Positions 1-64,000 of a stretch of 64,000 nucleotides of DNA are shown here, piece by piece (the stretch's first letter is position 1; each line of letters starts with the position of its first letter). The DNA is taken from the NCBI RefSeq assembly GCF_036345915.1, contig NZ_CP107785.1, forward strand, positions 5,952,001-6,016,000. The letters are read 5' to 3'. Position numbers and translations under genes: made by a program. The notes under the pieces were generated by a model. It saw nothing but the letters and a program-made list of their open reading frames with translations. It was not told the DNA's origin and searched no databases. This DNA is from Nocardia sp. NBC_00565 (GTDB lineage: Bacteria > Actinomycetota > Actinomycetes > Mycobacteriales > Mycobacteriaceae).

Positions 1-2103
1 GTCGCGGCGGAAGGGATGGCGCCGCCGGTCGCGCTGCTCGCCTATCTGCCCGATGCTCCGGCCAAGGCCGCGTTCTGGCCGTATGCGGTGTTCTCGCCGG
101 AATGGCAGGCGCTGCGGTACGCGGCCGAACACGATGTGCCGGTACGGTTCTGCGATCTGCCCGCGACCACGGTGCTCGCCACCGAAGACGAGCCCGGCGA
201 CCGCATCGATCCGCTGGCCGAACTGGCCGCGGCCGGTGGCTACGACGATGCCGAGCGCTGGTGGGACGCGGTGGTCGAATCCGCCGCCGACGCCAACGCA
301 TTCGACGCGATCACCGAGGCGATGGGCACGCTGCGCGAAGCGGCCGAACAAGGCATGTTCGCGATCGGCGAAGCGGTCGGTTTCGAAGACGCTGAACGCG
401 AACCCATCGGTATCGACGCGCACACCTTGCGGCGCGAGGCGTATATGCGGCAGACGATGCGCAAGGCGCTCAAGGACGGGGCACAGCGGCTGGCCGTGGT
501 GTGCGGCGCCTGGCACGCACCCGCCCTCACGGGGAAGCTGGGGCCCGCGACGGCGGATACCAAGCTGCTCAAGGGACTCGCGAAGGTCAAGGCGACCGTG
601 ACGTGGGTGCCGTGGACCCATTCGCGGCTGGCGACGACCTCCGGATACGGCGCGGGCATCACCTCACCCGGCTGGTATCACCACCTTTTCACCGAGACCG
701 AACAGCCGATCGCACGCTGGCTGACCAAGGTGGCCGGAGTGCTGCGCACCCACGATCTGCCGGTCTCCAGTGCGCACATCATCGAATCCGTCCGGCTCGC
801 CGACACTCTCGCGGTACTGCGCGCCCGACCGTTGGCCGGACTGTCGGAGGTCACCGAGGCGGTGCGGTCGGTGATGTGCGCGGGCGATGAAACCATGGTG
901 CACCTCGTCGCGACCGAACTGGTGGTCGGCGAGGCGCTGGGCGCGGTACCCGAAGGCACGCCCACCGTCCCGCTCGACGCCGATCTGCGGACCCGGATCC
1001 GGACCCTGCGACTCAAACAGGAAGCCCTGTCCCGCAACCTCGATCTGGACCTGCGCAAGGAGCGCGAGGTCGAGCGCTCCCGGCTGCTGCACCGGTTGCG
1101 CGTACTCGAAATCGACTGGGGCACACCGACAACCGGCGAGGTGCGCAGCACCGGCACGTTCCGGGAGACCTGGACCCTGCAGTGGCGGCCGGAATTCGCC
1201 GTCTCGATCATCGAGGCGTCTCGTTGGGGCACCACCATCCGCACCGCGGCCGAGGCCAAGATCCTCGACACCGCGAGCCGCGCGGACAGCACGGTCGGCG
1301 ACCTCACCGCCGCACTGGAAGTGGCGCTGCTCGCCGATCTCGGCGGCGCCACCGACGGCCTGATCACCCGCCTGGAATCGGCCGCGGCGCTCGACCACGA
1401 CGTGACCCACCTGCTCGCCGCCCTCCCCGGCCTGACCAGAACACTGCGCTACGGCGACGTCCGCGGCACCGACACCAAGGCGCTCACCCACGTCGCCGAT
1501 GGCCTGCTCGTGCGCATCTGCGCGGGCCTGCCCGGCGCGGTCACCGGCCTCGATACCGAAGCAGCCGAACAACTCCGCACCCAGATCGACGCCGCGCACA
1601 CCGCCATCCACACCCGAGACGACGGCTGGGCCACCGGCGAATGGCTCGCCGCGCTACGCCGTCTCGCCGACCGCGACGATGTGCACGGCGCTCTCGTCGG
1701 CCGCGCGGTCCGACTGCTCGCCGATGCCGGACTCATCGACGAATCCGATTCCGCACGTCGGCTTTCCGCCGCGCTGTCGATCGGCAACACCGCCGCGGCC
1801 AAGGCCGCCTGGATCGACGGCTTCCTCGGCGGCCGCGGCCTCCTGCTCGTGCACGACCGAGAGTTGTTGCGCCTCATCGACGACTGGCTACGCGGCCTCG
1901 GCGACGACATGTTCGTCGAGATCCTCCCGCTACTGCGCCGCACCTTCGGCGCATTCGAATCCGGGGAGCGCCGTGCCATCGGTCAGGCGGTACGAGACGG
2001 CGGCTCCATCACACCGCAGAGCGGCTCGAGCACTGGTCTCGATTTCGAACGCGGCCTGATCGCAATGCGCACGGTCGCAGACATTCTGGGGGTACCGGCA
2101 TGA
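1..2103 (+). CDS. DUF5682 family protein (5' end outside window)
   Basis: The reading frame is open to the left edge, so the start and perhaps the first hundred residues are missing; about 700 residues are visible. The segment with PPVALLAYLP, AAFWPYAVFSPEW and VPVRFCDLPA matches my memory of the DUF5682 family, large actinobacterial proteins of unknown biochemistry usually encoded with a MoxR-type AAA ATPase and a VWA protein. The rest is helix-rich and has no signal peptide or membrane segment, so it is probably cytoplasmic. A VWA-domain gene follows after 100 bp on the same strand, which supports the family call. The function is unknown; a role in a MoxR/VWA chaperone-like or conflict system is inference from context only. 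Confidence 0.75.
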   Translation, partial: VAAEGMAPPVALLAYLPDAPAKAAFWPYAVFSPEWQALRYAAEHDVPVRFCDLPATTVLATEDEPGDRIDPLAELAAAGGYDDAERWWDAVVESAADANAFDAITEAMGTLREAAEQGMFAIGEAVGFEDAEREPIGIDAHTLRREAYMRQTMRKALKDGAQRLAVVCGAWHAPALTGKLGPATADTKLLKGLAKVKATVTWVPWTHSRLATTSGYGAGITSPGWYHHLFTETEQPIARWLTKVAGVLRTHDLPVSSAHIIESVRLADTLAVLRARPLAGLSEVTEAVRSVMCAGDETMVHLVATELVVGEALGAVPEGTPTVPLDADLRTRIRTLRLKQEALSRNLDLDLRKEREVERSRLLHRLRVLEIDWGTPTTGEVRSTGTFRETWTLQWRPEFAVSIIEASRWGTTIRTAAEAKILDTASRADSTVGDLTAALEVALLADLGGATDGLITRLESAAALDHDVTHLLAALPGLTRTLRYGDVRGTDTKALTHVADGLLVRICAGLPGAVTGLDTEAAEQLRTQIDAAHTAIHTRDDGWATGEWLAALRRLADRDDVHGALVGRAVRLLADAGLIDESDSARRLSAALSIGNTAAAKAAWIDGFLGGRGLLLVHDRELLRLIDDWLRGLGDDMFVEILPLLRRTFGAFESGERRAIGQAVRDGGSITPQSGSSTGLDFERGLIAMRTVADILGVPA

Positions 2104-2203
2104 ATATGTCACGTCGACAGCCCGGTTGGACGCCGGATCGAACCTCGAACGCCGAAGATGCGACGGCAGGGCGGGCCGCCGCCGACTGCACTGGAGCGGA
2201 CCG

Positions 2204-3355
2204 ATGACGAACAGTGAAACCCAGTCCAGGCGTTGGCGTTTGGTGCTCGGCACCGCCGCCGAGCAGCCCCTCGGCGGTCTCGGATCCGCCGACGACGAGG
2301 CGATGGACAGCGCGCTGTCGGCCCTCTACAACACCGGCGACGACCAGACCTCGGGCAAGCGCTCGGCCGGTCTCGGCGGCTCCGCACCCAAGGTGGCTCG
2401 CTGGCTCGGCGATATCCGCACCTATTTCCCGTCCACCGTCGTGGAGATCATGCAGCGCGATGCCGTCGATCGCCTGAATCTGACCCAGCTCCTGCTGGAA
2501 CCGGAACTCCTCGAGGCCGTCGAGCCCGACGTGCACCTGGTCGGCACCCTGCTCGGCCTCAATCGCGTCATGCCCGAAACCACCAAGGCCACCGCACGAA
2601 TGGTCGTCGAGAAGGTGGTCCGCGAGATCGAAAAGCGCATTGCCGCGCACACCGTCGCCGCGGTCTCCGGCGCGCTGAACCGCGCCGCCCGTGTCACCCG
2701 CCCGCGGCTGCGCGATATCGACTGGAACCGCACCATCCGCAAGAACCTCGCCAACTACCTGCCCGAACATCGCACCGTCGTCCCCGAACGTCTGGTCGGA
2801 TACGGCCGCAAGGCGCAGGCGGTGCGCCGCGACGTGGTGCTCGCCATCGATCAATCCGGCTCGATGGCCGCCAGCGTCGTCTACGCATCGGTCTTCGGCG
2901 CGGTCCTGGCCTCCATGCGCTCGCTGAAGACCTCGTTGGTCGTCTTCGACACCGAGGTCGTCGACCTGACCGAACAACTCACCGATCCGGTCGAGGTCCT
3001 GTTCGGCACCCAACTCGGCGGCGGCACCGATATCAACCGCGCCATCGCCTATTCCCAATCCCTCATCACCCGTCCCGCCGACACCCTGTTCGTGCTCATC
3101 TCCGACCTCTATGAGGGCGGCATCCGCGCGGAAATGCTGCGCCGGGTCAACGCCATGCGGGAATCCGGTGTCCAGGTGGTCGTGCTGCTCGCCCTCTCCG
3201 ACGACGGCGCCCCCGCCTTCGACCACGACAACGCCGCCGCCCTCGCCGCCCTGGGCATCCCCGCCTTCGCCTGCACGCCCGACAAGTTTCCCGACCTGCT
3301 CGCCGTCGCATTGGATCGCGGCGATATCCAGTCCTGGGCCAGCAGAAATGCCTGA
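2204..3355 (+). CDS. VWA domain protein (MoxR/DUF5682-associated)
   Basis: This 383-residue protein has a C-terminal von Willebrand A domain. The MIDAS metal site is complete: D216-x-S218-x-S220 (DQSGS), T275 in GGGTDIN and D301 in SDLYEGG. The N-terminal half is helical and carries no recognisable domain. I chose ATG 2204 because GGAG lies 7-8 bases upstream; an ATG at 2126 is in frame but has no ribosome site. It follows the DUF5682 gene, and VWA proteins of this kind are known partners of MoxR AAA ATPases, which may lie left of the window. Its stop is only 2 bp from the convergent PAP2 gene. A metal-dependent adaptor role is inferred; the true partner is not visible. Confidence 0.85.
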   Translation: MTNSETQSRRWRLVLGTAAEQPLGGLGSADDEAMDSALSALYNTGDDQTSGKRSAGLGGSAPKVARWLGDIRTYFPSTVVEIMQRDAVDRLNLTQLLLEPELLEAVEPDVHLVGTLLGLNRVMPETTKATARMVVEKVVREIEKRIAAHTVAAVSGALNRAARVTRPRLRDIDWNRTIRKNLANYLPEHRTVVPERLVGYGRKAQAVRRDVVLAIDQSGSMAASVVYASVFGAVLASMRSLKTSLVVFDTEVVDLTEQLTDPVEVLFGTQLGGGTDINRAIAYSQSLITRPADTLFVLISDLYEGGIRAEMLRRVNAMRESGVQVVVLLALSDDGAPAFDHDNAAALAALGIPAFACTPDKFPDLLAVALDRGDIQSWASRNA

Positions 3356-3357
3356 GG

Positions 3358-4185
3358 TCAGTGCGTCGGCAGCGGCTGCGGCCCGACCGGGCCCATCGCA
3401 CCCCACGCGGTGGCCGAGGCCGGGACCACCAGCGGATGCAGCAGCGCCGCCAGCCCCAGCAGCACGACCGCGATGATCGCGTCGAGCCAGTAGTGGTTGC
3501 CGGTGCCGACCACGACCAGTGTGGTGAGCACCGGATGCGCCAGCGCCAGCCAGCGCCACGCGCCACGGGTCGCCGCCACCACCGCGAAGGCGAGCAGCAG
3601 CGCCCAGCCGACGTGCAGCGAGGGCATGGCCGCGAACTGGTTCGATAGTCCGCCGGAATCCGGTGCGCCATAGACGGATTGGCCGTGTACGGCGGCGAGA
3701 TCGACGAATCCGTACTCGGGCAGCATGCGCGGCGGCGCCAGCGGCATCAGCACGTGCACCGCCAGCGCGGCGCCCGTCAAGGCGACCATCAAGTTTCGCG
3801 TCCATCGGTAATGCTGCGGCCGAAACATCCACAGCCACAACAGCACACCGACCGCGACCGTGAAATGCGCCGTGGCGTAATAGAAGTTGGCCGGTACCGC
3901 GAGAAAATCCCGGTGCAGGAACACACCCTGCAGCGTCGTTTCCTCCGGCAGCCCGAGCCGGTCCTCGAAGCTCAGCATGGCCCTGGCATTCGCCAGGGCG
4001 TGCACCGTGTCGTCCGCGGTGAACATCCGCCCGACCCGATAGCCCAGATACAGCACGGTAATCAGGGCGAGCTGCCGAACCGCCTCGCCGCCGCGGCCGT
4101 GCACCGCCGCCCGCATCCGCTCGGCGACACCGCCGAACGCGGGCGAAAAGTCCACATTCGGACCACCGAGACCCACTGCCACCAT
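3358..4185 (-). CDS. PAP2-family integral membrane phosphatase/phosphotransferase (Aur1/Ipt1-like)
   Basis: This is a 275-residue polytopic membrane protein. The signatures SLH (S189, H191 in MPSLHVGWAL) and GNHYWLD (H231, D235) are the second and third catalytic motifs of the PAP2/phosphatidic acid phosphatase superfamily; the pattern resembles the inositol-phosphotransferase Aur1/Ipt1 branch. Likely roles are phospholipid or polyprenyl-phosphate dephosphorylation or headgroup transfer at the membrane, but the substrate cannot be told from sequence. I chose ATG 4185 because AAGGAGG (4196-4202) sits 9-10 bases upstream, rather than the in-frame ATG at 4242, which lies inside a palindrome that looks like an operator. 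The gene is convergent with the VWA gene and appears to be transcribed alone. Confidence 0.8.
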   Translation of the reverse strand: MVAVGLGGPNVDFSPAFGGVAERMRAAVHGRGGEAVRQLALITVLYLGYRVGRMFTADDTVHALANARAMLSFEDRLGLPEETTLQGVFLHRDFLAVPANFYYATAHFTVAVGVLLWLWMFRPQHYRWTRNLMVALTGAALAVHVLMPLAPPRMLPEYGFVDLAAVHGQSVYGAPDSGGLSNQFAAMPSLHVGWALLLAFAVVAATRGAWRWLALAHPVLTTLVVVGTGNHYWLDAIIAVVLLGLAALLHPLVVPASATAWGAMGPVGPQPLPTH

Positions 4186-4230
4186 CGCCAGCGGCCTCCT
4201 TCCCCATCGAACCAGGCCGCCATAAGGCGT

Positions 4231-4255
4231 TAAACGGAGCAACTACCTCCGTTTA
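4231..4255. promoter_or_regulatory. Palindromic operator upstream of the PAP2 gene
   Basis: A perfect 9-bp inverted repeat, TAAACGGAG and CTCCGTTTA, is separated by 7 bases (25 bp in total). It sits about 45-70 bp upstream of the chosen PAP2 start. Its size and symmetry fit a dimeric TetR- or MarR-type repressor site. No regulator gene is adjacent, so the binding protein is unknown. Confidence 0.6.
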
Positions 4256-4874
4256 CCGTAGCATCACTCGTTAGCCAGACTCAGCACACTGTGACGGGAC
4301 AGACAAAACCCCCGCGGCTGCTCTCGAAGATGCTGAGCGCACCGGTAGAACACCGGACGCTGCACCACGTTCGGCTGCTATCACGGCGCCACCAACACAC
4401 TCGCCTGCAGCTGGCGGCCGCACGGCGGTAACGGCACCAGGACTGCGCCCATTGGCGATGCCAAGCGCGCGGCCGTCGTCCGCGCCGCACCTGCGCTCTG
4501 CCGCACCCGCATGCCCGTCCGGAAAGTCTTCGAATTCGGCTGTACCGCAGCGGCACTCCCCCTCGGGCACCCCGAGTCACCATGGCCGCCGTCGTCGCCA
4601 GGCCGACGCAAGACACCGACTCCACGCGCCATCTGCGTGGCGCTCAACGATGCGCACCGCACCGAGCACGATGTGACCGGACTCGACTACAGGCGGATGT
4701 CGAGGGGCATCGCGGCAGCATCCATGGTGTCCGCTATCCCGCACGCATTGCGCTGCGCACTCCATGCCGGGTCCGAATAGCGGGGTGGCCACCGACTTCG
4801 GCCACACTCCGCCGAGCGACACCCACGGAGCACCGACGGCGGAGTGGCAAGCCCGCTATTTTCCTTAGGTAGCC
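4256..4874. other. Gene-free interval with a structured 3' end
   Basis: I see no open frame here with convincing codon bias, ribosome site or protein similarity; the possible frames on both strands are below 115 codons and of low-complexity composition. Base composition is high GC. The last 100 bases hold a perfect three-way-junction fold (4776-4860), described separately. The block lies upstream of the PAP2 promoter and downstream of the ABC permease gene. Confidence 0.5.
4776..4860. other. Perfect three-way-junction inverted-repeat structure
   Basis: Three perfect stems nest without gaps. P1 pairs AATAGCGGG (4776-4784) with CCCGCTATT (4852-4860). P2 pairs GTGGCC (4785-4790) with GGCCAC (4800-4805). 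P3 pairs ACTCCGCCG (4806-4814) with CGGCGGAGT (4837-4845). P1-P2 and P2-P3 abut directly; only six bases separate P3 from P1. The element lies about 15 bp past the stop of the permease gene. It could be a structured RNA, a complex transcription end or a small mobile palindromic element; on the plus strand it is followed by TTTTCC. Confidence 0.55.
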
Positions 4875-7403
4875 CTAGAGATCCGCGATGGCGGCCAGCG
4901 GCGGCGTGCGGGCGGCCCGGATGCCCGGCCACAGGGCGGCCAGAACGCCGACTACGGCCGAGCTGATGAGCACGAGGACCAGCTGGTTCCACGGGATGGC
5001 GATCTCGTCGATGCCGAGGTCACGCAGTGTGCGCAGGAAGCCGACGCCGAGGCCGAGGCCGAGCAGCATCCCGACGATCGCGCCGAATACCGCGATCAGC
5101 ATGGACTCCAGATAGATGGTCCGGCGCACCTGTGCGCGTTGCATGCCGACCGCGCGCAGCATGCCGATCTCTCTGCGCCGCTCCACCACCGACAGCGCCA
5201 AGGTGTTGACGATGCCGAGAATCGCGATCACCACCGCGAGTGCGAGCAGCCCGTACAGGATGGCCAACAGCGTGTTGATCTGCTTGCCCTGCGCGCCCTT
5301 GAACTCCTCGCGATCCTGCACCTGCACCACGACGAACTGCTCGGTCGCGTTCTCCAGGTCGGTGCGCATCTGGGTCAGGTCCGCGCCCGGCTTCGCCTTG
5401 ACGAACATGAACAGGTTGGTCCTGAAGTTGACCGGCATCACCTCTTCGTACATGACCGGCGAGACCATCAGCGGGCCGAGTAGCGGCGTCTTCTTGTAAA
5501 CGCCGACCACCTTGACCGGAATCTTCTTGAACCCGAGGCTGGTCACGGTGACCTGATCGCCGACCTTCCAACCGCGCTTATCGGCTTCGTCCTGCGAGAC
5601 CATGATGTCGTGGTCACCGAGCGTGCTGGTGCCCTTGATCATGTTGTAGTTCAGGACGTTATCCACCGCACCGTCGAACTCGGTGCCGCCCAACTGTTCA
5701 TCACCGATCATGAACGCGACACCGCGCAGACCGACCACATCGGCCACCCCCGGCACCGACTTGCGCACCGCGTCACCCGCACCGAGCGGCACACCGATCA
5801 TCTGCGGCCCGGCCAGCACATAATCGGCCTTCACACCCTTGTCGACGAGCACGCTGACACTGGCCTTCGCCGACGCGCCGAGCATGCCGATCGCAGTCAC
5901 CAGCATCAATCCGAGGGTGAGCGCGAAGGCCGTCGCGGCGGTGCGCCGCGGATTGCGCGCGGCATTGTTGCGCGACATCCGCCCGATCGGGCCGAACGGC
6001 CGCAGCAGCACCCCGAGCACGCTCACCACCGGCCGCGACAGCGCGGGCGCGGCGAGCAGCACCGCGAAGATCAGGCCGAGCGCGCCGATCCCGACCGTCA
6101 ACGCGGCATGGCCGCCGGTCTTCTGCGCACCGAGTACGACGAGCACCGCACCCGCGGCGGCAAGAACAACACCGATCACGGTCCGGACCCGCAGCGATTC
6201 CCCGGTCGAGGCGAACTCTTCGCGCATCGCCTGCACCGGCGGGATCTTCGCGGCGCGGCGCGCGGGCGCATAGGCGCTGACCACCGTCACCAGCAGCCCG
6301 ACGAGCAGTCCGACGATCACCGTGCGCGGCAGCACCGTCAGCGAACCGGTCGGCAACCCGAGATCGAACGCGTTGAGCAGGGCCGAGAGCCCGAAGGCCA
6401 GACCGATACCGGCCACCAAACCGATTGCGCTGCCGATCAATCCGATGACGAAGGCCTCGGCCACCACCGATCGGCCCACCTGTTGTCGGCTCGCGCCGAC
6501 CGCGCGCAGCAACGCCAGTTCCCGCAGCCGCTGGGCCACGATCATCGAGAAGGTGTTGTAGATGATGAAGGTGCCGACGATCAGCGCGATCGCACCGAAG
6601 GCGAGCAGGAAGTAGTTGATGAAGTTGAGCGCGTTGGAGACTTCCTTCTTCAGATCAGCGCGCACCTGATCGCCGTTCTGCACCTTGTAATCCGGGAGCG
6701 CGGTGGCGATCTTGTCGCGCAGCGCATCACCGGGCATGCCGGTAGCCGCGATATCGACATAGGCGACATGTGCGCCGTCGGTGAACAGCTGGCGTGCCTG
6801 GGCGTCGTCGAACAGCACGCCGATGAAACCGCCGGTGTCCGAGGGGACTTCGTAGATCCCGGTGAGGGTGACGTCGATCGGGCCGCCGTGCGAGGGAACC
6901 AGCACCTTGGTCTTGTCCCCGACGTGCAGGCCCGCCCGGTCCGCGCCGCCGGTGTTGAGCGCGATCTCGCCCTCGTGCGCGGGCGGCGCCCCCTGTAGGA
7001 ACTTGTCGGGTTCGGCGACCGCCTTGTCCGGCGGAATATAGGACTGGCCGAAAGTCGGTGCGCCGCCGGTCTGTACGGCCTTCTTGCCGTCCGGATTCAG
7101 CAGCACCAGTGGGCCGTTCACGCTCGGCGCGACCGCGCGCACCCCGTCCATCTTCGAGATATCGCCGACCACGCTCAGCGGAATGCCTTGCGCCTGTTGC
7201 TTTTGCGGGCTCACCCGCACATCGACGCCCTTCGCCTGATTGGCGAAGATCCCGTCGAAGGTGCGCTGCAGGGTGTCGGTGAACACGAACGAGCCCGCGA
7301 TGAAGGCGGTGCCGAGCACCACCGAGAGCAGGGTCAGCGCTAGGCGCACCTTGTGCGCGGCGAGGTTGCGCAAGATCACCTTGCGCATCGGTTTGCCACT
7401 CAT
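4875..7403 (-). CDS. ABC transporter permease, FtsX/MacB type
   Basis: The protein has 842 residues with two FtsX-like permease units. An N-terminal membrane anchor (near residues 16-40) leads into a roughly 200-residue extracytoplasmic MacB-PCD-like domain, then a bundle of membrane helices, a second extracytoplasmic domain, and a final helix set containing ERRREIGMLRAVG, a typical FtsX coupling segment; a similar QRLRELALLRAVG occurs in the first unit. Such permeases do not translocate substrate through a channel but transmit ATPase movement to the outer face, in lipoprotein or peptide export or envelope control. Its ATG overlaps the stop of the ATPase gene by one base (TAATG), so the two are translationally coupled. 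The substrate is unknown. Confidence 0.9.
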   Translation of the reverse strand: MSGKPMRKVILRNLAAHKVRLALTLLSVVLGTAFIAGSFVFTDTLQRTFDGIFANQAKGVDVRVSPQKQQAQGIPLSVVGDISKMDGVRAVAPSVNGPLVLLNPDGKKAVQTGGAPTFGQSYIPPDKAVAEPDKFLQGAPPAHEGEIALNTGGADRAGLHVGDKTKVLVPSHGGPIDVTLTGIYEVPSDTGGFIGVLFDDAQARQLFTDGAHVAYVDIAATGMPGDALRDKIATALPDYKVQNGDQVRADLKKEVSNALNFINYFLLAFGAIALIVGTFIIYNTFSMIVAQRLRELALLRAVGASRQQVGRSVVAEAFVIGLIGSAIGLVAGIGLAFGLSALLNAFDLGLPTGSLTVLPRTVIVGLLVGLLVTVVSAYAPARRAAKIPPVQAMREEFASTGESLRVRTVIGVVLAAAGAVLVVLGAQKTGGHAALTVGIGALGLIFAVLLAAPALSRPVVSVLGVLLRPFGPIGRMSRNNAARNPRRTAATAFALTLGLMLVTAIGMLGASAKASVSVLVDKGVKADYVLAGPQMIGVPLGAGDAVRKSVPGVADVVGLRGVAFMIGDEQLGGTEFDGAVDNVLNYNMIKGTSTLGDHDIMVSQDEADKRGWKVGDQVTVTSLGFKKIPVKVVGVYKKTPLLGPLMVSPVMYEEVMPVNFRTNLFMFVKAKPGADLTQMRTDLENATEQFVVVQVQDREEFKGAQGKQINTLLAILYGLLALAVVIAILGIVNTLALSVVERRREIGMLRAVGMQRAQVRRTIYLESMLIAVFGAIVGMLLGLGLGVGFLRTLRDLGIDEIAIPWNQLVLVLISSAVVGVLAALWPGIRAARTPPLAAIADL

Positions 7404-8203
7404 TACGCCTGCTCCAGCGACTTCATCTTGTCGAGCACGGATTCAGAGGTCGGATCGCGCAGCTCATCGACGATGCGGCCGTCCGCGAGGAATATGACGC
7501 GGTCGGCATAACCGGCGGCATGCGGCTCGTGCGTGACGATTACCACCGTCTGCCCGAACTCGTCCACCGCCGCGCGCAGGATCGAGAGCACCTCCTCGGA
7601 GGAACGGGAGTCGAGATTGCCGGTCGGCTCGTCGCCGAAGATGATCTCCGGCTTCCCGGCCAGCGCTCGCGCGCACGCCACGCGCTGCTGCTGTCCGCCG
7701 GAGAGTTCACTCGGCCGGTGCGTGAGCCGATCGGTCAGGCCGAGCCGCTTGATCACCGTATCCAGCCAGTCCTGGTTGGGCTTGCGACCCGCGATATCCA
7801 GGGGCAAGGTGATGTTCTCGTGCGCGGTCAGCGTCGGCACCAGGTTGAAGGCCTGGAAGACAAAGCCGATGCGATCGCGCCGCAGCCGCGTCATCTGCTT
7901 GTCCGAGAGTCCGGCGAGGTCGGTATCGCCGATTCGCACGGTCCCGGTGCTGGCACTGTCCAGCCCGGCCAGGCAGTGCATCAGGGTCGATTTGCCCGAT
8001 CCGGAGGGCCCCATGATCGCGGTGAACTCCCCCTTCGCAAACTCGGCCGACACCCCATCCAATGCCCTGACCTGCGTATCTCCCGAACCATAAACCTTCA
8101 CCAGATCGATAGCGCGGGCCGCGACATCAGTCGAGGCAGCCGATTTCTCGAGGTCGGCACCCAGGGCTTGCGAAGTCATGGAATCCAGTCTGTCTGTGTT
8201 CAC
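7403..8203 (-). CDS. ABC transporter ATP-binding protein, LolD/MacB type
   Basis: This is a 266-residue nucleotide-binding subunit. Walker A (GPSGSGKS, residues 65-72), the Q-loop region, the signature LSGGQQQRV and Walker B followed by the catalytic glutamate (IIFGDEPTG) are all present, so it should hydrolyse ATP. It belongs to the LolD/MacB/FtsE group that drives FtsX-type permeases, and the next gene is exactly such a permease. The start is uncertain: a GTG at 8203 gives the longest product, while ATG 8179 gives a product eight residues shorter; neither has a clear ribosome site. An AGGGT/ACCCT inverted repeat lies 35-50 bp upstream of the GTG. Confidence 0.9.
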   Translation of the reverse strand: MNTDRLDSMTSQALGADLEKSAASTDVAARAIDLVKVYGSGDTQVRALDGVSAEFAKGEFTAIMGPSGSGKSTLMHCLAGLDSASTGTVRIGDTDLAGLSDKQMTRLRRDRIGFVFQAFNLVPTLTAHENITLPLDIAGRKPNQDWLDTVIKRLGLTDRLTHRPSELSGGQQQRVACARALAGKPEIIFGDEPTGNLDSRSSEEVLSILRAAVDEFGQTVVIVTHEPHAAGYADRVIFLADGRIVDELRDPTSESVLDKMKSLEQA

Positions 8204-8237
8204 CCGCCCGCGCCATCAGGGAGGACCCCCAACTCTC

Positions 8238-8255
8238 AGGGTCTCATCGAACCCT
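8238..8255. promoter_or_regulatory. Short inverted repeat upstream of the ABC exporter operon
   Basis: AGGGT (8238-8242) and ACCCT (8251-8255) form a 5-bp inverted repeat with an 8-base spacer, 35 bp upstream of the GTG start of the ATPase gene. It is a candidate operator, but the arms are short and a chance match is possible. Confidence 0.3.
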
Positions 8256-8290
8256 TAAGAACTACTGCCCACCGGCAGCGATTGCACTGA

Positions 8291-8653
8291 GCAGACCTGA
8301 CACGGCACGGCAACGACCGGCTCTTCGCGACTCACCTGGGCAACCAGGTGTCTTCCGCGCCGATCGCGTGGATGGTCCAGAAATGCATGGACTGCTCGCT
8401 GCTGGCAGCGGACGAAATCATGAACACGATCTACACCGCCGACTTCCGCGACGAGCTGCGCGCGATCACCCTGCCCACGCTGGTCATCCACGGCGACGCC
8501 GACGCCTCGGCACCCATCGACCTGTGCGGGCGGGTGGTCGCGGACCTGATCCCCGGCAATACCTACAAGGAGTACCCGGCCATCGGACACGGCATCATGA
8601 TCTCGCACGCCGCGCGGCTCAATGCCGACATCCTCGACTTCATCAAGGCGTGA
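8291..8653 (+). pseudogene. C-terminal remnant of an alpha/beta hydrolase
   Basis: The frame from a stop at 8288 to the TGA at 8651-8653 encodes about 120 residues resembling only the C-terminal half of an alpha/beta hydrolase of the haloperoxidase/esterase type. It contains LPTLVIHGDADASAPI with the acidic triad residue, and AIGHGIMISHAARL with the triad histidine region. The N-terminal half with the GxSxG nucleophile is absent. The only internal start is a GTG at 8348 without a good ribosome site. I read it as a truncated, probably non-functional gene; homology appears to run upstream of that GTG (GNDRLFATHLGNQ), which argues against a genuine short gene. Confidence 0.7.
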
Positions 8654-8685
8654 TTCTTGTCGGACCCCACCGCTACCGTTGGCGC

Positions 8686-9102
8686 ATGGCGTTCGCTCTC
8701 TCGATCACCGTGTCGCCCGAGGACATCGACGGCAACGGGCATATGAATCAGGCTGTTTATCTGCAATACGCGGAGCGAGCGCGCTGGGCGTGCCTGCGGC
8801 AGGGCGGCCTGACCCAGGAGAAGTTGCTGGCGGCGGGGGTCGGCCCGATCGCGTTGAAGGCGACGCTCACGTTCAGGCAGGAATTGTTCGTCGGCGACGA
8901 GGTCACGGTCACGTGTGATTTCGTCTGGGACGGTAAGACACATCAAACCGTCCAGGAGATCCGCAAGGCCGACGGGGCCCTCTCCGCTGAGATTCTTGGC
9001 GTCGGGGGCCTGCTCGATCTGACGGAGCGGCGGCTGGTGCCGGACGGGGCGCGATATTTCCGCGAACTTGCCGACGATCCAACGGTTTTCGGCCTCGGCT
9101 AG
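8686..9102 (+). CDS. Acyl-CoA thioesterase, 4HBT hotdog fold
   Basis: This 138-residue protein opens with a typical hotdog-fold motif: DIDGNGHMNQAVYLQYAERAR near residues 10-30, where the aspartate and HMN are the usual active-site region of 4-hydroxybenzoyl-CoA-thioesterase-like enzymes. FRQELFVGDEVTV is the characteristic central strand. It should hydrolyse an acyl-CoA thioester in the cytoplasm; the chain-length preference cannot be told. The gene stands alone behind a hydrolase remnant and ends in a strong bidirectional hairpin shared with the convergent TetR gene. No strong ribosome site is visible before ATG 8686. Confidence 0.8.
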   Translation: MAFALSITVSPEDIDGNGHMNQAVYLQYAERARWACLRQGGLTQEKLLAAGVGPIALKATLTFRQELFVGDEVTVTCDFVWDGKTHQTVQEIRKADGALSAEILGVGGLLDLTERRLVPDGARYFRELADDPTVFGLG

Positions 9103-9107
9103 CCGGT

Positions 9108-9143
9108 CGCCCATTCTCGGCAGGATTCCGCCAAGAATGGGCG
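9108..9143. terminator. Bidirectional hairpin between thioesterase and TetR genes
   Basis: CGCCCATTCT (9108-9117) pairs perfectly with AGAATGGGCG (9134-9143), and a short inner GGC/GCC pairing is also possible. It lies between two convergent stops, as expected for a shared terminator; there is no strong U-run. Confidence 0.65.
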
Positions 9144-9161
9144 CTCGGTACAACGGGCCGG

Positions 9162-9740
9162 CTACTTCAGGATGAGCAGTGCCGACTTTTCGATGCGGTC
9201 GGCGATTTCGGAGTAGGAGGCGTAGCCCATGCCGGCGCGGACCAGAGCGCCGGCGTAGAGGAGTTCCAGGGATTCGATGACCTCGGGGTCGGCGTCGGGG
9301 CCGAGCGCGCGGATGAGGCGTTTGCGGATCTCGATGCCGATGCGGGCGCGCAGGTGGGCTACGTCGGGGTCGCGGCCGAGCAGGGCACTGGTCACCGCGC
9401 CCGAGAGTTCCTGTTCGTCGGCGACCAGCATGGCGATATTGCGGAGTTCGGCGAGGACCCGGATGGTGGGGTCCGGGTCTTCGCTGACCGGAGCCGAACT
9501 GGCGCATAGGCGACGCCAGAAGATCTCGGCGACGAGGTGTTCTTTCGAGGAGAAGTAGGTGTATGCCGTGGCGGTGCCGACTCCGGCCGCCGCGGCGACC
9601 ATACGGATGGTCATCCCCGCAAAACCTTCGCGCGCAAGCACTTCCACCGCCGCTCTGGTGAGCTTGTCGACGGTGTCGGCCTGCTTTTCGGTGAGGCGAC
9701 GCCGGGTCGCCTCGAGGATGATGGACTCGCCTTCGGACAT
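9162..9740 (-). CDS. TetR/AcrR family transcriptional regulator
   Basis: This 192-residue regulator carries an N-terminal helix-turn-helix (VLAREGFAGMTIRMVAAAAG followed by VGTATAYTYFSSKEHLVAEI, about residues 35-72), the signature of TetR repressors, and an alpha-helical ligand-binding C-terminal domain. It is the last gene of the leftward catabolic operon, 11 bp after the FAD dehydrogenase. It is therefore a natural candidate for controlling this locus, possibly through the GAGAAC-N2-GTTCTC palindromes found before both operons, although that link is inference. The ligand may be a CoA ester or intermediate of the pathway. Confidence 0.9.
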   Translation of the reverse strand: MSEGESIILEATRRRLTEKQADTVDKLTRAAVEVLAREGFAGMTIRMVAAAAGVGTATAYTYFSSKEHLVAEIFWRRLCASSAPVSEDPDPTIRVLAELRNIAMLVADEQELSGAVTSALLGRDPDVAHLRARIGIEIRKRLIRALGPDADPEVIESLELLYAGALVRAGMGYASYSEIADRIEKSALLILK

Positions 9741-9751
9741 ATGTCTAGATC

Positions 9752-11218
9752 CTACTTTGCTGCGGCGCGGCCAGCACGGCGGCCATAGAAACTGCCGTCG
9801 CCGAGGGACGCGCCGCTGACATAGCCACCCGCACAGAGCCCGGAGGTGCAGCGACCCGCGGCGAACAGCCCGGGAATCGGTTCACCGGAGACGTGCAGCA
9901 CTCGCGAATCCAGATCGGTGCGCAGTCCGCCGAGGGTGAAACCCGCGGTGAATCCCCGCATGTCGAACGCCGCGAGCGGGGAGCCGATCGGTTTGACCCA
10001 TTCCGGTTTCTTCCCGAGCAACGGGTCCTTGCCATCGGCGGCATGCAGGTTGTAGCAGTCGATGGTGCCCTGCAGGGCACGCTCTGGCAGGCCCATATCG
10101 GACTCCAGTTCCGCGACCGTCTCGGCCGCCCAGGTCGGCGGCTGTCGGAAGAACGGCGTGGAGGTGACGGTCGCCAGCGCGGCCTCCAGCGACTCCTCAT
10201 CGATGACCAGGAACGCCTGATTCTCCTGTTGGATCAGCGTCGCCTGCCCGATCCGCCCCGGATAGGTGTCCTCCGGGATATAACGCTGGCCACGACCGTT
10301 CACCAGAATGCCGCGCGCCAACAGCTGCGGATCACCGAAGAACGCGACCTCGGTGGCATCCATATGCGCCAACTCCGCGCCGAGCGCCTGGGCGACCAGG
10401 ATGCCGATGCCGTCGTGTTCCTCGATGGCGGCGGCCGGGCGGCCGATCAGCCGCGGCGCGTAGGTCTCGATCATCTGCTGGTGATAGGCGAAGCTACCGG
10501 TGGCGAGCACGACGCCACGCTCGGCACGGATCGCGACCTCCTTGCCGAAGTGCGTGGCGATCAGTCCCACCACACGATCGGTGTCGTCGATGACGAGCCG
10601 CCGGATCCTGGTGTCGTATTCGACACGGACGCCGAGACTTTCGGCCGTCTCCGCGAGCGGCTTCATCAACATGTAGCCGCCGCTCTTGGCCCCGATCTTC
10701 TTATCCGCCATCTGCGGAACATGTCCGCGCGGAGCGGGTTTCGCGATCGTATTGAAGGGCGCGGCGTTCTCGCCGCCGGAGTACATCAGCCCCTCGTCGT
10801 GCGGCGGCTCCCATCCGGGCTCACCCCAGAACGCCTCCTTGAACGGCACACCGCACGAGACCAGCCAGTTGTAATGCTCGACGCTGTTCTGGCAGTAGTC
10901 CGCGATTTTGGCCTTGTCCTGCCCCGGCCCCAACGCGGCCTGCAGGAATGCCTCCATATTCTCCGGCGTGTCCTCGAAGCCGAGCGCCCGCTGCAGCGGC
11001 GTACCGCCACCCATATAGATGAACCCGCCGGCCATCGCCGCCGCACCGCCCCAGCCGCCGGTACGTTCCAGGATCAGCACATCCGAGCCCGCGCGCGCGG
11101 CCTCGATGGCGGCGCAGACACCGGCAATGCCGTATCCGGCGACGACGACGTCGGCCTCGAAATCCCACGCGGAAATCGCGCTGGCCCGCAGCGGCCGAAT
11201 CTTTGTGCCATCAGACAT
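9752..11218 (-). CDS. FAD-dependent dehydrogenase, 3-ketosteroid-dehydrogenase-like
   Basis: The 488-residue flavoprotein begins with a Rossmann FAD site (VVVAGYGIAGVCAAIEAARAG, then an acidic residue at the end of the second strand in ILERTGG). It ends with the conserved flavin-contacting segment GLFAAGRCTSGLCAGGYVSG. The architecture is that of the fumarate-reductase/KstD superfamily, whose members introduce or remove C=C bonds in steroids, fumarate or similar carbonyl compounds. It lies 20 bp downstream of the carboxymuconolactone-decarboxylase-like gene. A dehydrogenation step on a cyclic or terpenoid ketone is plausible, but the substrate is not determined by sequence. Confidence 0.8.
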   Translation of the reverse strand: MSDGTKIRPLRASAISAWDFEADVVVAGYGIAGVCAAIEAARAGSDVLILERTGGWGGAAAMAGGFIYMGGGTPLQRALGFEDTPENMEAFLQAALGPGQDKAKIADYCQNSVEHYNWLVSCGVPFKEAFWGEPGWEPPHDEGLMYSGGENAAPFNTIAKPAPRGHVPQMADKKIGAKSGGYMLMKPLAETAESLGVRVEYDTRIRRLVIDDTDRVVGLIATHFGKEVAIRAERGVVLATGSFAYHQQMIETYAPRLIGRPAAAIEEHDGIGILVAQALGAELAHMDATEVAFFGDPQLLARGILVNGRGQRYIPEDTYPGRIGQATLIQQENQAFLVIDEESLEAALATVTSTPFFRQPPTWAAETVAELESDMGLPERALQGTIDCYNLHAADGKDPLLGKKPEWVKPIGSPLAAFDMRGFTAGFTLGGLRTDLDSRVLHVSGEPIPGLFAAGRCTSGLCAGGYVSGASLGDGSFYGRRAGRAAAK

Positions 11219-11238
11219 ATTTCGCGTTCCTTACTCAG

Positions 11239-11772
11239 CTACTCGGCGGGGACTGAATCAGATTGCACCTGACCACTCGACGGCGTCTCGCCTTCGGACA
11301 ACACAGACGATTCGGACTCCTCCACCTGTTCGGACTGCTTGCGCGCCGCCTTTTTCTGTTGGGCGACAATCGTTCCCACCAGGATGTCGAGTTTGGTGCC
11401 ACTGGGCCAGCCGACGTAGTAGCACAGGAACAATGCGATCTCGTGCAGTTCCGCCTCGGTCAACTCTTTGTTGCGCAGTGCCGCACCGATCTGGATACCC
11501 GCCGTATCCTGCAGCCCCTGGGCGGTGAGAGCGCCCAACAGGATCAGTCGGCGATCGCGGATGCTGAGTCCGGGCCGCGACCAGATCTCGGCGAAGAGAT
11601 GATCGGCCGTCATGGCGAAGTGGTCGCCGGGATAATTCTGGAATTCGGTGCCGTAGACCTCGGCCATCTTGGCCAACCCGCGCTGTCGCACGGCGTCGGC
11701 ACTTCCGTTCGCACGCCCACCCGTCACCTGGCCACCACCTCTCACCGAATCGCTACGCGATGCTTCACTCAT
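11239..11772 (-). CDS. Carboxymuconolactone decarboxylase family protein
   Basis: This protein of 177 residues has the CMD-type helical domain: FAMTADHLFAEIWSRPGLSIRDRRLILLG, then AALRNKELTEAELHEIALFLCYYVGWP. There is no AhpD-type CxxC, so it is not a peroxidase of that subgroup. ATG 11772 was chosen because it overlaps the preceding gene by 8 bases (ATGAGTGA), giving translational coupling; longer forms read through the previous gene. The C-terminus has a charged, low-complexity tail (about residues 140-177). As I recall, gene order aldehyde dehydrogenase, SDR, hydroxyisobutyrate-dehydrogenase-like, CMD resembles the aldA (Rv0768)-Rv0771 region of M. tuberculosis. Its precise reaction is unknown. 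Confidence 0.8.
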   Translation of the reverse strand: MSEASRSDSVRGGGQVTGGRANGSADAVRQRGLAKMAEVYGTEFQNYPGDHFAMTADHLFAEIWSRPGLSIRDRRLILLGALTAQGLQDTAGIQIGAALRNKELTEAELHEIALFLCYYVGWPSGTKLDILVGTIVAQQKKAARKQSEQVEESESSVLSEGETPSSGQVQSDSVPAE

Positions 11773-12637
11773 TGGTTTCCCTTTCGCTTGGCACACCGAG
11801 CCCCGGCCCGAGGCGATCGAGAGCCAATGCCGCCAGCGGCAATTCGACGCCCAGCCGCGCGCCGAGATCCAGGGCGAGGCCGAGGTCCTTCTCGCCGAGG
11901 TCGCGTACATGACTCAGGATCGGCAGCCAGAAGTCCGTCGGCTCGATCGGTGCGGTGCGGTCACGCAGCATGATGGCGCCGGGGCCGCCGGTGACCGCGT
12001 CGGAGTGCCGAACAACCTTGCCCAGCACGGTGATATCCAGATCCGCGGCTTCGGCGAGCCGCTGCGCCTCGGTGGCCGCGGTGAACGCGATGAAATGTAA
12101 GAGGTTGCGCGCCAACTTCATTCGAGTACCCGCACCGACCGGCCCGGCGTGCACCACCAGATCGGCGAAACATTCGAACGGTCCACGGACCTTCTCGAAT
12201 GCGGTGTCGGTGCCGCCGACCATGACCGCGAGCTTGCCGCGTGCCGCACCCTGTGCGCCACCGCTGATCGGGGCGTCCACCAACTCGACCCCCCGCTCGG
12301 CACATTCACCCGCCAGCGCCTCGGCGGTCCGGTCGCTGATCGTGGAGTGCACGGCCACGACGGTTCCGGGCGCGGCGGTCCGCAGTAGGCCATCCGGCCC
12401 GGCGACCACCGCCCGCACCTGCTCGTCATCCAGCACGGTCACCGATATGACGCCGGCCTTCTCGGCGAGCTCCGCCGCGGAATGGGCCGAGGCCGCACCG
12501 GCTTCGGTGAGCGGTTGTACGGCTTCCGCGCGCATATCGCAGACGGTGAGTCCACCGGGCCAGTCCAGCAGTTTCTTGGCCATCGGCGCGCCCATATTTC
12601 CCAAACCGATGAACCCGACCGGCAATTCAGCATTCAT
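11765..12637 (-). CDS. NAD(P)-dependent beta-hydroxyacid dehydrogenase (3-hydroxyisobutyrate dehydrogenase family)
   Basis: The protein has 290 residues with an N-terminal Rossmann domain (VGFIGLGNMGAPMAKKLL, dinucleotide motif GxGxxG at about residues 11-16), the substrate-binding segment DAPISGGAQGAARGKLAVMVGG and the catalytic-lysine region GTRMKLARN (K in the family motif GxxxKxxxN). It should oxidise a 3-hydroxy acid or reduce the semialdehyde. It overlaps both neighbours (ATGA with the SDR gene, ATGAGTGA with the CMD gene), so it is inside a tightly coupled operon. The physiological substrate is not identified; valine catabolism is less likely than a role in the local P450-linked pathway. 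Confidence 0.85.
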   Translation of the reverse strand: MNAELPVGFIGLGNMGAPMAKKLLDWPGGLTVCDMRAEAVQPLTEAGAASAHSAAELAEKAGVISVTVLDDEQVRAVVAGPDGLLRTAAPGTVVAVHSTISDRTAEALAGECAERGVELVDAPISGGAQGAARGKLAVMVGGTDTAFEKVRGPFECFADLVVHAGPVGAGTRMKLARNLLHFIAFTAATEAQRLAEAADLDITVLGKVVRHSDAVTGGPGAIMLRDRTAPIEPTDFWLPILSHVRDLGEKDLGLALDLGARLGVELPLAALALDRLGPGLGVPSERETNE

Positions 12638-13386
12638 GACCGGAACACTTGTCCGCCGTCGACATTGAAGATCTGCCCGGTGACCCAGCTCGCCTCATCC
12701 GAGAGCAGGTACAGGCAGGCACCGACCAGATCCTGCGGCGTGCCCATGCGCTTGAGCGGCAACCGCTTCACCATGTCATCGACGATCACGCTCGGTGTCA
12801 CGGCTTTGGTGGCCTCGGTGTCGATGGGCCCGGGCGCGATGGCGTTGATGCGGATCTCGGAGCCGCCGAGTTCGAAGGCGAGCTGCTGGGTCAGGCCGTT
12901 GATGCCGACCTTGGCCAGCCCGTAGAAGCTGGAGTATGTCCATGCGGCGGTGGAGGATTGGTTGACGATCGATCCGCCGCCCGCCTTGACCATGGGCTGC
13001 CACACCGCGCGGGTCATATTCAGCGCACCGTCCATATTCACGCTCATGAACTTCTTGTAATAGTCCCATGGCACGGTGAGCAGCAGGTTGAGCTTCATCT
13101 CGCCGTAGATGGCGGCGTTGTTCACGAGGTGATCGATCGCGCCGAACTCGCGGACGGTCAATTCGGCCAGCGCGACGGCCGATTCCGGATCGGCGACGTC
13201 GACCTCGCCGAAGATGGCGGTATCGCCCGCGGCGGTGATCTCCGCCGCGACCGCCTTACCGCGCTCGGTATTCAGATCGGCGACAACGACATTGGCCCCC
13301 TCGTGGGCCAATGCCTTGGCATATGCCGCACCGATGCCCTGGGCGGCGCCGGTGACGATGGCGGTCTTTCCCGAAAACCGGGTCAT
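12634..13386 (-). CDS. SDR family oxidoreductase
   Basis: This 250-residue short-chain dehydrogenase has the classical fold: coenzyme motif TGAAQGIG (about residues 11-18), NNAAIYG, the catalytic serine segment IVNQSS, and Y-x-x-x-K as YGLAK, followed by GGSEIRINAIAPGPIDT. ATG 13386 has a GAGGAG ribosome site about 9 bases upstream, so the long in-frame extension is rejected. The gene is 31 bp downstream of the aldehyde dehydrogenase and overlaps the next gene by ATGA. It probably oxidises or reduces a secondary alcohol or ketone intermediate made by the divergent P450 operon. Confidence 0.9.
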   Translation of the reverse strand: MTRFSGKTAIVTGAAQGIGAAYAKALAHEGANVVVADLNTERGKAVAAEITAAGDTAIFGEVDVADPESAVALAELTVREFGAIDHLVNNAAIYGEMKLNLLLTVPWDYYKKFMSVNMDGALNMTRAVWQPMVKAGGGSIVNQSSTAAWTYSSFYGLAKVGINGLTQQLAFELGGSEIRINAIAPGPIDTEATKAVTPSVIVDDMVKRLPLKRMGTPQDLVGACLYLLSDEASWVTGQIFNVDGGQVFRS

Positions 13387-13417
13387 GAAGTGAGCTCCTC
13401 TGCAGCTGTTCTGTGGT

Positions 13418-14887
13418 CTATCCGGCGGTGGCGATGAGCTTGGTCTCCAGGTACTCCTCGAATCCGGCGACGCCCATCTCCCGGCCGATGCCGGATTGCT
13501 TGTATCCGCCGAACGGGGCGTCGGCCGAGTACCAGATGCCGCCGTTGACGCCGAGCGTTCCGGTCCGAACACCATTGGTGACGTGCCGAATCCGGTCCTT
13601 GTCGGTGCCCCATACCGAACCGGAGAGCCCATACGGGGAGTCGTTGGCGATCCGGATCGCATCGTCGTCGCCGTCGTACGGGATCACCACCAGCACGGGT
13701 CCGAAGATCTCCTCGCGGGCGACCGTCGCGGTATTGGGCACGTCCGCGATGAGCGTCGGTTCGATGAAGTAGCCGCGTTCGCGGCCCGCCGGGCGTCCAC
13801 CGCCGACCACGATCCGACCGCCTTCGGCGCGCGCGATCTCGAGATACCGCTCCACCCTGGCCCGCTGACGCTCGGAGATCAGCGGCCCGCAGATGGTGCG
13901 CGCATCGGCCGGATCACCCGGCACGATGCCGGACAACGTTGCCGCCGCGGCCTGGACCGCTTCGTCATACGCGGCGCGCGGCACCAGCAGTCGCGTCGTG
14001 AGCGCGCAGCCCTGCCCCGCGTGCACGGTCACCGAAAACGCCGCCATCCCACACGCCGCAGCGATATTCGCGTCGTCGAGCACGATGAACGCCGATTTAC
14101 CGCCGAGTTCGAGGAAGGTCTTCTTCAAAGTCGTTGCCGCGCTGGCCATCACCGATTTCCCGGTCTGGGTCGAGCCGGTGAAGCTGATCATGTCGACGCG
14201 CGGATCGGTGGTGAGCTGTGCGCCGAGACCGTGATCGGCGGAGGTCACGATATTGACCACGCCGGGTGGAATATCGGTCCGTTCGGCGATGATCGCGCCG
14301 ACGGCCGCCGCGCACCACGGGGTGTCCGGAGCGGGCTTGAGCACCACCGTATTTCCGGCCGCGAGCGCGGGACCCAGCTTGGCGAAATTGATCTGGTGCG
14401 GAAAGTTCCACGGGGTGATGGCCCCAACGACACCGGTTGCCTCGCGCCGCAGTACCCGATGGCTCGAGATGCCCATGGGCGTCGCGGTGCCGAGATCGGT
14501 TTCCCAGCTGTAGGTTTCGGCCAGTGACGCGGAAAACTCCAGATCGGCGACCGGGCCCTCCAGCTGCGGCCCGCGGGTCAGCATGGTCGGTGCGCCCGCC
14601 TCGGCGATGGTGATCTCGCGCAGCTCATCGACATCGGCCTGTAGGGCCGTGCGCAACTGCTCCAGGCAGCGAGCCCGGAAGGCGTGATCACGCGACCAAT
14701 CGGTGTCGTCGAAGGCGGTGCGCGCGGCCGCGATGGCCGCGTCCATATCCGCGCCGTTCGCGTTCGCGGCCTGCCCGATGACCTCTTCGGTCGCCGGGTT
14801 GACCGTCGCGAAGACACCGTCCCCGCCGGTGACCAGTTTCCCACCGATCAGCAGGCGGGAACCGTCGGCGGGCAGAAGGTCGCTCAT
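13418..14887 (-). CDS. Aldehyde dehydrogenase (AldA-like)
   Basis: An NAD(P)-dependent aldehyde dehydrogenase of 489 residues. It contains the catalytic glutamate in LELGGKSA, the nucleophilic cysteine in HAGQGCALTTR, and the family segments ITPWNFP, FTGSTQTGK and EEIFGPVLVV. ATG 14887 is preferred over an in-frame ATG at 14950 because the protein then starts at the usual point; a weak CGGAGC lies upstream. It is the first gene of the six-gene leftward operon and reads divergently from the CYP123-like gene across a 296-bp promoter region with two palindromic sites. It likely oxidises an aldehyde produced by P450 and alcohol dehydrogenase steps to an acid for CoA activation. Confidence 0.9.
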   Translation of the reverse strand: MSDLLPADGSRLLIGGKLVTGGDGVFATVNPATEEVIGQAANANGADMDAAIAAARTAFDDTDWSRDHAFRARCLEQLRTALQADVDELREITIAEAGAPTMLTRGPQLEGPVADLEFSASLAETYSWETDLGTATPMGISSHRVLRREATGVVGAITPWNFPHQINFAKLGPALAAGNTVVLKPAPDTPWCAAAVGAIIAERTDIPPGVVNIVTSADHGLGAQLTTDPRVDMISFTGSTQTGKSVMASAATTLKKTFLELGGKSAFIVLDDANIAAACGMAAFSVTVHAGQGCALTTRLLVPRAAYDEAVQAAAATLSGIVPGDPADARTICGPLISERQRARVERYLEIARAEGGRIVVGGGRPAGRERGYFIEPTLIADVPNTATVAREEIFGPVLVVIPYDGDDDAIRIANDSPYGLSGSVWGTDKDRIRHVTNGVRTGTLGVNGGIWYSADAPFGGYKQSGIGREMGVAGFEEYLETKLIATAG

Positions 14888-14948
14888 GGATGCTCCGATA
14901 CTGTCTGGACAGGTGTACGGAATATAGTCCCGATGCACGATCCAGCGC

Positions 14949-14962
14949 AAGAACTCGTTTCA
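14949..14962. promoter_or_regulatory. KstR-like half-conserved operator in divergent promoter
   Basis: AAGAACTCGTTTCA fits the pattern GAAC-N2-GTT; against the published KstR consensus TnnAACnnGTTnnA seven of eight fixed bases match. It lies 62 bp upstream of the aldehyde dehydrogenase start. A better copy occurs at 15152 and another at 20978. Confidence 0.45.
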
Positions 14963-15151
14963 GAACCATCTGCCGCCGCCATATCCGCGAACGCCGGGAC
15001 CCATCTCGGCCATACACCTGGCAATGGGTGGCCCCATCTATGATTCAACAGATTATTCAGGGAAAGTACTGCCGATCCGCGAAAACCAGTGGTACCGTCC
15101 AGACACATGTCCAGCTATGTGTTTCCCATCGGCGCAGCACCGATGGCCGAT

Positions 15152-15165
15152 GAGAACTGGTTCTC
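15152..15165. promoter_or_regulatory. GAGAAC-N2-GTTCTC palindrome before the P450 operon
   Basis: A perfect palindrome, GAGAAC then TG then GTTCTC, ends 18 bp before the ATG of the CYP123-like gene, where a bound repressor would block transcription or initiation. The same core appears at 20979, before the second rightward transcription unit, suggesting a shared TetR-family regulator. Confidence 0.6.
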
Positions 15166-15183
15166 GAATTCCGGGCTATCGCG

Positions 15184-16389
15184 ATGACGGCCGCTGCCCT
15201 GGAGCCCCTGATGTTCGACCCCTACGACTACGCGTTCCACGAGGACCCGTACCCCACATACCAGCGGCTGCGCACCGAAGCACCGCTCTACCACAACGCC
15301 GACCTCGACTTCTGGGCACTGTCGCGGCACGCGGATGTCACCGCGGCCTTCCGCGACAGCGTGCGACTGTCCAGCGCCAACGGTGTCTCGCTGGATCCGG
15401 CGGCCTGGGGCCGGCACGCACATCGGGTGATGTCGTTCCTGGCCATGGACGACCCGCGGCATATGCGCATGCGCCGGCTCGTCTACAAGGGGTTCACCCC
15501 GAAGCGGGTCGCCGAGATGGAAGACCGGATCAGGGAACTGACGCTGTCCTATCTCGAACCGGCCATCGCGACCGGATCGTTCGACTGGATCGATGAGGTC
15601 GCGGGCAAACTCCCGATGGACGTCATCTCCGAATTGATGGGCGTGCCCGAGGCCGACCGCGCGGAGATCCGCAGGCTGGCCGATCTGGTGGTGCACCGCG
15701 AGGACGGTGTCCTGGATGTCCCGATGGCCGCCGCGCAGGCATCGATCAAGCTCATCACCTACTACGCCGAGATGGTCGCCGACCGCAGGCGCTCCCCCAC
15801 CGAAGACCTCACCTCGGCGCTGCTGGATGCCGAAATCGACGGCGACACCCTGACCGACGAGGAGATCATCGGCTTCATGTTCCTGATGGTGGTGGCCGGA
15901 AACGAGACCACCACCAAACTGCTCGGCAATGCGCTGTATTGGAGCGCACGGAATCCGAGCGAGTACGCCAAGGTCGTCGCGGAACCCGAACTGGTGACCG
16001 ACTGGGTCGAGGAGACCCTGCGTTACGACACCTCCAGCCAGATAGTCGCGCGCTGTGCGGCGGTGGATATCGACCAGCACGGCCGCACCATCCCGGCGGG
16101 CGCCAAGGTGCTGCTGCTGATCGGTTCGGCCAATCGCGATCCGGAGGCCTTCGCCGACGGCGACAGCTACCGGATCGGACGCTCGGACAAGGCGGGTCTG
16201 GCCAGTTTCGGTGCGGGCGTGCACTTCTGCCTCGGCGCGCATCTGGCCCGTCTGGAAGCCGGTGTCGCACTGCGCGAATTCGTTTCGCGGGTGCGGTCCT
16301 ATGACGTCGCGGATACCGGCATCGTGCGAGTGCATTCGACCAACGTCCGCGGCTTCGCCAAACTCCCCATCGTCGTGAAGGCCAAGTAG
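15184..16389 (+). CDS. Cytochrome P450, CYP123-like
   Basis: The P450 has 401 residues. The heme-thiolate motif is FGAGVHFCLGAH with C349. The I-helix oxygen-activation motif is VVAGNETTT, and the K-helix ExxR appears as EETLRYD. The opening DPYDYAFHEDPYPTYQRLR and the ending VRVHSTNVRGFAKLPI closely match what I remember of mycobacterial CYP123, whose gene (Rv0766c) is likewise divergent from an aldA-SDR-hydroxyacid dehydrogenase-CMD operon. It is soluble, without a membrane anchor. It heads a six-gene operon that includes its likely electron donor, a 3Fe-4S ferredoxin. The natural substrate of CYP123 enzymes is not firmly known to me; a terpenoid, steroid or fatty compound is a guess. Confidence 0.9.
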   Translation: MTAAALEPLMFDPYDYAFHEDPYPTYQRLRTEAPLYHNADLDFWALSRHADVTAAFRDSVRLSSANGVSLDPAAWGRHAHRVMSFLAMDDPRHMRMRRLVYKGFTPKRVAEMEDRIRELTLSYLEPAIATGSFDWIDEVAGKLPMDVISELMGVPEADRAEIRRLADLVVHREDGVLDVPMAAAQASIKLITYYAEMVADRRRSPTEDLTSALLDAEIDGDTLTDEEIIGFMFLMVVAGNETTTKLLGNALYWSARNPSEYAKVVAEPELVTDWVEETLRYDTSSQIVARCAAVDIDQHGRTIPAGAKVLLLIGSANRDPEAFADGDSYRIGRSDKAGLASFGAGVHFCLGAHLARLEAGVALREFVSRVRSYDVADTGIVRVHSTNVRGFAKLPIVVKAK

Positions 16390-17440
<1,051 letters not shown>

Positions 17441-17441
<1 letters not shown>

Positions 17442-17992
17442 TGCCAGATTTCGACCGGGCCGAACTCGACGAGATGGTCCAGCGCTGGATCCTGGAGAAC
17501 CAGCGCTGCGAGGAGAAGGGCGACTGGAAGCCGCTCGCTGAGATGTACACCGAGGACGCCACCTACGGCTGGAACTACGGGCCCACCCAGGAATTCATGG
17601 CGGTCGGGCGGGCCGAGATCCGTGAACTCGCGCTCGGTCAGGAGATGGCGGGACTGGAGGGCTGGTCCTATCCGTACCAGCAGTTCGTCATCGATGAGCG
17701 CAGCGGCGATGTCATCGGCTTCTGGAAGCAGGTGAGCGACAACAAGCGCCCGGACGGCCGCAATTACAGCCCCGAGGGCATCGGCGGCAGCTGGTTCCGG
17801 TACGGCGGTGACTACCAATGGTCGTGGCAGCGTGACTTCTTCGACTTCGGCAATGTCTCGCAGCTGTTCGTCGAGATGATCCAGCACAAGGCGCTCACGC
17901 CCGGCATGCAGAAACGCATCGAACGATCCGTCTCCGGTAAGCCGCTGCCGGGCTGGTACCGGATCGGCGAAGCGCCGGTTCCACTGTGGTGA
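17441..17992 (+). CDS. NTF2-like (SnoaL-type) protein
   Basis: The product is a small acidic protein of 183 residues with the helical start and curved sheet typical of the NTF2-like fold (LDEMVQRWILENQRCEEKGDWKPLAEMYTEDATYGWN). Members include ketosteroid isomerases, polyketide cyclases and many substrate-binding proteins without catalysis. The start overlaps the ferredoxin stop (TAATG) and the end overlaps the next gene by GTGA, so it belongs firmly to this operon. An isomerase, dehydratase or substrate-channelling role in the P450 pathway is plausible; I cannot assign catalytic residues. Confidence 0.65.
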
Positions 17993-19239
17993 CAGATATG
18001 TCGAGCGGCTTCGACCAGCTGTCGCGGGCGGAACTGGCGACGCTACTGCCCGAACTGCTGTTGTGCGGGCATCTGATCGACCGATCCGGCATGGCGCACT
18101 CCATCGGCGCCTTCGGCCGCGCGGGCATGACGGCCGTCGCCATCGAGGAGTGGCAGCTTGCCAGCCCCGTCTACACCCGCCGCATGCGCGAGGCCCTCGG
18201 CTTCGACGGTGACGACGTGCCGACGATCTTCAAGGGCCTGCAACTCGATATCGGTGCGCCGCCGCAGTTCATGGACTTCCGGTTCCGCGTCGACGATCGC
18301 GATCACGGCGAGTTCTGGCTCGATCACTGCGGCGCACTGGCGGATGTGGAACCACTCGGCGAGGACTTCGTGGTGTCGATGTGCCACGACATCGAGGATC
18401 CGACCTTCGACGCGACCGCCCTCGCCACCAATCCACACGCCCAGGTCCGGCCGATCCACCGACCGCCGCGCCATCCGGCCGACCGGAAACCGGTGTGCGC
18501 GTGGACCGTCATCATCGATCCGGCGCATACTCCGCCACCGACGCCACCGAACGCCGCGGCGGTGGCGAACTCCCGAGCCGCACTGCTGCGGTTACGACCG
18601 GTCGATAAGGCCGATCCCGGCCACAGCGATTACGCGGGACCACTGCTCAGCGATCTGCGCTTCGCCGACTTCTCGAAATCGGCCCTCGTGCGCATGGCCG
18701 ATGAGGTCTGCCTGCAACACCATCTGCTCACCCTCGGATTCATGACCGCGGTGCGGCAGCGGGCCGCCGACACCGCGACCGAGATCGGGCGCAAACAATT
18801 CACGGGCATCGCCGGACTCACCTCCGAGCGCATTCGCACCGCGCTCGGGCTCGGCGACGATCCGGCCGGACTCGCCCAAGTATTGCGACTACACCCGGCA
18901 TGGAACCCGCTGCCCTACACCGATATCGACCTCTCGCTCACCGACGACGCGGTGCGACTGCGGGTGCCGTGGCACAGCGACGCCGGCACCGATCGCGCGT
19001 GGCCATCGATGATCGATCCCGACCATCTCGCCCCGCTGGAGGCCATGGTGCGTGGCGTGAACCCCCGGTTCTTCGCCCGCTCCGCAACCGCCGACGAACA
19101 CGGCTGGACCGCCGAAATCGCGCTCGCCGCAGCACCATTCAAGGAGGCGACCGAGGTGGCGATCACCCGGATCAGCACCGGCGCCGCCTTCACCTTCACC
19201 GATCGCGGCATCCCACTGCCGCTCACCGTGGTCCGATGA
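17989..19239 (+). CDS. Uncharacterised protein of the P450 operon
   Basis: About 416 residues; I do not recognise a domain. The protein is soluble, with neither a signal peptide nor membrane helices. The N-terminal part contains LCGHLIDRSGMAHSIGAFGRAGM and a two-block pattern in which similar beta-rich segments seem to recur (DIGAPPQFMDFRFRVDD and later DIDLSLTDDAVRLRVPW), hinting at an internal duplication. A proline-rich stretch near residues 175-190 may be a linker. I chose GTG 17989 because it overlaps the previous stop (GTGA); GTG 17986 and ATG 17998 are alternatives. Its conserved place between an NTF2-like gene and an acyl-CoA ligase suggests a dedicated enzyme of the same pathway. Confidence 0.7.
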   Translation: MTDMSSGFDQLSRAELATLLPELLLCGHLIDRSGMAHSIGAFGRAGMTAVAIEEWQLASPVYTRRMREALGFDGDDVPTIFKGLQLDIGAPPQFMDFRFRVDDRDHGEFWLDHCGALADVEPLGEDFVVSMCHDIEDPTFDATALATNPHAQVRPIHRPPRHPADRKPVCAWTVIIDPAHTPPPTPPNAAAVANSRAALLRLRPVDKADPGHSDYAGPLLSDLRFADFSKSALVRMADEVCLQHHLLTLGFMTAVRQRAADTATEIGRKQFTGIAGLTSERIRTALGLGDDPAGLAQVLRLHPAWNPLPYTDIDLSLTDDAVRLRVPWHSDAGTDRAWPSMIDPDHLAPLEAMVRGVNPRFFARSATADEHGWTAEIALAAAPFKEATEVAITRISTGAAFTFTDRGIPLPLTVVR

Positions 19240-19251
19240 GAGCGAATTGCC

Positions 19252-20919
19252 ATGTCACACAACTTCGCCGACCTGTTCGAGCACTCCGTCGACGCTATGC
19301 CGGAGCGCACCGCACTGATCGAGGGTGATATCGCGCTGACCTTCGCCGAGATCGACGCCCGCGCCAATCGACTGGCCGACCATCTGATCTCGATCGGCGT
19401 CGGCCCCGGCGTCCATGTGGGTTTTCAGATGCACAACGGCATCGCGACCATGGTGACCCTCATCGCGTGCTTCAAAGCGCGAGCCGTCCCCATCAATATC
19501 AACTACCGCTACGGCGTCGACGAGTTGCGCTACCTCTACGACAACGCGGACCTCGAAGTGCTGGTGTACCACGCCACCTACACCGCGGCGGTGCTGGCGG
19601 CAGCCGCACAGGCACCCGGACTCCGGCACCTGATCGTCGTCGACGACACCACCGCACCAGATGCCCTGGTAACCCCCAATGTCGCGGCAACCGTCATCGC
19701 GACGAACGCCGGAATCCATCGTCCACCAGCAGATCCGGTGCCATACGCGAAGGCCCTCGCCAACGGCGACCCCACCCGCCGCAGCATCGACCGCACCCCC
19801 GACGACCTGTTCATGATGTACACCGGCGGCACCACCGGCCGCCCCAAGGGCGTCATGTGGCGACAGGAGGACATGTGGCGCGTCCTCGGCGGCGGCATCG
19901 ACTTCTATACCGGCGAACCGGTTTCCGACGAATACCAGCAGTCCCGGGTCGGCGCGCAAGGCGAGTCGAGTACGTGGTTCGTGCTCCCACCCCTCATCCA
20001 CGCCGCCGCGATGATGCCGACCTTCGCCGCCCTGTTGTCGGGCAATGCCGTGATATTCGAACCGAAATTCGACGCACGCCGAGTCTGGCGGGTGGTCGAA
20101 CAGCGCCGTCCGCAGATCATGGTCATCACCGGCGATGCGATGGCGCGCCCGCTGATCGACGAATACCGCACCGCACCGGTCGACGCCGCCTCGCTCGTCG
20201 CCATCGCCTCGGGTGCGGCATTGCTATCGCAACCGGTGAAAAACGCACTGCTGGAACTGTTTCCGTGGGCCGTGGTCTCCGATTCCATCGGCTCCTCCGA
20301 AACCGGTTTCGGCGGTATCGGTTTCGCGCAGAAGGACGACAATCCGGGGCGCGGTCCCCGCGTGCAGAGCGGCCGGGGCGCCATCGTGGTCGATGACGCG
20401 GGGTGCCCGGTCGAACCGGGTTCCGAAGGCTGGCTCGCCAAGACCGGCGCGGTGCCGATCGGCTATTACAAGGATCCGGCGAAGACCGAGCGACTCTTCA
20501 AGACGGTCGACGGCACGCGGATCGTGGTGACCGACGATCGTGCCAAGGTCGAGGCGGACGGTTCGGTGACACTGATCGGCCGCGGCAATATGGTCGTCAA
20601 TACCGGCGGCGAGAAGGTCTTCGTCGAAGAGGTCGAGAGCGTGGTGAAGGCGCACGACGCCATCTACGACGCCGTGGTGATCGGGGTACCGCACGAGCGC
20701 TGGGGCCAGCAGGTGGCGGCGGTCGTCTCCGTCGCCGGCGGCGAACCGGTGGATTTCGCCGCGCTGGAGACCCATGTGCGCCGGCATCTGGCGGGCTACA
20801 AGGTACCGAGGAAGATCTGGCTCGCCGAGGTGGTCACGCGGGCGCCGAGCGGCAAGCCGGACTACCGTTGGGCCACGGAGTTCGCGGCCGGTCACGCACC
20901 GGATCATCAGGCGGATTGA
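19252..20919 (+). CDS. Acyl-CoA synthetase (AMP-binding, FadD-like)
   Basis: This adenylate-forming enzyme of 555 residues has the AMP-binding P-loop MYTGGTTGRPKGVMW (about residues 184-198), the SDSIGSSETG adenine-binding segment, and the C-terminal hinge and lysine region (TDDRAKVEADGSVTLIGRGNMVVNTGGEKVFVEEVE, with the catalytic lysine in APSGKPDYRW). It should activate a carboxylic acid with ATP and CoA. It is the last gene of the CYP123-like operon, 12 bp after the unknown gene. The acid formed by the aldehyde dehydrogenases is its probable substrate, linking the P450 oxidation to beta-oxidation. Confidence 0.9.
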   Translation: MSHNFADLFEHSVDAMPERTALIEGDIALTFAEIDARANRLADHLISIGVGPGVHVGFQMHNGIATMVTLIACFKARAVPININYRYGVDELRYLYDNADLEVLVYHATYTAAVLAAAAQAPGLRHLIVVDDTTAPDALVTPNVAATVIATNAGIHRPPADPVPYAKALANGDPTRRSIDRTPDDLFMMYTGGTTGRPKGVMWRQEDMWRVLGGGIDFYTGEPVSDEYQQSRVGAQGESSTWFVLPPLIHAAAMMPTFAALLSGNAVIFEPKFDARRVWRVVEQRRPQIMVITGDAMARPLIDEYRTAPVDAASLVAIASGAALLSQPVKNALLELFPWAVVSDSIGSSETGFGGIGFAQKDDNPGRGPRVQSGRGAIVVDDAGCPVEPGSEGWLAKTGAVPIGYYKDPAKTERLFKTVDGTRIVVTDDRAKVEADGSVTLIGRGNMVVNTGGEKVFVEEVESVVKAHDAIYDAVVIGVPHERWGQQVAAVVSVAGGEPVDFAALETHVRRHLAGYKVPRKIWLAEVVTRAPSGKPDYRWATEFAAGHAPDHQAD

Positions 20920-20977
20920 GTATGTCTCGATGGGCATTCAACCAGGTCATCCCTACCGAGGCTCTGGCAGCGGCAGT

Positions 20978-21002
20978 GAGAACGTGTTCTAATTCGAGAA
21001 CA
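20978..21002. promoter_or_regulatory. Overlapping GAAC/GTTC palindromes before aldehyde dehydrogenase-CYP125-like unit
   Basis: AGAAC-GT-GTTCT (20979-20990) is a perfect palindrome, and its right arm forms a second perfect inverted repeat, TGTTCT-AATTCG-AGAACA (20985-21002). The first matches seven of eight fixed bases of the KstR-type consensus TnnAACnnGTTnnA. The element lies 26-51 bp before ATG 21029. Confidence 0.6.
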
Positions 21003-21028
21003 TCTGCCGTCGTTGAAAAGTAGGTCTG

Positions 21029-22624
21029 ATGAGCACAACAGAAACCAATAAAGATGCCGCACTCGCCTTGCCCGCCCGGATCACCGCGGAACTGGTCGGC
21101 CGACTGACCGATCTGGTCGCGTCGAGCGGAACCGCCGCCCCGTACTCGATGATCGAGGTCTACACCGGAGCCGTCGTCGGCGACCTGCCCCAGTCGACAC
21201 CGGAGGACCTCACCACCGCCTACGCGACCGCGCGAGCCGCCCAACAGGAATGGGCCACCTGGCCGCTGCAGCGCCGCCTCCGAGTCTTCGAACGCGCACA
21301 CGAGCTGATCCTCGCCGAACACGAGACCATCGCCGACCTGATCCAGATCGGCTGCGGCAAGACCCGCCGGATGGCCTTCGAGGAGTCCTGCGACGTTCCG
21401 ATGGTCATCAGCCATTACCTCAAGACCGCGCGCCGGGTACTGAAGCCCAAGCGCCGCGGCGGCCCGGTACCGCTGATCACCACCTCGACCGAGGAACACC
21501 GTCCCAAGGGCGTCGTCGCGGTCATCGCACCGTGGAATTTCCCGTTCGCCATCGCGCTCTCGGATTCGATGCCCGCGCTGATGGCGGGCAACGGCGTCGT
21601 ACTCAAGCCCGATAACAAGACCGCGCTCTGCGCGCTGTTCGGGGTGGAGCTGCTGTACCGGGCGGGCCTGCCGAAGGGGCTGTTCCAGGTCGTATGCGGC
21701 GAGGGCCCCGATGTCGGTCCGACGTTGATCGACAATGCCGACTTCGTCATGTTCACCGGCTCCACCGCGACCGGACGGGTGGTCGGCGCGGGCGCGGGCC
21801 GCAATCTGATCGGCTGCAGCCTCGAACTCGGCGGCAAGAACCCGATGATCGTGCTGGACGACGCGAATCTCGACGAGGTCATTCCCGGTGCGGCGTTCTC
21901 GGTCTTCGCGAACTCGGGCCAGGCGTGTATGCATATCGAGCGGATCTACGTGCAGGACCGCGTCTATGACGAGTTCGTACGCCGATTGGTCACGGCCGCG
22001 GACGAATTGAACGCCCACATCGGCGCGGCTTACGACTACACACCGGAATTCGGTTCACTGGTCTCGGTGCCGCATCTCGAGCGGGTAGCGGCCCATGTCG
22101 AGGACGCCCGTGCGAAGGGCGCGACGGTATTGACCGGCGGCAAGGCGCGACCCGATATCGGCCCGGCGTTCTACGAGCCGACCGTACTTACCGGCGTCAC
22201 CCCCGAGATGACCCACGCGACCATGGAAACCTTCGGCCCGGTGGTCAGCGTTTACCGATTCACCGACGAGCAGGAGGCGATCCGGCTCGCCAACGACACC
22301 GACTACGGCTTGAACGCCAGCGTCTGGAGCCGAGACCTGACCCACGCCAACCGCATCGCCGCACACCTCGAGGCCGGGAATATCAATATCAACGACGGCT
22401 TCGTCACCACCTACGCCGCCAAGGCCACGCCCTCCGGCGGCATCAAACAATCCGGCGTCGGCACCAGGCACGGCGATCAGGGCCTGTTGAAGTACACCGA
22501 CACCGTCAATATCGGCGTGCAGAAACGCCAATTGATGGCGGCCCGCGCGGGCCTGCCCTACGCCAAGCAGCTGCAGACCACGTTGACGACCCTGCGGCTC
22601 ATGCGCCGAATCAGGTTGCGCTGA
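21029..22624 (+). CDS. Aldehyde dehydrogenase (succinate-semialdehyde-dehydrogenase-like)
   Basis: The enzyme is an aldehyde dehydrogenase of 531 residues with the catalytic glutamate in LELGGKNPM, the nucleophilic cysteine in NSGQACMHIER, the Rossmann segment MFTGSTATGR, and IAPWNFPFAIAL. It belongs to the group that includes GabD2-like succinate-semialdehyde dehydrogenases, but this group is broad and long-chain or terpenoid aldehydes are equally possible. It heads a transcription unit with a CYP125-like P450 25 bp downstream, and a palindromic operator precedes it. The C-terminus is extended by a basic tail (LRLMRRIRLR), which may associate with membranes. Confidence 0.85.
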   Translation: MSTTETNKDAALALPARITAELVGRLTDLVASSGTAAPYSMIEVYTGAVVGDLPQSTPEDLTTAYATARAAQQEWATWPLQRRLRVFERAHELILAEHETIADLIQIGCGKTRRMAFEESCDVPMVISHYLKTARRVLKPKRRGGPVPLITTSTEEHRPKGVVAVIAPWNFPFAIALSDSMPALMAGNGVVLKPDNKTALCALFGVELLYRAGLPKGLFQVVCGEGPDVGPTLIDNADFVMFTGSTATGRVVGAGAGRNLIGCSLELGGKNPMIVLDDANLDEVIPGAAFSVFANSGQACMHIERIYVQDRVYDEFVRRLVTAADELNAHIGAAYDYTPEFGSLVSVPHLERVAAHVEDARAKGATVLTGGKARPDIGPAFYEPTVLTGVTPEMTHATMETFGPVVSVYRFTDEQEAIRLANDTDYGLNASVWSRDLTHANRIAAHLEAGNININDGFVTTYAAKATPSGGIKQSGVGTRHGDQGLLKYTDTVNIGVQKRQLMAARAGLPYAKQLQTTLTTLRLMRRIRLR

Positions 22625-22649
22625 ACCGCATTTCACCCAGGAGGTAGCT

Positions 22650-23876
22650 ATGGCAGCGCCCGCTTTCCCGGCAGGCTTCGATTTCACCGATCCCGCGCTG
22701 TGGGAAAACCGCATGCCGATCGAGGAGTTCGCGACCCTGCGCCGCACCGCACCGGTGTGGTGGTGCGCGCAGCCCGACGCGACCTCGGGCGGCTTCCGCG
22801 ACGGCGGGTACTGGGTGGTCAGCAAATACGAAGACGTGAAGGAGATTTCGCGCAGTCCGGAGATCTACTCCTCCGCGCAGAAGGGCGCCATCATCCGGCT
22901 GCCCGACGATATCACCCCGGAACAGATCGAACTCACCGGCGCGATGCTGATCAATATGGATGCGCCGAAGCACGCCAAGACGCGCCGGATCGTCTCCAAG
23001 GGTTTCACCCCACGTGCGGTAGAGGGCCTGCGCGCCGCGCTGACCGAACGCGCGGCGCGAATCGTGCACGAGGCCAAGCAGACCGGCGGCGGTGACTTCG
23101 TCCAGCAGGTCGCCTGCGAACTTCCACTACAGGCCATCGCGGAACTGCTCGGCGTGCCGAATGACGACCGCCACAAGCTGTTCGAATGGTCCAACCAGGC
23201 GCTGAACTACGACGATCCGGAGTACGGCGACGCGAATGCCGCCTTCGCCGAAATCCTCGGCTACGCCTGGAATATGGCCGAACAGCGGCGCGCCTGTCCG
23301 GTCGACGACATCGTCACTCAATTGGTGCAGGCCGATGTGGACGGCGAGTCGCTCGGCTCCGATGAGTTCGGATTCTTCGTCATCCTGTTGGCCATCGCCG
23401 GCAACGAGACCACCCGCAACGCCATCACACACGGTATGAAGGCCTTCGTCGACCATCCGGAACAGTGGGAGCTGTATCGGGAGCAGCGCCCGCGCACCGC
23501 CCCCGACGAGATCGTGCGCTGGGCCACCCCGGTGAATGCCTTCCAGCGCACGGCGGCAGCGGACACCGAACTCGGTGGGCAGCAGATCAAGAAAGGCCAG
23601 CGGCTGGGAATCTTCTACAGCTCGGCCAACTTCGACGAGGACGCCTTCGAGAATCCGTTCACCTTCGACATACTGCGCGATCCCAACCCGCACGTCGCTT
23701 TCGGCGGCACCGGCGCGCATTACTGCGTCGGGGCGAATCTGGCGCGGCTGGAAATCGACCTCATGTTCAATGCGATCGCCGATGTGATGCCCAAGATCAG
23801 CCAGGTCACCGATCCGGTACGGTTGCGGTCGGGGTGGATCAATGGAATCAAGAACTGGCAGGTGCGATACGAATGA
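22650..23876 (+). CDS. Cytochrome P450, CYP125-like
   Basis: The P450 has 408 residues. The heme-binding motif is GGTGAHYCVGANLAR with C359, the I-helix motif AIAGNETTRN and the K-helix ExxR DEIVRWATP. Long stretches (GFDFTDPALWENRMPIEEFA, AGNETTRNAITHGMKAF, RSGWINGIKNWQVRYE) closely parallel mycobacterial CYP125, the steroid C26/C27 hydroxylase that starts cholesterol side-chain degradation. AGGAGG lies 8 bases before the ATG. The stop overlaps the downstream peroxidase start (ATGA). Sterol or related terpenoid side-chain oxidation is the best guess, but CYP125-family members differ in substrate and no other core cholesterol genes occur in the window. Confidence 0.9.
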   Translation: MAAPAFPAGFDFTDPALWENRMPIEEFATLRRTAPVWWCAQPDATSGGFRDGGYWVVSKYEDVKEISRSPEIYSSAQKGAIIRLPDDITPEQIELTGAMLINMDAPKHAKTRRIVSKGFTPRAVEGLRAALTERAARIVHEAKQTGGGDFVQQVACELPLQAIAELLGVPNDDRHKLFEWSNQALNYDDPEYGDANAAFAEILGYAWNMAEQRRACPVDDIVTQLVQADVDGESLGSDEFGFFVILLAIAGNETTRNAITHGMKAFVDHPEQWELYREQRPRTAPDEIVRWATPVNAFQRTAAADTELGGQQIKKGQRLGIFYSSANFDEDAFENPFTFDILRDPNPHVAFGGTGAHYCVGANLARLEIDLMFNAIADVMPKISQVTDPVRLRSGWINGIKNWQVRYE

Positions 23877-24358
23877 ACATTCGCAACATTCCACTACGTA
23901 CCCTCTCCGGCGACCCGGCCACACTGGGCGAACTCGTCGGGGACAAGGCGGTACTGCTGGTCAACGTGGCCTCCAAATGTGGTCTGACACCGCAGTACAC
24001 CGGTCTCGTCGAACTGCAGAAGACCTACGGAGATCGCGGCTTCAGTGTGGTCGGCGTCCCATGTAACCAATTCATGGGCCAGGAGCCGGGCACGGCCGAG
24101 GAGATCGCGGAATTCTGTTCGACCACCTACGGCGTCGACTTTCCGCTACTGGAGAAGACCGATGTCAACGGCGAGGAGCGGCATCCGCTCTACAGCGCGC
24201 TGGTGGAAACCGCGGATACCGAGGGCGCGGCCGGTGATATCCAGTGGAACTTCGAGAAGTTCCTGATCGACCGGGAGGGTGCGGTGATCGGCCGGTTCCG
24301 GCCGCGGACCACACCCGATGACGCGGCGGTCGTATCCGCCGTCGAATCGGTGCTGTAG
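23873..24358 (+). CDS. Glutathione-peroxidase-family thiol peroxidase
   Basis: This peroxidase of 161 residues has the peroxidatic cysteine C36 in NVASKCGLTPQY, the glutamine in GVPCNQFMGQE and the tryptophan/asparagine in WNFEKF, completing the catalytic tetrad of the glutathione peroxidase fold. It uses cysteine, not selenocysteine. A second cysteine in the EFCSTTYG region could serve as the resolving residue for thioredoxin-dependent turnover, the usual mode in bacteria lacking glutathione. The start overlaps the CYP125-like stop by ATGA. It probably removes peroxides, possibly those formed by P450 uncoupling. A strong hairpin follows the gene. Confidence 0.9.
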   Translation: MNIRNIPLRTLSGDPATLGELVGDKAVLLVNVASKCGLTPQYTGLVELQKTYGDRGFSVVGVPCNQFMGQEPGTAEEIAEFCSTTYGVDFPLLEKTDVNGEERHPLYSALVETADTEGAAGDIQWNFEKFLIDREGAVIGRFRPRTTPDDAAVVSAVESVL

Positions 24359-24377
24359 CAACCAGCAACAGACTTGG

Positions 24378-24404
24378 GCCGGAGCTCGTGACGCGAGCTC
24401 CGGC
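24378..24404. terminator. Strong hairpin terminator between peroxidase and TerD genes
   Basis: GCCGGAGCTCG (24378-24388) and CGAGCTCCGGC (24394-24404) form a perfect 11-bp stem with a five-base loop, followed on the plus strand by TCGTTCTGTT. It lies between convergent genes and can serve both. Confidence 0.8.
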
Positions 24405-24417
24405 TCGTTCTGTTCCC

Positions 24418-24999
24418 CTACGCCATCGCGAAGCGCAGCAGCGCCTGCTTATCCCCCTGCTTGATCTTGCCCTTGCGGTTGAGCACTTCCAGCTGCCAGC
24501 TGTCGCCGCTGCGGAAGGCGCGCGCGACGGCATTGGCATTATCGGCGCCGAGCAGCGAGGGCCAGATATCGGCCACCTGCTGGGCGGCGCCACCGGTCGC
24601 GTCGTAGACCTTGAAACTGATGTTGTTCGCCTTCTCGAACGAACTGCCCTTCTTGAACGCGGCGGCCACGAAGATGATGGCGTCGATACCGCCGGGCACA
24701 TTGGCGAAGGTGACGTGCACCGATTCGTCGTCACCGGTGGCGGCGCCGGTCTGCTCATCGCCGGTGTGCTGGACCGAGCCGTTGCCCAGCGGGTCGAGGG
24801 AGTCGAGACCGGCGAAACGCACTGGCTCGGAGCCTTGCATCAGGATGGCGATCAGATCCAGGTCCACCCCGCGCTTGCGGCGCAATATGCCGAGCGCGCC
24901 GCCGCTGGTCCCGCCGGACGGGTCCCAACTCACCCCGACAGTCAGTTTGGTGATGCCGTTGAGATCCGCGGCGCCATCTTCCTTTTTGAGCGTGATCAT
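24418..24999 (-). CDS. terD: TerD family protein
   Basis: The protein has 193 residues and the TerD beta-sandwich pattern: the start MITLKKEDG with LTVGVSWDP, then VDLDLIAIL, and [14 protein letters not shown] with nearby aspartates, the acidic clusters that bind calcium in this family. TerD proteins occur in tellurite-resistance and general stress loci and in actinobacteria are often regulatory; their biochemistry is unclear. ATG 24999 fits the family start. The frame remains open upstream into a broken EF-Tu sequence, so a read-through form would be misleading. No other ter gene is adjacent. Confidence 0.8.
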
Positions 25000-25189
25000 G
25001 GCATCGACACTACAAGCGATTTCGGAACGACATGCGGCGCAAGTGTTCCGGAACACCCGCGCCGAACAGCCGTTTGTGCACTGTGTCTTGCGCCGCCTGC
25101 GGTAGCGGACCGCGCAGGGCTGCTGTAGTTGCACGACCATCGTGCTGTGGTCGTTGCGGTAGCTGTCCGAGGGCTGAGCCGCCTCCCGC

Positions 25190-25590
25190 GTCGGCCTTGT
25201 TGAGCGCCACCACGACCTGACGCGCGAGCAGCACATGCTCGGCCGTCTGCGGCATGACGCCATCCTGCGCCGAGACCACCAGAATGGCCCCGTCGAGCTG
25301 GACGCGCCGGTGATCATATTCTTCACGAAATCGGCGTGCCCCGGCATATCGATATGGGCGTAATGCCTGGTGGCGGTCTCATATTCGACGTGCGCGATAT
25401 TGATGGTTATCCCGCGCAACGCCTCCTCCGGCGCCCGGTCGATCCGCTCGAACGGCACGAAGCTGCCGCCGCCGCGCTCGGCGAGCACCTTGGTGATGGC
25501 GGCGGTCAGCGTCGTCTTCCCGTGATCGACATGACCCATGGTGCCGATGTTGAGATGCGGCTTGGTGCGAGCGTAGGTCTTCTTGGACAT
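25190..25590 (-). pseudogene. tuf: Broken elongation factor Tu (tuf) remnant
   Basis: The first 96 or so codons are plain EF-Tu: [19 protein letters not shown] (G1 P-loop), [14 protein letters not shown] (switch I) and [16 protein letters not shown] (G3). At 25301-25302 a codon has lost a base (GCG to TC). Homology continues in another frame with [29 protein letters not shown], lacks the GVPYI segment before VVALNKAD (G4), and ends there. Domains 2 and 3 are absent, so it cannot make a working factor. It still has an intact start and lies just upstream of terD. A second functional tuf must exist elsewhere. Confidence 0.85.
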
Positions 25591-25810
25591 GACTTTTCCC
25601 TGGCTAGGAATGATGGGGGACCTCTCTGCGACGGGCCACCTTCCCCGTCAGAGGTCCCGGGACATCCCGGGGAAGGTCACTTCGGGCGCCGCCGAAGTGC
25701 GCCGCAGCCATTGCTGCCGACGCCACCAGGGCAGCCGCCATCGCGCCCGCGACCGCGGACTCCAGAGCGATGGTGTGGCCGAACATGCCGAGAACTGTAC
25801 GGTCCGAGCC
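25591..25810. other. Upstream region of the tuf remnant
   Basis: This 220-bp stretch has no convincing gene. A 60-codon frame on the minus strand (25604-25786) has a hydrophobic alanine-rich start but no ribosome site or recognised relatives. A tight palindrome, CCCGGGA (25656-25662) and TCCCGGG (25665-25671), lies 65-80 bp upstream of the tuf start and may be a relic of the tuf leader or a regulatory site. Confidence 0.4.
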
Positions 25811-25848
25811 GAACCGGGCGCGAGCGATTTTTCGCTCGCGCCCGGTTC
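25811..25848 (-). terminator. Intrinsic terminator of the kinase gene
   Basis: A 17-bp perfect stem (25811-25827 with 25832-25848, GC-rich, ending GAACC/GGTTC) closes a TTTT loop, 12 bp past the kinase stop. No long U-tract follows, as is common in high-GC actinobacteria. Confidence 0.8.
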
Positions 25849-25860
25849 AGCGGGATGACA

Positions 25861-27693
25861 TCAGTTCAGCGGGGCCGAGCGCCACCAGCGCAGGACCTTG
25901 TCCTGGGCGCCGGCCAGGCCGTCGGCGTACATCAGGAATTGGGCCCGGTTCTTGTCGCCGGTGAAGGCGGTGACGATCTTGGGGCCGTCGTTGACGAATT
26001 TGTAGTTGGTGTAGGACTTTCCGCCGTTGGTGTCGGTCGACTTGGTGGCGTCCGACGGCAGCTTGCTCAGCACGCTCTGCACGTCGGAGGCGTTCTTGTA
26101 GACGTAGATGGTGTAGAACGGGTCGTCGTTGTCGCCGCCGCCGTAGCAATCCCATTGCGCGGTCCAGGCGCCGAAGTCCGGGGAGCCCGGTGTCGGCAGG
26201 GTCAGGTCGCCGGTCTTGTGGGCGTTGCATTTCGCGCCGTTGTAGCCGACCGAATCGGATTCGCTGGCGGGCACCATGCGCGGGAACTCTTTGCTGATCG
26301 CGGCCGCGGTGGCGTCGACGCCACCATTGGACGTGACGGACGTGGTCGTGGTGCCGCCGCCCCCGGAGGTCGACGAACCGCCGCCCGAGACGACGCCGAT
26401 GATCACCAGCACGATCACCAGCAGAACGACCAGCCCGACACACAGGGCGACGATCAGCCCGGTATTCGACTTGCGCTGTGGCGGCGGAACCGGCCGCACG
26501 CCACCGATCGGCGGCCGCGGCGGGCCCGGCGGAGTCGCGAACCCGAGCGGCTGCTGGTTGTAGGGATTGCTCGGATGCGGCTGCTGTTGCGTCGGCGCGG
26601 TCTGCATCGGCTGTGGACGCTGCGTGCTGTGTGCGGGATTGACGGTCGTCGGCGCCAGTGGCTGCGGCTGCATGGTCTGCGGTCCGCTGGTCTGCGGATA
26701 CGGTCCGGCGGTCTGTGGGTATGGTCCCGCGGTCTGCGGGTACGGCCCGTTGGTCACGGGCATCGGCTGCCCGGTGGTCGGGCGCGGGCCACCCGTCACG
26801 GGTATCGCCGGTCCGGTGCCGGGACGCGGTCCACCGACCACCGGCATCGACGGAACACTGGGGTTGGTGAGCGCCTGCTTGGCCGCGAGCGCGAATTCCG
26901 AGCAGGAGGCGAACCGGTCATCGGGCCGCTTGGCCATGGCCCGCGCCATCACCGCGTCCAGCTGGTAGGGCAGGCCGGGACGCACGCTGCTCAGCGCGGG
27001 GGGCGCGGCCTGCAGATGCCCCTGGATCACCGCCGCCGGATTGGTCGCCACGAACGGGCCGGACCCGGTGAACAGCCAGAACAGTGAGCACGCCAGCGAG
27101 TACTGATCCGATCGATGGTCGAGCGAGACGCCGGTGAGCTGTTCGGGCGAGGCGTAGGCCAGGGTGGCGGTGAAGGTGCCGGTCTGGGTGAGGTGACCGG
27201 TGTCGTCGCGCAGCCGCGCGATACCGAAGTCGGTCAGATAGACCCGCTCACCGCGTCCGCCACCGGAACGGGCCAACAGGATATTCGCCGGTTTCACATC
27301 GCGGTGCAGTACGCCCATGCCGTGCGCGTAATCGAGCGCGTCGGCGGTCTCCTTGATGATCTGGACCGCCCGCTCCGGCGGCAGCGACTTCGGATCGACC
27401 GACGCGGCGTCGATGCCATCGACGTACTGCATCGAGATCCACAGCTGCTCGTCGTCGAGGCCGCGGTCGTAGACGGTGACGATATTCGGGTGATCGAGCT
27501 GTGCGACCAGGTCCGCCTCCCGCTCGAACCGCGCCCGCACCTCCTTATCGAAGAACATCTCCCGATTCAGCAGTTTGAGCGCTGTCATCCGCGGCAACCG
27601 CGGATGTTTCGCCAGGTACACCGAACCCATGCCACCGCGACCCAATTGCCGATCGATGACATAGCCGGCGAATACGTCACCGCTGGCCAGCAT
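25861..27693 (-). CDS. Transmembrane Ser/Thr protein kinase (PknB-like) with extracellular sensor
   Basis: The kinase has 610 residues. The catalytic domain (about residues 8-265) has the glycine loop GRGGMGSVY, the VAIK-like lysine in MTALKLL, HRDVKPANILL, TDFGIA and YASPEQL, so it should be active. A long proline/glutamine-rich linker follows, with three GPYPQT(A/S) repeats and three PVxGGPRP-like repeats. One membrane helix (GLIVALCVGLVVLLVIVLVI) leads to a roughly 150-residue extracellular domain with cysteines that probably form disulfides. This resembles mycobacterial receptor kinases but lacks PASTA repeats. ATG 27693 has GGAG five bases upstream; the earlier ATG at 27786 has none. A paralogous kinase gene lies upstream on the same strand. 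Confidence 0.92.
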   Translation of the reverse strand: MLASGDVFAGYVIDRQLGRGGMGSVYLAKHPRLPRMTALKLLNREMFFDKEVRARFEREADLVAQLDHPNIVTVYDRGLDDEQLWISMQYVDGIDAASVDPKSLPPERAVQIIKETADALDYAHGMGVLHRDVKPANILLARSGGGRGERVYLTDFGIARLRDDTGHLTQTGTFTATLAYASPEQLTGVSLDHRSDQYSLACSLFWLFTGSGPFVATNPAAVIQGHLQAAPPALSSVRPGLPYQLDAVMARAMAKRPDDRFASCSEFALAAKQALTNPSVPSMPVVGGPRPGTGPAIPVTGGPRPTTGQPMPVTNGPYPQTAGPYPQTAGPYPQTSGPQTMQPQPLAPTTVNPAHSTQRPQPMQTAPTQQQPHPSNPYNQQPLGFATPPGPPRPPIGGVRPVPPPQRKSNTGLIVALCVGLVVLLVIVLVIIGVVSGGGSSTSGGGGTTTTSVTSNGGVDATAAAISKEFPRMVPASESDSVGYNGAKCNAHKTGDLTLPTPGSPDFGAWTAQWDCYGGGDNDDPFYTIYVYKNASDVQSVLSKLPSDATKSTDTNGGKSYTNYKFVNDGPKIVTAFTGDKNRAQFLMYADGLAGAQDKVLRWWRSAPLN

Positions 27694-27853
27694 GTCTGCT
27701 CCACTTCCCGCCGCGCATCGGGACCCACCGATGCACTGGCGTACCGCATGAGAATCCGCAATCAGGGCCCTGACCACGGAAAACATCGAAACCTTAGCAG
27801 GATTCGCTTAACCCCTGGTTATCGTCCGCTTATCGTTATTCGATAGCGCCCGG

Positions 27854-29056
27854 CTATGGCGGAGGGCGTGCGGCGGGCCCCGGCGGCGTCCGGCCGGGAC
27901 GGCGCGGGATGTCGGGCAGCGCGATCGTGCCCGGCCGCACCGGCCGACGCGGCAGCAGTGGCATGCGCGAGCCCGCGGGCTGGGTCGATCTCGGTGATTC
28001 GGTCGACTGCGGCGGTTCGCCCCGATTGGTCGGCTCCGTCGGCCGGGTGGTTCTGCCGCGGCCGGCTCGCTCGGCGGCGTTGGGCGGCACGGCATTTCGA
28101 GGCGGACCCGCATTATGCGGCGGTTCGTGGCTCGGTCCCACCGGCGGTCGATGCGGCCCCGGCCGACCGTGTTGCGTCGACCCGTTCGCCTGCGGCGGGT
28201 GCGGCGTGGACGACACCAACACCCGACGAGCGGCGACGGCGAATTCGGTACAGCTGCCGAACCGGTCCGCGGGGCGCTTCGCCATGGCGCGGGCCAGCAC
28301 CGTGTCCAACCCGGGCGGCACATCGGGCCGATGGCGGCGCAGCGACGGGATCGACCCGTACAGGTGGCCGTTGATGACGGCCATCGGGTTCGGTCCGTTG
28401 AACGGGGCCGTCCCGGTCAACATCCAGAACAGCGAGCAGGCCAGCGAGTACTGATCGGCCAGATAGTCCGGTGTTCCGGTCAGTTGTTCCGGCGCGGCAT
28501 ACGCCAGGGTGGCGGTGATCGTTCCGGCCGAACCCAGCGTGGAGTCGCTGTCGCGCATGCCCGCGATGCCGAAATCGGTGAGCAGCACCCGTTCCGGCTG
28601 TCCGATCGGCGCCTTGGCCAGCAGGATATTGGCCGGTTTCACGTCGCGGTGCAGCACGCCGTTGGCATGCGCGAAATCCAGGGCGGCGGCGGTATCGGCG
28701 ATGATCTGCACCGCGCGTCCCAGCGCGAGCACATTGACATCCGCGCAGGACGCGTCCGCGCCGGGCACGAATTGCATCGAGATCCAGAGCTGTTGATCCT
28801 CGGCGCCGCGATCGAAGACAGTCACGATATTCGGATGGTCGAGCTGGGCGACCAGATCGGCCTCACGCTCGAAGCGCTGCCGGATCTCGGCGTCGGTATA
28901 CAGCTCGCGTTTGAGCAGCTTCAGCGCGGTCAGGCGCGGCAGGCGCGGATGTTGGGCCAGGTAGACGGTGCCCATACCGCCCTGGCCGAGCACCCGTTTG
29001 ATGGTGTAGCCAGCGAAAACATCGCCACTTCGCAGCACAGTGGATTCACCCCCCAT
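27854..29056 (-). CDS. Soluble Ser/Thr protein kinase (PknB-like)
   Basis: This protein of 400 residues has a complete kinase domain (about residues 12-270): GQGGMGTVY, the lysine in LTALKLL, HRDVKPANILL, TDFGIA and YAAPEQL. The C-terminal 130 residues are a proline/arginine-rich, low-complexity tail and, unlike the neighbouring kinase, contain no membrane segment, so it is probably cytoplasmic. The two kinases are clearly paralogues (RLPRLTALKLLKREL versus RLPRMTALKLLNREM). The tail sequence is strongly basic and may bind a partner or serve as an autophosphorylation region. ATG 29056 is the first start; its ribosome site is weak, so the exact N-terminus is uncertain. Confidence 0.88.
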   Translation of the reverse strand: MGGESTVLRSGDVFAGYTIKRVLGQGGMGTVYLAQHPRLPRLTALKLLKRELYTDAEIRQRFEREADLVAQLDHPNIVTVFDRGAEDQQLWISMQFVPGADASCADVNVLALGRAVQIIADTAAALDFAHANGVLHRDVKPANILLAKAPIGQPERVLLTDFGIAGMRDSDSTLGSAGTITATLAYAAPEQLTGTPDYLADQYSLACSLFWMLTGTAPFNGPNPMAVINGHLYGSIPSLRRHRPDVPPGLDTVLARAMAKRPADRFGSCTEFAVAARRVLVSSTPHPPQANGSTQHGRPGPHRPPVGPSHEPPHNAGPPRNAVPPNAAERAGRGRTTRPTEPTNRGEPPQSTESPRSTQPAGSRMPLLPRRPVRPGTIALPDIPRRPGRTPPGPAARPPP

Positions 29057-29201
29057 ATCGGGTCGAGCACCTGGATCCTACCGATGTATCTGTTCGGGCG
29101 GCCCGGACGCAACATCTTCGTTGCGGTCCGTTCCGGCCGTTCGCCGGTAGTCCGAGGCCATGTCGGAGACGTTGTCGGTGGTACTCGATACGCTGGCCCC
29201 C

Positions 29202-29972
29202 ATGCGCATTGGAGCACACGTCCGGCTCGACAGCGATCCGATCGGCTTCGGTGAGAAACTCGGCGCCGATGTCATCCAGCTGTTCGTCGTCGACCCGCAG
29301 AGCTGGGACAAGCCGGCCCCGCATCCGCGGACCGAGGAGATCCTCGCGAGTCCGATCGATGTGGTGGTGCACTCGTCCTATCAGATCAATGTGGCCAGCC
29401 TGAACAACCGCCTGCGCATGCCTTCGCGCAACGCGGTCGCGCAGCAGGCGAAGGCCGCCGCCGAGATCGGCGCGTTCGGCCTGGTCGTGCACGGCGGGCA
29501 CGTCCGCTCCGACGCCGAACTTGAGACCGGAATCGACAACTGGCGCAAGCTGTTCGAACGCCAGCAGGACAAGGGCGGCTTCGCGGTGCCGATCCTGATC
29601 GAGAACACCGCAGGCGGCAACCATGCCATGGCGCGGCACTTCGATTCGATCGGCCGGCTCTGGGACGCGGTCGGCGATTTCGGCGCAGGCTTCTGCCTGG
29701 ACACCTGCCACGCCTGGGCGGGCGGTGAGGATCTGGTCGGCGTCGTCGAGCGGATCAAGGCGATCACCGGCCGAATCGACCTGGTACACCTGAATTCCTC
29801 ACGCGATGAGTTCAATTCGGGCGCGGACCGACACGCCAACTTCGCCGACGGCACCATCGATCCGCAACTGCTGGCCGAGGTATGCCGGACGGCGGACGCA
29901 CCGGTCATTCTGGAGACCCCCGCCGAGGGCGTCGCCGACGATCTGGCGTACCTGCGCGAACACCTCGGCTGA
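29202..29972 (+). CDS. nfo: Endonuclease IV (deoxyribonuclease IV)
   Basis: This AP endonuclease has 256 residues in a TIM-barrel fold. MRIGAHVRL at the start, VVHSSYQINVAS, HGGHV, ILIENTAGG, FCLDTCHAWA and HLNSSRDEFNSGADRHANFADG supply the histidines, aspartates and glutamates that hold the three zinc ions. It cleaves abasic sites in base-excision repair. The start at ATG 29202 (MRIGAHV) is the conserved family start; an in-frame ATG at 29160 would add 14 residues of no family likeness. It is divergent from the soluble kinase gene and appears to be transcribed alone. Confidence 0.9.
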   Translation: MRIGAHVRLDSDPIGFGEKLGADVIQLFVVDPQSWDKPAPHPRTEEILASPIDVVVHSSYQINVASLNNRLRMPSRNAVAQQAKAAAEIGAFGLVVHGGHVRSDAELETGIDNWRKLFERQQDKGGFAVPILIENTAGGNHAMARHFDSIGRLWDAVGDFGAGFCLDTCHAWAGGEDLVGVVERIKAITGRIDLVHLNSSRDEFNSGADRHANFADGTIDPQLLAEVCRTADAPVILETPAEGVADDLAYLREHLG

Positions 29973-30113
29973 CCGGCCTTCGTCGGATGGCGCAGTGTGG
30001 CGGGGTCGGCGGGCGTCCTTGGGATCACGGCGACGAAAACCCTGGTGAGGCTCCTGGTTTCGGTGGTGTGCTCGATGGTGCATCAACCGATCTCAACCAG
30101 CGAAGGTGATCCC

Positions 30114-31040
30114 ATGACGGTCGACTACGCCACCACAACCGCCACCGTGACCAAACTCGGCGCCCGTATCGGCGCTCAGGTCGACAACGTCCGCTTGGGC
30201 GGCGATCTGGATCCGGCCACCGTCGAGGTTATTCGGCGCGCGCTGGTCGAGAACAAGGTCATCTTCTTCCGCGGGCAGGATCACCTGACCGAGGACGGGC
30301 AGTACGAGTTCGCGCAGTTGCTCGGCACCCCGACCACCCCGCACCCGACGGTCACCTCGCACGGCGTCAAGAGCCTGGCCATCGACTCCGAGTACGGCCG
30401 CGCCAACAGCTGGCACACCGACGTCACCTTCGTCGACCGGATCCCGAAGGCCTCCATCCTGCGCGCGGTCCACCTGCCGTCCTACGGCGGCTCGACCACC
30501 TGGGCCTCCACCGTCGCCGCCTACGAATCGCTGCCCGAACCGCTCAAGCGCCTGGCCGAGAGCCTGCGGGCCGTGCACACCAACGTCTACGACTACGCCG
30601 CCGTCAATGTCGAGCGCAGCAACCCGAATACCGACGCCTACCGCGCCGAGTTCCAGTCCGACTACTACGAGACCGAGCACCCGGTGGTGCGGGTGCACCC
30701 CGAGACCGGCGAGCGCGCACTGCTGGTCGGGCACTTCGTCAAGCATTTCGTCGGCGTCTCCACCAGCGAGTCGCAGGCGCTGTTCCGCCTGTTCCAGGAC
30801 CGGGTGACCCGGCTGGAGAACACCACCCGCTGGACCTGGCAGACCGGTGACGTCGCCATCTGGGACAACCGCGCCACCCAGCATTACGCCATCGACGACT
30901 ACGACGACCAGCCCCGCAAGCTGACCCGGATCACCCTGGCCGGCGATATCCCGGTCGGCGTGGACGGTGTACCGAGCACGGCGCTGCAAGGCAATGCCGA
31001 GCACTACTCGATCGTCGAGGAAGTAACCCGCGCCGCCTGA
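30114..31040 (+). CDS. TauD/TfdA-family Fe(II)/2-oxoglutarate dioxygenase (AtsK/Rv3406-like)
   Basis: This dioxygenase of 308 residues has the iron-binding triad: H-x-D in NSWHTDVTF and the distal histidine in [13 protein letters not shown], plus the 2-oxoglutarate arginine region near [10 protein letters not shown]. The overall sequence ([61 protein letters not shown]) is very close to Rv3406 of M. tuberculosis, an alkyl-sulfatase-type enzyme that releases sulfate from alkyl sulfate esters. Sulfur scavenging is the likely role. ATG 30114 has AAGG upstream. It stands alone; the next gene begins 200 bp downstream. Confidence 0.88.
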
Positions 31041-31090
31041 CAGCTGACCGCCGGTTACCGCAGATGAGGGGACCGGCGGTGATCATCGGG

Positions 31091-31189
31091 AGCCGAGCGC
31101 CAGCGAGGCTGGTAATCGCAATTGGGCGCGCCAGCGACCAATCCGCTGCGGAGTCCGCGGCGGACCACGAAAGCCGAGCGCCAGCGAGG
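31091..31189. repeat. Pair of 18-bp direct repeats upstream of the CoA-transferase
   Basis: AGCCGAGCGCCAGCGAGG occurs at 31091-31108 and again at 31172-31189, 81 bp apart, in a 200-bp intergenic stretch. Similar CGAGCG-AGCGAGG words are common between actinobacterial genes, and related sequence occurs at about 63618-63641, so this is probably a dispersed intergenic repeat rather than an operator. Confidence 0.6.
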
Positions 31190-31239
31190 TGTCGTGGTGC
31201 GCCGCCCGCCGGGGTGGCGCGATGGTACACACTGATCCC

Positions 31240-32457
31240 ATGAGCATCAGCCCGCTGGACGGGGTTCGCGTCCTGGAACTCGGCAACTACATCGCCGCGC
31301 CGACCGCTGGTCGCATCCTCGGCGATTTCGGTGCCGAGGTGATCAAAGTGGAGCGGCCCAAGGCCGGAGATGAGCTGCGCAATTGGCGGCTCTACGGCGG
31401 CGATACCTCGATGCTGTACCGCACCATCAACCGGAACAAGAAGTCGATCACGCTGGATCTACGCACGGAGGCGGGCCGCGGCATCGTCCTCGATCTGCTG
31501 CGGCAGTGTGACGTGCTGCTGGAGAACTTCCGTCCGGGCATGCTCGAGAAGTGGGGCCTGGGCCCCGAGGTGCTCGACGAGGTCAATCCGAACCTGGTGA
31601 TCACCCGGATCTCCGCCTACGGACAGACCGGGCCGCTTGCCGCGCGGCCCGGTTTCGCCGCGGTCGCCGAGGCGGTCGGTGGTCTGCGCGAACTCGTCGG
31701 CGATCCGGATCGGCCGCCGGTGCGGGTCGGCGTGTCCATCGGCGATTCGATCGCGGGCATCTACGCGGCCTTCGGGACGGTGATGGCACTGTTCCAGCGC
31801 GAGCGCAAGCCCGATGCGGCATCCATCCCGCTGGGCGAGCGCATCATCGACGTCGCGCTCAACGAGGCGATCCTGTCGGTGATGGAATCGCTCGTCCCCG
31901 ACTACCTTGCCTACGGCATCAACCGTGCGCGGGTCGGCGGACGCATGGAAGGCATCGCGCCGAGCAATGCCTACCCGACCAGCGACGGCGCGAGCATCAT
32001 CATCGGCGGCAACGGCGATGCCATCTTCCAGCGCTATATGGAGGTGATCGGCCGCCCTGATCTGGCCGCCGATCCAGAACTGCGGGACAACGCCGGACGC
32101 TGGCGCCACCGCGAACGGCTCGACGCGTCGATCGCCGAATGGAGCGTGCGGCACACTCGAGACGAGGCGCTGAAGCTGCTCGAGGCGGCGGCGATCCCGT
32201 GCGGCCCCATCTACACCGCGGCCGATATCGTCGCCGACGAACAGTACAAGGCCCGCAATATGATTCAGCACTTCCCGGTGGATGTCGGTGCGCCGCAACC
32301 GAAGACGGTCGGCTTCCCCGGCATCGTCCCGGTGATCGGCGAACAGTCCCTGCCCATCCGCAACGTCGGTCCCGATCTCGGCGAGCACACCCGCGAGGTG
32401 CTGTCGGAACTGCTCGGTATGACCGATACCGAGATCGACGGGTTGGCGGTGCGATGA
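31240..32457 (+). CDS. CaiB/BaiF (class III) CoA-transferase
   Basis: The protein has 405 residues and the family III CoA-transferase signatures: LDGVRVLELGNYIAAPTAGRILGDFGAEVIKVERP at the start, LDLRTEAGR, LLENFRPGMLEKWGLG, and the catalytic-aspartate region GVSIGDSIAGIYAAFG. It transfers CoA between organic acids through an aspartyl-CoA intermediate. ATG 31240 fits the family start. The HMG-CoA-lyase-like gene follows 181 bp downstream on the same strand, a pairing known from pathways that activate a dicarboxylic or hydroxy acid and then cleave its CoA ester. The substrate is not determined. Confidence 0.88.
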   Translation: MSISPLDGVRVLELGNYIAAPTAGRILGDFGAEVIKVERPKAGDELRNWRLYGGDTSMLYRTINRNKKSITLDLRTEAGRGIVLDLLRQCDVLLENFRPGMLEKWGLGPEVLDEVNPNLVITRISAYGQTGPLAARPGFAAVAEAVGGLRELVGDPDRPPVRVGVSIGDSIAGIYAAFGTVMALFQRERKPDAASIPLGERIIDVALNEAILSVMESLVPDYLAYGINRARVGGRMEGIAPSNAYPTSDGASIIIGGNGDAIFQRYMEVIGRPDLAADPELRDNAGRWRHRERLDASIAEWSVRHTRDEALKLLEAAAIPCGPIYTAADIVADEQYKARNMIQHFPVDVGAPQPKTVGFPGIVPVIGEQSLPIRNVGPDLGEHTREVLSELLGMTDTEIDGLAVR

Positions 32458-32638
32458 CCCGGCGAGTTTACGGCCGCAGGCGGCCCCCCGGCCGCAGTGC
32501 GTATGAGCTGCGGGCGCCCGGCCACGCCCGCCCCACGGTGCACCCCACCCCCGCGACGAACGAAAAGCCCTGCGGCGGTGTGATGTGCGTGCCGCCGCAG
32601 GCACGCCAGACACCGCCCCACCCCGCGCGGGAGGAAGA

Positions 32639-33553
32639 ATGATCGGCTCGGCGCTGCTGCGCGATGTCACCCTGCGCGACGGACTGCAGCTGACCGGAAA
32701 GGTGCTGCCGGTCGAGCGCAAGGTGGATATCGTCCGCCGCCTGCTCGCCCTCGGCGTGCCCGCACTGGAGATCGGGTCGATGGCCCGCCCCGATCTGGTC
32801 CCGCCGATGGCCAACACCATGGAACTCATCGCCGCGCTGACTCCCGAAGAGTTGCAGAGCTGTTGGGTCTGGGTGGCCACGCCGCGCCACGTCGAGAAGG
32901 CCGCCGCGGTGGGTGTGCGCAACTTCCAATACTGTTTCTCCGCCTCGGACGCGCACAACAAGGCCAATATCGGCCGCAGCACCGAGGACAGCGTCGCCGC
33001 CATGCCGGCTGCCGTCCGCCTGGCACACGAGGCGGGTGGCGAGATCCAACTCTGCCTGGCCACCAGCTTCACCTGTCCCTTCGACGGACCGGTGGCGCCC
33101 GAGCGCGTCCTCGCCATCGCCAACGACCCGCGCACCGAGGGCGCCGCCGATATCGTCATCGCCGACACCCTCGGCCAGGCGCACCCCACCCAGGTGTTCG
33201 ACCTCATCACGGCCGTCCGCGAACGAACCCCCAACCGCCGCATCGTCTTCCACGGCCACGACACCTGGGGCATGGGCGTCGCCAACACCCTTGCCGCCCT
33301 GCAGGCCGGAGCCACCATGGTCGACGGCTCCCTCGGTGGCCTCGGCGGCTGCCCCTTCGCCCCCGGCGCCAGCGGCAACACCTCCAGCGAAGACATCCTC
33401 TTCGCCGCCCGCCCGGACTGGTTCACGCCGACGACGCTGGCCGCTCTCGTAGAACTCACCGAAGACCTACTCGCCGAACTGAACGAACCCAACCGCTCCC
33501 GCACCGCCGAAGGCGCCCGCTCCAAGGCCGAAGCCTTCGAATGGGTTATCTGA
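32639..33553 (+). CDS. HMG-CoA lyase-like aldolase
   Basis: This TIM-barrel lyase of 304 residues has the HMGL signature: LRDVTLRDGLQ (divalent-metal aspartate and catalytic arginine), HGHDTWGMGVAN (metal-binding histidines) and the catalytic cysteine in GGLGGCPFAPGASGN. It should cleave a 3-hydroxy-3-methylacyl-CoA, or a related 3-hydroxyacyl-CoA, into acetyl-CoA or pyruvate plus an acid. GGGAGG lies directly before ATG 32639. Together with the preceding CoA-transferase it could degrade leucine-, isoprenoid- or itaconate-type acids. It is the last host-like gene before the lower-GC island. Confidence 0.88.
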   Translation: MIGSALLRDVTLRDGLQLTGKVLPVERKVDIVRRLLALGVPALEIGSMARPDLVPPMANTMELIAALTPEELQSCWVWVATPRHVEKAAAVGVRNFQYCFSASDAHNKANIGRSTEDSVAAMPAAVRLAHEAGGEIQLCLATSFTCPFDGPVAPERVLAIANDPRTEGAADIVIADTLGQAHPTQVFDLITAVRERTPNRRIVFHGHDTWGMGVANTLAALQAGATMVDGSLGGLGGCPFAPGASGNTSSEDILFAARPDWFTPTTLAALVELTEDLLAELNEPNRSRTAEGARSKAEAFEWVI

Positions 33554-33855
33554 CCCGTAGCCTGCAATAACGACACGGACGGCGGCACCAGCCTCGGTCA
33601 AGTCGACGCACGGGGCGACATCGGATTCGGTTGCGCGAGGCAGTAATCCGGCGGCATCGGGGAAGCGCAGCGCGCCGAGGCGGTAGAGGCGGGTGGAGTA
33701 TGCCTGCTCGTATCCGGACAATGAACGCTCCGACGAACCATCGTCCTAACAGTGGAGCTGGGTCGCACGGTTCCACTGGAACCGGGGACCGGCTACGCCA
33801 TCCGCGAAAGCGGTCCCTCGGTCGCCTATGCCCTCAACCTTGCGTACCCAGCCGG
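33554..33855. other. Left junction region of the genomic island
   Basis: This 300-bp interval between the lyase gene and the island regulator has no complete gene. It holds a repeat shared with the right flank of the island (33619-33675) and a coding-like fragment on the plus strand (33752-33886, GTGYAIRESGPSVAYALN) that looks like the orphan end of a disrupted gene. I could not identify its parent family. Confidence 0.45.
33619..33675. repeat. Left copy of island-flanking direct repeat
   Basis: This copy begins CATCGGATTCGGTTGCGCGA, which is identical to the first 20 bases of the repeat at 42101-42157. The following 37 bases match with a handful of substitutions and one indel (AATCCGGCGGC is shared). 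The two copies are in the same orientation about 8.5 kb apart and enclose the island. A dispersed intergenic repeat is the alternative. Confidence 0.6.
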
Positions 33856-34596
33856 TCACCGACCAAACTGCAGCACGTCCTCATGACCATTTCGGCGACA
33901 CCAACTCACGATGTATCGAGCATGCAGGCCACACCAGCGATAGACCACCCCGACGGTCATCGGAAGATCTGGATCATGTTCGCCCCGTTGCTCGATGATC
34001 GGGCCTAGATAGGCGCTGGTCACTTTATTCGCGGTGTTGATCCCGACTCGGGCAGCCGTTGCCAGGGTCGAGGTATCGGATGCCCGTCCTGCCGCGATGG
34101 CTCCTGCCAGTCGCCCGGCCGTAGTGCCCCGTCGGTCACCGAAGAACTCGTAAAGTGATCGGGGCCTGAACAAAGGCTTCAGATCATAACGACGCCCCAC
34201 CGCAGCTTCCCTAATCGCATCCAGCAGCGGAGGCACCCCAGAGGATTTCAAATAGATGCCCACTGCCTCGGCTGGACGCAGACGTGCTTCATCTAAGTGA
34301 TCGCGCTCCATACTGTGCCCTTGCGCGGCGAGCAGGACAGCCGCTTGCCGTTCTTCGCATCGAAGTATGTCCAGAACATCAAGACCATCGAACGTAAGCT
34401 CCAGACTGGGGTTGTTCCAGATCAGATCGGCGAGCACGACGTCGAACCGGACTCTGTTGGCAATGTATTGCCGCACAGTCGCCGGATCAACGGCTACCTT
34501 AACCGTCGATCCTGTAAAGGTGGCTGACAGGGTCGGCTCGATCACTGCTCCCAACGGTGAAGCAACCAGAATCCGCATCGGCGATTCTACGGGCAC
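33856..34596 (-). CDS. Receiver-like/HTH transcriptional regulator of the peptide cluster
   Basis: About 246 residues. The N-terminal 130 residues look like a response-regulator receiver fold (MRILVASPLGAV, then VRFDVVLADLIWNNPS where the acidic residue would be the phosphoacceptor, then KSSGVPPLLDAIREAAVG). The C-terminal part (ASDTSTLATAARVGINTANKVTSAYLGPIIEQRG) resembles a helix-turn-helix. I do not recognise the exact family. GTG 34596 has GGAG seven bases upstream. The gene is divergent from the peptide gene across about 125 bp with repeated CCGGGCAA words. Its codon use is less GC-biased than in the host genes. It is probably the pathway-specific regulator; no partner histidine kinase lies nearby. 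Confidence 0.6.
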   Translation of the reverse strand: MPVESPMRILVASPLGAVIEPTLSATFTGSTVKVAVDPATVRQYIANRVRFDVVLADLIWNNPSLELTFDGLDVLDILRCEERQAAVLLAAQGHSMERDHLDEARLRPAEAVGIYLKSSGVPPLLDAIREAAVGRRYDLKPLFRPRSLYEFFGDRRGTTAGRLAGAIAAGRASDTSTLATAARVGINTANKVTSAYLGPIIEQRGEHDPDLPMTVGVVYRWCGLHARYIVSWCRRNGHEDVLQFGR

Positions 34597-34619
34597 AATA
34601 TTGCTCCTAATTCAGCCGA

Positions 34620-34677
34620 CCGGGCAAGATCGAGCCATCTGTGGTTCATGCCGGGCAAACTTGTGCTTGACACCCGG
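34620..34677. promoter_or_regulatory. Divergent promoter with CCGGGCAA repeats
   Basis: CCGGGCAA occurs at 34620-34627 and 34651-34658, 31 bp or about three helical turns apart, and an inverted CCCGG follows at 34673. TTGACA at 34667-34672 matches a -35 box for the peptide gene, but a convincing -10 box is not seen. The repeats are candidate binding sites for the divergent regulator. Confidence 0.4.
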
Positions 34678-34720
34678 AAATCAGGCACACAGCCACACGA
34701 ATTTACCACGGAGACAGCGG

Positions 34721-34861
34721 ATGATGGAGTGGCTGTCGCAAGCTGGTGCACTGCCAGACTTCTACTGCGGCCACACAGGAGGAAACATGAAGAACCGTAA
34801 GAACAAGGTTCAGTCGTACACAACCCTCAGCCCTAAGCGCCCCATAAAGCTGATGTACTAG
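34721..34861 (+). CDS. Small basic RiPP precursor peptide (candidate)
   Basis: The short frame ends in SPKRPIKLMY. Two starts are possible. ATG 34787 gives 24 residues, very basic (MKNRKNKVQ at the start), with a perfect AGGAGG four bases upstream. ATG 34721 gives 46 residues, with GGAG seven bases upstream and a leader-like, more acidic N-terminus containing one cysteine (ALPDFYCGHTGG). Either fits a ribosomal precursor: it sits between the divergent regulator and the YcaO-TfuA genes, has a strong ribosome site and is followed by a hairpin that would raise its transcript above the enzyme genes. No double-glycine protease site is certain, although HTGGNM in the long form is suggestive. The core is probably the C-terminal part. 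Confidence 0.6.
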   Translation: MMEWLSQAGALPDFYCGHTGGNMKNRKNKVQSYTTLSPKRPIKLMY

Positions 34862-34875
34862 GGCACAATTTGTGT

Positions 34876-34907
34876 GGGCGCGAATTGTAAACTGAATTTT
34901 CGCGCCC
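34876..34907 (+). terminator. Hairpin (attenuator) between peptide gene and downstream genes
   Basis: GGGCGCGAA (34876-34884) pairs with TTCGCGCCC (34899-34907), a perfect 9-bp stem with a 14-base loop, 15 bp after the peptide stop. No U-run follows, so partial termination is more likely than complete. This arrangement is common between RiPP precursor and modification genes. Confidence 0.6.
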
Positions 34908-34995
34908 ATGCAATGCCCCGACGACCGCGCCGGTACGGCTATCCCCGAACCGTTACCATAGCAAGCATTGTCGATCTAATGAGGGTGAATCACGA

Positions 34996-36309
34996 GTGGC
35001 AAGTAAAATTCTGCCGTCGCAAGCTCAACACAGAATACCCCGCTGGTCAACGTACCGGCCATACTTGGACTTCGGCCCGGCCGTCAGTAATGCTCCATTC
35101 CACGTGGTCGGATTAGACTGGGCCATCGATGATGCTATCAACGGTACTAATCATCCTGAAATCCAGGCCTCTGTCAATGAATCATTCCGCGATGAGCTAA
35201 CGATATCGCCGTTGACCGCGTACTCCGTTGATCACCCGAAGGACGTGCCGAGAGATCTTATCAGTAATAGAGGGCGAGCGTTCATCGACGTCCTCGAGTC
35301 CCACGGGCGCGATATCTACCCGGATGGTTTGCGGGCGTGTTGGGCGTTAAGTAAGATGGGATACCATCATTTAGTTCTAGAAATTGTACCTGACGATGTC
35401 TCACGCGACCTATCGTCTGCGTCATCATCGGTGGATATTGAATTTGCATATCTGCGCACCTGGGCGATGTTCAGGTGCTGGCTCGATGATCCGAGGATAC
35501 CGTACCGGGTCCAGTCATTCGAGGATATCGCCCTACACGCACCGGTGTCACGACCCAAATTGCATGCCGCCTACCAGGTAGTCATGCAGACCGCGAAGTT
35601 CAGCGGCGACCGCGCGAAATGCGGCGAGTGGCAAGAGCGGCACGCGAAGATTCTTTCAGACATCAGCCTAGATCTCGAGCCGCCAGAAATAGCGCGTTTA
35701 ACGAGTCGGTTCCATCGTGTCGGCGGCTTTCTCCCCCAAATGGACGCCGATGCCGATGGCGTCGAGCGTGAGATGACCCTCGCCGAGCGCGCAATCCGGG
35801 ACGCACCGGCTCCGGATGAATTCGAAGAAACCGCCCGACTCGAAATGCTATTTCCCTGCATAGAAAGTCGAATGCGCGAGTCGTTATGGCGTGGCGATCT
35901 CGACAGCGCAACGAGTCGGGCCGAGGAGTACATCAACATCAGACCAACCGATCCGAAGGGCTGGTCATACCGAGCCGATATCCTCGTGGAACAGGCGCAC
36001 TTCAATGCCGCAGCCGCGAACTTCGCAATGGCCGCTGCACTCGCGCCGCCAGGACGAAGCATTGCGCTGTACATGCGTGCGCAATGTCTACAACAGGTCG
36101 GCGATGATGAAGGGGCACTTCTTTCATTGCTAGACTGCATAGAGGCTGATCCCCTCGCAATCGGCGCAGTCGCCGCAACAGCCGATCTTTCTACTCGAAT
36201 GGGACGCAAGGAGATAAGCACCTGGTGCTCGACCCGATTGGAAGAGTTGGTCGCAATGTCCAGGGAAGACCATATTCCGTCGATACCCGAGCCGTACCAG
36301 AAATACTGA
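34996..36309 (+). CDS. Unrecognised island protein with TPR-like C-terminus
   Basis: The protein has 437 residues, low-GC codon use and no recognised domain. It is soluble. The N-terminal half (FHVVGLDWAIDDAING, RDIYPDGLRACWALSKMGYHHLVLEIVPDDV) matches nothing I know. The last 160 residues are helical with repeats of tetratricopeptide type (GDLDSATSRAEEYINIRPTDPKGWSYRADILVEQAHFNAAAANFAMAAALAP and the next turn QQVGDDEGALLSLLDCIEADP). I chose GTG 34996, which has GAGGGTG 8 bases upstream. The YcaO gene begins 27 bp after the stop. A peptide- or partner-binding scaffold for the YcaO-TfuA enzyme pair is a reasonable inference. Confidence 0.75.
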   Translation: MASKILPSQAQHRIPRWSTYRPYLDFGPAVSNAPFHVVGLDWAIDDAINGTNHPEIQASVNESFRDELTISPLTAYSVDHPKDVPRDLISNRGRAFIDVLESHGRDIYPDGLRACWALSKMGYHHLVLEIVPDDVSRDLSSASSSVDIEFAYLRTWAMFRCWLDDPRIPYRVQSFEDIALHAPVSRPKLHAAYQVVMQTAKFSGDRAKCGEWQERHAKILSDISLDLEPPEIARLTSRFHRVGGFLPQMDADADGVEREMTLAERAIRDAPAPDEFEETARLEMLFPCIESRMRESLWRGDLDSATSRAEEYINIRPTDPKGWSYRADILVEQAHFNAAAANFAMAAALAPPGRSIALYMRAQCLQQVGDDEGALLSLLDCIEADPLAIGAVAATADLSTRMGRKEISTWCSTRLEELVAMSREDHIPSIPEPYQKY

Positions 36310-36336
36310 TCCTGATCAACGGAGTTGGAAACAAGC

Positions 36337-37599
36337 ATGACGATGCCAATAGCAGGCCATTCGTGGCCGCCGGACTGGTGGGAGAATGTTGAGGACGCCG
36401 ATGGCGCCGGGCATGCACTTTCCACCGAGGCGGCCTATCATCTGGCCGAACGCGCCAGGAAAGCAGTGCCAGTCACGCGCGTTCACCGTTTGACAGATTT
36501 GGGATCAGTCAAAATTCCGGTATGGGCCGCGGTCACGCCGTGCACGAAAGACCTCACGGTTCACTTGGGCAAAGGTAGCAGCGACACACTAGCCGAGTTG
36601 AGCGCTATCTTCGAAGGAATTGAGCGATTCAGCGCCGAGAACGTACCTGCACACCAGATCGTGAGCACCGATGAGGACATCGACCTCCGCCGAGAAGTCA
36701 TACGCAGATTGAGACTGCCTCATATAGAAGCCGAGCTGCTGTCCGACCAGTGGGTCCATGCATGGGATCTGATTCGACACGAGCACACCAGCCTGCCCGC
36801 TAAGACGGTACTGTCTCCAGTTGTCGTAGATGGCGTCTATAGAGCCGACACCACCGGGTTGGCTTCCGGAGGTCACCACATTGAGGCTGTGCTACATGGC
36901 ATATACGAATTGATCGAACGGGATGCCGTCGCAGCATTGGAATTCGACCAACAGTTCGGCAATCGTAGCCGACGATATCGCCCGCAGATACTCCACCTGC
37001 AAGAGCACCCGGAGCTCGCATCAATTATCGATCGCATCACGTACGCTGGATTTTCGATATCCGCATTCGGACTAGATGCAGTCGGTCGAACGGCTACGTA
37101 TTGCGTCTACCTAATAGATCGCATCGGCGCCAACTCGATCGGACATCCGTCGGTGTTCATGGGTGCCGGGTCCGCCAAATCGGGTTCTCGTGCCCTGACG
37201 CGCGCAGTATGTGAAGCAGTCCAATCATACGCGGGCTTTACTCTCGGCGCCCGGGAAACATTCGAAGGGTGGTCTGAGGATATCATGGATGACGACGAGA
37301 AAATTGAATCTCGTCAGACATATCTGCTCAACCTATTAGATGCAACAAGTGCGCCGCCGGAGAGATCCGCAGCGTTGAGCGGACCCGAGTACGACTCCCT
37401 CCTGGAGGAATTGGAGAACTTGATCGACAGATTGCGGGACGATGGTGCAGAAGACATATTCATCGCAGATCTCACAAGACCGGACCTACATGTACCGGTC
37501 ATTCGCGCAGTAATTCCCTGCCTTGCCCGCCCTCATGGCGCAACATTGTTTCCGACAAGCTTGAGACTCTACGCGCGGATGCTGGATTACCATGTCTGA
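36337..37599 (+). CDS. YcaO-domain enzyme (predicted peptide thioamidation)
   Basis: This YcaO protein has about 420 residues. The ATP-binding signatures are present: SxxExxER as SAIFEGIERFSAE, a second acidic helix in HGIYELIERDAVAALEF, and the E-x-x-Q type motif in RAVCEAVQSY. YcaO enzymes phosphorylate peptide backbone amides; with a TfuA partner they install thioamides instead of azolines, as shown for thiovarsolin-type peptides and archaeal McrA. The tfuA-like gene overlaps its end by 8 bases (ATGTCTGA). There is no E1-like or dehydrogenase gene for azol(in)e formation. I chose ATG 36337 over an upstream TTG at 36325 because GGAA/GGAG precedes it at workable distance. Confidence 0.88.
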   Translation: MTMPIAGHSWPPDWWENVEDADGAGHALSTEAAYHLAERARKAVPVTRVHRLTDLGSVKIPVWAAVTPCTKDLTVHLGKGSSDTLAELSAIFEGIERFSAENVPAHQIVSTDEDIDLRREVIRRLRLPHIEAELLSDQWVHAWDLIRHEHTSLPAKTVLSPVVVDGVYRADTTGLASGGHHIEAVLHGIYELIERDAVAALEFDQQFGNRSRRYRPQILHLQEHPELASIIDRITYAGFSISAFGLDAVGRTATYCVYLIDRIGANSIGHPSVFMGAGSAKSGSRALTRAVCEAVQSYAGFTLGARETFEGWSEDIMDDDEKIESRQTYLLNLLDATSAPPERSAALSGPEYDSLLEELENLIDRLRDDGAEDIFIADLTRPDLHVPVIRAVIPCLARPHGATLFPTSLRLYARMLDYHV

Positions 37600-38812
37600 C
37601 ATAATATTTGTGGGATCATCGCTCGCGCAAGAGGAAGCGAAACAGCTGCATCCAAATGCGCAGATAATGGATCCCGTTCGACGCGGGGAACTCAACGGGT
37701 TAGTACTGGGCGATCCAGACACGCCATTTCGCATCTTAGTGGTCGACGGCATCTTCAGCGGTGCATCCGCACCGTCTCCCAGCGAATTCGCGGACCTGAG
37801 CTCCCGCCAGCGCGTTTCGCTATATGGGTGCTCCAGCATGGGAGCCGTCCGCGCTGTTGAGTGTGAGCCGGCGGGCATGCGTGGCACCGGAACCGTTTTC
37901 CATGGATTTCGATCGGGAATTCTTCGTGACGACACTGAGGTGGCGGTAGCCGTAGATCCCGACAGTGGGTTCAGGTCCGTCACCGTAGCTCTCGTAGACA
38001 TCAGGTGGTATATCGCCAAACGACGGCGCTCTGCCGGCTTATCCGCGAAGCAGTGCAAAATGATTACGGAAGAAGCCGAACGCATCCACTTTCTTGAGCG
38101 TTCAAAGTCCGCAATCCGAGCCATGGCGAGCGCAGCTGAGCTCGACGTCCGTTTCTGGGATCCGCTATTCCACTCAGGAGGCGTCAAGCGCCTCGACGCT
38201 ATTCGGGCTATTCGAAGAATGGCTGCGACAACTACTGCGTACGAATCAACAATCGCACACTCGAAGACAATTCCGGGACCGCGACCACTTCGCTACATCG
38301 ACCCGATTCGATCAGACCCGACAACGCAAACGGTCTCTTTCCTAGATTGGTTCATCGGCTCAGGAAAGTATCAACACTGGTTGTGGCCGATTGTCATCGC
38401 CAATGCAGGTCTCGTCAGCAACGATATGAAACTGCCGAACGATACAGAGAGCTCGAGGGCCTTCGCCTCCAGAGTAATGCGGGGTCTTATTGCACTGGAA
38501 GCCGATACATTGGAGCCACTTATCATCGCCGAACTCGAGTATATGGGGGACTATGCCGCTTGCCGGTTCGAATGGATCGCTGAGCTGAATCTTGCCGCCG
38601 AGTGTGGATCGCCCTCATCCGAGGATCTGGCTTTTGCCAAGGAAGAGATCGCGATCGCGCACGGATTCGATTGTTGGGCCGAGATTCGCGCTGCTGACAC
38701 AGATGGACTCATATATGATTTTTTGCCCACATCGACTGTCGAGCAGGCAGTCCGTCTCCGTGGGGCGGCCCGCACTGCGGCGCGGGCCTTGAGTCCACGA
38801 ATTCTGCGATGA
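37592..38812 (+). CDS. tfuA: TfuA-like protein, YcaO partner
   Basis: The protein has 406 residues. The first 130 residues carry the TfuA core: IFVGSSLAQEEA, then VLGDPDTPFRILVVDGIFS, PSPSEFADL, VSLYGCSSMGAVRAVECEPAGMRGTGTVFHGFRSGIL. The glycine-rich GCSSMGAVRA segment is the family hallmark. In characterised systems TfuA assists YcaO in thioamide formation, probably by recruiting or hydrolysing a sulfur donor. The C-terminal 270 residues are an extension without recognised domain, longer than the simplest TfuA proteins, and may recognise the peptide or the TPR-like protein. The 8-base overlap with the YcaO gene ensures co-translation. Confidence 0.88.
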   Translation: MSDIIFVGSSLAQEEAKQLHPNAQIMDPVRRGELNGLVLGDPDTPFRILVVDGIFSGASAPSPSEFADLSSRQRVSLYGCSSMGAVRAVECEPAGMRGTGTVFHGFRSGILRDDTEVAVAVDPDSGFRSVTVALVDIRWYIAKRRRSAGLSAKQCKMITEEAERIHFLERSKSAIRAMASAAELDVRFWDPLFHSGGVKRLDAIRAIRRMAATTTAYESTIAHSKTIPGPRPLRYIDPIRSDPTTQTVSFLDWFIGSGKYQHWLWPIVIANAGLVSNDMKLPNDTESSRAFASRVMRGLIALEADTLEPLIIAELEYMGDYAACRFEWIAELNLAAECGSPSSEDLAFAKEEIAIAHGFDCWAEIRAADTDGLIYDFLPTSTVEQAVRLRGAARTAARALSPRILR

Positions 38813-38822
38813 TCCACTGAGA

Positions 38823-38848
38823 GAGGAGCAAAAGGGCGATCGCTCCTC
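38823..38848. terminator. Hairpin between convergent tfuA and metG genes
   Basis: GAGGAGC (38823-38829) pairs with GCTCCTC (38842-38848) around a 12-base loop, in the 57-bp gap between convergent genes. Confidence 0.55.
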
Positions 38849-38869
38849 CCCCAACGCTCGGGACCACAG

Positions 38870-40525
38870 CTAGCGAGCGGCGATGGATTCGCCGTCCAGC
38901 TTGACGAACAGTGGCTTGATCGGTTGCAACTCAATATCGGTGACAAGAGCAGGCCGTTCCCATGCCAAAGCCCCTGCGATTCCCAGTGCGTCGAGAACCT
39001 TTCTGCTCGAGGCCGGCAGAAATGGCGACAGGCCGAGTGCAAGGCCGGTCAACGCGCACAGAACGTTGGACACTACCTGCGCAGCCGCTTGCGCATCATG
39101 CTTCCGCAACGTCCATGGCGCAGCATCGCTCAGGTAAGCATTGGTGTCCTGAACTGCGGTAAGCATTATCCGCAGCGCACGTCGGATCTCAACAGACTCG
39201 AATGCTTTGGCGGATTCGACGAGTGCGGAATCGACTACCGCCATCAAGTTCGAATCCTCGGCTGAGGACAGTTGCGATGGATTCGGCGTCCGGCCGTCGA
39301 GCTGCCCGACTGCAAGCGCGAATGTGCGACTGACGAGATTGCCCCAACCGTTCGCGAGCTCGGTATTCACTCGTTCGACGAGCAGATCTTCGGTCAGTTC
39401 AGTGTCATCCGCTTCGGGCAAAAGAGTTGCCAAGCCGTACCGCAGAGCGTCGGTGCCGAAGGCCTTCGCATAGTCGACTGCAGGTTTGCCAAGGCCAGCC
39501 GATTTGGATGCCTTCTTGCCGCCGAGGAGAACATAATTGTTGGCCGGCACATTGGTTGGCAAGTTCAGACCTTGATGGGCAATAAGCATAGCGGGCCAGA
39601 TCACTGTGTGGAACGGAATATTGTCCTTGCCCACAAAATAATACGACGCGGTATCGGGACTCACCCACCAGTCGTGCCAGTCGAGCCCGTTCTTATCAGC
39701 GTACTCGATGGTAGCCGACAAGTACCCCATCACAGCCTCGAACCAAACATACACCCGCTTGTTCGCATTCAGGCCCAGCCATTCGGGAACAGGAACACCC
39801 CAGTCGAGGTCCCGGGATATCGCGCGGTCATGGAGTCCACTGCCAACAAATCCTTCCGTCCATTTCTTGACGTGATTTCTCCATCCGATCTTTGGTCGCA
39901 CCCATTCGAGTAATGCGTTCTCAATATTCGATAGGCGAAAGAACGCGTGCTGAGATGTACGTAGAACTGGCTCGCTGCCAGATATCTTGCTGATTGGACT
40001 TATCAGATCGGTTGGATCAAGAGTTCGTCCACAATTCTCGCATTGATCGCCGCGCGCGTCCTGGTACTTACAATGCGGACACTGACCTTCGACGTATCGG
40101 TCAGGCAAGAAACGGTGAGCGATCGGATCGAAATACTGCTCCGTTTCCTTCTGGTAGATATAGCCATTCTTATCGAGAGTCGCGATGAACGATTGAACAA
40201 CATTACGATGATTCTCGGTTGCGGTGGATGTGAAGATATCGAATGAAATATCGAGAACATTCCACAGCTCATCGAACTTTGCGGAGTATCGATCAACGAT
40301 CGACTGCGGTTCGAGCCCCTCCGCTTCGGCGCGGACGAGAATTGGAGTGCCGTGGGCATCGCTCCCGGAAACCATAAGTACATCGCAACCCTTGAGTCGC
40401 ATGTATCTGGCGAATATATCCGCTGGCAAATAAGCCCCCGCCACATGGCCAAGGTGTAATTCCCCGTTGGCGTAAGGCCATGCGACACATACGAGAACCC
40501 GCTGTTTGACTTCACCTTCACTCAA
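38870..40525 (-). CDS. metG: Methionyl-tRNA synthetase, zinc-knuckle type (island copy)
   Basis: This class I synthetase has 551 residues. HLGH (residues 24-27) is the HIGH motif and KASKS (338-342) replaces the usual KMSKS. Two zinc-ligand pairs, CPHC (149-152) and CENC (162-165), place it with the knuckle-bearing MetRS form rather than the knuckle-free form I recall for M. tuberculosis MetRS. Codon use is close to 50% GC, far from the host. It lies in the island with YcaO-TfuA and downstream of a second SAM synthetase gene. The likely role is an inhibitor-resistant duplicate giving self-protection; supplying Met-tRNA for biosynthesis is the alternative. The housekeeping copy is not in this window. 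Confidence 0.92.
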   Translation of the reverse strand: MSEGEVKQRVLVCVAWPYANGELHLGHVAGAYLPADIFARYMRLKGCDVLMVSGSDAHGTPILVRAEAEGLEPQSIVDRYSAKFDELWNVLDISFDIFTSTATENHRNVVQSFIATLDKNGYIYQKETEQYFDPIAHRFLPDRYVEGQCPHCKYQDARGDQCENCGRTLDPTDLISPISKISGSEPVLRTSQHAFFRLSNIENALLEWVRPKIGWRNHVKKWTEGFVGSGLHDRAISRDLDWGVPVPEWLGLNANKRVYVWFEAVMGYLSATIEYADKNGLDWHDWWVSPDTASYYFVGKDNIPFHTVIWPAMLIAHQGLNLPTNVPANNYVLLGGKKASKSAGLGKPAVDYAKAFGTDALRYGLATLLPEADDTELTEDLLVERVNTELANGWGNLVSRTFALAVGQLDGRTPNPSQLSSAEDSNLMAVVDSALVESAKAFESVEIRRALRIMLTAVQDTNAYLSDAAPWTLRKHDAQAAAQVVSNVLCALTGLALGLSPFLPASSRKVLDALGIAGALAWERPALVTDIELQPIKPLFVKLDGESIAAR

Positions 40526-40600
40526 TGATCGTTCTCCTGAACTTTCCGGTAAGGATGGATCATGGTCTGGCCGACTGGCCTGTCAAGTTCGCGGACCCGT

Positions 40601-41770
40601 CTACAGTCCGAGAGATGTTGCCATTTCGGCTGCGTGCGGCGTCTGTTCCCAGGTAAAATCAGGATCTTGCCGCCCAAAGTGCCCGTACGATGCGGTTTTG
40701 TAGTATATCGGCCTCCGCAGGTCGAGATCGCGAACGATCGCAGCTGGCCGAAGATCAAATATATCGTCAACTACTTCCGAAATGAGTTTTCGATCAACTC
40801 GCTCGGTACCAAAGGTGTCGATCATGAGCGATACCGGCCTTGCGACACCGATAGCATAGGAAACTTGCACTTCACATTTCGTGGCAGCACCAGCGGCAAC
40901 GATATGTTTCGCTACCCATCGCATAGCATACGCCGCCGACCGGTCTACTTTCGACGGATCCTTTCCTGAGAATGCTCCGCCACCGTGCCGACCGACACCT
41001 CCGTACGTATCCACGATTATTTTCCGACCAGTGAGGCCCGCGTCGGCATACGGTCCACCGAGGACGAATTTTCCAGTAGGGTTGAGCAGAAACGTGACAT
41101 CAGGGTCCCGTAGATCCTCAGGCAGAGACGGCATCACCGCTTTGTCGAGCAGCGCCTGCCGAAGATCAGGGTCGACATCGATATCCGGATCATGCTGGAC
41201 GGATATGACGACTGTCGAAATAGCGGTTGGCCGACCTGCGACATATTCGACTGAAACCATAGCCTTCGAATCGGGGCGGAGCCCGGCGACAACCGCGTTC
41301 CTGCGTGCCTCGGACGTCGCCTTGGTGAGCCTGTGGGCAATCGCGATCGGCGTTGGCATCAGCTCAGGCGTTTCGTCACAAGCGAATCCGTACATCATCC
41401 CTTGATCGCCCGCGCCCTGTTCATCGAAACTTTCTCCGTCAACTCCTTGGGCTATGTCAGGCGACTGCTGGACCAGGGCCTGCAATATTTGTAGATTTCC
41501 TGGCGCGCACGCGAAGGAATCATTGAAGGCTTCGGGCGAATACTCGATTCTTGCGAGCGTGTCGGCAACGATTTGCCCCACATCCACCCGAGCGGTTGTC
41601 GTCAACTCACCTGCCACCAGCACAAGATTCGATTTCAGTGCGGTTTCGACCGCCACCCGTGCGGCCGGGTCGGTACGGAGACAAGCGTCAAGGACGCCAT
41701 CCGAAATTTGATCGGCAATCTTGTCTGGATGACCTTCGCTGACCGATTCACTGCTTATGTAGTGCGTCAT
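40601..41770 (-). CDS. metK: S-adenosylmethionine synthetase (island copy)
   Basis: The enzyme has 389 residues, the normal MetK length. GHPDK (residues 13-17, ATP site), GAGDQGMMYGFACDET and the phosphate-binding loop GGGAFSGKDPSKVDRSAAY are intact, so it should be active: methionine plus ATP to SAM, phosphate and pyrophosphate. ATG 41770 is the conserved family start (MTHYISSESVSEGHPDK). It precedes metG by 75 bp on the same strand and probably forms an operon with it. No methyltransferase is in the island to need extra SAM, which favours a resistance role for this duplicate. Composition is lower in GC than the host. I see no SAM riboswitch upstream. Confidence 0.92.
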   Translation of the reverse strand: MTHYISSESVSEGHPDKIADQISDGVLDACLRTDPAARVAVETALKSNLVLVAGELTTTARVDVGQIVADTLARIEYSPEAFNDSFACAPGNLQILQALVQQSPDIAQGVDGESFDEQGAGDQGMMYGFACDETPELMPTPIAIAHRLTKATSEARRNAVVAGLRPDSKAMVSVEYVAGRPTAISTVVISVQHDPDIDVDPDLRQALLDKAVMPSLPEDLRDPDVTFLLNPTGKFVLGGPYADAGLTGRKIIVDTYGGVGRHGGGAFSGKDPSKVDRSAAYAMRWVAKHIVAAGAATKCEVQVSYAIGVARPVSLMIDTFGTERVDRKLISEVVDDIFDLRPAAIVRDLDLRRPIYYKTASYGHFGRQDPDFTWEQTPHAAEMATSLGL

Positions 41771-42100
41771 GTAGTGGTTCTTCCCGCCGACTGTGAAACA
41801 CCGGCCAATATTTCGCACCTGCCAGAACGCTGATTTTGACCCAGCAACGGTAGTAGCTCAAAGCCTGTCTGTCTCGGACGCTGCCAGTATGCCGGGCATT
41901 GCTCGCCGATACAGCTAGCAGGATCGCACGCCGGACTAGCATATTGGTGTGATCAGCTCAGTATTCAGCTGTGGCGGCAAGATGTTGCCTACTGGGCGGC
42001 AGTGGATAGGCGACCAGGCGGCTTCCCCCTTCCCGGTCGGCCGTCCAGCGGCGGCTTAAAGTTCGAGTTCCGCACAGCGAAGTCTCCTCAGACAGCGCGG
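41771..42100. other. Upstream region of metK and right island edge
   Basis: The first 180 bp are lower in GC and probably hold the metK promoter; I recognise neither a SAM riboswitch nor a clear operator. The remainder returns to host-like composition. No gene is supported. Confidence 0.4.
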
Positions 42101-42157
42101 CATCGGATTCGGTTGCGCGACGCGGCAATCCGGCGGCGTCGGGGGAAGCACGGCGCA
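42101..42157. repeat. Right copy of island-flanking direct repeat
   Basis: It matches the copy at 33619-33675 in the same orientation, beginning with the identical 20-mer CATCGGATTCGGTTGCGCGA. It directly abuts the IS110-type transposase remnant, so it may once have been the end or target of that element. Confidence 0.6.
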
Positions 42158-42470
42158 CCAAGTGGGAAAAGGCGAACACCACGCCGTCGGTCTCGACACC
42201 ACCGGGAAACGACTGTTCGACAAGGCATTACCGAACGACGAGTCCCGGCTACGAGCGGTGTTCGACCAGCTTGCCGCCCGTGGCCCGCTGCTGATCGTGG
42301 TCGACCAGCCCAACACCATCGGTGCGCTGCCGGTCACTGTCGCCCGCGCCTGCGGCCACGACGTCGCCTACCTGCCCGGCCTGTCGATGTGCCGCATCGC
42401 CGACCGCTATCCGGGCCAAGCCAAGACCGATTGTGGGCATGATATCCGCGGCGTTCTTCCGGCGGCCTGA
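42150..42470 (+). pseudogene. IS110-family transposase remnant
   Basis: About 105 codons match the N-terminal DEDD (RuvC-like) domain of IS110 transposases: VGKGEHHAVGLDTTGKRLFDK, ALPNDESRLRAVFDQLAARG, VVDQPNTIGALPVTVAR, DVAYLPGLSMCRIADRYPGQAKTD. Homology stops at AKTD, where the next conserved aspartate segment should be, and a stop follows 13 codons later. The C-terminal serine-containing domain is missing and no usable start precedes the fragment. It is a dead relic marking past recombination at the right edge of the island. Confidence 0.85.
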
Positions 42471-42890
42471 CCCGAAGACCGATCGGCCGCGTGCCTTCCA
42501 GGCGACAAGTCGGCTGTCGGGAGAATGCCGTTCGGTGTCCTCGATCGGGCGCGCTGTGGCCTGATAGGGGCTTGAACTTCCCACCACAGTCCTGCCCGCG
42601 CCGCCTCGGAGTCCCGCACGACAGCACTACCGTCGACGCGAGCGCGGCGATCACGAGCAATCATACCCGTTCACGGCGACCGGACCGCGGAAGACACACC
42701 GCGCCAACCGAATCCGGGTCGGCCACCACCGTCGCTAGGTCCGCGGCCTATTGCGAGGACTGCAAGCCCCGTGTAACCCGAGGGATCCCGGCGACGACAC
42801 CAAATCGGCCCGGCCACAGCACCTGCTGCCTATGGTGAGGGATCACAGTCCCCAGGACACCCGAGAGGTCACCGCGCCAGACCCGAACGA
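42471..42890. other. Gene-free scar next to the IS110 remnant
   Basis: No frame here shows convincing coding character or family likeness. The stretch lies between the transposase relic and a truncated acetyltransferase and is best explained as degraded sequence. Confidence 0.4.
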
Positions 42891-43286
42891 TCAACCAACG
42901 GTTCGATCGTTCGGAGATAAGTAGGGACACGCCCCGTGCAGTTTGCCCCAGCGCTCGGCGAATTCGGTGGCGTCATCGATCACACCCTCGACACCCTCGA
43001 CACCGTGGGCGACCTCCGCCATCGCATCGGCAACGGCCGCAACACTTCCCGCGGGGAGCGCACCGAGGTATATCCCGCGTCCGGCGGCGCGCATGGCGAC
43101 ACCGACGACCGTCGCATCGTCGTCGTGCACCGACAGGAACCGCGAGTGCTCGGCATCGGTCTGCATGCCGGTCAGGTGATTGGCGATGCCCGTGGTGATC
43201 ACCGTGTGCCGCAGGGGATCACGCAGCAGGAAGGCCTCGGTGGCCGACCGGAACCGCGCGGCATCGGCGGTGGTCTCGATCCTCAT
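42891..43286 (-). pseudogene. Truncated GNAT-family acetyltransferase
   Basis: The 131 codons begin like the N-terminal domain of a two-domain GNAT protein (MRIETTADAARFRSATEAFLLRDPLRHTVITTGIAN, then ATVVGVAMRAAGRGIYLGALP and VIDDATEFAERWGKLHG). Proteins of this family normally run to about 270-290 residues with the acetyl-CoA-binding domain at the C-terminus; here the frame ends soon after FAERW, and the last 13 residues look unrelated. The catalytic domain is therefore lost, probably through the rearrangement that left the neighbouring scar. An intact start is present, so a short product might still be made. Confidence 0.7.
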
Positions 43287-43362
43287 ATCGCATCACGCTA
43301 GAGCCCGAAAGCCCTGCGCGCTCGTGATTTTCCGGCGTCACCGCAGCCTGGCGACGCCTGGT

Positions 43363-43647
43363 TCAGCTGGTTCGACCCGCCCCATCGGCGCGTAGCTTCA
43401 GCAGGACCAAACCGGCGGTGCACGCCAGAATCAGTCCGGCGACGGTGATTTCGACATGTAGTCCGGCGATGCCGAGTACGGCTCCGACGATGCCGCCGGT
43501 GAAAATCAGCCAGGCAAGTATCCGCGACAGCATCGTGGACGTGGTGCGCACTGGCGGGTTCGACACGACTTGCTGCGAAGTTTCCGGGGCCACCGATTCG
43601 GCGGCCGTGGCGGAGGCTCGCAACGGAGTTGTCGAGTAAGCTCCCAT
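43363..43647 (-). CDS. Small membrane protein
   Basis: The protein has 94 residues with a polar N-terminus and two hydrophobic helices near the C-terminus (ILAWLIFTGGIVGAVLGIAGL and ITVAGLILACTAGLVLLKL), ending in a short charged tail. I chose ATG 43647 because GAGGAG lies six bases upstream; an ATG one codon earlier is possible. It has no recognised family and stands alone between the truncated acetyltransferase and a lipoprotein gene. Confidence 0.6.
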   Translation of the reverse strand: MGAYSTTPLRASATAAESVAPETSQQVVSNPPVRTTSTMLSRILAWLIFTGGIVGAVLGIAGLHVEITVAGLILACTAGLVLLKLRADGAGRTS

Positions 43648-43939
43648 CATCAACTCCTCGATGACGCCGATCAGAGTATTGCCGTCGCACGAATTCCACC
43701 GCGCGTCTCTCATCTAGGTACTGGCGTCTCACGCGTAACTTTGATCACACACGCTACGTCCATGTCGGAGGGTTCGACTGCGACACGTGCCCGCGACACG
43801 CCGAAGAGACCAATTCGATATCTGAATTACCAATGTTTAATTTGCGCTGGCGCCGCGGGTGCCCAGCGTGTTCTCACCTGGCCGGAGCGACCGGCCTCGA
43901 TTATTGTGAGCCCCACTTGAACGACGAGGAGTGTCACCG

Positions 43940-44407
43940 ATGGAGAGCAGCAGGGCCAAGATCGCCGGTCCGGTGATCGCCGCGGGCGCGGTCTCTCTCG
44001 GTCTCGTTCTTATCGGCGCCTGCGGGCTCGGCAAGCACGACACCTATGTCGCACCCCCACCGATCAAGTCGGTCGGGGATGCCGCCCCGGTAGTCCGCGA
44101 CGGCACCACCGCGACAGCGCCGAGAGTGGTCATCCCGCCCTCGCCGAGCTGGCAGGTGGCACCCGCCGGACCGCCGCGCAAGCCGGTCGGCTTCACCGAT
44201 CCCTCGACCTCGCCGGAGTCGGAGTCGGAGTCCACTACACGAGTGCCGCGGACCATGACGATGCCCGCCACCACCGCGCCCCCACCGATCGTCACCGCGC
44301 CCGAGTTCGACCTGCCGACCACCAGGCCGCGGCCGACCACCGATGAGCCGACTACGACTCGACGCCAGGCGACCACGTCAGAGGGTCCGTACGGCGACGA
44401 CGGATAG
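43940..44407 (+). CDS. Proline/threonine-rich lipoprotein
   Basis: This product of 155 residues starts with a signal sequence ending in a lipobox-like LIGAC (cysteine near residue 28), so it is predicted to be lipid-anchored on the outer face of the membrane. The remainder is a disordered Pro/Thr/Ser-rich chain with SESES and repeated TTRP/PTTDEPTTTRR segments and no domain. GAGGAG (43926-43931) lies eight bases before ATG 43940, which decides the start over GTG 43931. A 12-bp hairpin follows the stop. A cell-wall spacer or surface role is possible; the function is unknown. Confidence 0.7.
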   Translation: MESSRAKIAGPVIAAGAVSLGLVLIGACGLGKHDTYVAPPPIKSVGDAAPVVRDGTTATAPRVVIPPSPSWQVAPAGPPRKPVGFTDPSTSPESESESTTRVPRTMTMPATTAPPPIVTAPEFDLPTTRPRPTTDEPTTTRRQATTSEGPYGDDG

Positions 44408-44420
44408 CCGACAAACCAAC

Positions 44421-44448
44421 GGCGCGTGCACCATGAGGTGCACGCGCC
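44421..44448. terminator. Perfect 12-bp bidirectional hairpin
   Basis: GGCGCGTGCACC (44421-44432) and GGTGCACGCGCC (44437-44448) close an ATGA loop between the convergent lipoprotein and acyl-CoA dehydrogenase genes. Confidence 0.85.
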
Positions 44449-44461
44449 GCCGTTCGGAGTC

Positions 44462-45589
44462 CTACAGCTCGGGCAGGTCGTAATCACCGACCTGGCCGGT
44501 CAGCACCCGCAGATGCTCCAGCCCGCCACCGAGCGTGCGCTCGATCGCGGTGAGCCTGGCGACGTAATGACTCACCGGATACTCCGCCGTGACACCGATA
44601 CCGCCGTGCATCTGGATCGCCTCCTGGCCGATGTGCCGAGCCGCGCGCCCCACCTGCAGCCGCGCCCGCGACGCGACCACGGGGTCGTTCGCTCCGTCGG
44701 CAATCGATGCGTTCGCGTAGAGGCTCATGCTGCGCGCCAGTTCCAGTGAGACGTACATATTCGCCGCCCGCTGGGTCAGCGTCTGGAACTTCGACAGCGT
44801 GACGCCGAACTGCTTGCGTGTCTTCAGATAGTCGGTCGTCAGCCGCAGCGCCTCCTCCATCGCACCGATGGACTCCGCGCACAACGCGGCCTGGGCATGC
44901 CCGATGGTCACCTGCACTGCCTCGGCGGCGTCGATATTGTCACCGAGCAATTCGCCGGAGGCCTTGTCGAATTCGATCTGCGCGCCGCGCTGCCCATCGA
45001 CCGTCCGGTACGACGTGCGCCGCACGCCGGCGGCATCGAGGCCGACCAGGAACAGTCCGGTGCCGCCGGTCGGCAGCACCGCGCTGACCACCAGCTCGTC
45101 GGCGCAGTCGCCGTGCGGAACCGGGTTCTTCAGACCCGTCAGCACCCACGAATCGCCCTGCCGCACAGCGGTGGTCGCGAGCTCGGTGGACGGCCAGCGG
45201 ACACCGGGCTCGGCATGGGCGAACGCGAGCAGCTTGGTGCCGCCGAGGACCTCGGGCAGAATCCGCTGACGCTGTTCGGCACTGCCGACCCGCGCGACCA
45301 GACCGCCCGGCACCAGCACCGCGTCCAGCAGCGGCTCCGGCGCGAGCCGGCGCCCGATCTCCTCGAGTACGACCATCGTCTCCACCGGACCGGCGCCGAC
45401 GCCGCCGTCCTCCTCGGTGAAGCTCAGACCGAGCACGCCGAGTTCGGCCAGCTGGTTCCAGACATCGCGGCTCCAGCCGAGTTCGGTGTCGAGGACCTTC
45501 AGGCGGGTCTCGGGATCGTAGTCGCGGGCAAGCAAGTCGCGAACCGTGTCGCGCAGCATGACCTGTTCATCGGTGAGTTCGAAATCCAT
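44462..45589 (-). CDS. Acyl-CoA dehydrogenase (second subunit-like)
   Basis: This flavoprotein of 375 residues belongs to the acyl-CoA dehydrogenase family. It starts MDFELTDEQVMLRDTVRDLLARDYD, with the central FAHAEPGVRW strand region and the helical C-terminal domain ending QMHGGIGVTAEYPVSHYVARL. The flavin- and substrate-binding motifs are weaker than in the upstream partner. This is typical of the actinobacterial two-gene dehydrogenases (FadE pairs in steroid catabolism) that form alpha2beta2 heterotetramers with one active site per dimer. It begins 9 bp after the partner gene. Steroid-derived or branched acyl-CoA is the likely substrate class, by inference. Confidence 0.85.
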   Translation of the reverse strand: MDFELTDEQVMLRDTVRDLLARDYDPETRLKVLDTELGWSRDVWNQLAELGVLGLSFTEEDGGVGAGPVETMVVLEEIGRRLAPEPLLDAVLVPGGLVARVGSAEQRQRILPEVLGGTKLLAFAHAEPGVRWPSTELATTAVRQGDSWVLTGLKNPVPHGDCADELVVSAVLPTGGTGLFLVGLDAAGVRRTSYRTVDGQRGAQIEFDKASGELLGDNIDAAEAVQVTIGHAQAALCAESIGAMEEALRLTTDYLKTRKQFGVTLSKFQTLTQRAANMYVSLELARSMSLYANASIADGANDPVVASRARLQVGRAARHIGQEAIQMHGGIGVTAEYPVSHYVARLTAIERTLGGGLEHLRVLTGQVGDYDLPEL

Positions 45590-45598
45590 GGCGGCGCC

Positions 45599-46771
45599 TC
45601 ACAATCCGAGGATCGTGGAGGCGATGATGGTGCGCTGCACCTCGCTGGAGCCTCCGTAGATGGTGGTCTTGCGGTAATTCAGGTAGCCGGGACCGCTGCG
45701 CTGCGCCCAACCGGGCGAGGCGATGTCCTCGGCGCCGACCGGCAGCGCGTCCTGGCCCGCGATATCGAGCAGCAGTTCGGTGGCGGCCTGCTGCAGTTCG
45801 GAACCGCGCAGCTTCAGCACCGACGAGGCCGGATTCGGCTTGCCGTCCGAGGAATTCGACACCACGCGCAACTGGGTGAGCTCCAGCGCGAGCAGTTCGT
45901 TCTCCAGCTCCGCGATACGAGCGGCGAACAGCGGATCTTCGAGCAGCGTGCCCGAACCCGATGTCGTCTGGCGCGCGTAATCCTTCGCGACGCCGAGTTT
46001 GACCTTGGTGCGGCCGACACCGGTGATGCCGGTGCGCTCGTTGCCGAGCAGGAACTTGGCGTAGGTCCAACCCTGGTTCTCCGCACCGACCAGCTGATCG
46101 GCGGGCACCCGCACGTTCTCGAAGAAGACCTCGTTGACCTCGTAGCCGCCATCGATGAGCTTGATCGGGCGGATCGTCACGCCGGGAGACTTCACGTCGA
46201 ACAGCAGGAAGGAGATGCCCGCCTGCTTCTTCGGTGCGTTCGGATCGGTGCGGACCAGACAGAAGATCCAGTCCGCGTACTGACCGAGCGTGGTCCAGAT
46301 CTTCTGGCCATTGACGATGTAGGAGTCACCGTCGCGCACCGCGGTGGTGCGCAGCGAGGCCAGGTCGGAACCGGCGTCGGGTTCGGAGAAGCCCTGGCAC
46401 CACCAGATATCCAGCGCCGCCGTGGCGGGCAGGAAGCGCTCCTTGACCTCCTGGGAGCCGAAGTGCGCGATCACCGGGCCGACCATCTGGGCATTGAAGG
46501 TCAGCGGCTCGGGCACCGAGGCCAGCTGCATCTCGTCCTGCCAGAGGTGGCGCTGAATCGGCGTCCAGTCTTTACCGCCCCATTCGACCGGCCAGTTCGG
46601 CACGGCTAGACCGTGGTCGTTGAGGATCTTGTTCGCGGTGACGATGTCCGCGCGGGACAGTTCGTGGCCGTACTTGACGCGCTCACGGATGTCGGCGGGA
46701 ATCTCGGTTCGGTAGAAGTTCCGCAGTTCGTCGCGGAAGCTCACCTCGTCGGGCGTCAAAGATAGTTTCAT
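45599..46771 (-). CDS. Acyl-CoA dehydrogenase (first subunit-like)
   Basis: An acyl-CoA dehydrogenase of 390 residues with the conserved WWCQGFSEPDAGSDLASLRT segment (flavin/substrate contact), FLLFDVKSPGVTIRPI and the C-terminal IYGGSSEVQRTIIA with the usual glutamate. It should form the alpha,beta-double bond of an acyl-CoA and pass electrons to ETF. ATG 46771 has GGAG about six bases upstream; an ATG two codons earlier is less well placed. The second subunit-like gene follows at once, so the pair probably makes a heteromeric enzyme. Confidence 0.9.
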   Translation of the reverse strand: MKLSLTPDEVSFRDELRNFYRTEIPADIRERVKYGHELSRADIVTANKILNDHGLAVPNWPVEWGGKDWTPIQRHLWQDEMQLASVPEPLTFNAQMVGPVIAHFGSQEVKERFLPATAALDIWWCQGFSEPDAGSDLASLRTTAVRDGDSYIVNGQKIWTTLGQYADWIFCLVRTDPNAPKKQAGISFLLFDVKSPGVTIRPIKLIDGGYEVNEVFFENVRVPADQLVGAENQGWTYAKFLLGNERTGITGVGRTKVKLGVAKDYARQTTSGSGTLLEDPLFAARIAELENELLALELTQLRVVSNSSDGKPNPASSVLKLRGSELQQAATELLLDIAGQDALPVGAEDIASPGWAQRSGPGYLNYRKTTIYGGSSEVQRTIIASTILGL

Positions 46772-47003
46772 ACACATCTCCCGGTGTGTCTCGTACGTCC
46801 GAGTCCAAACCTACCCCCCAGTAATCTCTCATTGTCGACGGGGTCACAGGGGTAGTTCGCGGGTATCCGGCTGCCGAGTCGCACGCCGGATGTCGCATGC
46901 CGGATGGTTGGTCGCGACTCCCTGGGCGGCCGCAGCAACGACCTGGTACGTTGTGCTGCACGCGGGTCGGGGATACCCCCGTGGTCGGTATCGAGGAGAA
47001 CGA

Positions 47004-47753
47004 GTGAACGGCAGATCCATCGCACGCGCCGCCGCGGCAGTGACAGCTCTCGGCTTCGGTGCGGTCCTGACCCTCACCGGCACGGCGGTCGCCGAGCCCT
47101 CTCCCGTCGATACCGGACTCGAACAGCTCACCACCGCCGCCGGTGCCGATCCGGCCGCGCAAGCCGGCGTCGGCGCGCTCGACCAGTTCACCAAGCTGGT
47201 GGACGTCGCCGAATTGCACAACGTCGCGGCAGCCTTCACACCCTTCGCGTATGCCGCGCCGACCTTCGGCTGCGGCAGCGTCGGCCCGATCACCACGATC
47301 ATCGCGGCCGCCTCTACCGACGGCAACACGATCAACGGTGGCGTCGACCCGGTCCCCGGCACCCTGCGATTCAGCGCCACACCGGCGCATTCGGGCTCGC
47401 CGCTGTCTTCCGGCCTCGTGGTGGCCTGGCTGAATGTCAATACCGGCGCGAGCGGCCTCACCACCCTCGACGACCGGACCGAACTCGGCCTGCCGACGCT
47501 GTCGAAGACCGTGGCCAGCGGCCCCGGCACCGTCATCGCCTCGATGTGGGGCATGATCGACTACCCGTCCGCGCACTGTGTGATGACACCGACGGTCGGG
47601 ATGTTCTTCGTTCCGAATCTTCCGGTGCAGGCCCCGCCGCCGCCCGCACCCGAGGTCGCACCGGCCGCCGCGGGGGCACCGCAGGCCGCTCCCGCACCTT
47701 CGCAGCCCATCGCGGCGCAGGACGAGATCGCCCACCAGACCCCGGCCAACTGA
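47004..47753 (+). CDS. Secreted protein of unknown function
   Basis: The protein has 249 residues. A Sec signal peptide (NGRSIARAAAAVTALGFGAVLTLTGTAVAEP, cleavage expected after AVA near residue 31) precedes a globular part with two cysteines (C near FGCGSVG and in SAHCVMTP) that could form a disulfide. A Pro/Ala-rich tail of about 45 residues (APPPPAPEVAPAAAG) ends the chain. GTG 47004 has GAGGAG seven bases upstream. I do not recognise the domain; similar short exported proteins are common in Nocardia. It is divergent from the acyl-CoA dehydrogenase pair. Confidence 0.75.
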   Translation: MNGRSIARAAAAVTALGFGAVLTLTGTAVAEPSPVDTGLEQLTTAAGADPAAQAGVGALDQFTKLVDVAELHNVAAAFTPFAYAAPTFGCGSVGPITTIIAAASTDGNTINGGVDPVPGTLRFSATPAHSGSPLSSGLVVAWLNVNTGASGLTTLDDRTELGLPTLSKTVASGPGTVIASMWGMIDYPSAHCVMTPTVGMFFVPNLPVQAPPPPAPEVAPAAAGAPQAAPAPSQPIAAQDEIAHQTPAN

Positions 47754-47776
47754 GGCGCGGGGCCCAGCCGGTTCCC

Positions 47777-48916
47777 TCAGCGCACCTTGCCGAAGAACGC
47801 GCGGATGTCGGCGACGTGCATATCCGGGAGTTCCATCGGCACGAAATGGTTTCCGGTATTGCCCTCGGGCCAGTGCGCAATGATGTTGTCGCGCTCGGCA
47901 AGTCGCAGCATGAGGGCGGAGCCGCCCGCGTAGACGCCGGTCGGCACCAGCTTTTGCCCTGCGGGCCAGACGAATCCGCCCGCGCCCAAGCCGTTGTACA
48001 TCGGCCACGACGATGTGCCCGCGGTATTGGTGAACCAGTACAGGCTGATGTTGGTCAGCAGCTGATCGCGGTCCATGACGTCCTCGGCCAGCTCGGCCAG
48101 CGGTGTGAATTCGTTGAATTTCTGCATCAACCAGGCCAGCAGGCCGACCGGGGAATCGGTCCACGCGTGCGCGAAAGTCTGTGGCGCGGCATGCAATAGC
48201 ACGTGATGGTTCACGCCGCCGGTCATCCACCCCTGCATCTGATCCCATTCGGCACGTTCGTCCGGCGCCATGGTCGGCACATCGGCCTCGGTCGGCATGC
48301 CGATGCCGCCATCGATATGCACACCGACCACCCGATCCGGTGCGATGCGGGCCATTTCGGGCGCGACGTAGGCACCGAGATCGCCGCCCTGAGTGCCGTA
48401 GCGCGCATAGCCGAGCCGGTCCATCAACTCGACCCACATCTCGGCCACCCGGCGCACGGTCATCCCGGTCTCCTTCGGCCCCTCGGAGAACGCGAAACCG
48501 GGCACCGACGGGACGACGACATGGAACGCCTGCGCCGCATCCAATCCGTGTGCGCGCGGATCGGCGAGCAGGCCAATGGTTTTGGTGAATTCGACGAACG
48601 AGTTGGGCCAGCCGTGGGTCAGGATCAGCGGCAGCGCATCCGGCTCGGGCGAACGCACATGCAGGAAATGCACGTTCAGGCCCTCGATTTCGGTGATGAA
48701 CTGGGGGAACTCGTTCAACGCCGCCTCTTGGGCCCGCCAGTCGTACCCGGTGCGCCAGTATTCGGCCAGCTCCCGCAGATATTCGACCGGAACGCCGCGC
48801 TCCCAGCCCTTACCGGGCAGCTGCGCCGACCAGCGGGTGCGGGCCAGCCGATCGATCAGATCGTCGAGGTCGGCCTGCGGAATGTCGATGCCGAAGGGGC
48901 GAATCTCGGTGGTCAT
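47777..48916 (-). CDS. Epoxide hydrolase (EHN-domain alpha/beta hydrolase)
   Basis: The enzyme has 379 residues. The N-terminal EHN region ([25 protein letters not shown]) precedes an alpha/beta-hydrolase core with the oxyanion motif [10 protein letters not shown], the nucleophilic aspartate in [16 protein letters not shown] (about D188) and the histidine in [13 protein letters not shown] near the C-terminus. This matches microsomal-type epoxide hydrolases, which open epoxides to diols. No signal peptide is present. It is divergent from the WYL regulator with a shared palindromic operator, so it is likely the regulated target of that protein. Confidence 0.88.
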
Positions 48917-48970
48917 TGGTTCTGCTCCTCATTGTCGTGCACTCGGTACGACAACGACCTTAGAATCCAT

Positions 48971-48991
48971 CTAGGACCATCTGTGTCCTAG
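48971..48991. promoter_or_regulatory. Palindromic operator between epoxide hydrolase and WYL regulator
   Basis: CTAGGAC (48971-48977) and GTCCTAG (48985-48991) are perfect arms around a 7-base spacer, centred in the 96-bp divergent promoter, 21 bp before the regulator start. TAGAATCC also occurs twice, once on each side. It is a natural site for the WYL-family regulator. Confidence 0.65.
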
Positions 48992-49012
48992 TTATCTAGA
49001 ATCCTGAAAATC

Positions 49013-49972
49013 ATGAACGACACCCCCGCCCGCCTGCTGCGCCTGCTTTCACTACTGCAGACGCCACGCGAATGGCCCGGCAGCGAACTCGCCGAACGTC
49101 TCGGCGTCACCGACCGCACCGTGCGCCGCGATATCGACCGCCTGCGCGAACTCGGCTATCCGGTCGAGGCGACGATGGGCGCGACCGGTGGCTATCGGCT
49201 GGTGGCCGGGGCCGCGATGCCGCCACTGCTGGTCGACGACGAGGAAGCGGTCGCCATCGCGGTCGGATTGCGCGCCGCCGCCGGATCGGCCATCGCGGGC
49301 ATCGAGGAGGCCTCGGTCCGCGCCCTCGCCAAACTCGAGCAGGTGCTCCCCGCGAAGCTGCGCCGTCGCGTGCGCGCGCTCGGGACCGCGCTGGTGTCCT
49401 CCGCCGATGACGGCCCTGTCGTCGACCCCGAGGTGCTGATGGTACTGGCAGCGGCCGTAACCAACAGGGAGCGTGCGCGTTTCGCGTATCGCGGCGAAAG
49501 CGGCGTCGAAACCCGCCGCCACGTCGAACCGCTCGGCCTCGTGCCTGCACATCGCCGCTGGTACCTCGTCGGTCACGATATGGACCGCGACGACTGGCGG
49601 ATCTTCCGCGTCGACCGCATCGACCGACCCCGGCCCACCGGCGCGCGCTATACCCCGCGCGCATTGCCCGCCGCGGATCCGGCCGCCTATCTGGCGGGCC
49701 GCCGAACCGATTGGGGCACACCGTCATTCCGTGTCCGCGTGACGATCCAGGCCCCGATCGGCCGCGTCGCGGGCCGTCTCGGCGACTCCCCCGGCGATAT
49801 CTCGCCCATCGATGACGACTCCTGCCTTTTGGACGCCACTCGCGACGACGACCCGACCTGGTTGGCCCATCGCCTGATCGGTCTGGGCGCTGACTTCCAC
49901 GTCGACGAACCGCCCGTACTCGTGGACCGGTTGCGCGCCATCGCGATCCGCATCACCGACGCCGTCACCTAG
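49013..49972 (+). CDS. WYL-domain (YafY-like) transcriptional regulator
   Basis: The protein has 319 residues. The N-terminal winged helix (RLLRLLSLLQTPREWPGSELAERLGVTDRTVRRDIDRLRELGYPV) is of the DeoR/HTH-11 type. It is followed by ATMGATGGYRLVAG and a WYL domain (VEPLGLVPAHRRWYLVGHDMDRDDWRIFRVDRI). WYL domains sense ligands, often nucleic acids or nucleotides, and these regulators usually control the adjacent divergent gene. Here that gene is the epoxide hydrolase, with one palindromic site between. No strong ribosome site is seen, so translation could be nearly leaderless. Confidence 0.92.
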   Translation: MNDTPARLLRLLSLLQTPREWPGSELAERLGVTDRTVRRDIDRLRELGYPVEATMGATGGYRLVAGAAMPPLLVDDEEAVAIAVGLRAAAGSAIAGIEEASVRALAKLEQVLPAKLRRRVRALGTALVSSADDGPVVDPEVLMVLAAAVTNRERARFAYRGESGVETRRHVEPLGLVPAHRRWYLVGHDMDRDDWRIFRVDRIDRPRPTGARYTPRALPAADPAAYLAGRRTDWGTPSFRVRVTIQAPIGRVAGRLGDSPGDISPIDDDSCLLDATRDDDPTWLAHRLIGLGADFHVDEPPVLVDRLRAIAIRITDAVT

Positions 49973-50043
49973 CGCGGAGTTTGCCCATAGCCGAGAGGTT
50001 GCACGAGGATAGGAGTCCGATTCCCCGACCGGAGGCCAGTACC

Positions 50044-50373
50044 GTGCTCGACGCTGACGACGTGCGCCGCATCGCGTTGTCCTTTCCCGAGACCGTGGAG
50101 AAGGAACGCTGGCACCATCCCACCTTCGACGTGGCGGGCAAGATGTTCCTCACCCTCCCCGACGATCAGAGCTCCTTCGCCGTGCGCTGTCCCAAACACG
50201 ACCGGGAAGAACTCATCGCCGCCGAACCGCACAAATTCTGGGTTCCGCGCCATGAAGCCTCGTCATCCTGGGTCCGCGCGCGGCTGTCGGCCCTCGAAGA
50301 CACCGCCGAGTTGCGCGATATCCTGCTCGACTCCTGGCGGCAGGCCGCGCCCGCCGCCCTCATCGAGGAGTGA
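50044..50373 (+). CDS. MmcQ/YjbR-like protein
   Basis: This product of 109 residues matches the MmcQ/YjbR fold: VRRIALSFPETVEKERWHHPTFDVAGKMFLTL, then FAVRCPKHDREELIAAEPHKFWVPRH and SWVRARLSAL. These small proteins have a cyclic-nucleotide-binding-like or DNA-binding-like fold of unknown role. GTG 50044 fits the usual start and has GGAG about nine bases upstream. The stop directly abuts the stop of the convergent gene at 50374. Confidence 0.8.
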   Translation: MLDADDVRRIALSFPETVEKERWHHPTFDVAGKMFLTLPDDQSSFAVRCPKHDREELIAAEPHKFWVPRHEASSSWVRARLSALEDTAELRDILLDSWRQAAPAALIEE

Positions 50374-50670
50374 TCACAGCTCACCGCGTGGATCGGGATG
50401 AGCCGATACGTAGTACCAGAGTTCCCAAGGTATTTCAGGTTCGGCGACACGAGCTGTCGGGAAGTCGGCCGGGGTGTCCAGCGCCAAGTCGGCCAGCGCA
50501 CGATTCACGGCTATATGGAGTTCCAGAGTGAGGCGGCGGCGGCCGGAAGGGCTCAATGCCTGCGCCGTGCGGACGATCGCGCGGACCGTGCGCAAGACGG
50601 ATTCTGTTGCGGCGGAGACCAGTTCGTAGCATTTGAGCACGGCGTCATCGGGTTCGATAGTCGGGTTCAT
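50374..50670 (-). CDS. Hypothetical protein divergent from HxlR regulator
   Basis: The protein has 98 residues, is mostly helical (AVLKCYELVSAATESVLRTVRAIVRTAQAL, then RRRLTLELHIAVNRALADLAL) and lacks a membrane segment. I recognise no family. ATG 50670 has GGAGGTG five bases upstream, so longer readings are rejected. It is divergent from the HxlR-type regulator, with twin GTTGC-N5-GCAAC sites between, and is probably repressed by it. Confidence 0.65.
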   Translation of the reverse strand: MNPTIEPDDAVLKCYELVSAATESVLRTVRAIVRTAQALSPSGRRRLTLELHIAVNRALADLALDTPADFPTARVAEPEIPWELWYYVSAHPDPRGEL

Positions 50671-50716
50671 GAGGGCACCTCCGCAATGCCGACGGCCAGA
50701 AGCGCGACTGCACGTC

Positions 50717-50764
50717 GTTGCAACATGCAACTAGAACCTAGGCGATGTAGTTGCGAATTGCAAC
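50717..50764. promoter_or_regulatory. Twin GTTGC-N5-GCAAC operators
   Basis: Two identical-architecture perfect palindromes, GTTGC-AACAT-GCAAC (50717-50731) and GTTGC-GAATT-GCAAC (50750-50764), are centred 33 bp apart, about three helical turns, in the divergent promoter. They are the obvious sites for the HxlR-type regulator 16 bp downstream. Confidence 0.75.
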
Positions 50765-50780
50765 GGCTATCGTGGAATCG

Positions 50781-51275
50781 ATGAGACACGACGATCTGCT
50801 CGCGAGTAACTGCGCGATCGAGCGCTCCGGTGCCGTACTCGGCGAGCGCTGGGTGATCGCGATCCTGCGCGCCGCCTACTTCCGCGCCCGTACCTTCGAG
50901 GACTATCAGCGCAAGACCGGCATCGCGCGCAATATCCTGACCGAACGACTCAACCGACTAGTCGACTACGGCATCCTGGAGCGCCGCGAATACGCCTCGG
51001 GCCCCGCGCGCACACTGCACGAGTACCGACTGACCGCGGCGGGCATCGACCTGTATCCGGTCATCGCGGCGATCCTGGCCTGGGGCGAGAAGCACACCGG
51101 GCTGATCAACGGCACGCCGACGGAACTGGTGCATCGCGGCTGCGGCGAGGTCACCCACGCCAAGGTGGTGTGCGAATGCTGCGGCGAAGAGCTGCGACCG
51201 CATGATGTCGAGGTACGGCCGGGCCCTGGAGCCGAAGATCCCGCGCCCCCATGGGCACCGGTCAAGGTCGACTGA
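50781..51275 (+). CDS. HxlR-family transcriptional regulator
   Basis: This regulator of 164 residues has the HxlR winged-helix core: NCAIERSGAVLGERWVIAILRAAYFRARTFEDYQRKTGIARNILTERLNRLVDYGILERREYASGPARTLHEYRLTAAG. A C-terminal segment carries cysteines in CGEVTHAKVVCECCGEEL that could bind metal or sense redox state. HxlR proteins act as dimers responding to aldehydes, quinones or other electrophiles. ATG 50781 is the family start. The twin operator immediately upstream suggests autoregulation and control of the divergent small gene. Confidence 0.85.
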   Translation: MRHDDLLASNCAIERSGAVLGERWVIAILRAAYFRARTFEDYQRKTGIARNILTERLNRLVDYGILERREYASGPARTLHEYRLTAAGIDLYPVIAAILAWGEKHTGLINGTPTELVHRGCGEVTHAKVVCECCGEELRPHDVEVRPGPGAEDPAPPWAPVKVD

Positions 51276-51364
51276 ACACAGTCCAGCCACCTTGCGGTTA
51301 TGCCACGCGCGCGACTTATGTCATGGAGTGTGCTCGATCGCGCAAGATTTGGCAGTATCCACGG

Positions 51365-52090
51365 ATGCCTTTCTTCGACGGAGCGCGTGGCCGGATGCAT
51401 TATCGGCGATGGACGGTCGACAATCGGGCCGCGGTGGTTGTGCTGCTACCCGGAATGGGCCAGCACAGCGGCCACTACCACCGGTTCGCGCGGGCGACGA
51501 AGGCCCTCGGTATCGAGGTCTGGGCGTTGGACACCGCGGGGCACGGGTTGAGCGAGGGCGATCCGAACAATCCCGGAACGCTGGTGGAACTGGTCGTGGA
51601 CGCGATGCAGCTGGTCGAACTGGTCCGCCACGAACTACCGGGTACGCCGCTGATCCTGATGGGCCACTCGCTCGGAGCGGTCACGGCCTTGGGCATGCTG
51701 GGCGCCGCGGTGCCGGATCGCGCCAGCGCGGCCGACGATCTGAGCGGACTGGAGGCGAAGTACCCGCTCACACCGAGCTTGCCGCCGAGCGAGCTGGTCG
51801 GGTTGGTGCTGTCCGGCGTGCCGAAGCGCGCACTCGGCGGCGGCGCGCCCGGCGCTGCCGGCACACCGGTGCCGAACACCTTGCCCATCCTCGCCGTGCA
51901 CGGCGTGGAGGACCGGCGGGCGCCGATCGATGCGATGAAAGTCTGGACTCGGCGCCACGATTGGGTAAGTTTGCGGGAGTACGCCGACGCCGGGCACGAC
52001 CTGTTGCACGAGCCGGTGCACGCGCGGGTCGCCGCCGACATCGCGGACTGGATGCAGGGTGTCGTCATGGGGTTGGCACGACACCGGTGA
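51365..52090 (+). CDS. Alpha/beta hydrolase (monoacylglycerol-lipase-like)
   Basis: The hydrolase has 241 residues with the nucleophile elbow GHSLGA (serine near residue 100), the oxyanion segment LLPGMGQHSGHY, LDTAGHGLSEG, the triad acid near VHGVEDRRAP and the histidine in DAGHDLLHEP. This is the serine-aquaporin/monoglyceride-lipase type. It has no signal peptide. ATG 51365 gives the conserved start; earlier starts lie in the intergenic region. It probably cleaves monoacylglycerols or small esters. The next gene begins 47 bp downstream but is of unrelated, ESX-like type. Confidence 0.82.
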   Translation: MPFFDGARGRMHYRRWTVDNRAAVVVLLPGMGQHSGHYHRFARATKALGIEVWALDTAGHGLSEGDPNNPGTLVELVVDAMQLVELVRHELPGTPLILMGHSLGAVTALGMLGAAVPDRASAADDLSGLEAKYPLTPSLPPSELVGLVLSGVPKRALGGGAPGAAGTPVPNTLPILAVHGVEDRRAPIDAMKVWTRRHDWVSLREYADAGHDLLHEPVHARVAADIADWMQGVVMGLARHR

Positions 52091-52137
52091 GTTGATCACG
52101 GCTGCGCGGGCAGCACGATGAGGAAGGGGGCGGCGAA

Positions 52138-52515
52138 ATGTCGGACGTGACGGCGCTGAATCAAGCGATCGACGAAGGCCAGCTCTGGATCGACGGCGTG
52201 CTGGTCGCCGAGGGCGCGCACGAACAGTGCGCCAAGCGCTATGAACAACTGGCCGATGAGGTCGAGGCCCAGATAGCCGTATTGAGCGGGGCCGTTTCGC
52301 TGCCCGGCTTCGGCGGGTTCGCCTCCGGCGCGGCATTGCGTCGCGGTTTCGAGAACAAGGCGGACGGCGCGATCACTCGATTGCGCGCATACGCCGACGC
52401 CGCCAGGGAGCTCGCGCAGACCTTCCGCGCGGCCGGAGCGGCATACACCCGGGCCGACGAGGATCTCGCGGCCGCGGTCGGTCAGGTCGAGGTGGCGGGA
52501 GCCGCGCATGCGTAA
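52138..52515 (+). CDS. Small helical ESX-like protein
   Basis: The protein has 125 residues and is almost entirely helical, with a central turn (VSLPGFGGFASG) between two helices, recalling the size and hairpin form of WXG100/ESX substrates. The WxG tripeptide itself is absent. It has no signal peptide. Its end overlaps the next gene, a larger WxG protein, and an EspG gene follows, so a role in ESX-type secretion is likely from context. It could be the partner that pairs with the neighbouring WxG protein. Confidence 0.7.
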   Translation: MSDVTALNQAIDEGQLWIDGVLVAEGAHEQCAKRYEQLADEVEAQIAVLSGAVSLPGFGGFASGAALRRGFENKADGAITRLRAYADAARELAQTFRAAGAAYTRADEDLAAAVGQVEVAGAAHA

Positions 52516-53797
52516 GATGCCGCACACCGGTGAGAAGACGCCCATTCGGTACGTCGATCCCGATTACACGCAGACCGTCGAGATCTTCGACAACCTGTCG
52601 CATAAGGAGATCCACGACGGCGTCCAGCTGATGAATCCGGTCGTCCTGGCCGCCGGACAGCAGGCGTGGCAGGGCAGCTCGACCGGGCTCGCGACCGCAG
52701 TCGAGCAGGCGCACAACGAGATTCGGACCGTGCTGACCGACGGCTGGCGCGGTGGCGCGGCCGAATCCGCCGCCGACGCGGTGCGCGAATTCGAACGGCA
52801 CGGACAGCAACTCGCGGATGTACTGGCCGCGGTCGGGCAGCGGCTCGGTCAGGCGGGTGACGCGGCGGAGGCGCTGCGCGCGGCCGTCGTCGCGCCGTCC
52901 AACGACGCACCGGATCTGTCGGGGGCACTGCTGGATCCGACCCGGGCCACCGATAACACCGCCACCCAGAAGATCGCCGACGGCACCCGGCAGGACGTGG
53001 TGCAGGCGATGGACAGCATCTACACGAACGCGTTCATCCCGACCGGATCCGGGATTCCGGCCTTCCCCGATACGGTGACCGGCGACGTACCGCAGACAGC
53101 GGACACCACGCCCGCCGCAGCGGTCCCCGCCACGACCGGCATCGACACCGGTACGCAAACCCGCACCGCACCAACGGTTTCGACGACGGCTCCCGCGACG
53201 ACCGCACCGCACACGACCGTCGAGCCCGCGGCGACCGCGCCGACCAAGCCCACTACGACACAAACCACCGTAACCCCGGCGAGCACAGCCGACATCACCC
53301 CCGCCACAGCCAAACCCGTTGTGCCCACGGCGGATTCCCCGGCAACAACCACCCCTGCGGCCACCACGCCGACGGCCGCACCGGATCGCGCCGTGCGACC
53401 CGGTACCACCGCGCCGGTGGTCACCGCGGCGGCTGCACCGGTAGTCGCCCCGACCGTCCCCGGCGCGGGCAACTCCACCGCCGACGACGAACGCAAACGC
53501 GACGAACGCAAACGCGATGTCAGTAGCGACGCGATCAACGGCGCGGGCGCGGGCGCGGTCGGCGGGCTCATGGGCGGCGCGATGGTCGCGGGCGACACCC
53601 CGCGCTCCGGCATGAGCACCAGCGCGGCCGCGGCCCGCTCCGCACTGGCCCGCGATGAGGACGACTACGACGACGACTACCACTTCTTCGACGACGATCT
53701 GACCTTCCTGGAACCCGCCGACGACGGCGGTGAGCTGATCGGCGATATGGATCCGACGACACCGCCGGTCGTCGGCGAATGGACCGAGCTGGAGTGA
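52508..53797 (+). CDS. WxG/PPE-like ESX substrate with long Thr/Pro-rich tail
   Basis: The protein has 429 residues. The first 160 residues are helical with the WxG turn in DGWRGGAAESAADAV, as in PPE- and WXG-type secreted proteins. A tail of roughly 170 residues rich in threonine, alanine and proline (TTTQTTVTPASTADITPATA) follows, then DERKRDERKRD, a glycine-rich stretch and a very acidic end (DEDDYDDDYHFFDDDLTF). Threonine-rich tails in exported actinobacterial proteins are often glycosylated. The start overlaps the previous stop (ATGCGTAA) and the end overlaps the EspG gene, so the three genes are co-translated. Confidence 0.75.
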   Translation: MRKMPHTGEKTPIRYVDPDYTQTVEIFDNLSHKEIHDGVQLMNPVVLAAGQQAWQGSSTGLATAVEQAHNEIRTVLTDGWRGGAAESAADAVREFERHGQQLADVLAAVGQRLGQAGDAAEALRAAVVAPSNDAPDLSGALLDPTRATDNTATQKIADGTRQDVVQAMDSIYTNAFIPTGSGIPAFPDTVTGDVPQTADTTPAAAVPATTGIDTGTQTRTAPTVSTTAPATTAPHTTVEPAATAPTKPTTTQTTVTPASTADITPATAKPVVPTADSPATTTPAATTPTAAPDRAVRPGTTAPVVTAAAAPVVAPTVPGAGNSTADDERKRDERKRDVSSDAINGAGAGAVGGLMGGAMVAGDTPRSGMSTSAAAARSALARDEDDYDDDYHFFDDDLTFLEPADDGGELIGDMDPTTPPVVGEWTELE

Positions 53798-54642
53798 ACT
53801 GGACGCTGACCCCGGACCAGTTCGCCATGGCCTGGGCCCGCACCGATGGCGACCGCATCCCCTATCCCCTCGCCGTTCGACTCTCGGCGCGCGACACCGC
53901 CGAGCGCGCCGCCCAACTCCCGGCCCTGAACAGTTGGTGCGACCAGACTCTCGACGCGGATCTGGAAGGGGCACTGCGTGTGCTGGCCCGACCGACCGTG
54001 CGCATCGAGGTCTTCGGACAGCGCGATGCGGCCGGACCGGGCCCGGCGCAGGATGGCGTCGGCGAACAGATCGGTGTCGTCGAACAAAGCGGAATCGTCA
54101 CCACCACCGCGCCGGACCTCGCCGCCGACAGTCGCCCCGTGCGCGTACTCGGCGCGATCGCCGGCGATATCGCGGTCGTCGCCGCGCAGCGCGCGGGTGC
54201 CACCGCGGACCGCGGCGGGGATATCCGGCTATTCGTCGATCGGGCGAAAAACCTGTCCGCACGGGCGATTTCGATGCTGCCGGAAAATACACCCGGCACC
54301 ATGCCCCAGCTGACCGCACCGCTGGCCCGGGTCAACGAGGACAGCCGGGATCTGGTGACGGTGCCGGTCGCCGGACCCGCGACGCCGACGCGGATCCGCA
54401 GGCTGCTGCGGCAGCCCCGCGACGGCATCGGTCAGATCGTGGTGTCGGTGCGGCGGGCGGACGGCGAGCTACACCCGTTCGGAGTGCTGTGCTGGATCGA
54501 CGTGGTCGGTGACGGCCGATACTCGGTGCGCACCGGCGTCGATGTCGACATCATGCCGGTCAACGCCCAACGCTTCACTGCCCAACTCCGGCCGATGGTC
54601 ACCGCCGCCGAACGCACCCTCGCCCTCGCCGAACGCTGGTAG
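53794..54642 (+). CDS. EspG-family ESX chaperone
   Basis: This protein of 282 residues matches the EspG fold: NWTLTPDQFAMAWARTDGDRIPYPLAV at the start, then VRIEVFGQR, VRVLGAIAGDIAVVAAQRAG, and the C-terminal AERTLALAERW. In mycobacteria EspG binds the tip of PE-PPE dimers and keeps them soluble for the ESX secretion machine. GTG 53794 overlaps the previous stop (GTGA). Its direct coupling to a WxG/PPE-like gene fits this role; the ESX core genes (EccA-E) are not in this window. Confidence 0.85.
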   Translation: MNWTLTPDQFAMAWARTDGDRIPYPLAVRLSARDTAERAAQLPALNSWCDQTLDADLEGALRVLARPTVRIEVFGQRDAAGPGPAQDGVGEQIGVVEQSGIVTTTAPDLAADSRPVRVLGAIAGDIAVVAAQRAGATADRGGDIRLFVDRAKNLSARAISMLPENTPGTMPQLTAPLARVNEDSRDLVTVPVAGPATPTRIRRLLRQPRDGIGQIVVSVRRADGELHPFGVLCWIDVVGDGRYSVRTGVDVDIMPVNAQRFTAQLRPMVTAAERTLALAERW

Positions 54643-54741
54643 CGCCATGCTGTGCTGCGTCGCTCTGCTGGGCGCAGGTGACCCACACGCCACCGTTCAC
54701 GGCGGCGAAGACACGGCCGAAGACACAGCTACGGTGAGGGC

Positions 54742-55269
54742 GTGCCCCTTTACGAATTCGAAGGCAAACGGCCCCAGGTCGATCCGACGGCGTTCATCGC
54801 ACCGACCGCGACCTTGATCGGCGATGTGCGCGTCGAGGCAGGCGCCTCGATCTGGTACGGCGCGGTGTTGCGCGCGGACCTCGCGCCGATCACCATCCGG
54901 GAACGCGCCAATATCCAGGACAACGCGGTCCTGCACGTGCCCCCGGATGTGCCGATGGAGATCGGCCCGGGTGCGACCATCGCGCACAGCGTGGTCTTCC
55001 ACGGTGCGTCGGTCGGTGCGGAGGCCATCGTCGGCAATGGGACCACCGTGCTCGATCTGGCCGAAATCGGCGCGGGCACAATGATCGCCGCGCACTCGCT
55101 GGTCCCGCCGCACGCCAAGATCCCCGCAGGCGTGCTCGCAGCCGGTGCCCCCGCCGAGGTCAAGAAGTCCATCGAAGGCACCCAGGCCGAAGGGTGGGTC
55201 AAACTCAACCCCGGCTTCTACGCCGAACTCGCCCAACGCCACCGCACGGGCATCACCGAAGTCCACTAG
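54742..55269 (+). CDS. Gamma-class carbonic anhydrase family protein
   Basis: The protein has 175 residues with a left-handed beta-helix built of hexapeptide repeats (ATLIGDVRVEAGASIWYGAVLRAD, ITIRERANIQDNAVLHV, ATIAHSVVFHGASVGAEAIVGNGTTVLD). Conserved histidines (HV in AVLHV, AHS, FHG) correspond to the three zinc or iron ligands, so hydration of CO2 is possible. Many bacterial members have weak activity or act as acyltransferase-like proteins. GTG 54742 is the start. The phosphoribosyltransferase gene is convergent, 14 bp away. Confidence 0.85.
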   Translation: MPLYEFEGKRPQVDPTAFIAPTATLIGDVRVEAGASIWYGAVLRADLAPITIRERANIQDNAVLHVPPDVPMEIGPGATIAHSVVFHGASVGAEAIVGNGTTVLDLAEIGAGTMIAAHSLVPPHAKIPAGVLAAGAPAEVKKSIEGTQAEGWVKLNPGFYAELAQRHRTGITEVH

Positions 55270-55283
55270 CGGCGCAACGCATC

Positions 55284-55907
55284 TCAGGCGAGCAGCGCGG
55301 TGACCTCGTCGTCTTCCAGCTGGTGGAAGTCACGATAGGCGGTGCCGACACCGCCGAGCGAGGGCGGCACCCACGGGCAGAGCACCTCATCGGCCTCGGC
55401 GGCGACCCGCCGTAACGCCTCGGCGGAGGACACCGGCACCGCGACCACGATCCGCGCCGGCTGGTGCAACTGGGCGACCCGGCAGGCGACGACCATCGTC
55501 GCCCCGGTCGCCATCCCGTCGTCCACGATCACCGCGGTGCGGCCCGCGATCGGAATCGGTTTGACATCGCCGCGCCACACCTCGCGTCGGCGCTCGAGTT
55601 CGGCGCGCTCCAACTCCTCGATCTCGGCGAACTGCCGCGGCGTTATCCCGGTGTGCGACAACACATCCTGATTCAGCACCCGGATACCGTCCTCGCCGAT
55701 CGCGCCCATCGCCAGCTCCGGCTGCCACGGCACACCGAGCTTGCGGACCAGCAGGATATCGAGATCGCCACCGATGACCTCGCGCACCGCCGCGGCCACC
55801 GGAACCCCACCCCGGGGCAGTCCGAGCACCAGCGGTTGCGCCGCACGCAGGTGGCCGAGTTCCGAACCCAGCGCGCGACCGGCAGCTGCGCGATCGGTGT
55901 AGATCAT
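55284..55907 (-). CDS. Phosphoribosyltransferase-domain protein
   Basis: The protein has 207 residues. The PRPP-binding loop VIVDDGMATGATM (about residues 120-132) is intact, as is the pyrophosphate-loop region LVRKLGVP. The pattern LVLGLPRGGVPVAAAV with DILLVRKLGVPWQPELAMGAIGEDG is typical of the broad group of stand-alone phosphoribosyltransferases in actinobacteria, often beside stress genes; the true substrate is unknown. ATG 55907 begins MIYTDRAAAG, the usual start. It lies 11 bp downstream of the nitrilase gene on the same strand. Confidence 0.85.
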   Translation of the reverse strand: MIYTDRAAAGRALGSELGHLRAAQPLVLGLPRGGVPVAAAVREVIGGDLDILLVRKLGVPWQPELAMGAIGEDGIRVLNQDVLSHTGITPRQFAEIEELERAELERRREVWRGDVKPIPIAGRTAVIVDDGMATGATMVVACRVAQLHQPARIVVAVPVSSAEALRRVAAEADEVLCPWVPPSLGGVGTAYRDFHQLEDDEVTALLA

Positions 55908-55918
55908 CCGAATAAAGG

Positions 55919-56773
55919 CTACTCCGCTACTCGCTCGGTGATCGCGAATCGACGCAATGCCAGACTGGGGTTGGTGCGGCGGACCTGGGCCAGATGATCG
56001 AGATCGATGGCCGCGGTGAGCACACCGGGTTCGTCGCCGAGTTCGGCGAGTACCGCACCGGCCGGATCGATGATCATCGATGCGCCTGCGCCGCGCGGCG
56101 CGCACTGATCGGCGGCGGCCACGTACACGGTGTTCTCGATGGCGCGGGCGCGCAGCAGCGTAGTCCACTGATCCACCTTCGCCGGACCGGGAATCCACTG
56201 GGCGGGCAGCACCAGCACCTGTGCGCCCGACGCCGCGACGCGACGGCAGCCCTCGGGGAAGCGAAGATCGAAACAGGTCTGCATGCCGAATGTCACAGGC
56301 CCGACCGAGAATGTGGCCGGGGTCTCGATTTGCCCCGCCTCGACGACATCGGATTCGAGGTGTCCGAACGCGTCGTAGAGATGCACCTTCCGGTACTTCG
56401 TCACCAGGTTCGCATCGGGTCCGAGCACGACCAGGGTGTTGCGGATTCGCCCCGACTCCGGTGCCACCTGCTCGACCGTTCCGGCGACCAGATACACCCC
56501 GAACTCGCGGGCGATTTCACCGAGTCCGGTGACGAACGGCCCGGTCAGCGGTTCGGCGACCGCCACGACCCGTTCATCGAGCCGGGTGACGGCAAACATC
56601 GAGTATTCGGGTGCGACCACCACCTTCGCACCGCGTTCCGACGCGCTGCGGACCTGCTCGCGCAGGGTCGCGAGATTGGCGGACGGATCGGTTCCCGGTG
56701 CGAATTGGACCACCGCCACATCCACCGGTGACAGCGCCGGGTCATGATGCGCGGACGCGTTCTCGGGTTGCAT
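55919..56773 (-). CDS. Carbon-nitrogen hydrolase (nitrilase superfamily)
   Basis: This enzyme of 284 residues has the full catalytic triad: glutamate in VVAPEYSMF, lysine in KYRKVHLYDAFG and cysteine in GMQTCFDLRFPE. The sequence is closest in style to the omega-amidase/Nit branch that hydrolyses deaminated glutathione or alpha-ketoglutaramate-like amides, though family-level prediction is all that sequence allows. ATG 56773 fits the family start (VDVAVVQFAPGTDPSANLATL). It is divergent from the DEAD-box helicase gene and probably co-transcribed with the phosphoribosyltransferase. Confidence 0.88.
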   Translation of the reverse strand: MQPENASAHHDPALSPVDVAVVQFAPGTDPSANLATLREQVRSASERGAKVVVAPEYSMFAVTRLDERVVAVAEPLTGPFVTGLGEIAREFGVYLVAGTVEQVAPESGRIRNTLVVLGPDANLVTKYRKVHLYDAFGHLESDVVEAGQIETPATFSVGPVTFGMQTCFDLRFPEGCRRVAASGAQVLVLPAQWIPGPAKVDQWTTLLRARAIENTVYVAAADQCAPRGAGASMIIDPAGAVLAELGDEPGVLTAAIDLDHLAQVRRTNPSLALRRFAITERVAE

Positions 56774-56835
56774 ACATCTCACCGTATTGGCCCGGTGGCC
56801 GGGACGACCACCGCAAGGCAGTAAACTCCTGGTCA

Positions 56836-58629
56836 ATGAGTACCAATCAGGTCGACAGCGTTCCTGGCGACAACGACAGGGACAACGACGGCCCGACTTT
56901 CGCCGATCTCGGCATCGATGACCGCGTCCTCGCGGCCATCGCCGATGTGGGCTATGAGTCGCCGTCGCCCATCCAGGCGGCGACGATTCCCCCGCTGCTC
57001 GCCGGCGCCGATGTGGTCGGGCTGGCCCAGACCGGCACCGGCAAAACCGCGGCATTCGCCATCCCGATCCTGATGGGGATCGAGCCGACCGGCAAACTTC
57101 CGCGCGCCCTCGTGCTGGCCCCGACGCGTGAACTCGCGATCCAGGTCGCCGAGGCATTCGGCCGCTACGCCACCCACATTCCCGGCCTGCATGTGCTGCC
57201 GATCTACGGCGGTCAAGCCTATGGCGTACAGCTGTCGGGCCTGCGCCGCGGCGCGCACGTCGTGGTCGGCACGCCGGGCCGCGTGATCGACCATCTGGAG
57301 AAGGGCACGCTCGACCTGTCGCAGCTCCAGTATCTGGTGCTCGACGAGGCCGACGAGATGCTGAAGATGGGGTTCCAGGAGGATGTCGAGCGCATCCTCG
57401 CCGACACCCCGCGCGAGAAGCAGGTCGCGCTGTTCTCCGCGACCATGCCCTCGGCGATCCGCAGCATCTCGAAGAAGTACCTGCGCGAGCCGGTCGAGAT
57501 CACGGTCAAGTCGAAGACCTCCACCGCGACCAACATCACCCAGCGCTGGGTGCAGGTCTCGCATCAGCGCAAGCTGGACGCACTCACCCGCATCCTCGAG
57601 GTCGAGTCGTTCGAGGCGATGATCATCTTCGTGCGCACCAAGCAGGCCACCGAGGAGTTGGCCGAAAAGCTGCGCTCGCGTGGTTTCTCGGCCGCGGCGA
57701 TCAACGGCGATATCGCGCAGAACCAGCGTGAGCGCACCATCGGACAGCTGAAATCCGGTGCGCTGGACATTCTGGTCGCCACCGATGTCGCCGCGCGCGG
57801 TCTGGACGTGGATCGCATCTCGCACGTGGTCAACTACGACATCCCGCACGACACCGAGTCCTATGTGCACCGCATCGGCCGCACCGGCCGAGCAGGGCGC
57901 AGCGGTGAGGCGCTGCTGTTCGTCGCGCCGCGCGAACGCCACCTGCTCAAGTCGATCGAGCGCGCCACCCGGCATCCGCTGACCGAAATGCAGCTGCCCA
58001 GCGTCGATGACGTGAACACCCAGCGCGTGGCCAAATTCGGCGATTCCATCACCGAGAACCTCAGCTCGGCGAATCTGGCGCTGTTCCGCAAGCTCATCGA
58101 GGATTACGAGCGCGAGCACAACATTCCGCTCGTCGACATCGCGGCGGCACTAGCGGTCAGCGGCTACGACGGCGACAACTTCTTCATGGAGCCCGAGCCG
58201 GAGCCGATCGAACGCCCGCAGCGCGAACGCATGCCGCGCGGCGATCGACCCGCCCGCCGGTTCGAGGGCGAGGATCACGGGCCGTCGCATCAGCGCGGCA
58301 CCGGAGCCGAATTGGCGACCTACCGGATCAGCGTCGGCAAGCGGCACCGTGTGGTGCCGGGCGCGATCGTCGGCGCCATCGCCAATGAGGGCGGACTGCG
58401 TCGCAGCGACTTCGGACATATCAGCATCCGCCCGGACCACAGTCTCGTCGAACTGCCGGCCGACCTATCCTCAGAGACACTGGAAGCGTTGCGGCGCACC
58501 AGGATCAGCGGCCAGCTGATTCAGCTGCAGCTCGATTCCGGTCCGCCCGGCGGGCGCTCGTTCCGCCCCGGACCGCGTCGCGATCGCGACGGCGGCAAGC
58601 GACCGGAACGGCGTAAGCCACGCTCGTGA
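56836..58629 (+). CDS. deaD: DEAD-box RNA helicase (DeaD/CsdA-like)
   Basis: The helicase has 597 residues. All motifs are present: the Q motif (FADLGIDDRVLAAIADVGYESPSPIQ), Walker A AQTGTGKT, PTRELAIQ, VLDEADEM, SAT, then IIFVRTK, and HRIGRTGRAG with ARGLDVDRI. The C-terminal part has a DbpA/CsdA-type RNA-binding domain (YRISVGKRHRVVPGAIVGAIANEGGLRRSDFGHISIRPDHSLVELP) and a basic tail. It unwinds RNA during cold adaptation and ribosome assembly. ATG 56836 was chosen as the conserved start; the frame is open further upstream, but without coding character. Confidence 0.93.
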   Translation: MSTNQVDSVPGDNDRDNDGPTFADLGIDDRVLAAIADVGYESPSPIQAATIPPLLAGADVVGLAQTGTGKTAAFAIPILMGIEPTGKLPRALVLAPTRELAIQVAEAFGRYATHIPGLHVLPIYGGQAYGVQLSGLRRGAHVVVGTPGRVIDHLEKGTLDLSQLQYLVLDEADEMLKMGFQEDVERILADTPREKQVALFSATMPSAIRSISKKYLREPVEITVKSKTSTATNITQRWVQVSHQRKLDALTRILEVESFEAMIIFVRTKQATEELAEKLRSRGFSAAAINGDIAQNQRERTIGQLKSGALDILVATDVAARGLDVDRISHVVNYDIPHDTESYVHRIGRTGRAGRSGEALLFVAPRERHLLKSIERATRHPLTEMQLPSVDDVNTQRVAKFGDSITENLSSANLALFRKLIEDYEREHNIPLVDIAAALAVSGYDGDNFFMEPEPEPIERPQRERMPRGDRPARRFEGEDHGPSHQRGTGAELATYRISVGKRHRVVPGAIVGAIANEGGLRRSDFGHISIRPDHSLVELPADLSSETLEALRRTRISGQLIQLQLDSGPPGGRSFRPGPRRDRDGGKRPERRKPRS

Positions 58630-58710
58630 ACCGGGGAGGGGTTCAACGCAGCTATAGCGGCTAGCTACAGTGTTGCCGTCCGTGTCCCGCGAAGACACAG
58701 GAGGGCCGCG

Positions 58711-61700
58711 TTGATCGTGTTCGGTGATCGTGTCGTCTGCTCCGCCGTCGACCTCGTGCGCGCGGCGCAGTGTGAATTCGCGTTGCTGCGTGCCCTCGAT
58801 ACCGAACTGGGCACCATCGCGGGCACGGTGGATGCGGTACCCGATCTGGTGCCGCGCACCGGATTCGACGATTCGCGCGAACGCAGGCTCGCGGACTTCC
58901 GTGATCGATTCGGCAGTCAGCTGGTGGAGATCCATTCCGTAGCGACTGCTCGCAGGTCGCTCGAAAGGGCCAGCGTAGCGACTGCTTGCAGGTCGCTCGA
59001 AAGGGCCAGCGTAGCGACTGCTCGCAGGTCGCTCGAAAGAGCTAGCACCGCCGAGCACGATCCGGCAGCGCATATCGCCGCACTGCAGGCCGCGCATACC
59101 GAGACCATTGCCGCGTTGCGGGCGGGTGTGCACGTCATCCACGGAGCTACCTTCTTCGACGGTCGATTCTTCTGCGCCAGCGACTTTCTGGTGCGCGCGG
59201 GCCACCGGGTCCGCTACACCGTGCACGGCACCGCGGCGGGTCCGCCGGATCGGGTCGGCGCGGCACTCGAACTGGCCGCCTGCGCCACAGCTTTGGACAA
59301 CAGCGGCGCGCTGACCGGTCCCCTGGTCCGGTTACACCTGGGTGATCACAGCACGACCTATGCGCTCGCCGATCTGGTGCCGGTGTATCTGGCCCGGCGC
59401 GGGCGCGTCGAACGGATCGTGGAAGACAAACTGAGCGAGCTGCTTCCGGTGCAGTGGGGCGATCCGCGCTATCTCGCCTGCGGGCACTGCCCGACCTGTA
59501 CCGGCGCGCTCGCGACGGCGCGCGACCTGCTGCTGGTCGCCGGTATGCCGCGCACGGCGCGGGCCAGACTACGTGAGGCTGGGATCAACACCATCGATCG
59601 GCTGGCCGGCACCGTGACCACTGTGCCCGGCCTGTCGCAGCGCACCCTCGACACGCTGCGCCGCCAAGCCGAAATCCAGCTGCGCCGCGAGGATTCCGGG
59701 CAGCCGACGCACACCCTGGTCGACGCGATCGCGCTCGGCGCGTTGCCGCCGCCGTCACCGGGCGATCTCGCGCTCACCATCGATGAGGGACCGTCGGGTC
59801 AGCTGCGCGGTATCGAGGTGGGTGGGCCGGGCACCGTCCATTTGGCCTTCCGTGCCCCGTTCGGGGCGGCACTCACACCGTATCGGGCGATGACCGGTAT
59901 CGCCGACGAGGCGGCCGGACAGCGGCGGGTGCTGGAAGAGGTGCTCGACTTCGTCGCCCAGCGACTGCAGATGTATCCGGATATGCGCGTGTACCACTTC
60001 ACCTCCGGCGTGCGCTCGGCGCTGCTGCGGTGGACCGGCAGGCATGGCGTCGGCGCGGAGACCGTCGAGGAGCTGCTACACGCGGGTGTGCTCATCGATC
60101 TGTATCCGATCGTGCGCAACGCCCTGCTGATCGGAGAACGCTCCTATCGGCTGAGCCGGCTACGGCGGCTGCTACCGGGTTCCCCTGATACCGAACGCGA
60201 TTGCGTCACCGTGTTGCGGCTGCGCGACTGGCTGGTGGAGCGGGCGGCCGAACAGCGTGTCGACCCGGACGCGCGCAGCCTGGAGCAGGTGAGTTCGTGG
60301 TGTCTGGTGCCACGCCCGGACGAACCGGATACCGCGCCGCCGTGGCGGCCGTCCTCGATCGAGGCCGCGCTCGCGGAATTCGCGGCGGCACAGGGCCAGG
60401 CGCACCATCCCGCCGCCCTGATGGCGGCGGCGCTCGGCTATCACCGGCGTGAACGCCAGCCGCTGTGGTGGGCGCATGCCGACCGGCTCAGTCATCCGGT
60501 CGACGAATGGGCCGACGCACCGGGGGTATTGGTGGCCGACTGGGGCAAGCTGGACACCAAATGGCATCGCAGCCCACACCAGCCGACGATGCGCAGGTAC
60601 CTCACGCTGACCGGACGGATCGGCATCGGCTGGGGCGGCGCCGATACCGCGGGCGGGGCGGCGACCAGCACCGTGCTGACACCGGGCACCGCCGTGTACA
60701 CCTTCTACGATCAGCCGGTCGCCGCCGGAATGATCACCGCGGTCGGCCGGCGCGCGACCGCCACCGCGACCGTGCTCGGCTGCTCGGTGGACGTGAACTT
60801 CGACGATGCCGTCCGGCTCGAGGAACTGCTACCGGAGGGCTGCGAACCCTACGACGATCTGCCGACCGCGATCGCGCCCGGGCTGCCCGCCTGGGACGAG
60901 AATATCGAGACCGCCGTCGAATTCGCGGCCCAGCAGCTGCTGATGGCGCTGCCGGAGATTCCGGCCAGTGCGGTCTTCGACATCCTGGCCCGCCGGCCAC
61001 CGCGCCTGCGCAAGGCCGCGAGACTGCCGGATGTGCACGGTGATCACGCGGCGGCGATCACGGCCGCGATGCGCGATCTCGACGATTCGTATCTCGCGGT
61101 GCAGGGGCCATCGGGTACCGGCAAGACTTCCACCGTCGCCAGGGCGGTCGAGCGGCTGGTCACCCGGCACAAGTGGCGTGTCGGCGTGGTCGCACAGACG
61201 CATTCGACCGTCGAGAGCCTGCTCGACATGATCGTCGCGATGGGCGTGCTGCCGGAACTGGTGGCGAAGAAGGATGTCGAGGCGGTCGCGCCGGAGTGGT
61301 CGGTGATCGACGGTTCGCGCTATCCGCGGTTCCTGGACAACGCGGTCAACGGGTGCGTGATCGGCGGGGCCCCGGCCGATTTCGCCGATGACGAGCTGGT
61401 GCCCGGCGACGGTCTCGATCTGCTGGTCATCGCCGACGCGGGCCGCTTCCCACTCGCCGACACCATCGCGGTCGCGGTGAGCGCGCGCAATCTGCTGCTG
61501 CTCGGCGATCCCGCATCCGCCGCGGCGCGCAGCACGCATCCGGAGCCGGTCGACGAATCGGTACTCGGCTGGCTCACCGAGGGCCGGCACACCCTGCCCG
61601 CCGAGCGCGGCTACTTCCTGGACCGCACCTGGCGGATGCACCCGAGCGTCTGCGACCCGATCTCCCGGCTGTACTACGACAACCGCCTGCGCTCCAATGA

Positions 61701-62208
61701 AACCGTCACGCTGGCAAGGCAGCTGGAGGGTGTCGAGCCGGGCGTGGAGACGGTGCTGGTGCCGCACAGCGGCGATTCGATCGAATCGGTGGCCGAGGCC
61801 CGCGAGGTGGTCCGCCGGGTCCGCGCCCTGCTCGGAGTGTCGTGGACGACCGGTGCGATGACCCGGCGGCTGCACCCGCACGACATTCTCGTGGTCGCGC
61901 CCTACAGCGCCCAGGTCGGGCTGATCCGAACACTGCTGGCGCGGGCCAAGATCGAGGACGTGCTGGTCGGCACCGCCGAGCGTTTCCGAGGCCGGGAGGC
62001 CGCGGTCGTGCTCATGTCGATGACCACCTCCAGCCCCGCCGACGCCCCCTACGGCATGCGGTTCCTGTTGTCACGCAGCATGGTTCAGGCCACACTCTGC
62101 CGGGCCATGTGGAAGGCCGTCATCATCCGGTCACCCTTGCTCACCGAATATCTGCCGAGTACCCCGGATGATCTATCCGATCTGGCGACGTTCCTGCGCC
62201 TCAGTTGA
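58711..62208 (+). CDS. TM0106-type RecB-like nuclease/Upf1-like helicase with degenerate catalytic motifs
   Basis: The protein has 1165 residues. The N-terminal part resembles the RecB/Cas4-type nuclease of the TM0106 family (IHGATFFDGRFFCASDFLVR and the cysteine cluster C257-x2-C260-x2-C263). The C-terminal half is a superfamily 1 helicase with Walker A GPSGTGKTS (K805). Several catalytic motifs look altered: the DxK motif expected in the nuclease reads VHGTAA (V171 on), the helicase DEAGQ reads ADAGR (908-912), and the GDPxQLP motif reads GDPASAAAR (932 on). The TTG start has AGGAGG six bases upstream. A 36-bp sequence is repeated three times within codons 77-112. It may be a non-catalytic binding protein. 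Confidence 0.8.
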   Translation: MIVFGDRVVCSAVDLVRAAQCEFALLRALDTELGTIAGTVDAVPDLVPRTGFDDSRERRLADFRDRFGSQLVEIHSVATARRSLERASVATACRSLERASVATARRSLERASTAEHDPAAHIAALQAAHTETIAALRAGVHVIHGATFFDGRFFCASDFLVRAGHRVRYTVHGTAAGPPDRVGAALELAACATALDNSGALTGPLVRLHLGDHSTTYALADLVPVYLARRGRVERIVEDKLSELLPVQWGDPRYLACGHCPTCTGALATARDLLLVAGMPRTARARLREAGINTIDRLAGTVTTVPGLSQRTLDTLRRQAEIQLRREDSGQPTHTLVDAIALGALPPPSPGDLALTIDEGPSGQLRGIEVGGPGTVHLAFRAPFGAALTPYRAMTGIADEAAGQRRVLEEVLDFVAQRLQMYPDMRVYHFTSGVRSALLRWTGRHGVGAETVEELLHAGVLIDLYPIVRNALLIGERSYRLSRLRRLLPGSPDTERDCVTVLRLRDWLVERAAEQRVDPDARSLEQVSSWCLVPRPDEPDTAPPWRPSSIEAALAEFAAAQGQAHHPAALMAAALGYHRRERQPLWWAHADRLSHPVDEWADAPGVLVADWGKLDTKWHRSPHQPTMRRYLTLTGRIGIGWGGADTAGGAATSTVLTPGTAVYTFYDQPVAAGMITAVGRRATATATVLGCSVDVNFDDAVRLEELLPEGCEPYDDLPTAIAPGLPAWDENIETAVEFAAQQLLMALPEIPASAVFDILARRPPRLRKAARLPDVHGDHAAAITAAMRDLDDSYLAVQGPSGTGKTSTVARAVERLVTRHKWRVGVVAQTHSTVESLLDMIVAMGVLPELVAKKDVEAVAPEWSVIDGSRYPRFLDNAVNGCVIGGAPADFADDELVPGDGLDLLVIADAGRFPLADTIAVAVSARNLLLLGDPASAAARSTHPEPVDESVLGWLTEGRHTLPAERGYFLDRTWRMHPSVCDPISRLYYDNRLRSNETVTLARQLEGVEPGVETVLVPHSGDSIESVAEAREVVRRVRALLGVSWTTGAMTRRLHPHDILVVAPYSAQVGLIRTLLARAKIEDVLVGTAERFRGREAAVVLMSMTTSSPADAPYGMRFLLSRSMVQATLCRAMWKAVIIRSPLLTEYLPSTPDDLSDLATFLRLS
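58939..59046. repeat. Three tandem 36-bp repeats inside the RecB-like gene
   Basis: Three head-to-tail copies (58939-58974, 58975-59010, 59011-59046) encode VATARRSLERAS-type dodecapeptides in frame. Copies differ at only a few bases. The core CGACTGCTCGCAGGTCGCTC resembles small intergenic repeats of these genomes, so the block looks like an intergenic repeat that invaded and amplified within the gene. Confidence 0.85.
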
Positions 62209-62393
62209 GCCGATTACCGCTGGTGCGAATCCGGCCGATATCGATGAAATGAGGCGAACCTTATTTATACGTTGGGAAATTTATTCGGACCGGTTGGTTT
62301 AATAGCGGTCCATAAGATCCGCCGCAGCAGTATTCGATCTTGTAAATCACCGTCACAATTCGCCATTAGCGACATACGGATAGCGCGGCTGGC

Positions 62394-63563
62394 TCAGCCG
62401 AAGCAGTTGCCCTCACCGCGGTAGGTGGGCACGGTCGTGCGCGTACCGTCCGAGTCGACGAGATGGACCTGGTTGAACCGCTCGCACAGCTCGCCGGCCT
62501 TGGCGTGCCGGAACCACACCCGGTCGCCGATCCGGATTTCGGCGGCACCGGACAGCGGAGTCTGCACCTCACCCGCACCCTCGGTGCCGAGCAGCTTCAA
62601 TCCGTTGGGCCACGCCGGCTTCGGCACGCGGGACGGACCCGTCGGACCGGAAGCGATGTACCCACCGGCGAAAACCGTTGCGATGGACGGTGTCGGCTTG
62701 CGCAGCACCGAGGTCGCGAAGAACAGCGCGGGACGCGGGGTGAAGGCGCGGTAGTGATCGAACAGTGTCGGCACATAGAGTCCGGAGCCCGCGGTCACCT
62801 CGGTGACGTCCGGATCGGTAATGCTGACCTCGATGGATCCGGAACCGCCGCTGTTGACGATCTGCAGCTTGCCGACCACCGAGCGCACCGCGTCGAGAAC
62901 TTGCCTGCGGCGCTTGCCGATTTCGGCCGCCGAAGCCCGCTTCACCAAGCGCACAGCGATATTGGCGTCGGGCAGTCCGGCGATCTGCGCCTCATAGGTC
63001 ATGACGCCGACCACATCGAAACCGCGCTGCAGCGCCGCGCGCGCGAGCGCTGCGGCCTGCTCGGGTGTGCGGACCGGTGAGCGCCGAACACCCAGGTGCA
63101 GCGGCCCGATGCGCAGCGAGGCATCCACATCGAGACATACCCGTGGCCGCACCAGATCGGTGCCGACGGCGGCGCGGATCAGTTCCAACTGCGTGACATC
63201 GTCGACCATCAGCGTGATCGACTTGCGCAGGGTGTCATCGGCGGCCAGTTCGGCCAGCGCCGCGCGGTCGACCGTGGGATAGCCGAGCAGCACATCGCGG
63301 GCGCCGCGGCGCACCAGCCAGATGGCCTCGGCCAACGAATAGGACATGATGCCAGCGAACCCACCGTCCGCCGTGAGTCCGGTGCCGAGCACCTGCTCGA
63401 GCACCGCACGACAACGCACCGACTTGCTCGCCACCCGGATGGGCACGCCGCCCGCGCGCCGGACCAGGTCCGTGGCATTGGCGCGCAGCGCGGTCAGGTC
63501 GAGAGCGGCCAGGGGCGGGTCCAGCTCGGCCGTGGCCGCATGCAGTGCGCCGATCTCACTCAC
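62394..63563 (-). CDS. PLP-dependent alanine-racemase-fold enzyme (D-threonine aldolase/amino-acid deaminase-like)
   Basis: The enzyme has 389 residues with the N-terminal alanine-racemase barrel. The PLP lysine is in IRVASKSVRC (K near residue 47), LMVDDVTQLE and LDVDASLRIG form barrel strands, and GSGS in VNSGGSGSIEV binds the phosphate. The C-terminal domain ends with the metal-site-like HAKAGELCERFNQVHLV, as in D-threonine aldolases and D-serine dehydratases. It should act on a D-amino acid, but cleavage, dehydration or racemisation cannot be told apart. GTG 63563 is the start, with GAGG upstream. A TetR gene lies 163 bp upstream on the same strand. Confidence 0.85.
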   Translation of the reverse strand: MSEIGALHAATAELDPPLAALDLTALRANATDLVRRAGGVPIRVASKSVRCRAVLEQVLGTGLTADGGFAGIMSYSLAEAIWLVRRGARDVLLGYPTVDRAALAELAADDTLRKSITLMVDDVTQLELIRAAVGTDLVRPRVCLDVDASLRIGPLHLGVRRSPVRTPEQAAALARAALQRGFDVVGVMTYEAQIAGLPDANIAVRLVKRASAAEIGKRRRQVLDAVRSVVGKLQIVNSGGSGSIEVSITDPDVTEVTAGSGLYVPTLFDHYRAFTPRPALFFATSVLRKPTPSIATVFAGGYIASGPTGPSRVPKPAWPNGLKLLGTEGAGEVQTPLSGAAEIRIGDRVWFRHAKAGELCERFNQVHLVDSDGTRTTVPTYRGEGNCFG

Positions 63564-63660
63564 GGCTGCGCCTCACTGCTGCTCGGCTCCGCCGTGCCCG
63601 AAGGCGCTGTGTTGATGGTTCGCTCGCTGCGCTCGCTCACCAGCACAACTCAACCATTAA

Positions 63661-63678
63661 ACTGGTCAAACGTCCAGT
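63661..63678. promoter_or_regulatory. ACTGG-N8-CCAGT inverted repeat
   Basis: A 5-bp inverted repeat (ACTGG 63661-63665, CCAGT 63674-63678) lies 98 bp upstream of the racemase-fold gene and just past the TetR stop. It is a possible site for that regulator. The adjacent 63618-63641 stretch holds an intergenic CGCTCGCTGCGCTCGCTC-type repeat. Confidence 0.35.
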
Positions 63679-63725
63679 ATCGCGAGGCGCTATTTCAATC
63701 GCCCCGCAAGCAATCGGTACCGAAC

Positions 63726-64000
63726 TCAGATTTCGGCGGCCCGGGTGGCCAGGCTGCTGACCAGGTCGTCGAGCACCACCAGCGTCGTCTCGTCATTGCA
63801 ATCCGCGAGCCAACGCAGCACGGTGCCCTGCAGCACCGAGACCGCGTAGGCCGCGATGGCATCGACCGGCTCCAGCCACTGCGCGCCCGACCGGTCGGCA
63901 CAGAGGTCGAGGAAGGTCGCAACCTCGGAGTCCATCTGCCGGAAGGCGGCCGAGGCCCGCGGGTCGGAGGCACATTCGGTCTCCATCTCCCAGCGCTCGG
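63726..64000 (-). CDS. TetR-family regulator, C-terminal part (cut by window edge)
   Basis: About 91 residues are visible and the frame is open to the right edge. The helical segments AFRQMDSEVATFLDLCADRSGAQWLEPVDAIAAYAVSVLQGTVLRWLADCNDETTLVVLDDLVSSLATRAAEI are typical of the ligand-binding half of TetR regulators, especially the dimer-forming last helices. The DNA-binding domain lies outside the window. It precedes the racemase-fold gene on the same strand. Confidence 0.7.
   Translation of the reverse strand, partial: ERWEMETECASDPRASAAFRQMDSEVATFLDLCADRSGAQWLEPVDAIAAYAVSVLQGTVLRWLADCNDETTLVVLDDLVSSLATRAAEI

Follow-up and report, generated by a model that had tools for sequence, protein, structure and literature searches.

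A low-GC island of about 8.4 kb in the genome of Nocardia sp. NBC_00565, lying within the stretch of 64,000 nucleotides that we analysed (the window), brings together genes for a regulator, a candidate precursor peptide, a TPR protein, YcaO, TfuA, a methionyl-tRNA synthetase (MetRS) and an S-adenosylmethionine synthetase (MetK) (Table 1). The island is very probably a biosynthetic unit, RiPP-like in character. As to its product, it is quite possible, and we propose it tentatively, that a thioamidated, Met-containing peptide C-terminus mimics methionine, and that the extra MetRS and MetK shield the producer from it.

Table 1. Features of the island and its edges, with positions in the window
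Feature	Position	Strand	Remarks
Direct repeat, left copy	33610..33662	+	53 bp; bounds the island; 87% identity to 42092-42144
MSMEG_1198-family transcriptional regulator	33856..34596	-	NCBIfam NF052426, 372 bits (cut-off 300); GC3 0.595
Shine-Dalgarno (SD) AGGAGG	34777..34782	+	Perfect; 4 nt before ATG
Candidate precursor peptide MKNRKNKVQSYTTLSPKRPIKLMY	34787..34861	+	24 aa; like-spaced peptides in L010, L022, L097/L098, L111
TPR superhelix protein	34996..36309	+	437 aa; presumed peptide-binding partner; AF2 mean pLDDT 89.5
YcaO	36325..37599	+	PF02624 1e-52; start may be ATG at 36337
TfuA	37592..38812	+	406 aa; PF07812 5e-27; 8-nt overlap with ycaO
Second methionyl-tRNA synthetase, predicted type 2	38870..40525	-	PF09334 9e-143; convergent to tfuA, 57 nt between ends
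Second S-adenosylmethionine synthetase	40601..41770	-	N/M/C domains, best 1e-67; 75 nt upstream of metG
Direct repeat, right copy	42092..42144	+	Bounds the island on the right
102-aa ORF	42162..42470	+	Partial IS110-family transposase domain PF01548, 2.7e-21, profile 6-95 of 155

Between 34 and 42 kb of the window the GC content is 53-57%, down from about 67%, and GC3 is 0.57-0.60 in the six long island genes as against 0.84-0.90 in five measured flanking genes. The 20-nt core of the bounding repeat (at most 2 mismatches) occurs at two sites in the 9.71-Mb genome, only at the two island edges. By its uniform GC3 and genome-unique bounding repeat the island is a single co-acquired unit, which counts in favour of the proposed reading, and it appears to have been horizontally acquired and to be mobile. 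The partial IS110-family ORF sits immediately outside the right repeat. A megablast search gave no match of the island DNA to plasmids, Rfam gave no riboswitch match in 33300-42600 up to E 0.5, and promoter and terminator scans were near chance. The lower-GC island and its listed genes, as described in the original prediction, are thus confirmed by the GC drop, GC3, Pfam and NCBIfam matches and the repeat core, and its limits of 33856 and 41770 are correct, the latter being the most likely start of metK. The longest metK reading frame reaches 41818.

The tiny peptide gene of that prediction, which had been given no position, is placed at 34787-34861, a conserved 24-codon ORF that likely encodes the precursor. 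It is preferred over a 50-aa ORF (34648-34800), whose end it overlaps, because of its perfect Shine-Dalgarno sequence and its look-alikes elsewhere; the 50-aa ORF, which has no Pfam or NCBIfam match, was dropped. The chosen frame also allows a 46-aa form, which has a weaker Shine-Dalgarno sequence; it was set aside because the peptides of the other four loci are 21-23 aa long. These peptide-TPR loci, five in all and from three phyla, are the window, L010, L022, L097 (with its near-copy L098) and L111, and in 5 of 5 loci with a clear TPR homologue a peptide with equal spacing to the C-terminus lies 9-192 bp upstream of the TPR gene. Because the exact motif was derived by fitting these same five peptides, five matches in five are given by construction; the control is its absence from 4,265,120 bases of other loci used as background (0 matches in 4.27 Mb), together with the constant position. 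A looser pattern gave 31 rows, most of them remote from TPR genes, with eight rows elsewhere having an SD-like stretch (L019, L030, L049, L068). A looser-pattern search missed the L111 peptide, which was spotted by eye, after which the residue following Pro was widened to L, I or A. The N-terminal halves of the peptides are rich in Lys and Arg, and no secretion signal is seen by inspection. The candidate precursor ends in the segment RPIKLMY with Met as its second-last residue, a position held by Q, C, L or S in the other loci, which counts against the methionine-mimic reading. In a non-systematic look, no matching synthetase was noticed in the other peptide loci.

The TPR protein and the peptide are the most widely found part of the island, and the TPR protein is not incidental to it. 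The predicted structure is all-helical, and its best Foldseek matches are TPR superhelices, with relatives that include peptide-binding proteins. Its sequence relatives share 26-48% identity over the alignment, and Pfam returns weak TPR matches alone, below cut-off, with no DNA-binding or flavin domain recognised. At E 1e-15, a search of 396 genomes of the phylum gave only the window's own TPR protein; in the family of Leisingera (120 genomes, E 1e-20) the seed TPR protein was the sole match; and in the genus of G172 (392 genomes, E 1e-12) there were five matches, of which only that in G904 matches the island TPR protein by BLAST. Five further loci (L112-L116), around the four weaker of these matches and a weak one from Amycolatopsis, yielded no peptide, whether sought with the looser pattern plus a Shine-Dalgarno sequence or with the exact motif, their regions being included in the motif background.

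YcaO and TfuA accompany the pair in three of the five loci, contiguous with it in the window and L022 and, in L010, on the opposite strand at a distance of about 2 kb. As in the YcaO-TfuA class of thioamidated RiPPs, ycaO and tfuA are adjacent and a small candidate precursor gene lies in their operon. Of 150 species of the genus searched at E 1e-40, one carried the island YcaO, which we aligned with 13 relatives, and in a YcaO tree of 42 rows the window branch is 3.0 long against a median of 0.44. A single clade of the three TPR-associated YcaOs is not supported (2 changes; 1 change in 0% of 200 bootstrap trees).

The single-contig genome encodes a further metG (32% identity) and a further metK (58%) outside the island, so the island genes are not the sole copies, an outcome on which the original prediction had made its reading depend. 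As expected of target duplication, a housekeeping copy is present elsewhere, and the divergent second copies, with sequence motifs intact, lie on the same unit. The host MetRS best matches structures 2x1l and 5xet (820 and 818 bits), while the island MetRS best matches 1rqg (370 bits), 5gl7 (310) and 6spp (304), with 205 bits for 5xet, and has two Cys-x2-Cys knuckle pairs that the host enzyme is without. By these features the host enzyme is type 1 and the island enzyme is assigned to type 2. At a site described as Pro in MetRS2 and Leu in MetRS1 (PMC8165550), the island enzyme has Val where the host has Leu, a difference that counts in favour of the proposed reading, and the want of Pro there counts against it. 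Inhibitors of MetRS1 are reported to have little effect on bacteria, Gram-positives among them, whose enzyme is MetRS2 (PMC8165550). The same source describes the methionine pocket as highly conserved between the types and known type-selective inhibitors as also occupying an auxiliary pocket (PMC8165550); a plain mimic of methionine might therefore inhibit type 2 as well, which slightly lessens the odds of the proposed reading. The residues C13/L63/L333/L334 of the island MetRS are common to 4 of its 119 closest homologues among the matches listed, and the island MetK differs from 30 actinobacterial MetKs at 20 near-invariant sites, including G64N. Among these differences no pocket change of known resistance effect was recognised, and none can be linked to resistance, a point against the proposed reading.

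In the proposed mechanism, the 24-aa peptide, seen as a conserved ORF, would be translated and bound by the TPR superhelix through a motif at a set distance from the free C-terminus, then handed to YcaO, as the fold and co-conservation suggest. YcaO, with TfuA for sulfur delivery, would by analogy with their families place a thioamide at a backbone amide within RPIKLMY, and proteolysis would set free a thioamide that contains Met and, by imitating methionine or methionyl-adenylate, inhibits MetRS and MetK, both of which activate methionine with ATP. The island metK-metG pair would then stand in as enzymes of lower sensitivity, the MetRS being of type 2 where the host's is of type 1, and the MetK being divergent. 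In favour of this chain, MetRS and MetK have only methionine and ATP in common; against it, Pfam sees no transporter or protease in the six long ORFs.

The peptide may instead be thioamidated for another target, with metK serving SAM supply or riding as hitch-hiking cargo and metG carried along, an account that we consider rather unlikely. Streptomyces plasmids make up 75 of the 167 plasmid records that match metK, so MetK by itself is weak evidence. The metK-metG pair runs convergently to the peptide operon and lies outside it, which also counts against the methionine-mimic reading. Genome contigs held 284 YcaO relatives; around the best 80 of them, neither metG nor metK was present at any locus in the stretches of DNA covered, so that the linkage of YcaO-TfuA to metG and metK rests on one species and target genes are lacking from these related clusters. 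The original prediction had proposed a survey for this co-occurrence and had named its absence from relatives as refuting, an outcome realised here in part; its interpretation of a thioamidated methionine mimic loses ground here, and gains from the duplicates, their place in one unit with YcaO-TfuA, the MetRS type, the peptide look-alikes and the second-last Met. SAM supply, however, would leave MetRS unexplained, and Pfam recognises no SAM-using enzyme in the six long ORFs; that both cargo enzymes should have nothing but methionine and ATP in common would be a coincidence.

It is improbable that the island serves in phage defence or abortive infection, with the regulator switched on by infection, the peptide poisoning methionine metabolism and the spare enzymes limiting self-damage. 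The regulator gene, divergent from the peptide gene, belongs to a family that takes its name from MSMEG_1198, a protein reported to activate a BREX-like island with an effect on phage TM4 (PMC13355554). In the genus, its relatives often have a large ORF for a neighbour, which proved to be nSTAND1-WD40 in the one case tested, and a ThiF protein adjoins it. PADLOC nevertheless matched none of six proteins to a described defence protein at E 0.1, a search of viral contigs gave no relative of the TPR protein, and tblastn found no regulator homologue in L010, L022 or L111.

RRNPP quorum sensing uses a TPR receptor with an HTH or other effector domain, and a TPR superhelix beside a short conserved peptide recalls it: the peptide would be a signal, the TPR protein its receptor, and YcaO-TfuA would only tune the signal. 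The pair does occur without YcaO in L097/L098 (by annotation), where regulators adjoin it, and in L111 (by tblastn). This reading is decidedly improbable, as the TPR protein shows no HTH or effector domain in its Pfam matches or all-helical model, the peptides have basic N-terminal halves and no apparent secretion signal, and the pair accompanies YcaO-TfuA in three loci. McrA-type YcaO enzymes thioamidate a protein, and the best NCBIfam matches of the island YcaO and TfuA are the McrA-glycine thioamidation models, but both scores fall far below the equivalog cut-offs (154.7 of 365 and 114.5 of 235.2 bits) and the conserved peptide ORF, then not the substrate, would be left without explanation, so we give this account very little chance.

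Thioamitide clusters carry lanthionine/AviMeCys-forming genes, and Pfam recognised none in a scan of the six long island ORFs and the 50-aa ORF. In the described clusters of thioviridamide and other thioamitides and of the thiovarsolins, as in the island, ycaO lies next to tfuA and a small precursor gene is present; the island differs in its 24-aa candidate precursor, of a sequence family that we have not seen named, and in the TPR partner, MetRS and MetK. The main text of the surveys that describe the YcaO-TfuA class of thioamidated RiPPs contains none of the terms TPR, tetratricopeptide and tRNA (PMC6511847; PMC8120280). Pearlin clusters (ammosamide, the bha pathway) likewise combine a scaffold peptide with TPR proteins, AmmC2 and the TPR-flavin enzyme BhaC1 (PMC12424672; PMC11002830), whereas no LanB-like PEARL was recognised in the six long island ORFs and no Pfam flavin domain in the TPR protein. 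A literature search found no paper on YcaO, TfuA and methionyl-tRNA synthetase together, and one on MetRS, self-resistance and gene clusters gave nothing beyond a review. In Trojan-horse peptides of the microcin C type, the C-terminal part of a very short peptide becomes an aminoacyl-adenylate mimic, as may happen here, although Pfam recognises no ThiF-type enzyme in the island, which has YcaO-TfuA instead. Duplicate aminoacyl-tRNA synthetases give self-resistance to mupirocin (IleRS), agrocin 84 (LeuRS) and albomycin (SerRS); the island likewise has a divergent second synthetase of another subtype by a likely biosynthetic unit, but with two different methionine enzymes at once. It is doubtful, though conceivable, that the island represents a new RiPP-like class, with a 21-24-aa peptide, a basic leader, a dedicated TPR carrier and modification at a set position near the free C-terminus, in which YcaO-TfuA makes a methionine mimic with dual MetRS/MetK self-resistance.

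If the methionine-mimic reading is true, the island would encode a natural product that hits the activation of methionine on two routes, translation and SAM synthesis, and to our knowledge a natural product attacking both routes would be the first known. The self-resistance pair would then name the targets of the product. Independently of this, the peptide-TPR module, with its motif and exact spacing to the C-terminus, offers a sequence handle for finding short-precursor clusters.

Over 34-42 kb of the window the GC content falls to 53-57%, against ∼67% around it, and GC3 is 0.57-0.60 in the six long island genes versus 0.84-0.90 in five flanking genes, which bears out the predicted lower-GC island. 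The host genome is a single contig of 9.71 Mb, of which the window covers 5,952,001-6,016,000. Allowing up to 2 mismatches, the 20-nt core of the bounding direct repeat is found nowhere in this genome outside the two copies that flank the island. Domain searches confirmed the identities of YcaO, TfuA, MetRS and MetK as originally proposed, and also support a TPR-like protein (437 aa, weak TPR matches) and a regulator (246 aa, MSMEG_1198 family). Because of the compositional shift and the unique bounding repeat, the island genes look like a single acquired unit, of which metG and metK are part, and not like chance neighbours. The unit is real, unusual and well bounded.

Coordinates of the island, its boundaries and the loci compared with it, with the candidate peptides
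Feature	Location	Peptide	Remarks
Island	window, 33856-41770		
Direct repeat, left copy	window, 33610-33662		53 bp; copies 87% identical
Direct repeat, right copy	window, 42092-42144		53 bp; copies 87% identical
ORF, partial match to IS110-type transposase	immediately beyond right repeat copy		
Peptide ORF, 24 codons	window, between regulator and TPR gene	MKNRKNKVQSYTTLSPKRPIKLMY	starts 4 bases after a perfect AGGAGG
YcaO gene	window, 36325-37599		
Host MetRS gene	L002:1072-2628		
L022 (Leisingera)	4390-12381	MKKKKIKKFETLDSKSPLSVQF	∼8 kb; peptide from SD-led ORF scan
L010 (Myxococcaceae MAG)		MKKKKSIKTFATLATTTPLTVCF	peptide from SD-led ORF scan
L097 and near-copy L098 (Streptomyces plasmids)	11701-13257	MKRNTNNLFQTFNPKRPLTTLV	identical in both; peptide from SD-led ORF scan
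L111 (genus of genome G172, probably Streptomyces)	9207-10643	MEIKLERFRSIRKDRPARTSI	upstream of TPR gene; found by eye

The metG and metK genes had been read as second copies, and the genome does hold another of each (32% identity for MetRS, 58% for MetK), which excludes that the island copies are the sole ones. The two MetRS differ in type. The top PDB matches of the host enzyme are 2x1l, 5xet, 5xgq and 6ax8 (818-820 bits), which we take to be mycobacterial type 1 MetRS, while those of the island enzyme are 1rqg (370 bits; presumably Pyrococcus MetRS), the cytoplasmic enzyme 5gl7 (310) and 6spp (304), with 5xet at 205. The island MetRS carries the Cys-x2-Cys pairs of the knuckle, absent from the host enzyme, and its class I motifs (HLGH, KASKS) have the subfamily's usual form. 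At the last position of YVWxxA[VL] it has Val and the host enzyme Leu; passages of PMC8165550 describe this Leu as conserved in MetRS1 only, with Pro in MetRS2, so the island Val matches neither. The same passages set their MetRS2 beside 1QQT and 5GL7, two more enzymes of that type, and report limited action of MetRS1 inhibitors on bacteria with MetRS2, Gram-positives included.

Among the best 120 of 7,999 homologues of the island MetRS, P0026 is near-identical and none of the remaining 119 exceeds 58% identity, the named organisms being Acidimicrobiia, Actinomycetota/Actinobacteria, Frankia and Nitriliruptorales. At E 1e-150 it has matches in 22 of 396 genomes of the phylum, its own included. 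Four MetRS from metagenomes or MAGs (P0027-P0030; 57-58% identity) share its rare C13/L63/L333/L334 set. Of 147 other species in the genus, 8 have a longer MetRS (loci L089-L096; open frames of 590-654 aa) that is 35-37% identical to the island enzyme. At E 1e-5 the island MetRS also matches 193 Escherichia plasmid records; the listed plasmid matches H18-H22 come from four E. coli plasmids and one Shigella plasmid of ∼107-120 kb and carry the annotation metG.

Look-alikes of the island peptide were sought as short SD-led ORFs near TPR homologues. The motif [FY]x[TS][LFI]xxxxP[LIA]xxx[YFVI], ending at the C-terminus, fits all five peptides, whose ORFs precede the TPR ORF by 9 to 192 bp. Neither strand of 4,265,120 bases of other loci contains the exact motif, with or without an SD; since it was fitted to these same five peptides, its evidential strength comes from its absence there together with the constant position. 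The second-last residue is Met in the island peptide and Q, C, L or S in the others.

An AlphaFold2 model of the TPR protein (nine sequences; mean pLDDT 89.5, pTM 0.87) is all helices. Its top Foldseek matches are TPR superhelices, at modest TM-scores of 0.2-0.5 by query, and include Tom71 with an Hsp82 C-terminal fragment and LGN with Frmpd4. A TPR protein that reads a C-terminus would be in keeping with the constant spacing between the motif and the free C-terminus. Its relatives number six besides itself in a protein search (7,997 candidates scored), two among 80 YcaO loci, two among plasmids and one confirmed case among 392 genomes from the G172 genus.

The peptide, TPR, YcaO and TfuA genes are consecutive in the window and in L022, where the stretch also holds a tryptophan-halogenase-like gene and a 703-aa protein that matched no Pfam family. 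In L010 the peptide-TPR pair lies ∼2 kb from YcaO-TfuA on the opposite strand, with a methyltransferase and what we read as an amidohydrolase-like ORF between them; an AurF-like oxygenase and a KAS III-like enzyme are also encoded. No YcaO was found among the annotated genes of 25 kb in L097/L098, where the pair sits on large linear plasmids, or by tblastn in L111, where it adjoins a methyltransferase and a xanthine-dehydrogenase-like set. As YcaO-TfuA is adjacent, ∼2 kb off or not seen, the pair looks like a module joining with different enzymes.

The linkage of MetRS-MetK to YcaO is found in one species only, the main weakness of the case. The YcaO-TfuA neighbourhoods of relatives, predicted to contain metG and metK, held neither at any of the 80 loci examined, those of the best 80 among 284 relatives (up to 10 kb each side, less on short contigs); TfuA was detected at 71. 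A single species out of 150 in the genus has the island YcaO at E 1e-40, and the relatives listed after the near-identical P0001 have at most 35% identity. Its tree branch is exceptionally long (3.0 versus a median of 0.44). For the near-identical YcaO P0001 (98%) and for MetRS P0026 (99%) the longest contig listed is in each case 8,824 bases, which points to one or more other strains in which the genes are linked. A literature search found no paper combining YcaO, TfuA and methionyl-tRNA synthetase, and the main text of two TfuA surveys (PMC6511847, PMC8120280) mentions neither TPR, tetratricopeptide nor tRNA. For MetRS combined with self-resistance and gene clusters, one review was found, in which the matching terms stand in its reference list.

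We tentatively propose, at somewhat less than even likelihood, that the TPR protein would bind the peptide, that its Met-containing C-terminus would be thioamidated to give a methionine mimic inhibiting MetRS and MetK, and that the island MetRS and MetK, predicted to be less sensitive to the product, would protect the producer. A methionine mimic is favoured by the second-last Met, by the two enzymes having only methionine and ATP in common, and by the known ability of the island's MetRS type, type 2, to evade some type 1 inhibitors. On a non-exhaustive look, no synthetase matching the second-last residue was noticed beside the other peptides. No paper turned up on methioninamide in connection with methionyl-tRNA synthetase. 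Alternatively, the thioamidated peptide may have another target, with metK supplying SAM or hitch-hiking and metG carried along. Passages of PMC8165550 describe the methionine pocket as highly conserved and the inhibitors studied as also using an auxiliary pocket, which makes it less likely that type 2 would be spared by a plain methionine mimic; we therefore slightly lowered our estimate for the self-protection proposal and slightly raised that for cargo, which we still consider improbable.

A role in defence stays under consideration, since part of a 2026 review (PMC13355554) describes MSMEG_1198 as activating a BREX-like island with an effect on phage TM4. At E 1e-15, regulators of this family are present in 18 out of 118 species in the genus, the host species included, with a 1,252-1,264-aa ORF nearby in 8 of 13 regions examined (nSTAND1-WD40 in the one tested, adjoined by a ThiF protein); against a defence role, PADLOC gave no match among the six island proteins. 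In L194-L198, L200, L201 and L204, regulator, 1,252-1,264-aa ORF and a 478-580-aa ORF form a recurrent module; the last resembles a PaaK-type adenylating enzyme by look (four translations), and the one searched against Pfam matched no family. In L194 a ThiF protein also lies beside this module.

Returning to self-protection, a new peptide-TPR RiPP-like class, here yielding a methionine mimic that would hit MetRS and MetK together, with dual self-resistance, is rather unlikely, an estimate that the conserved pocket also reduced slightly. Dual-target self-resistance is an attractive, unproved idea; the peptide-TPR pair itself is recurrent across three phyla.
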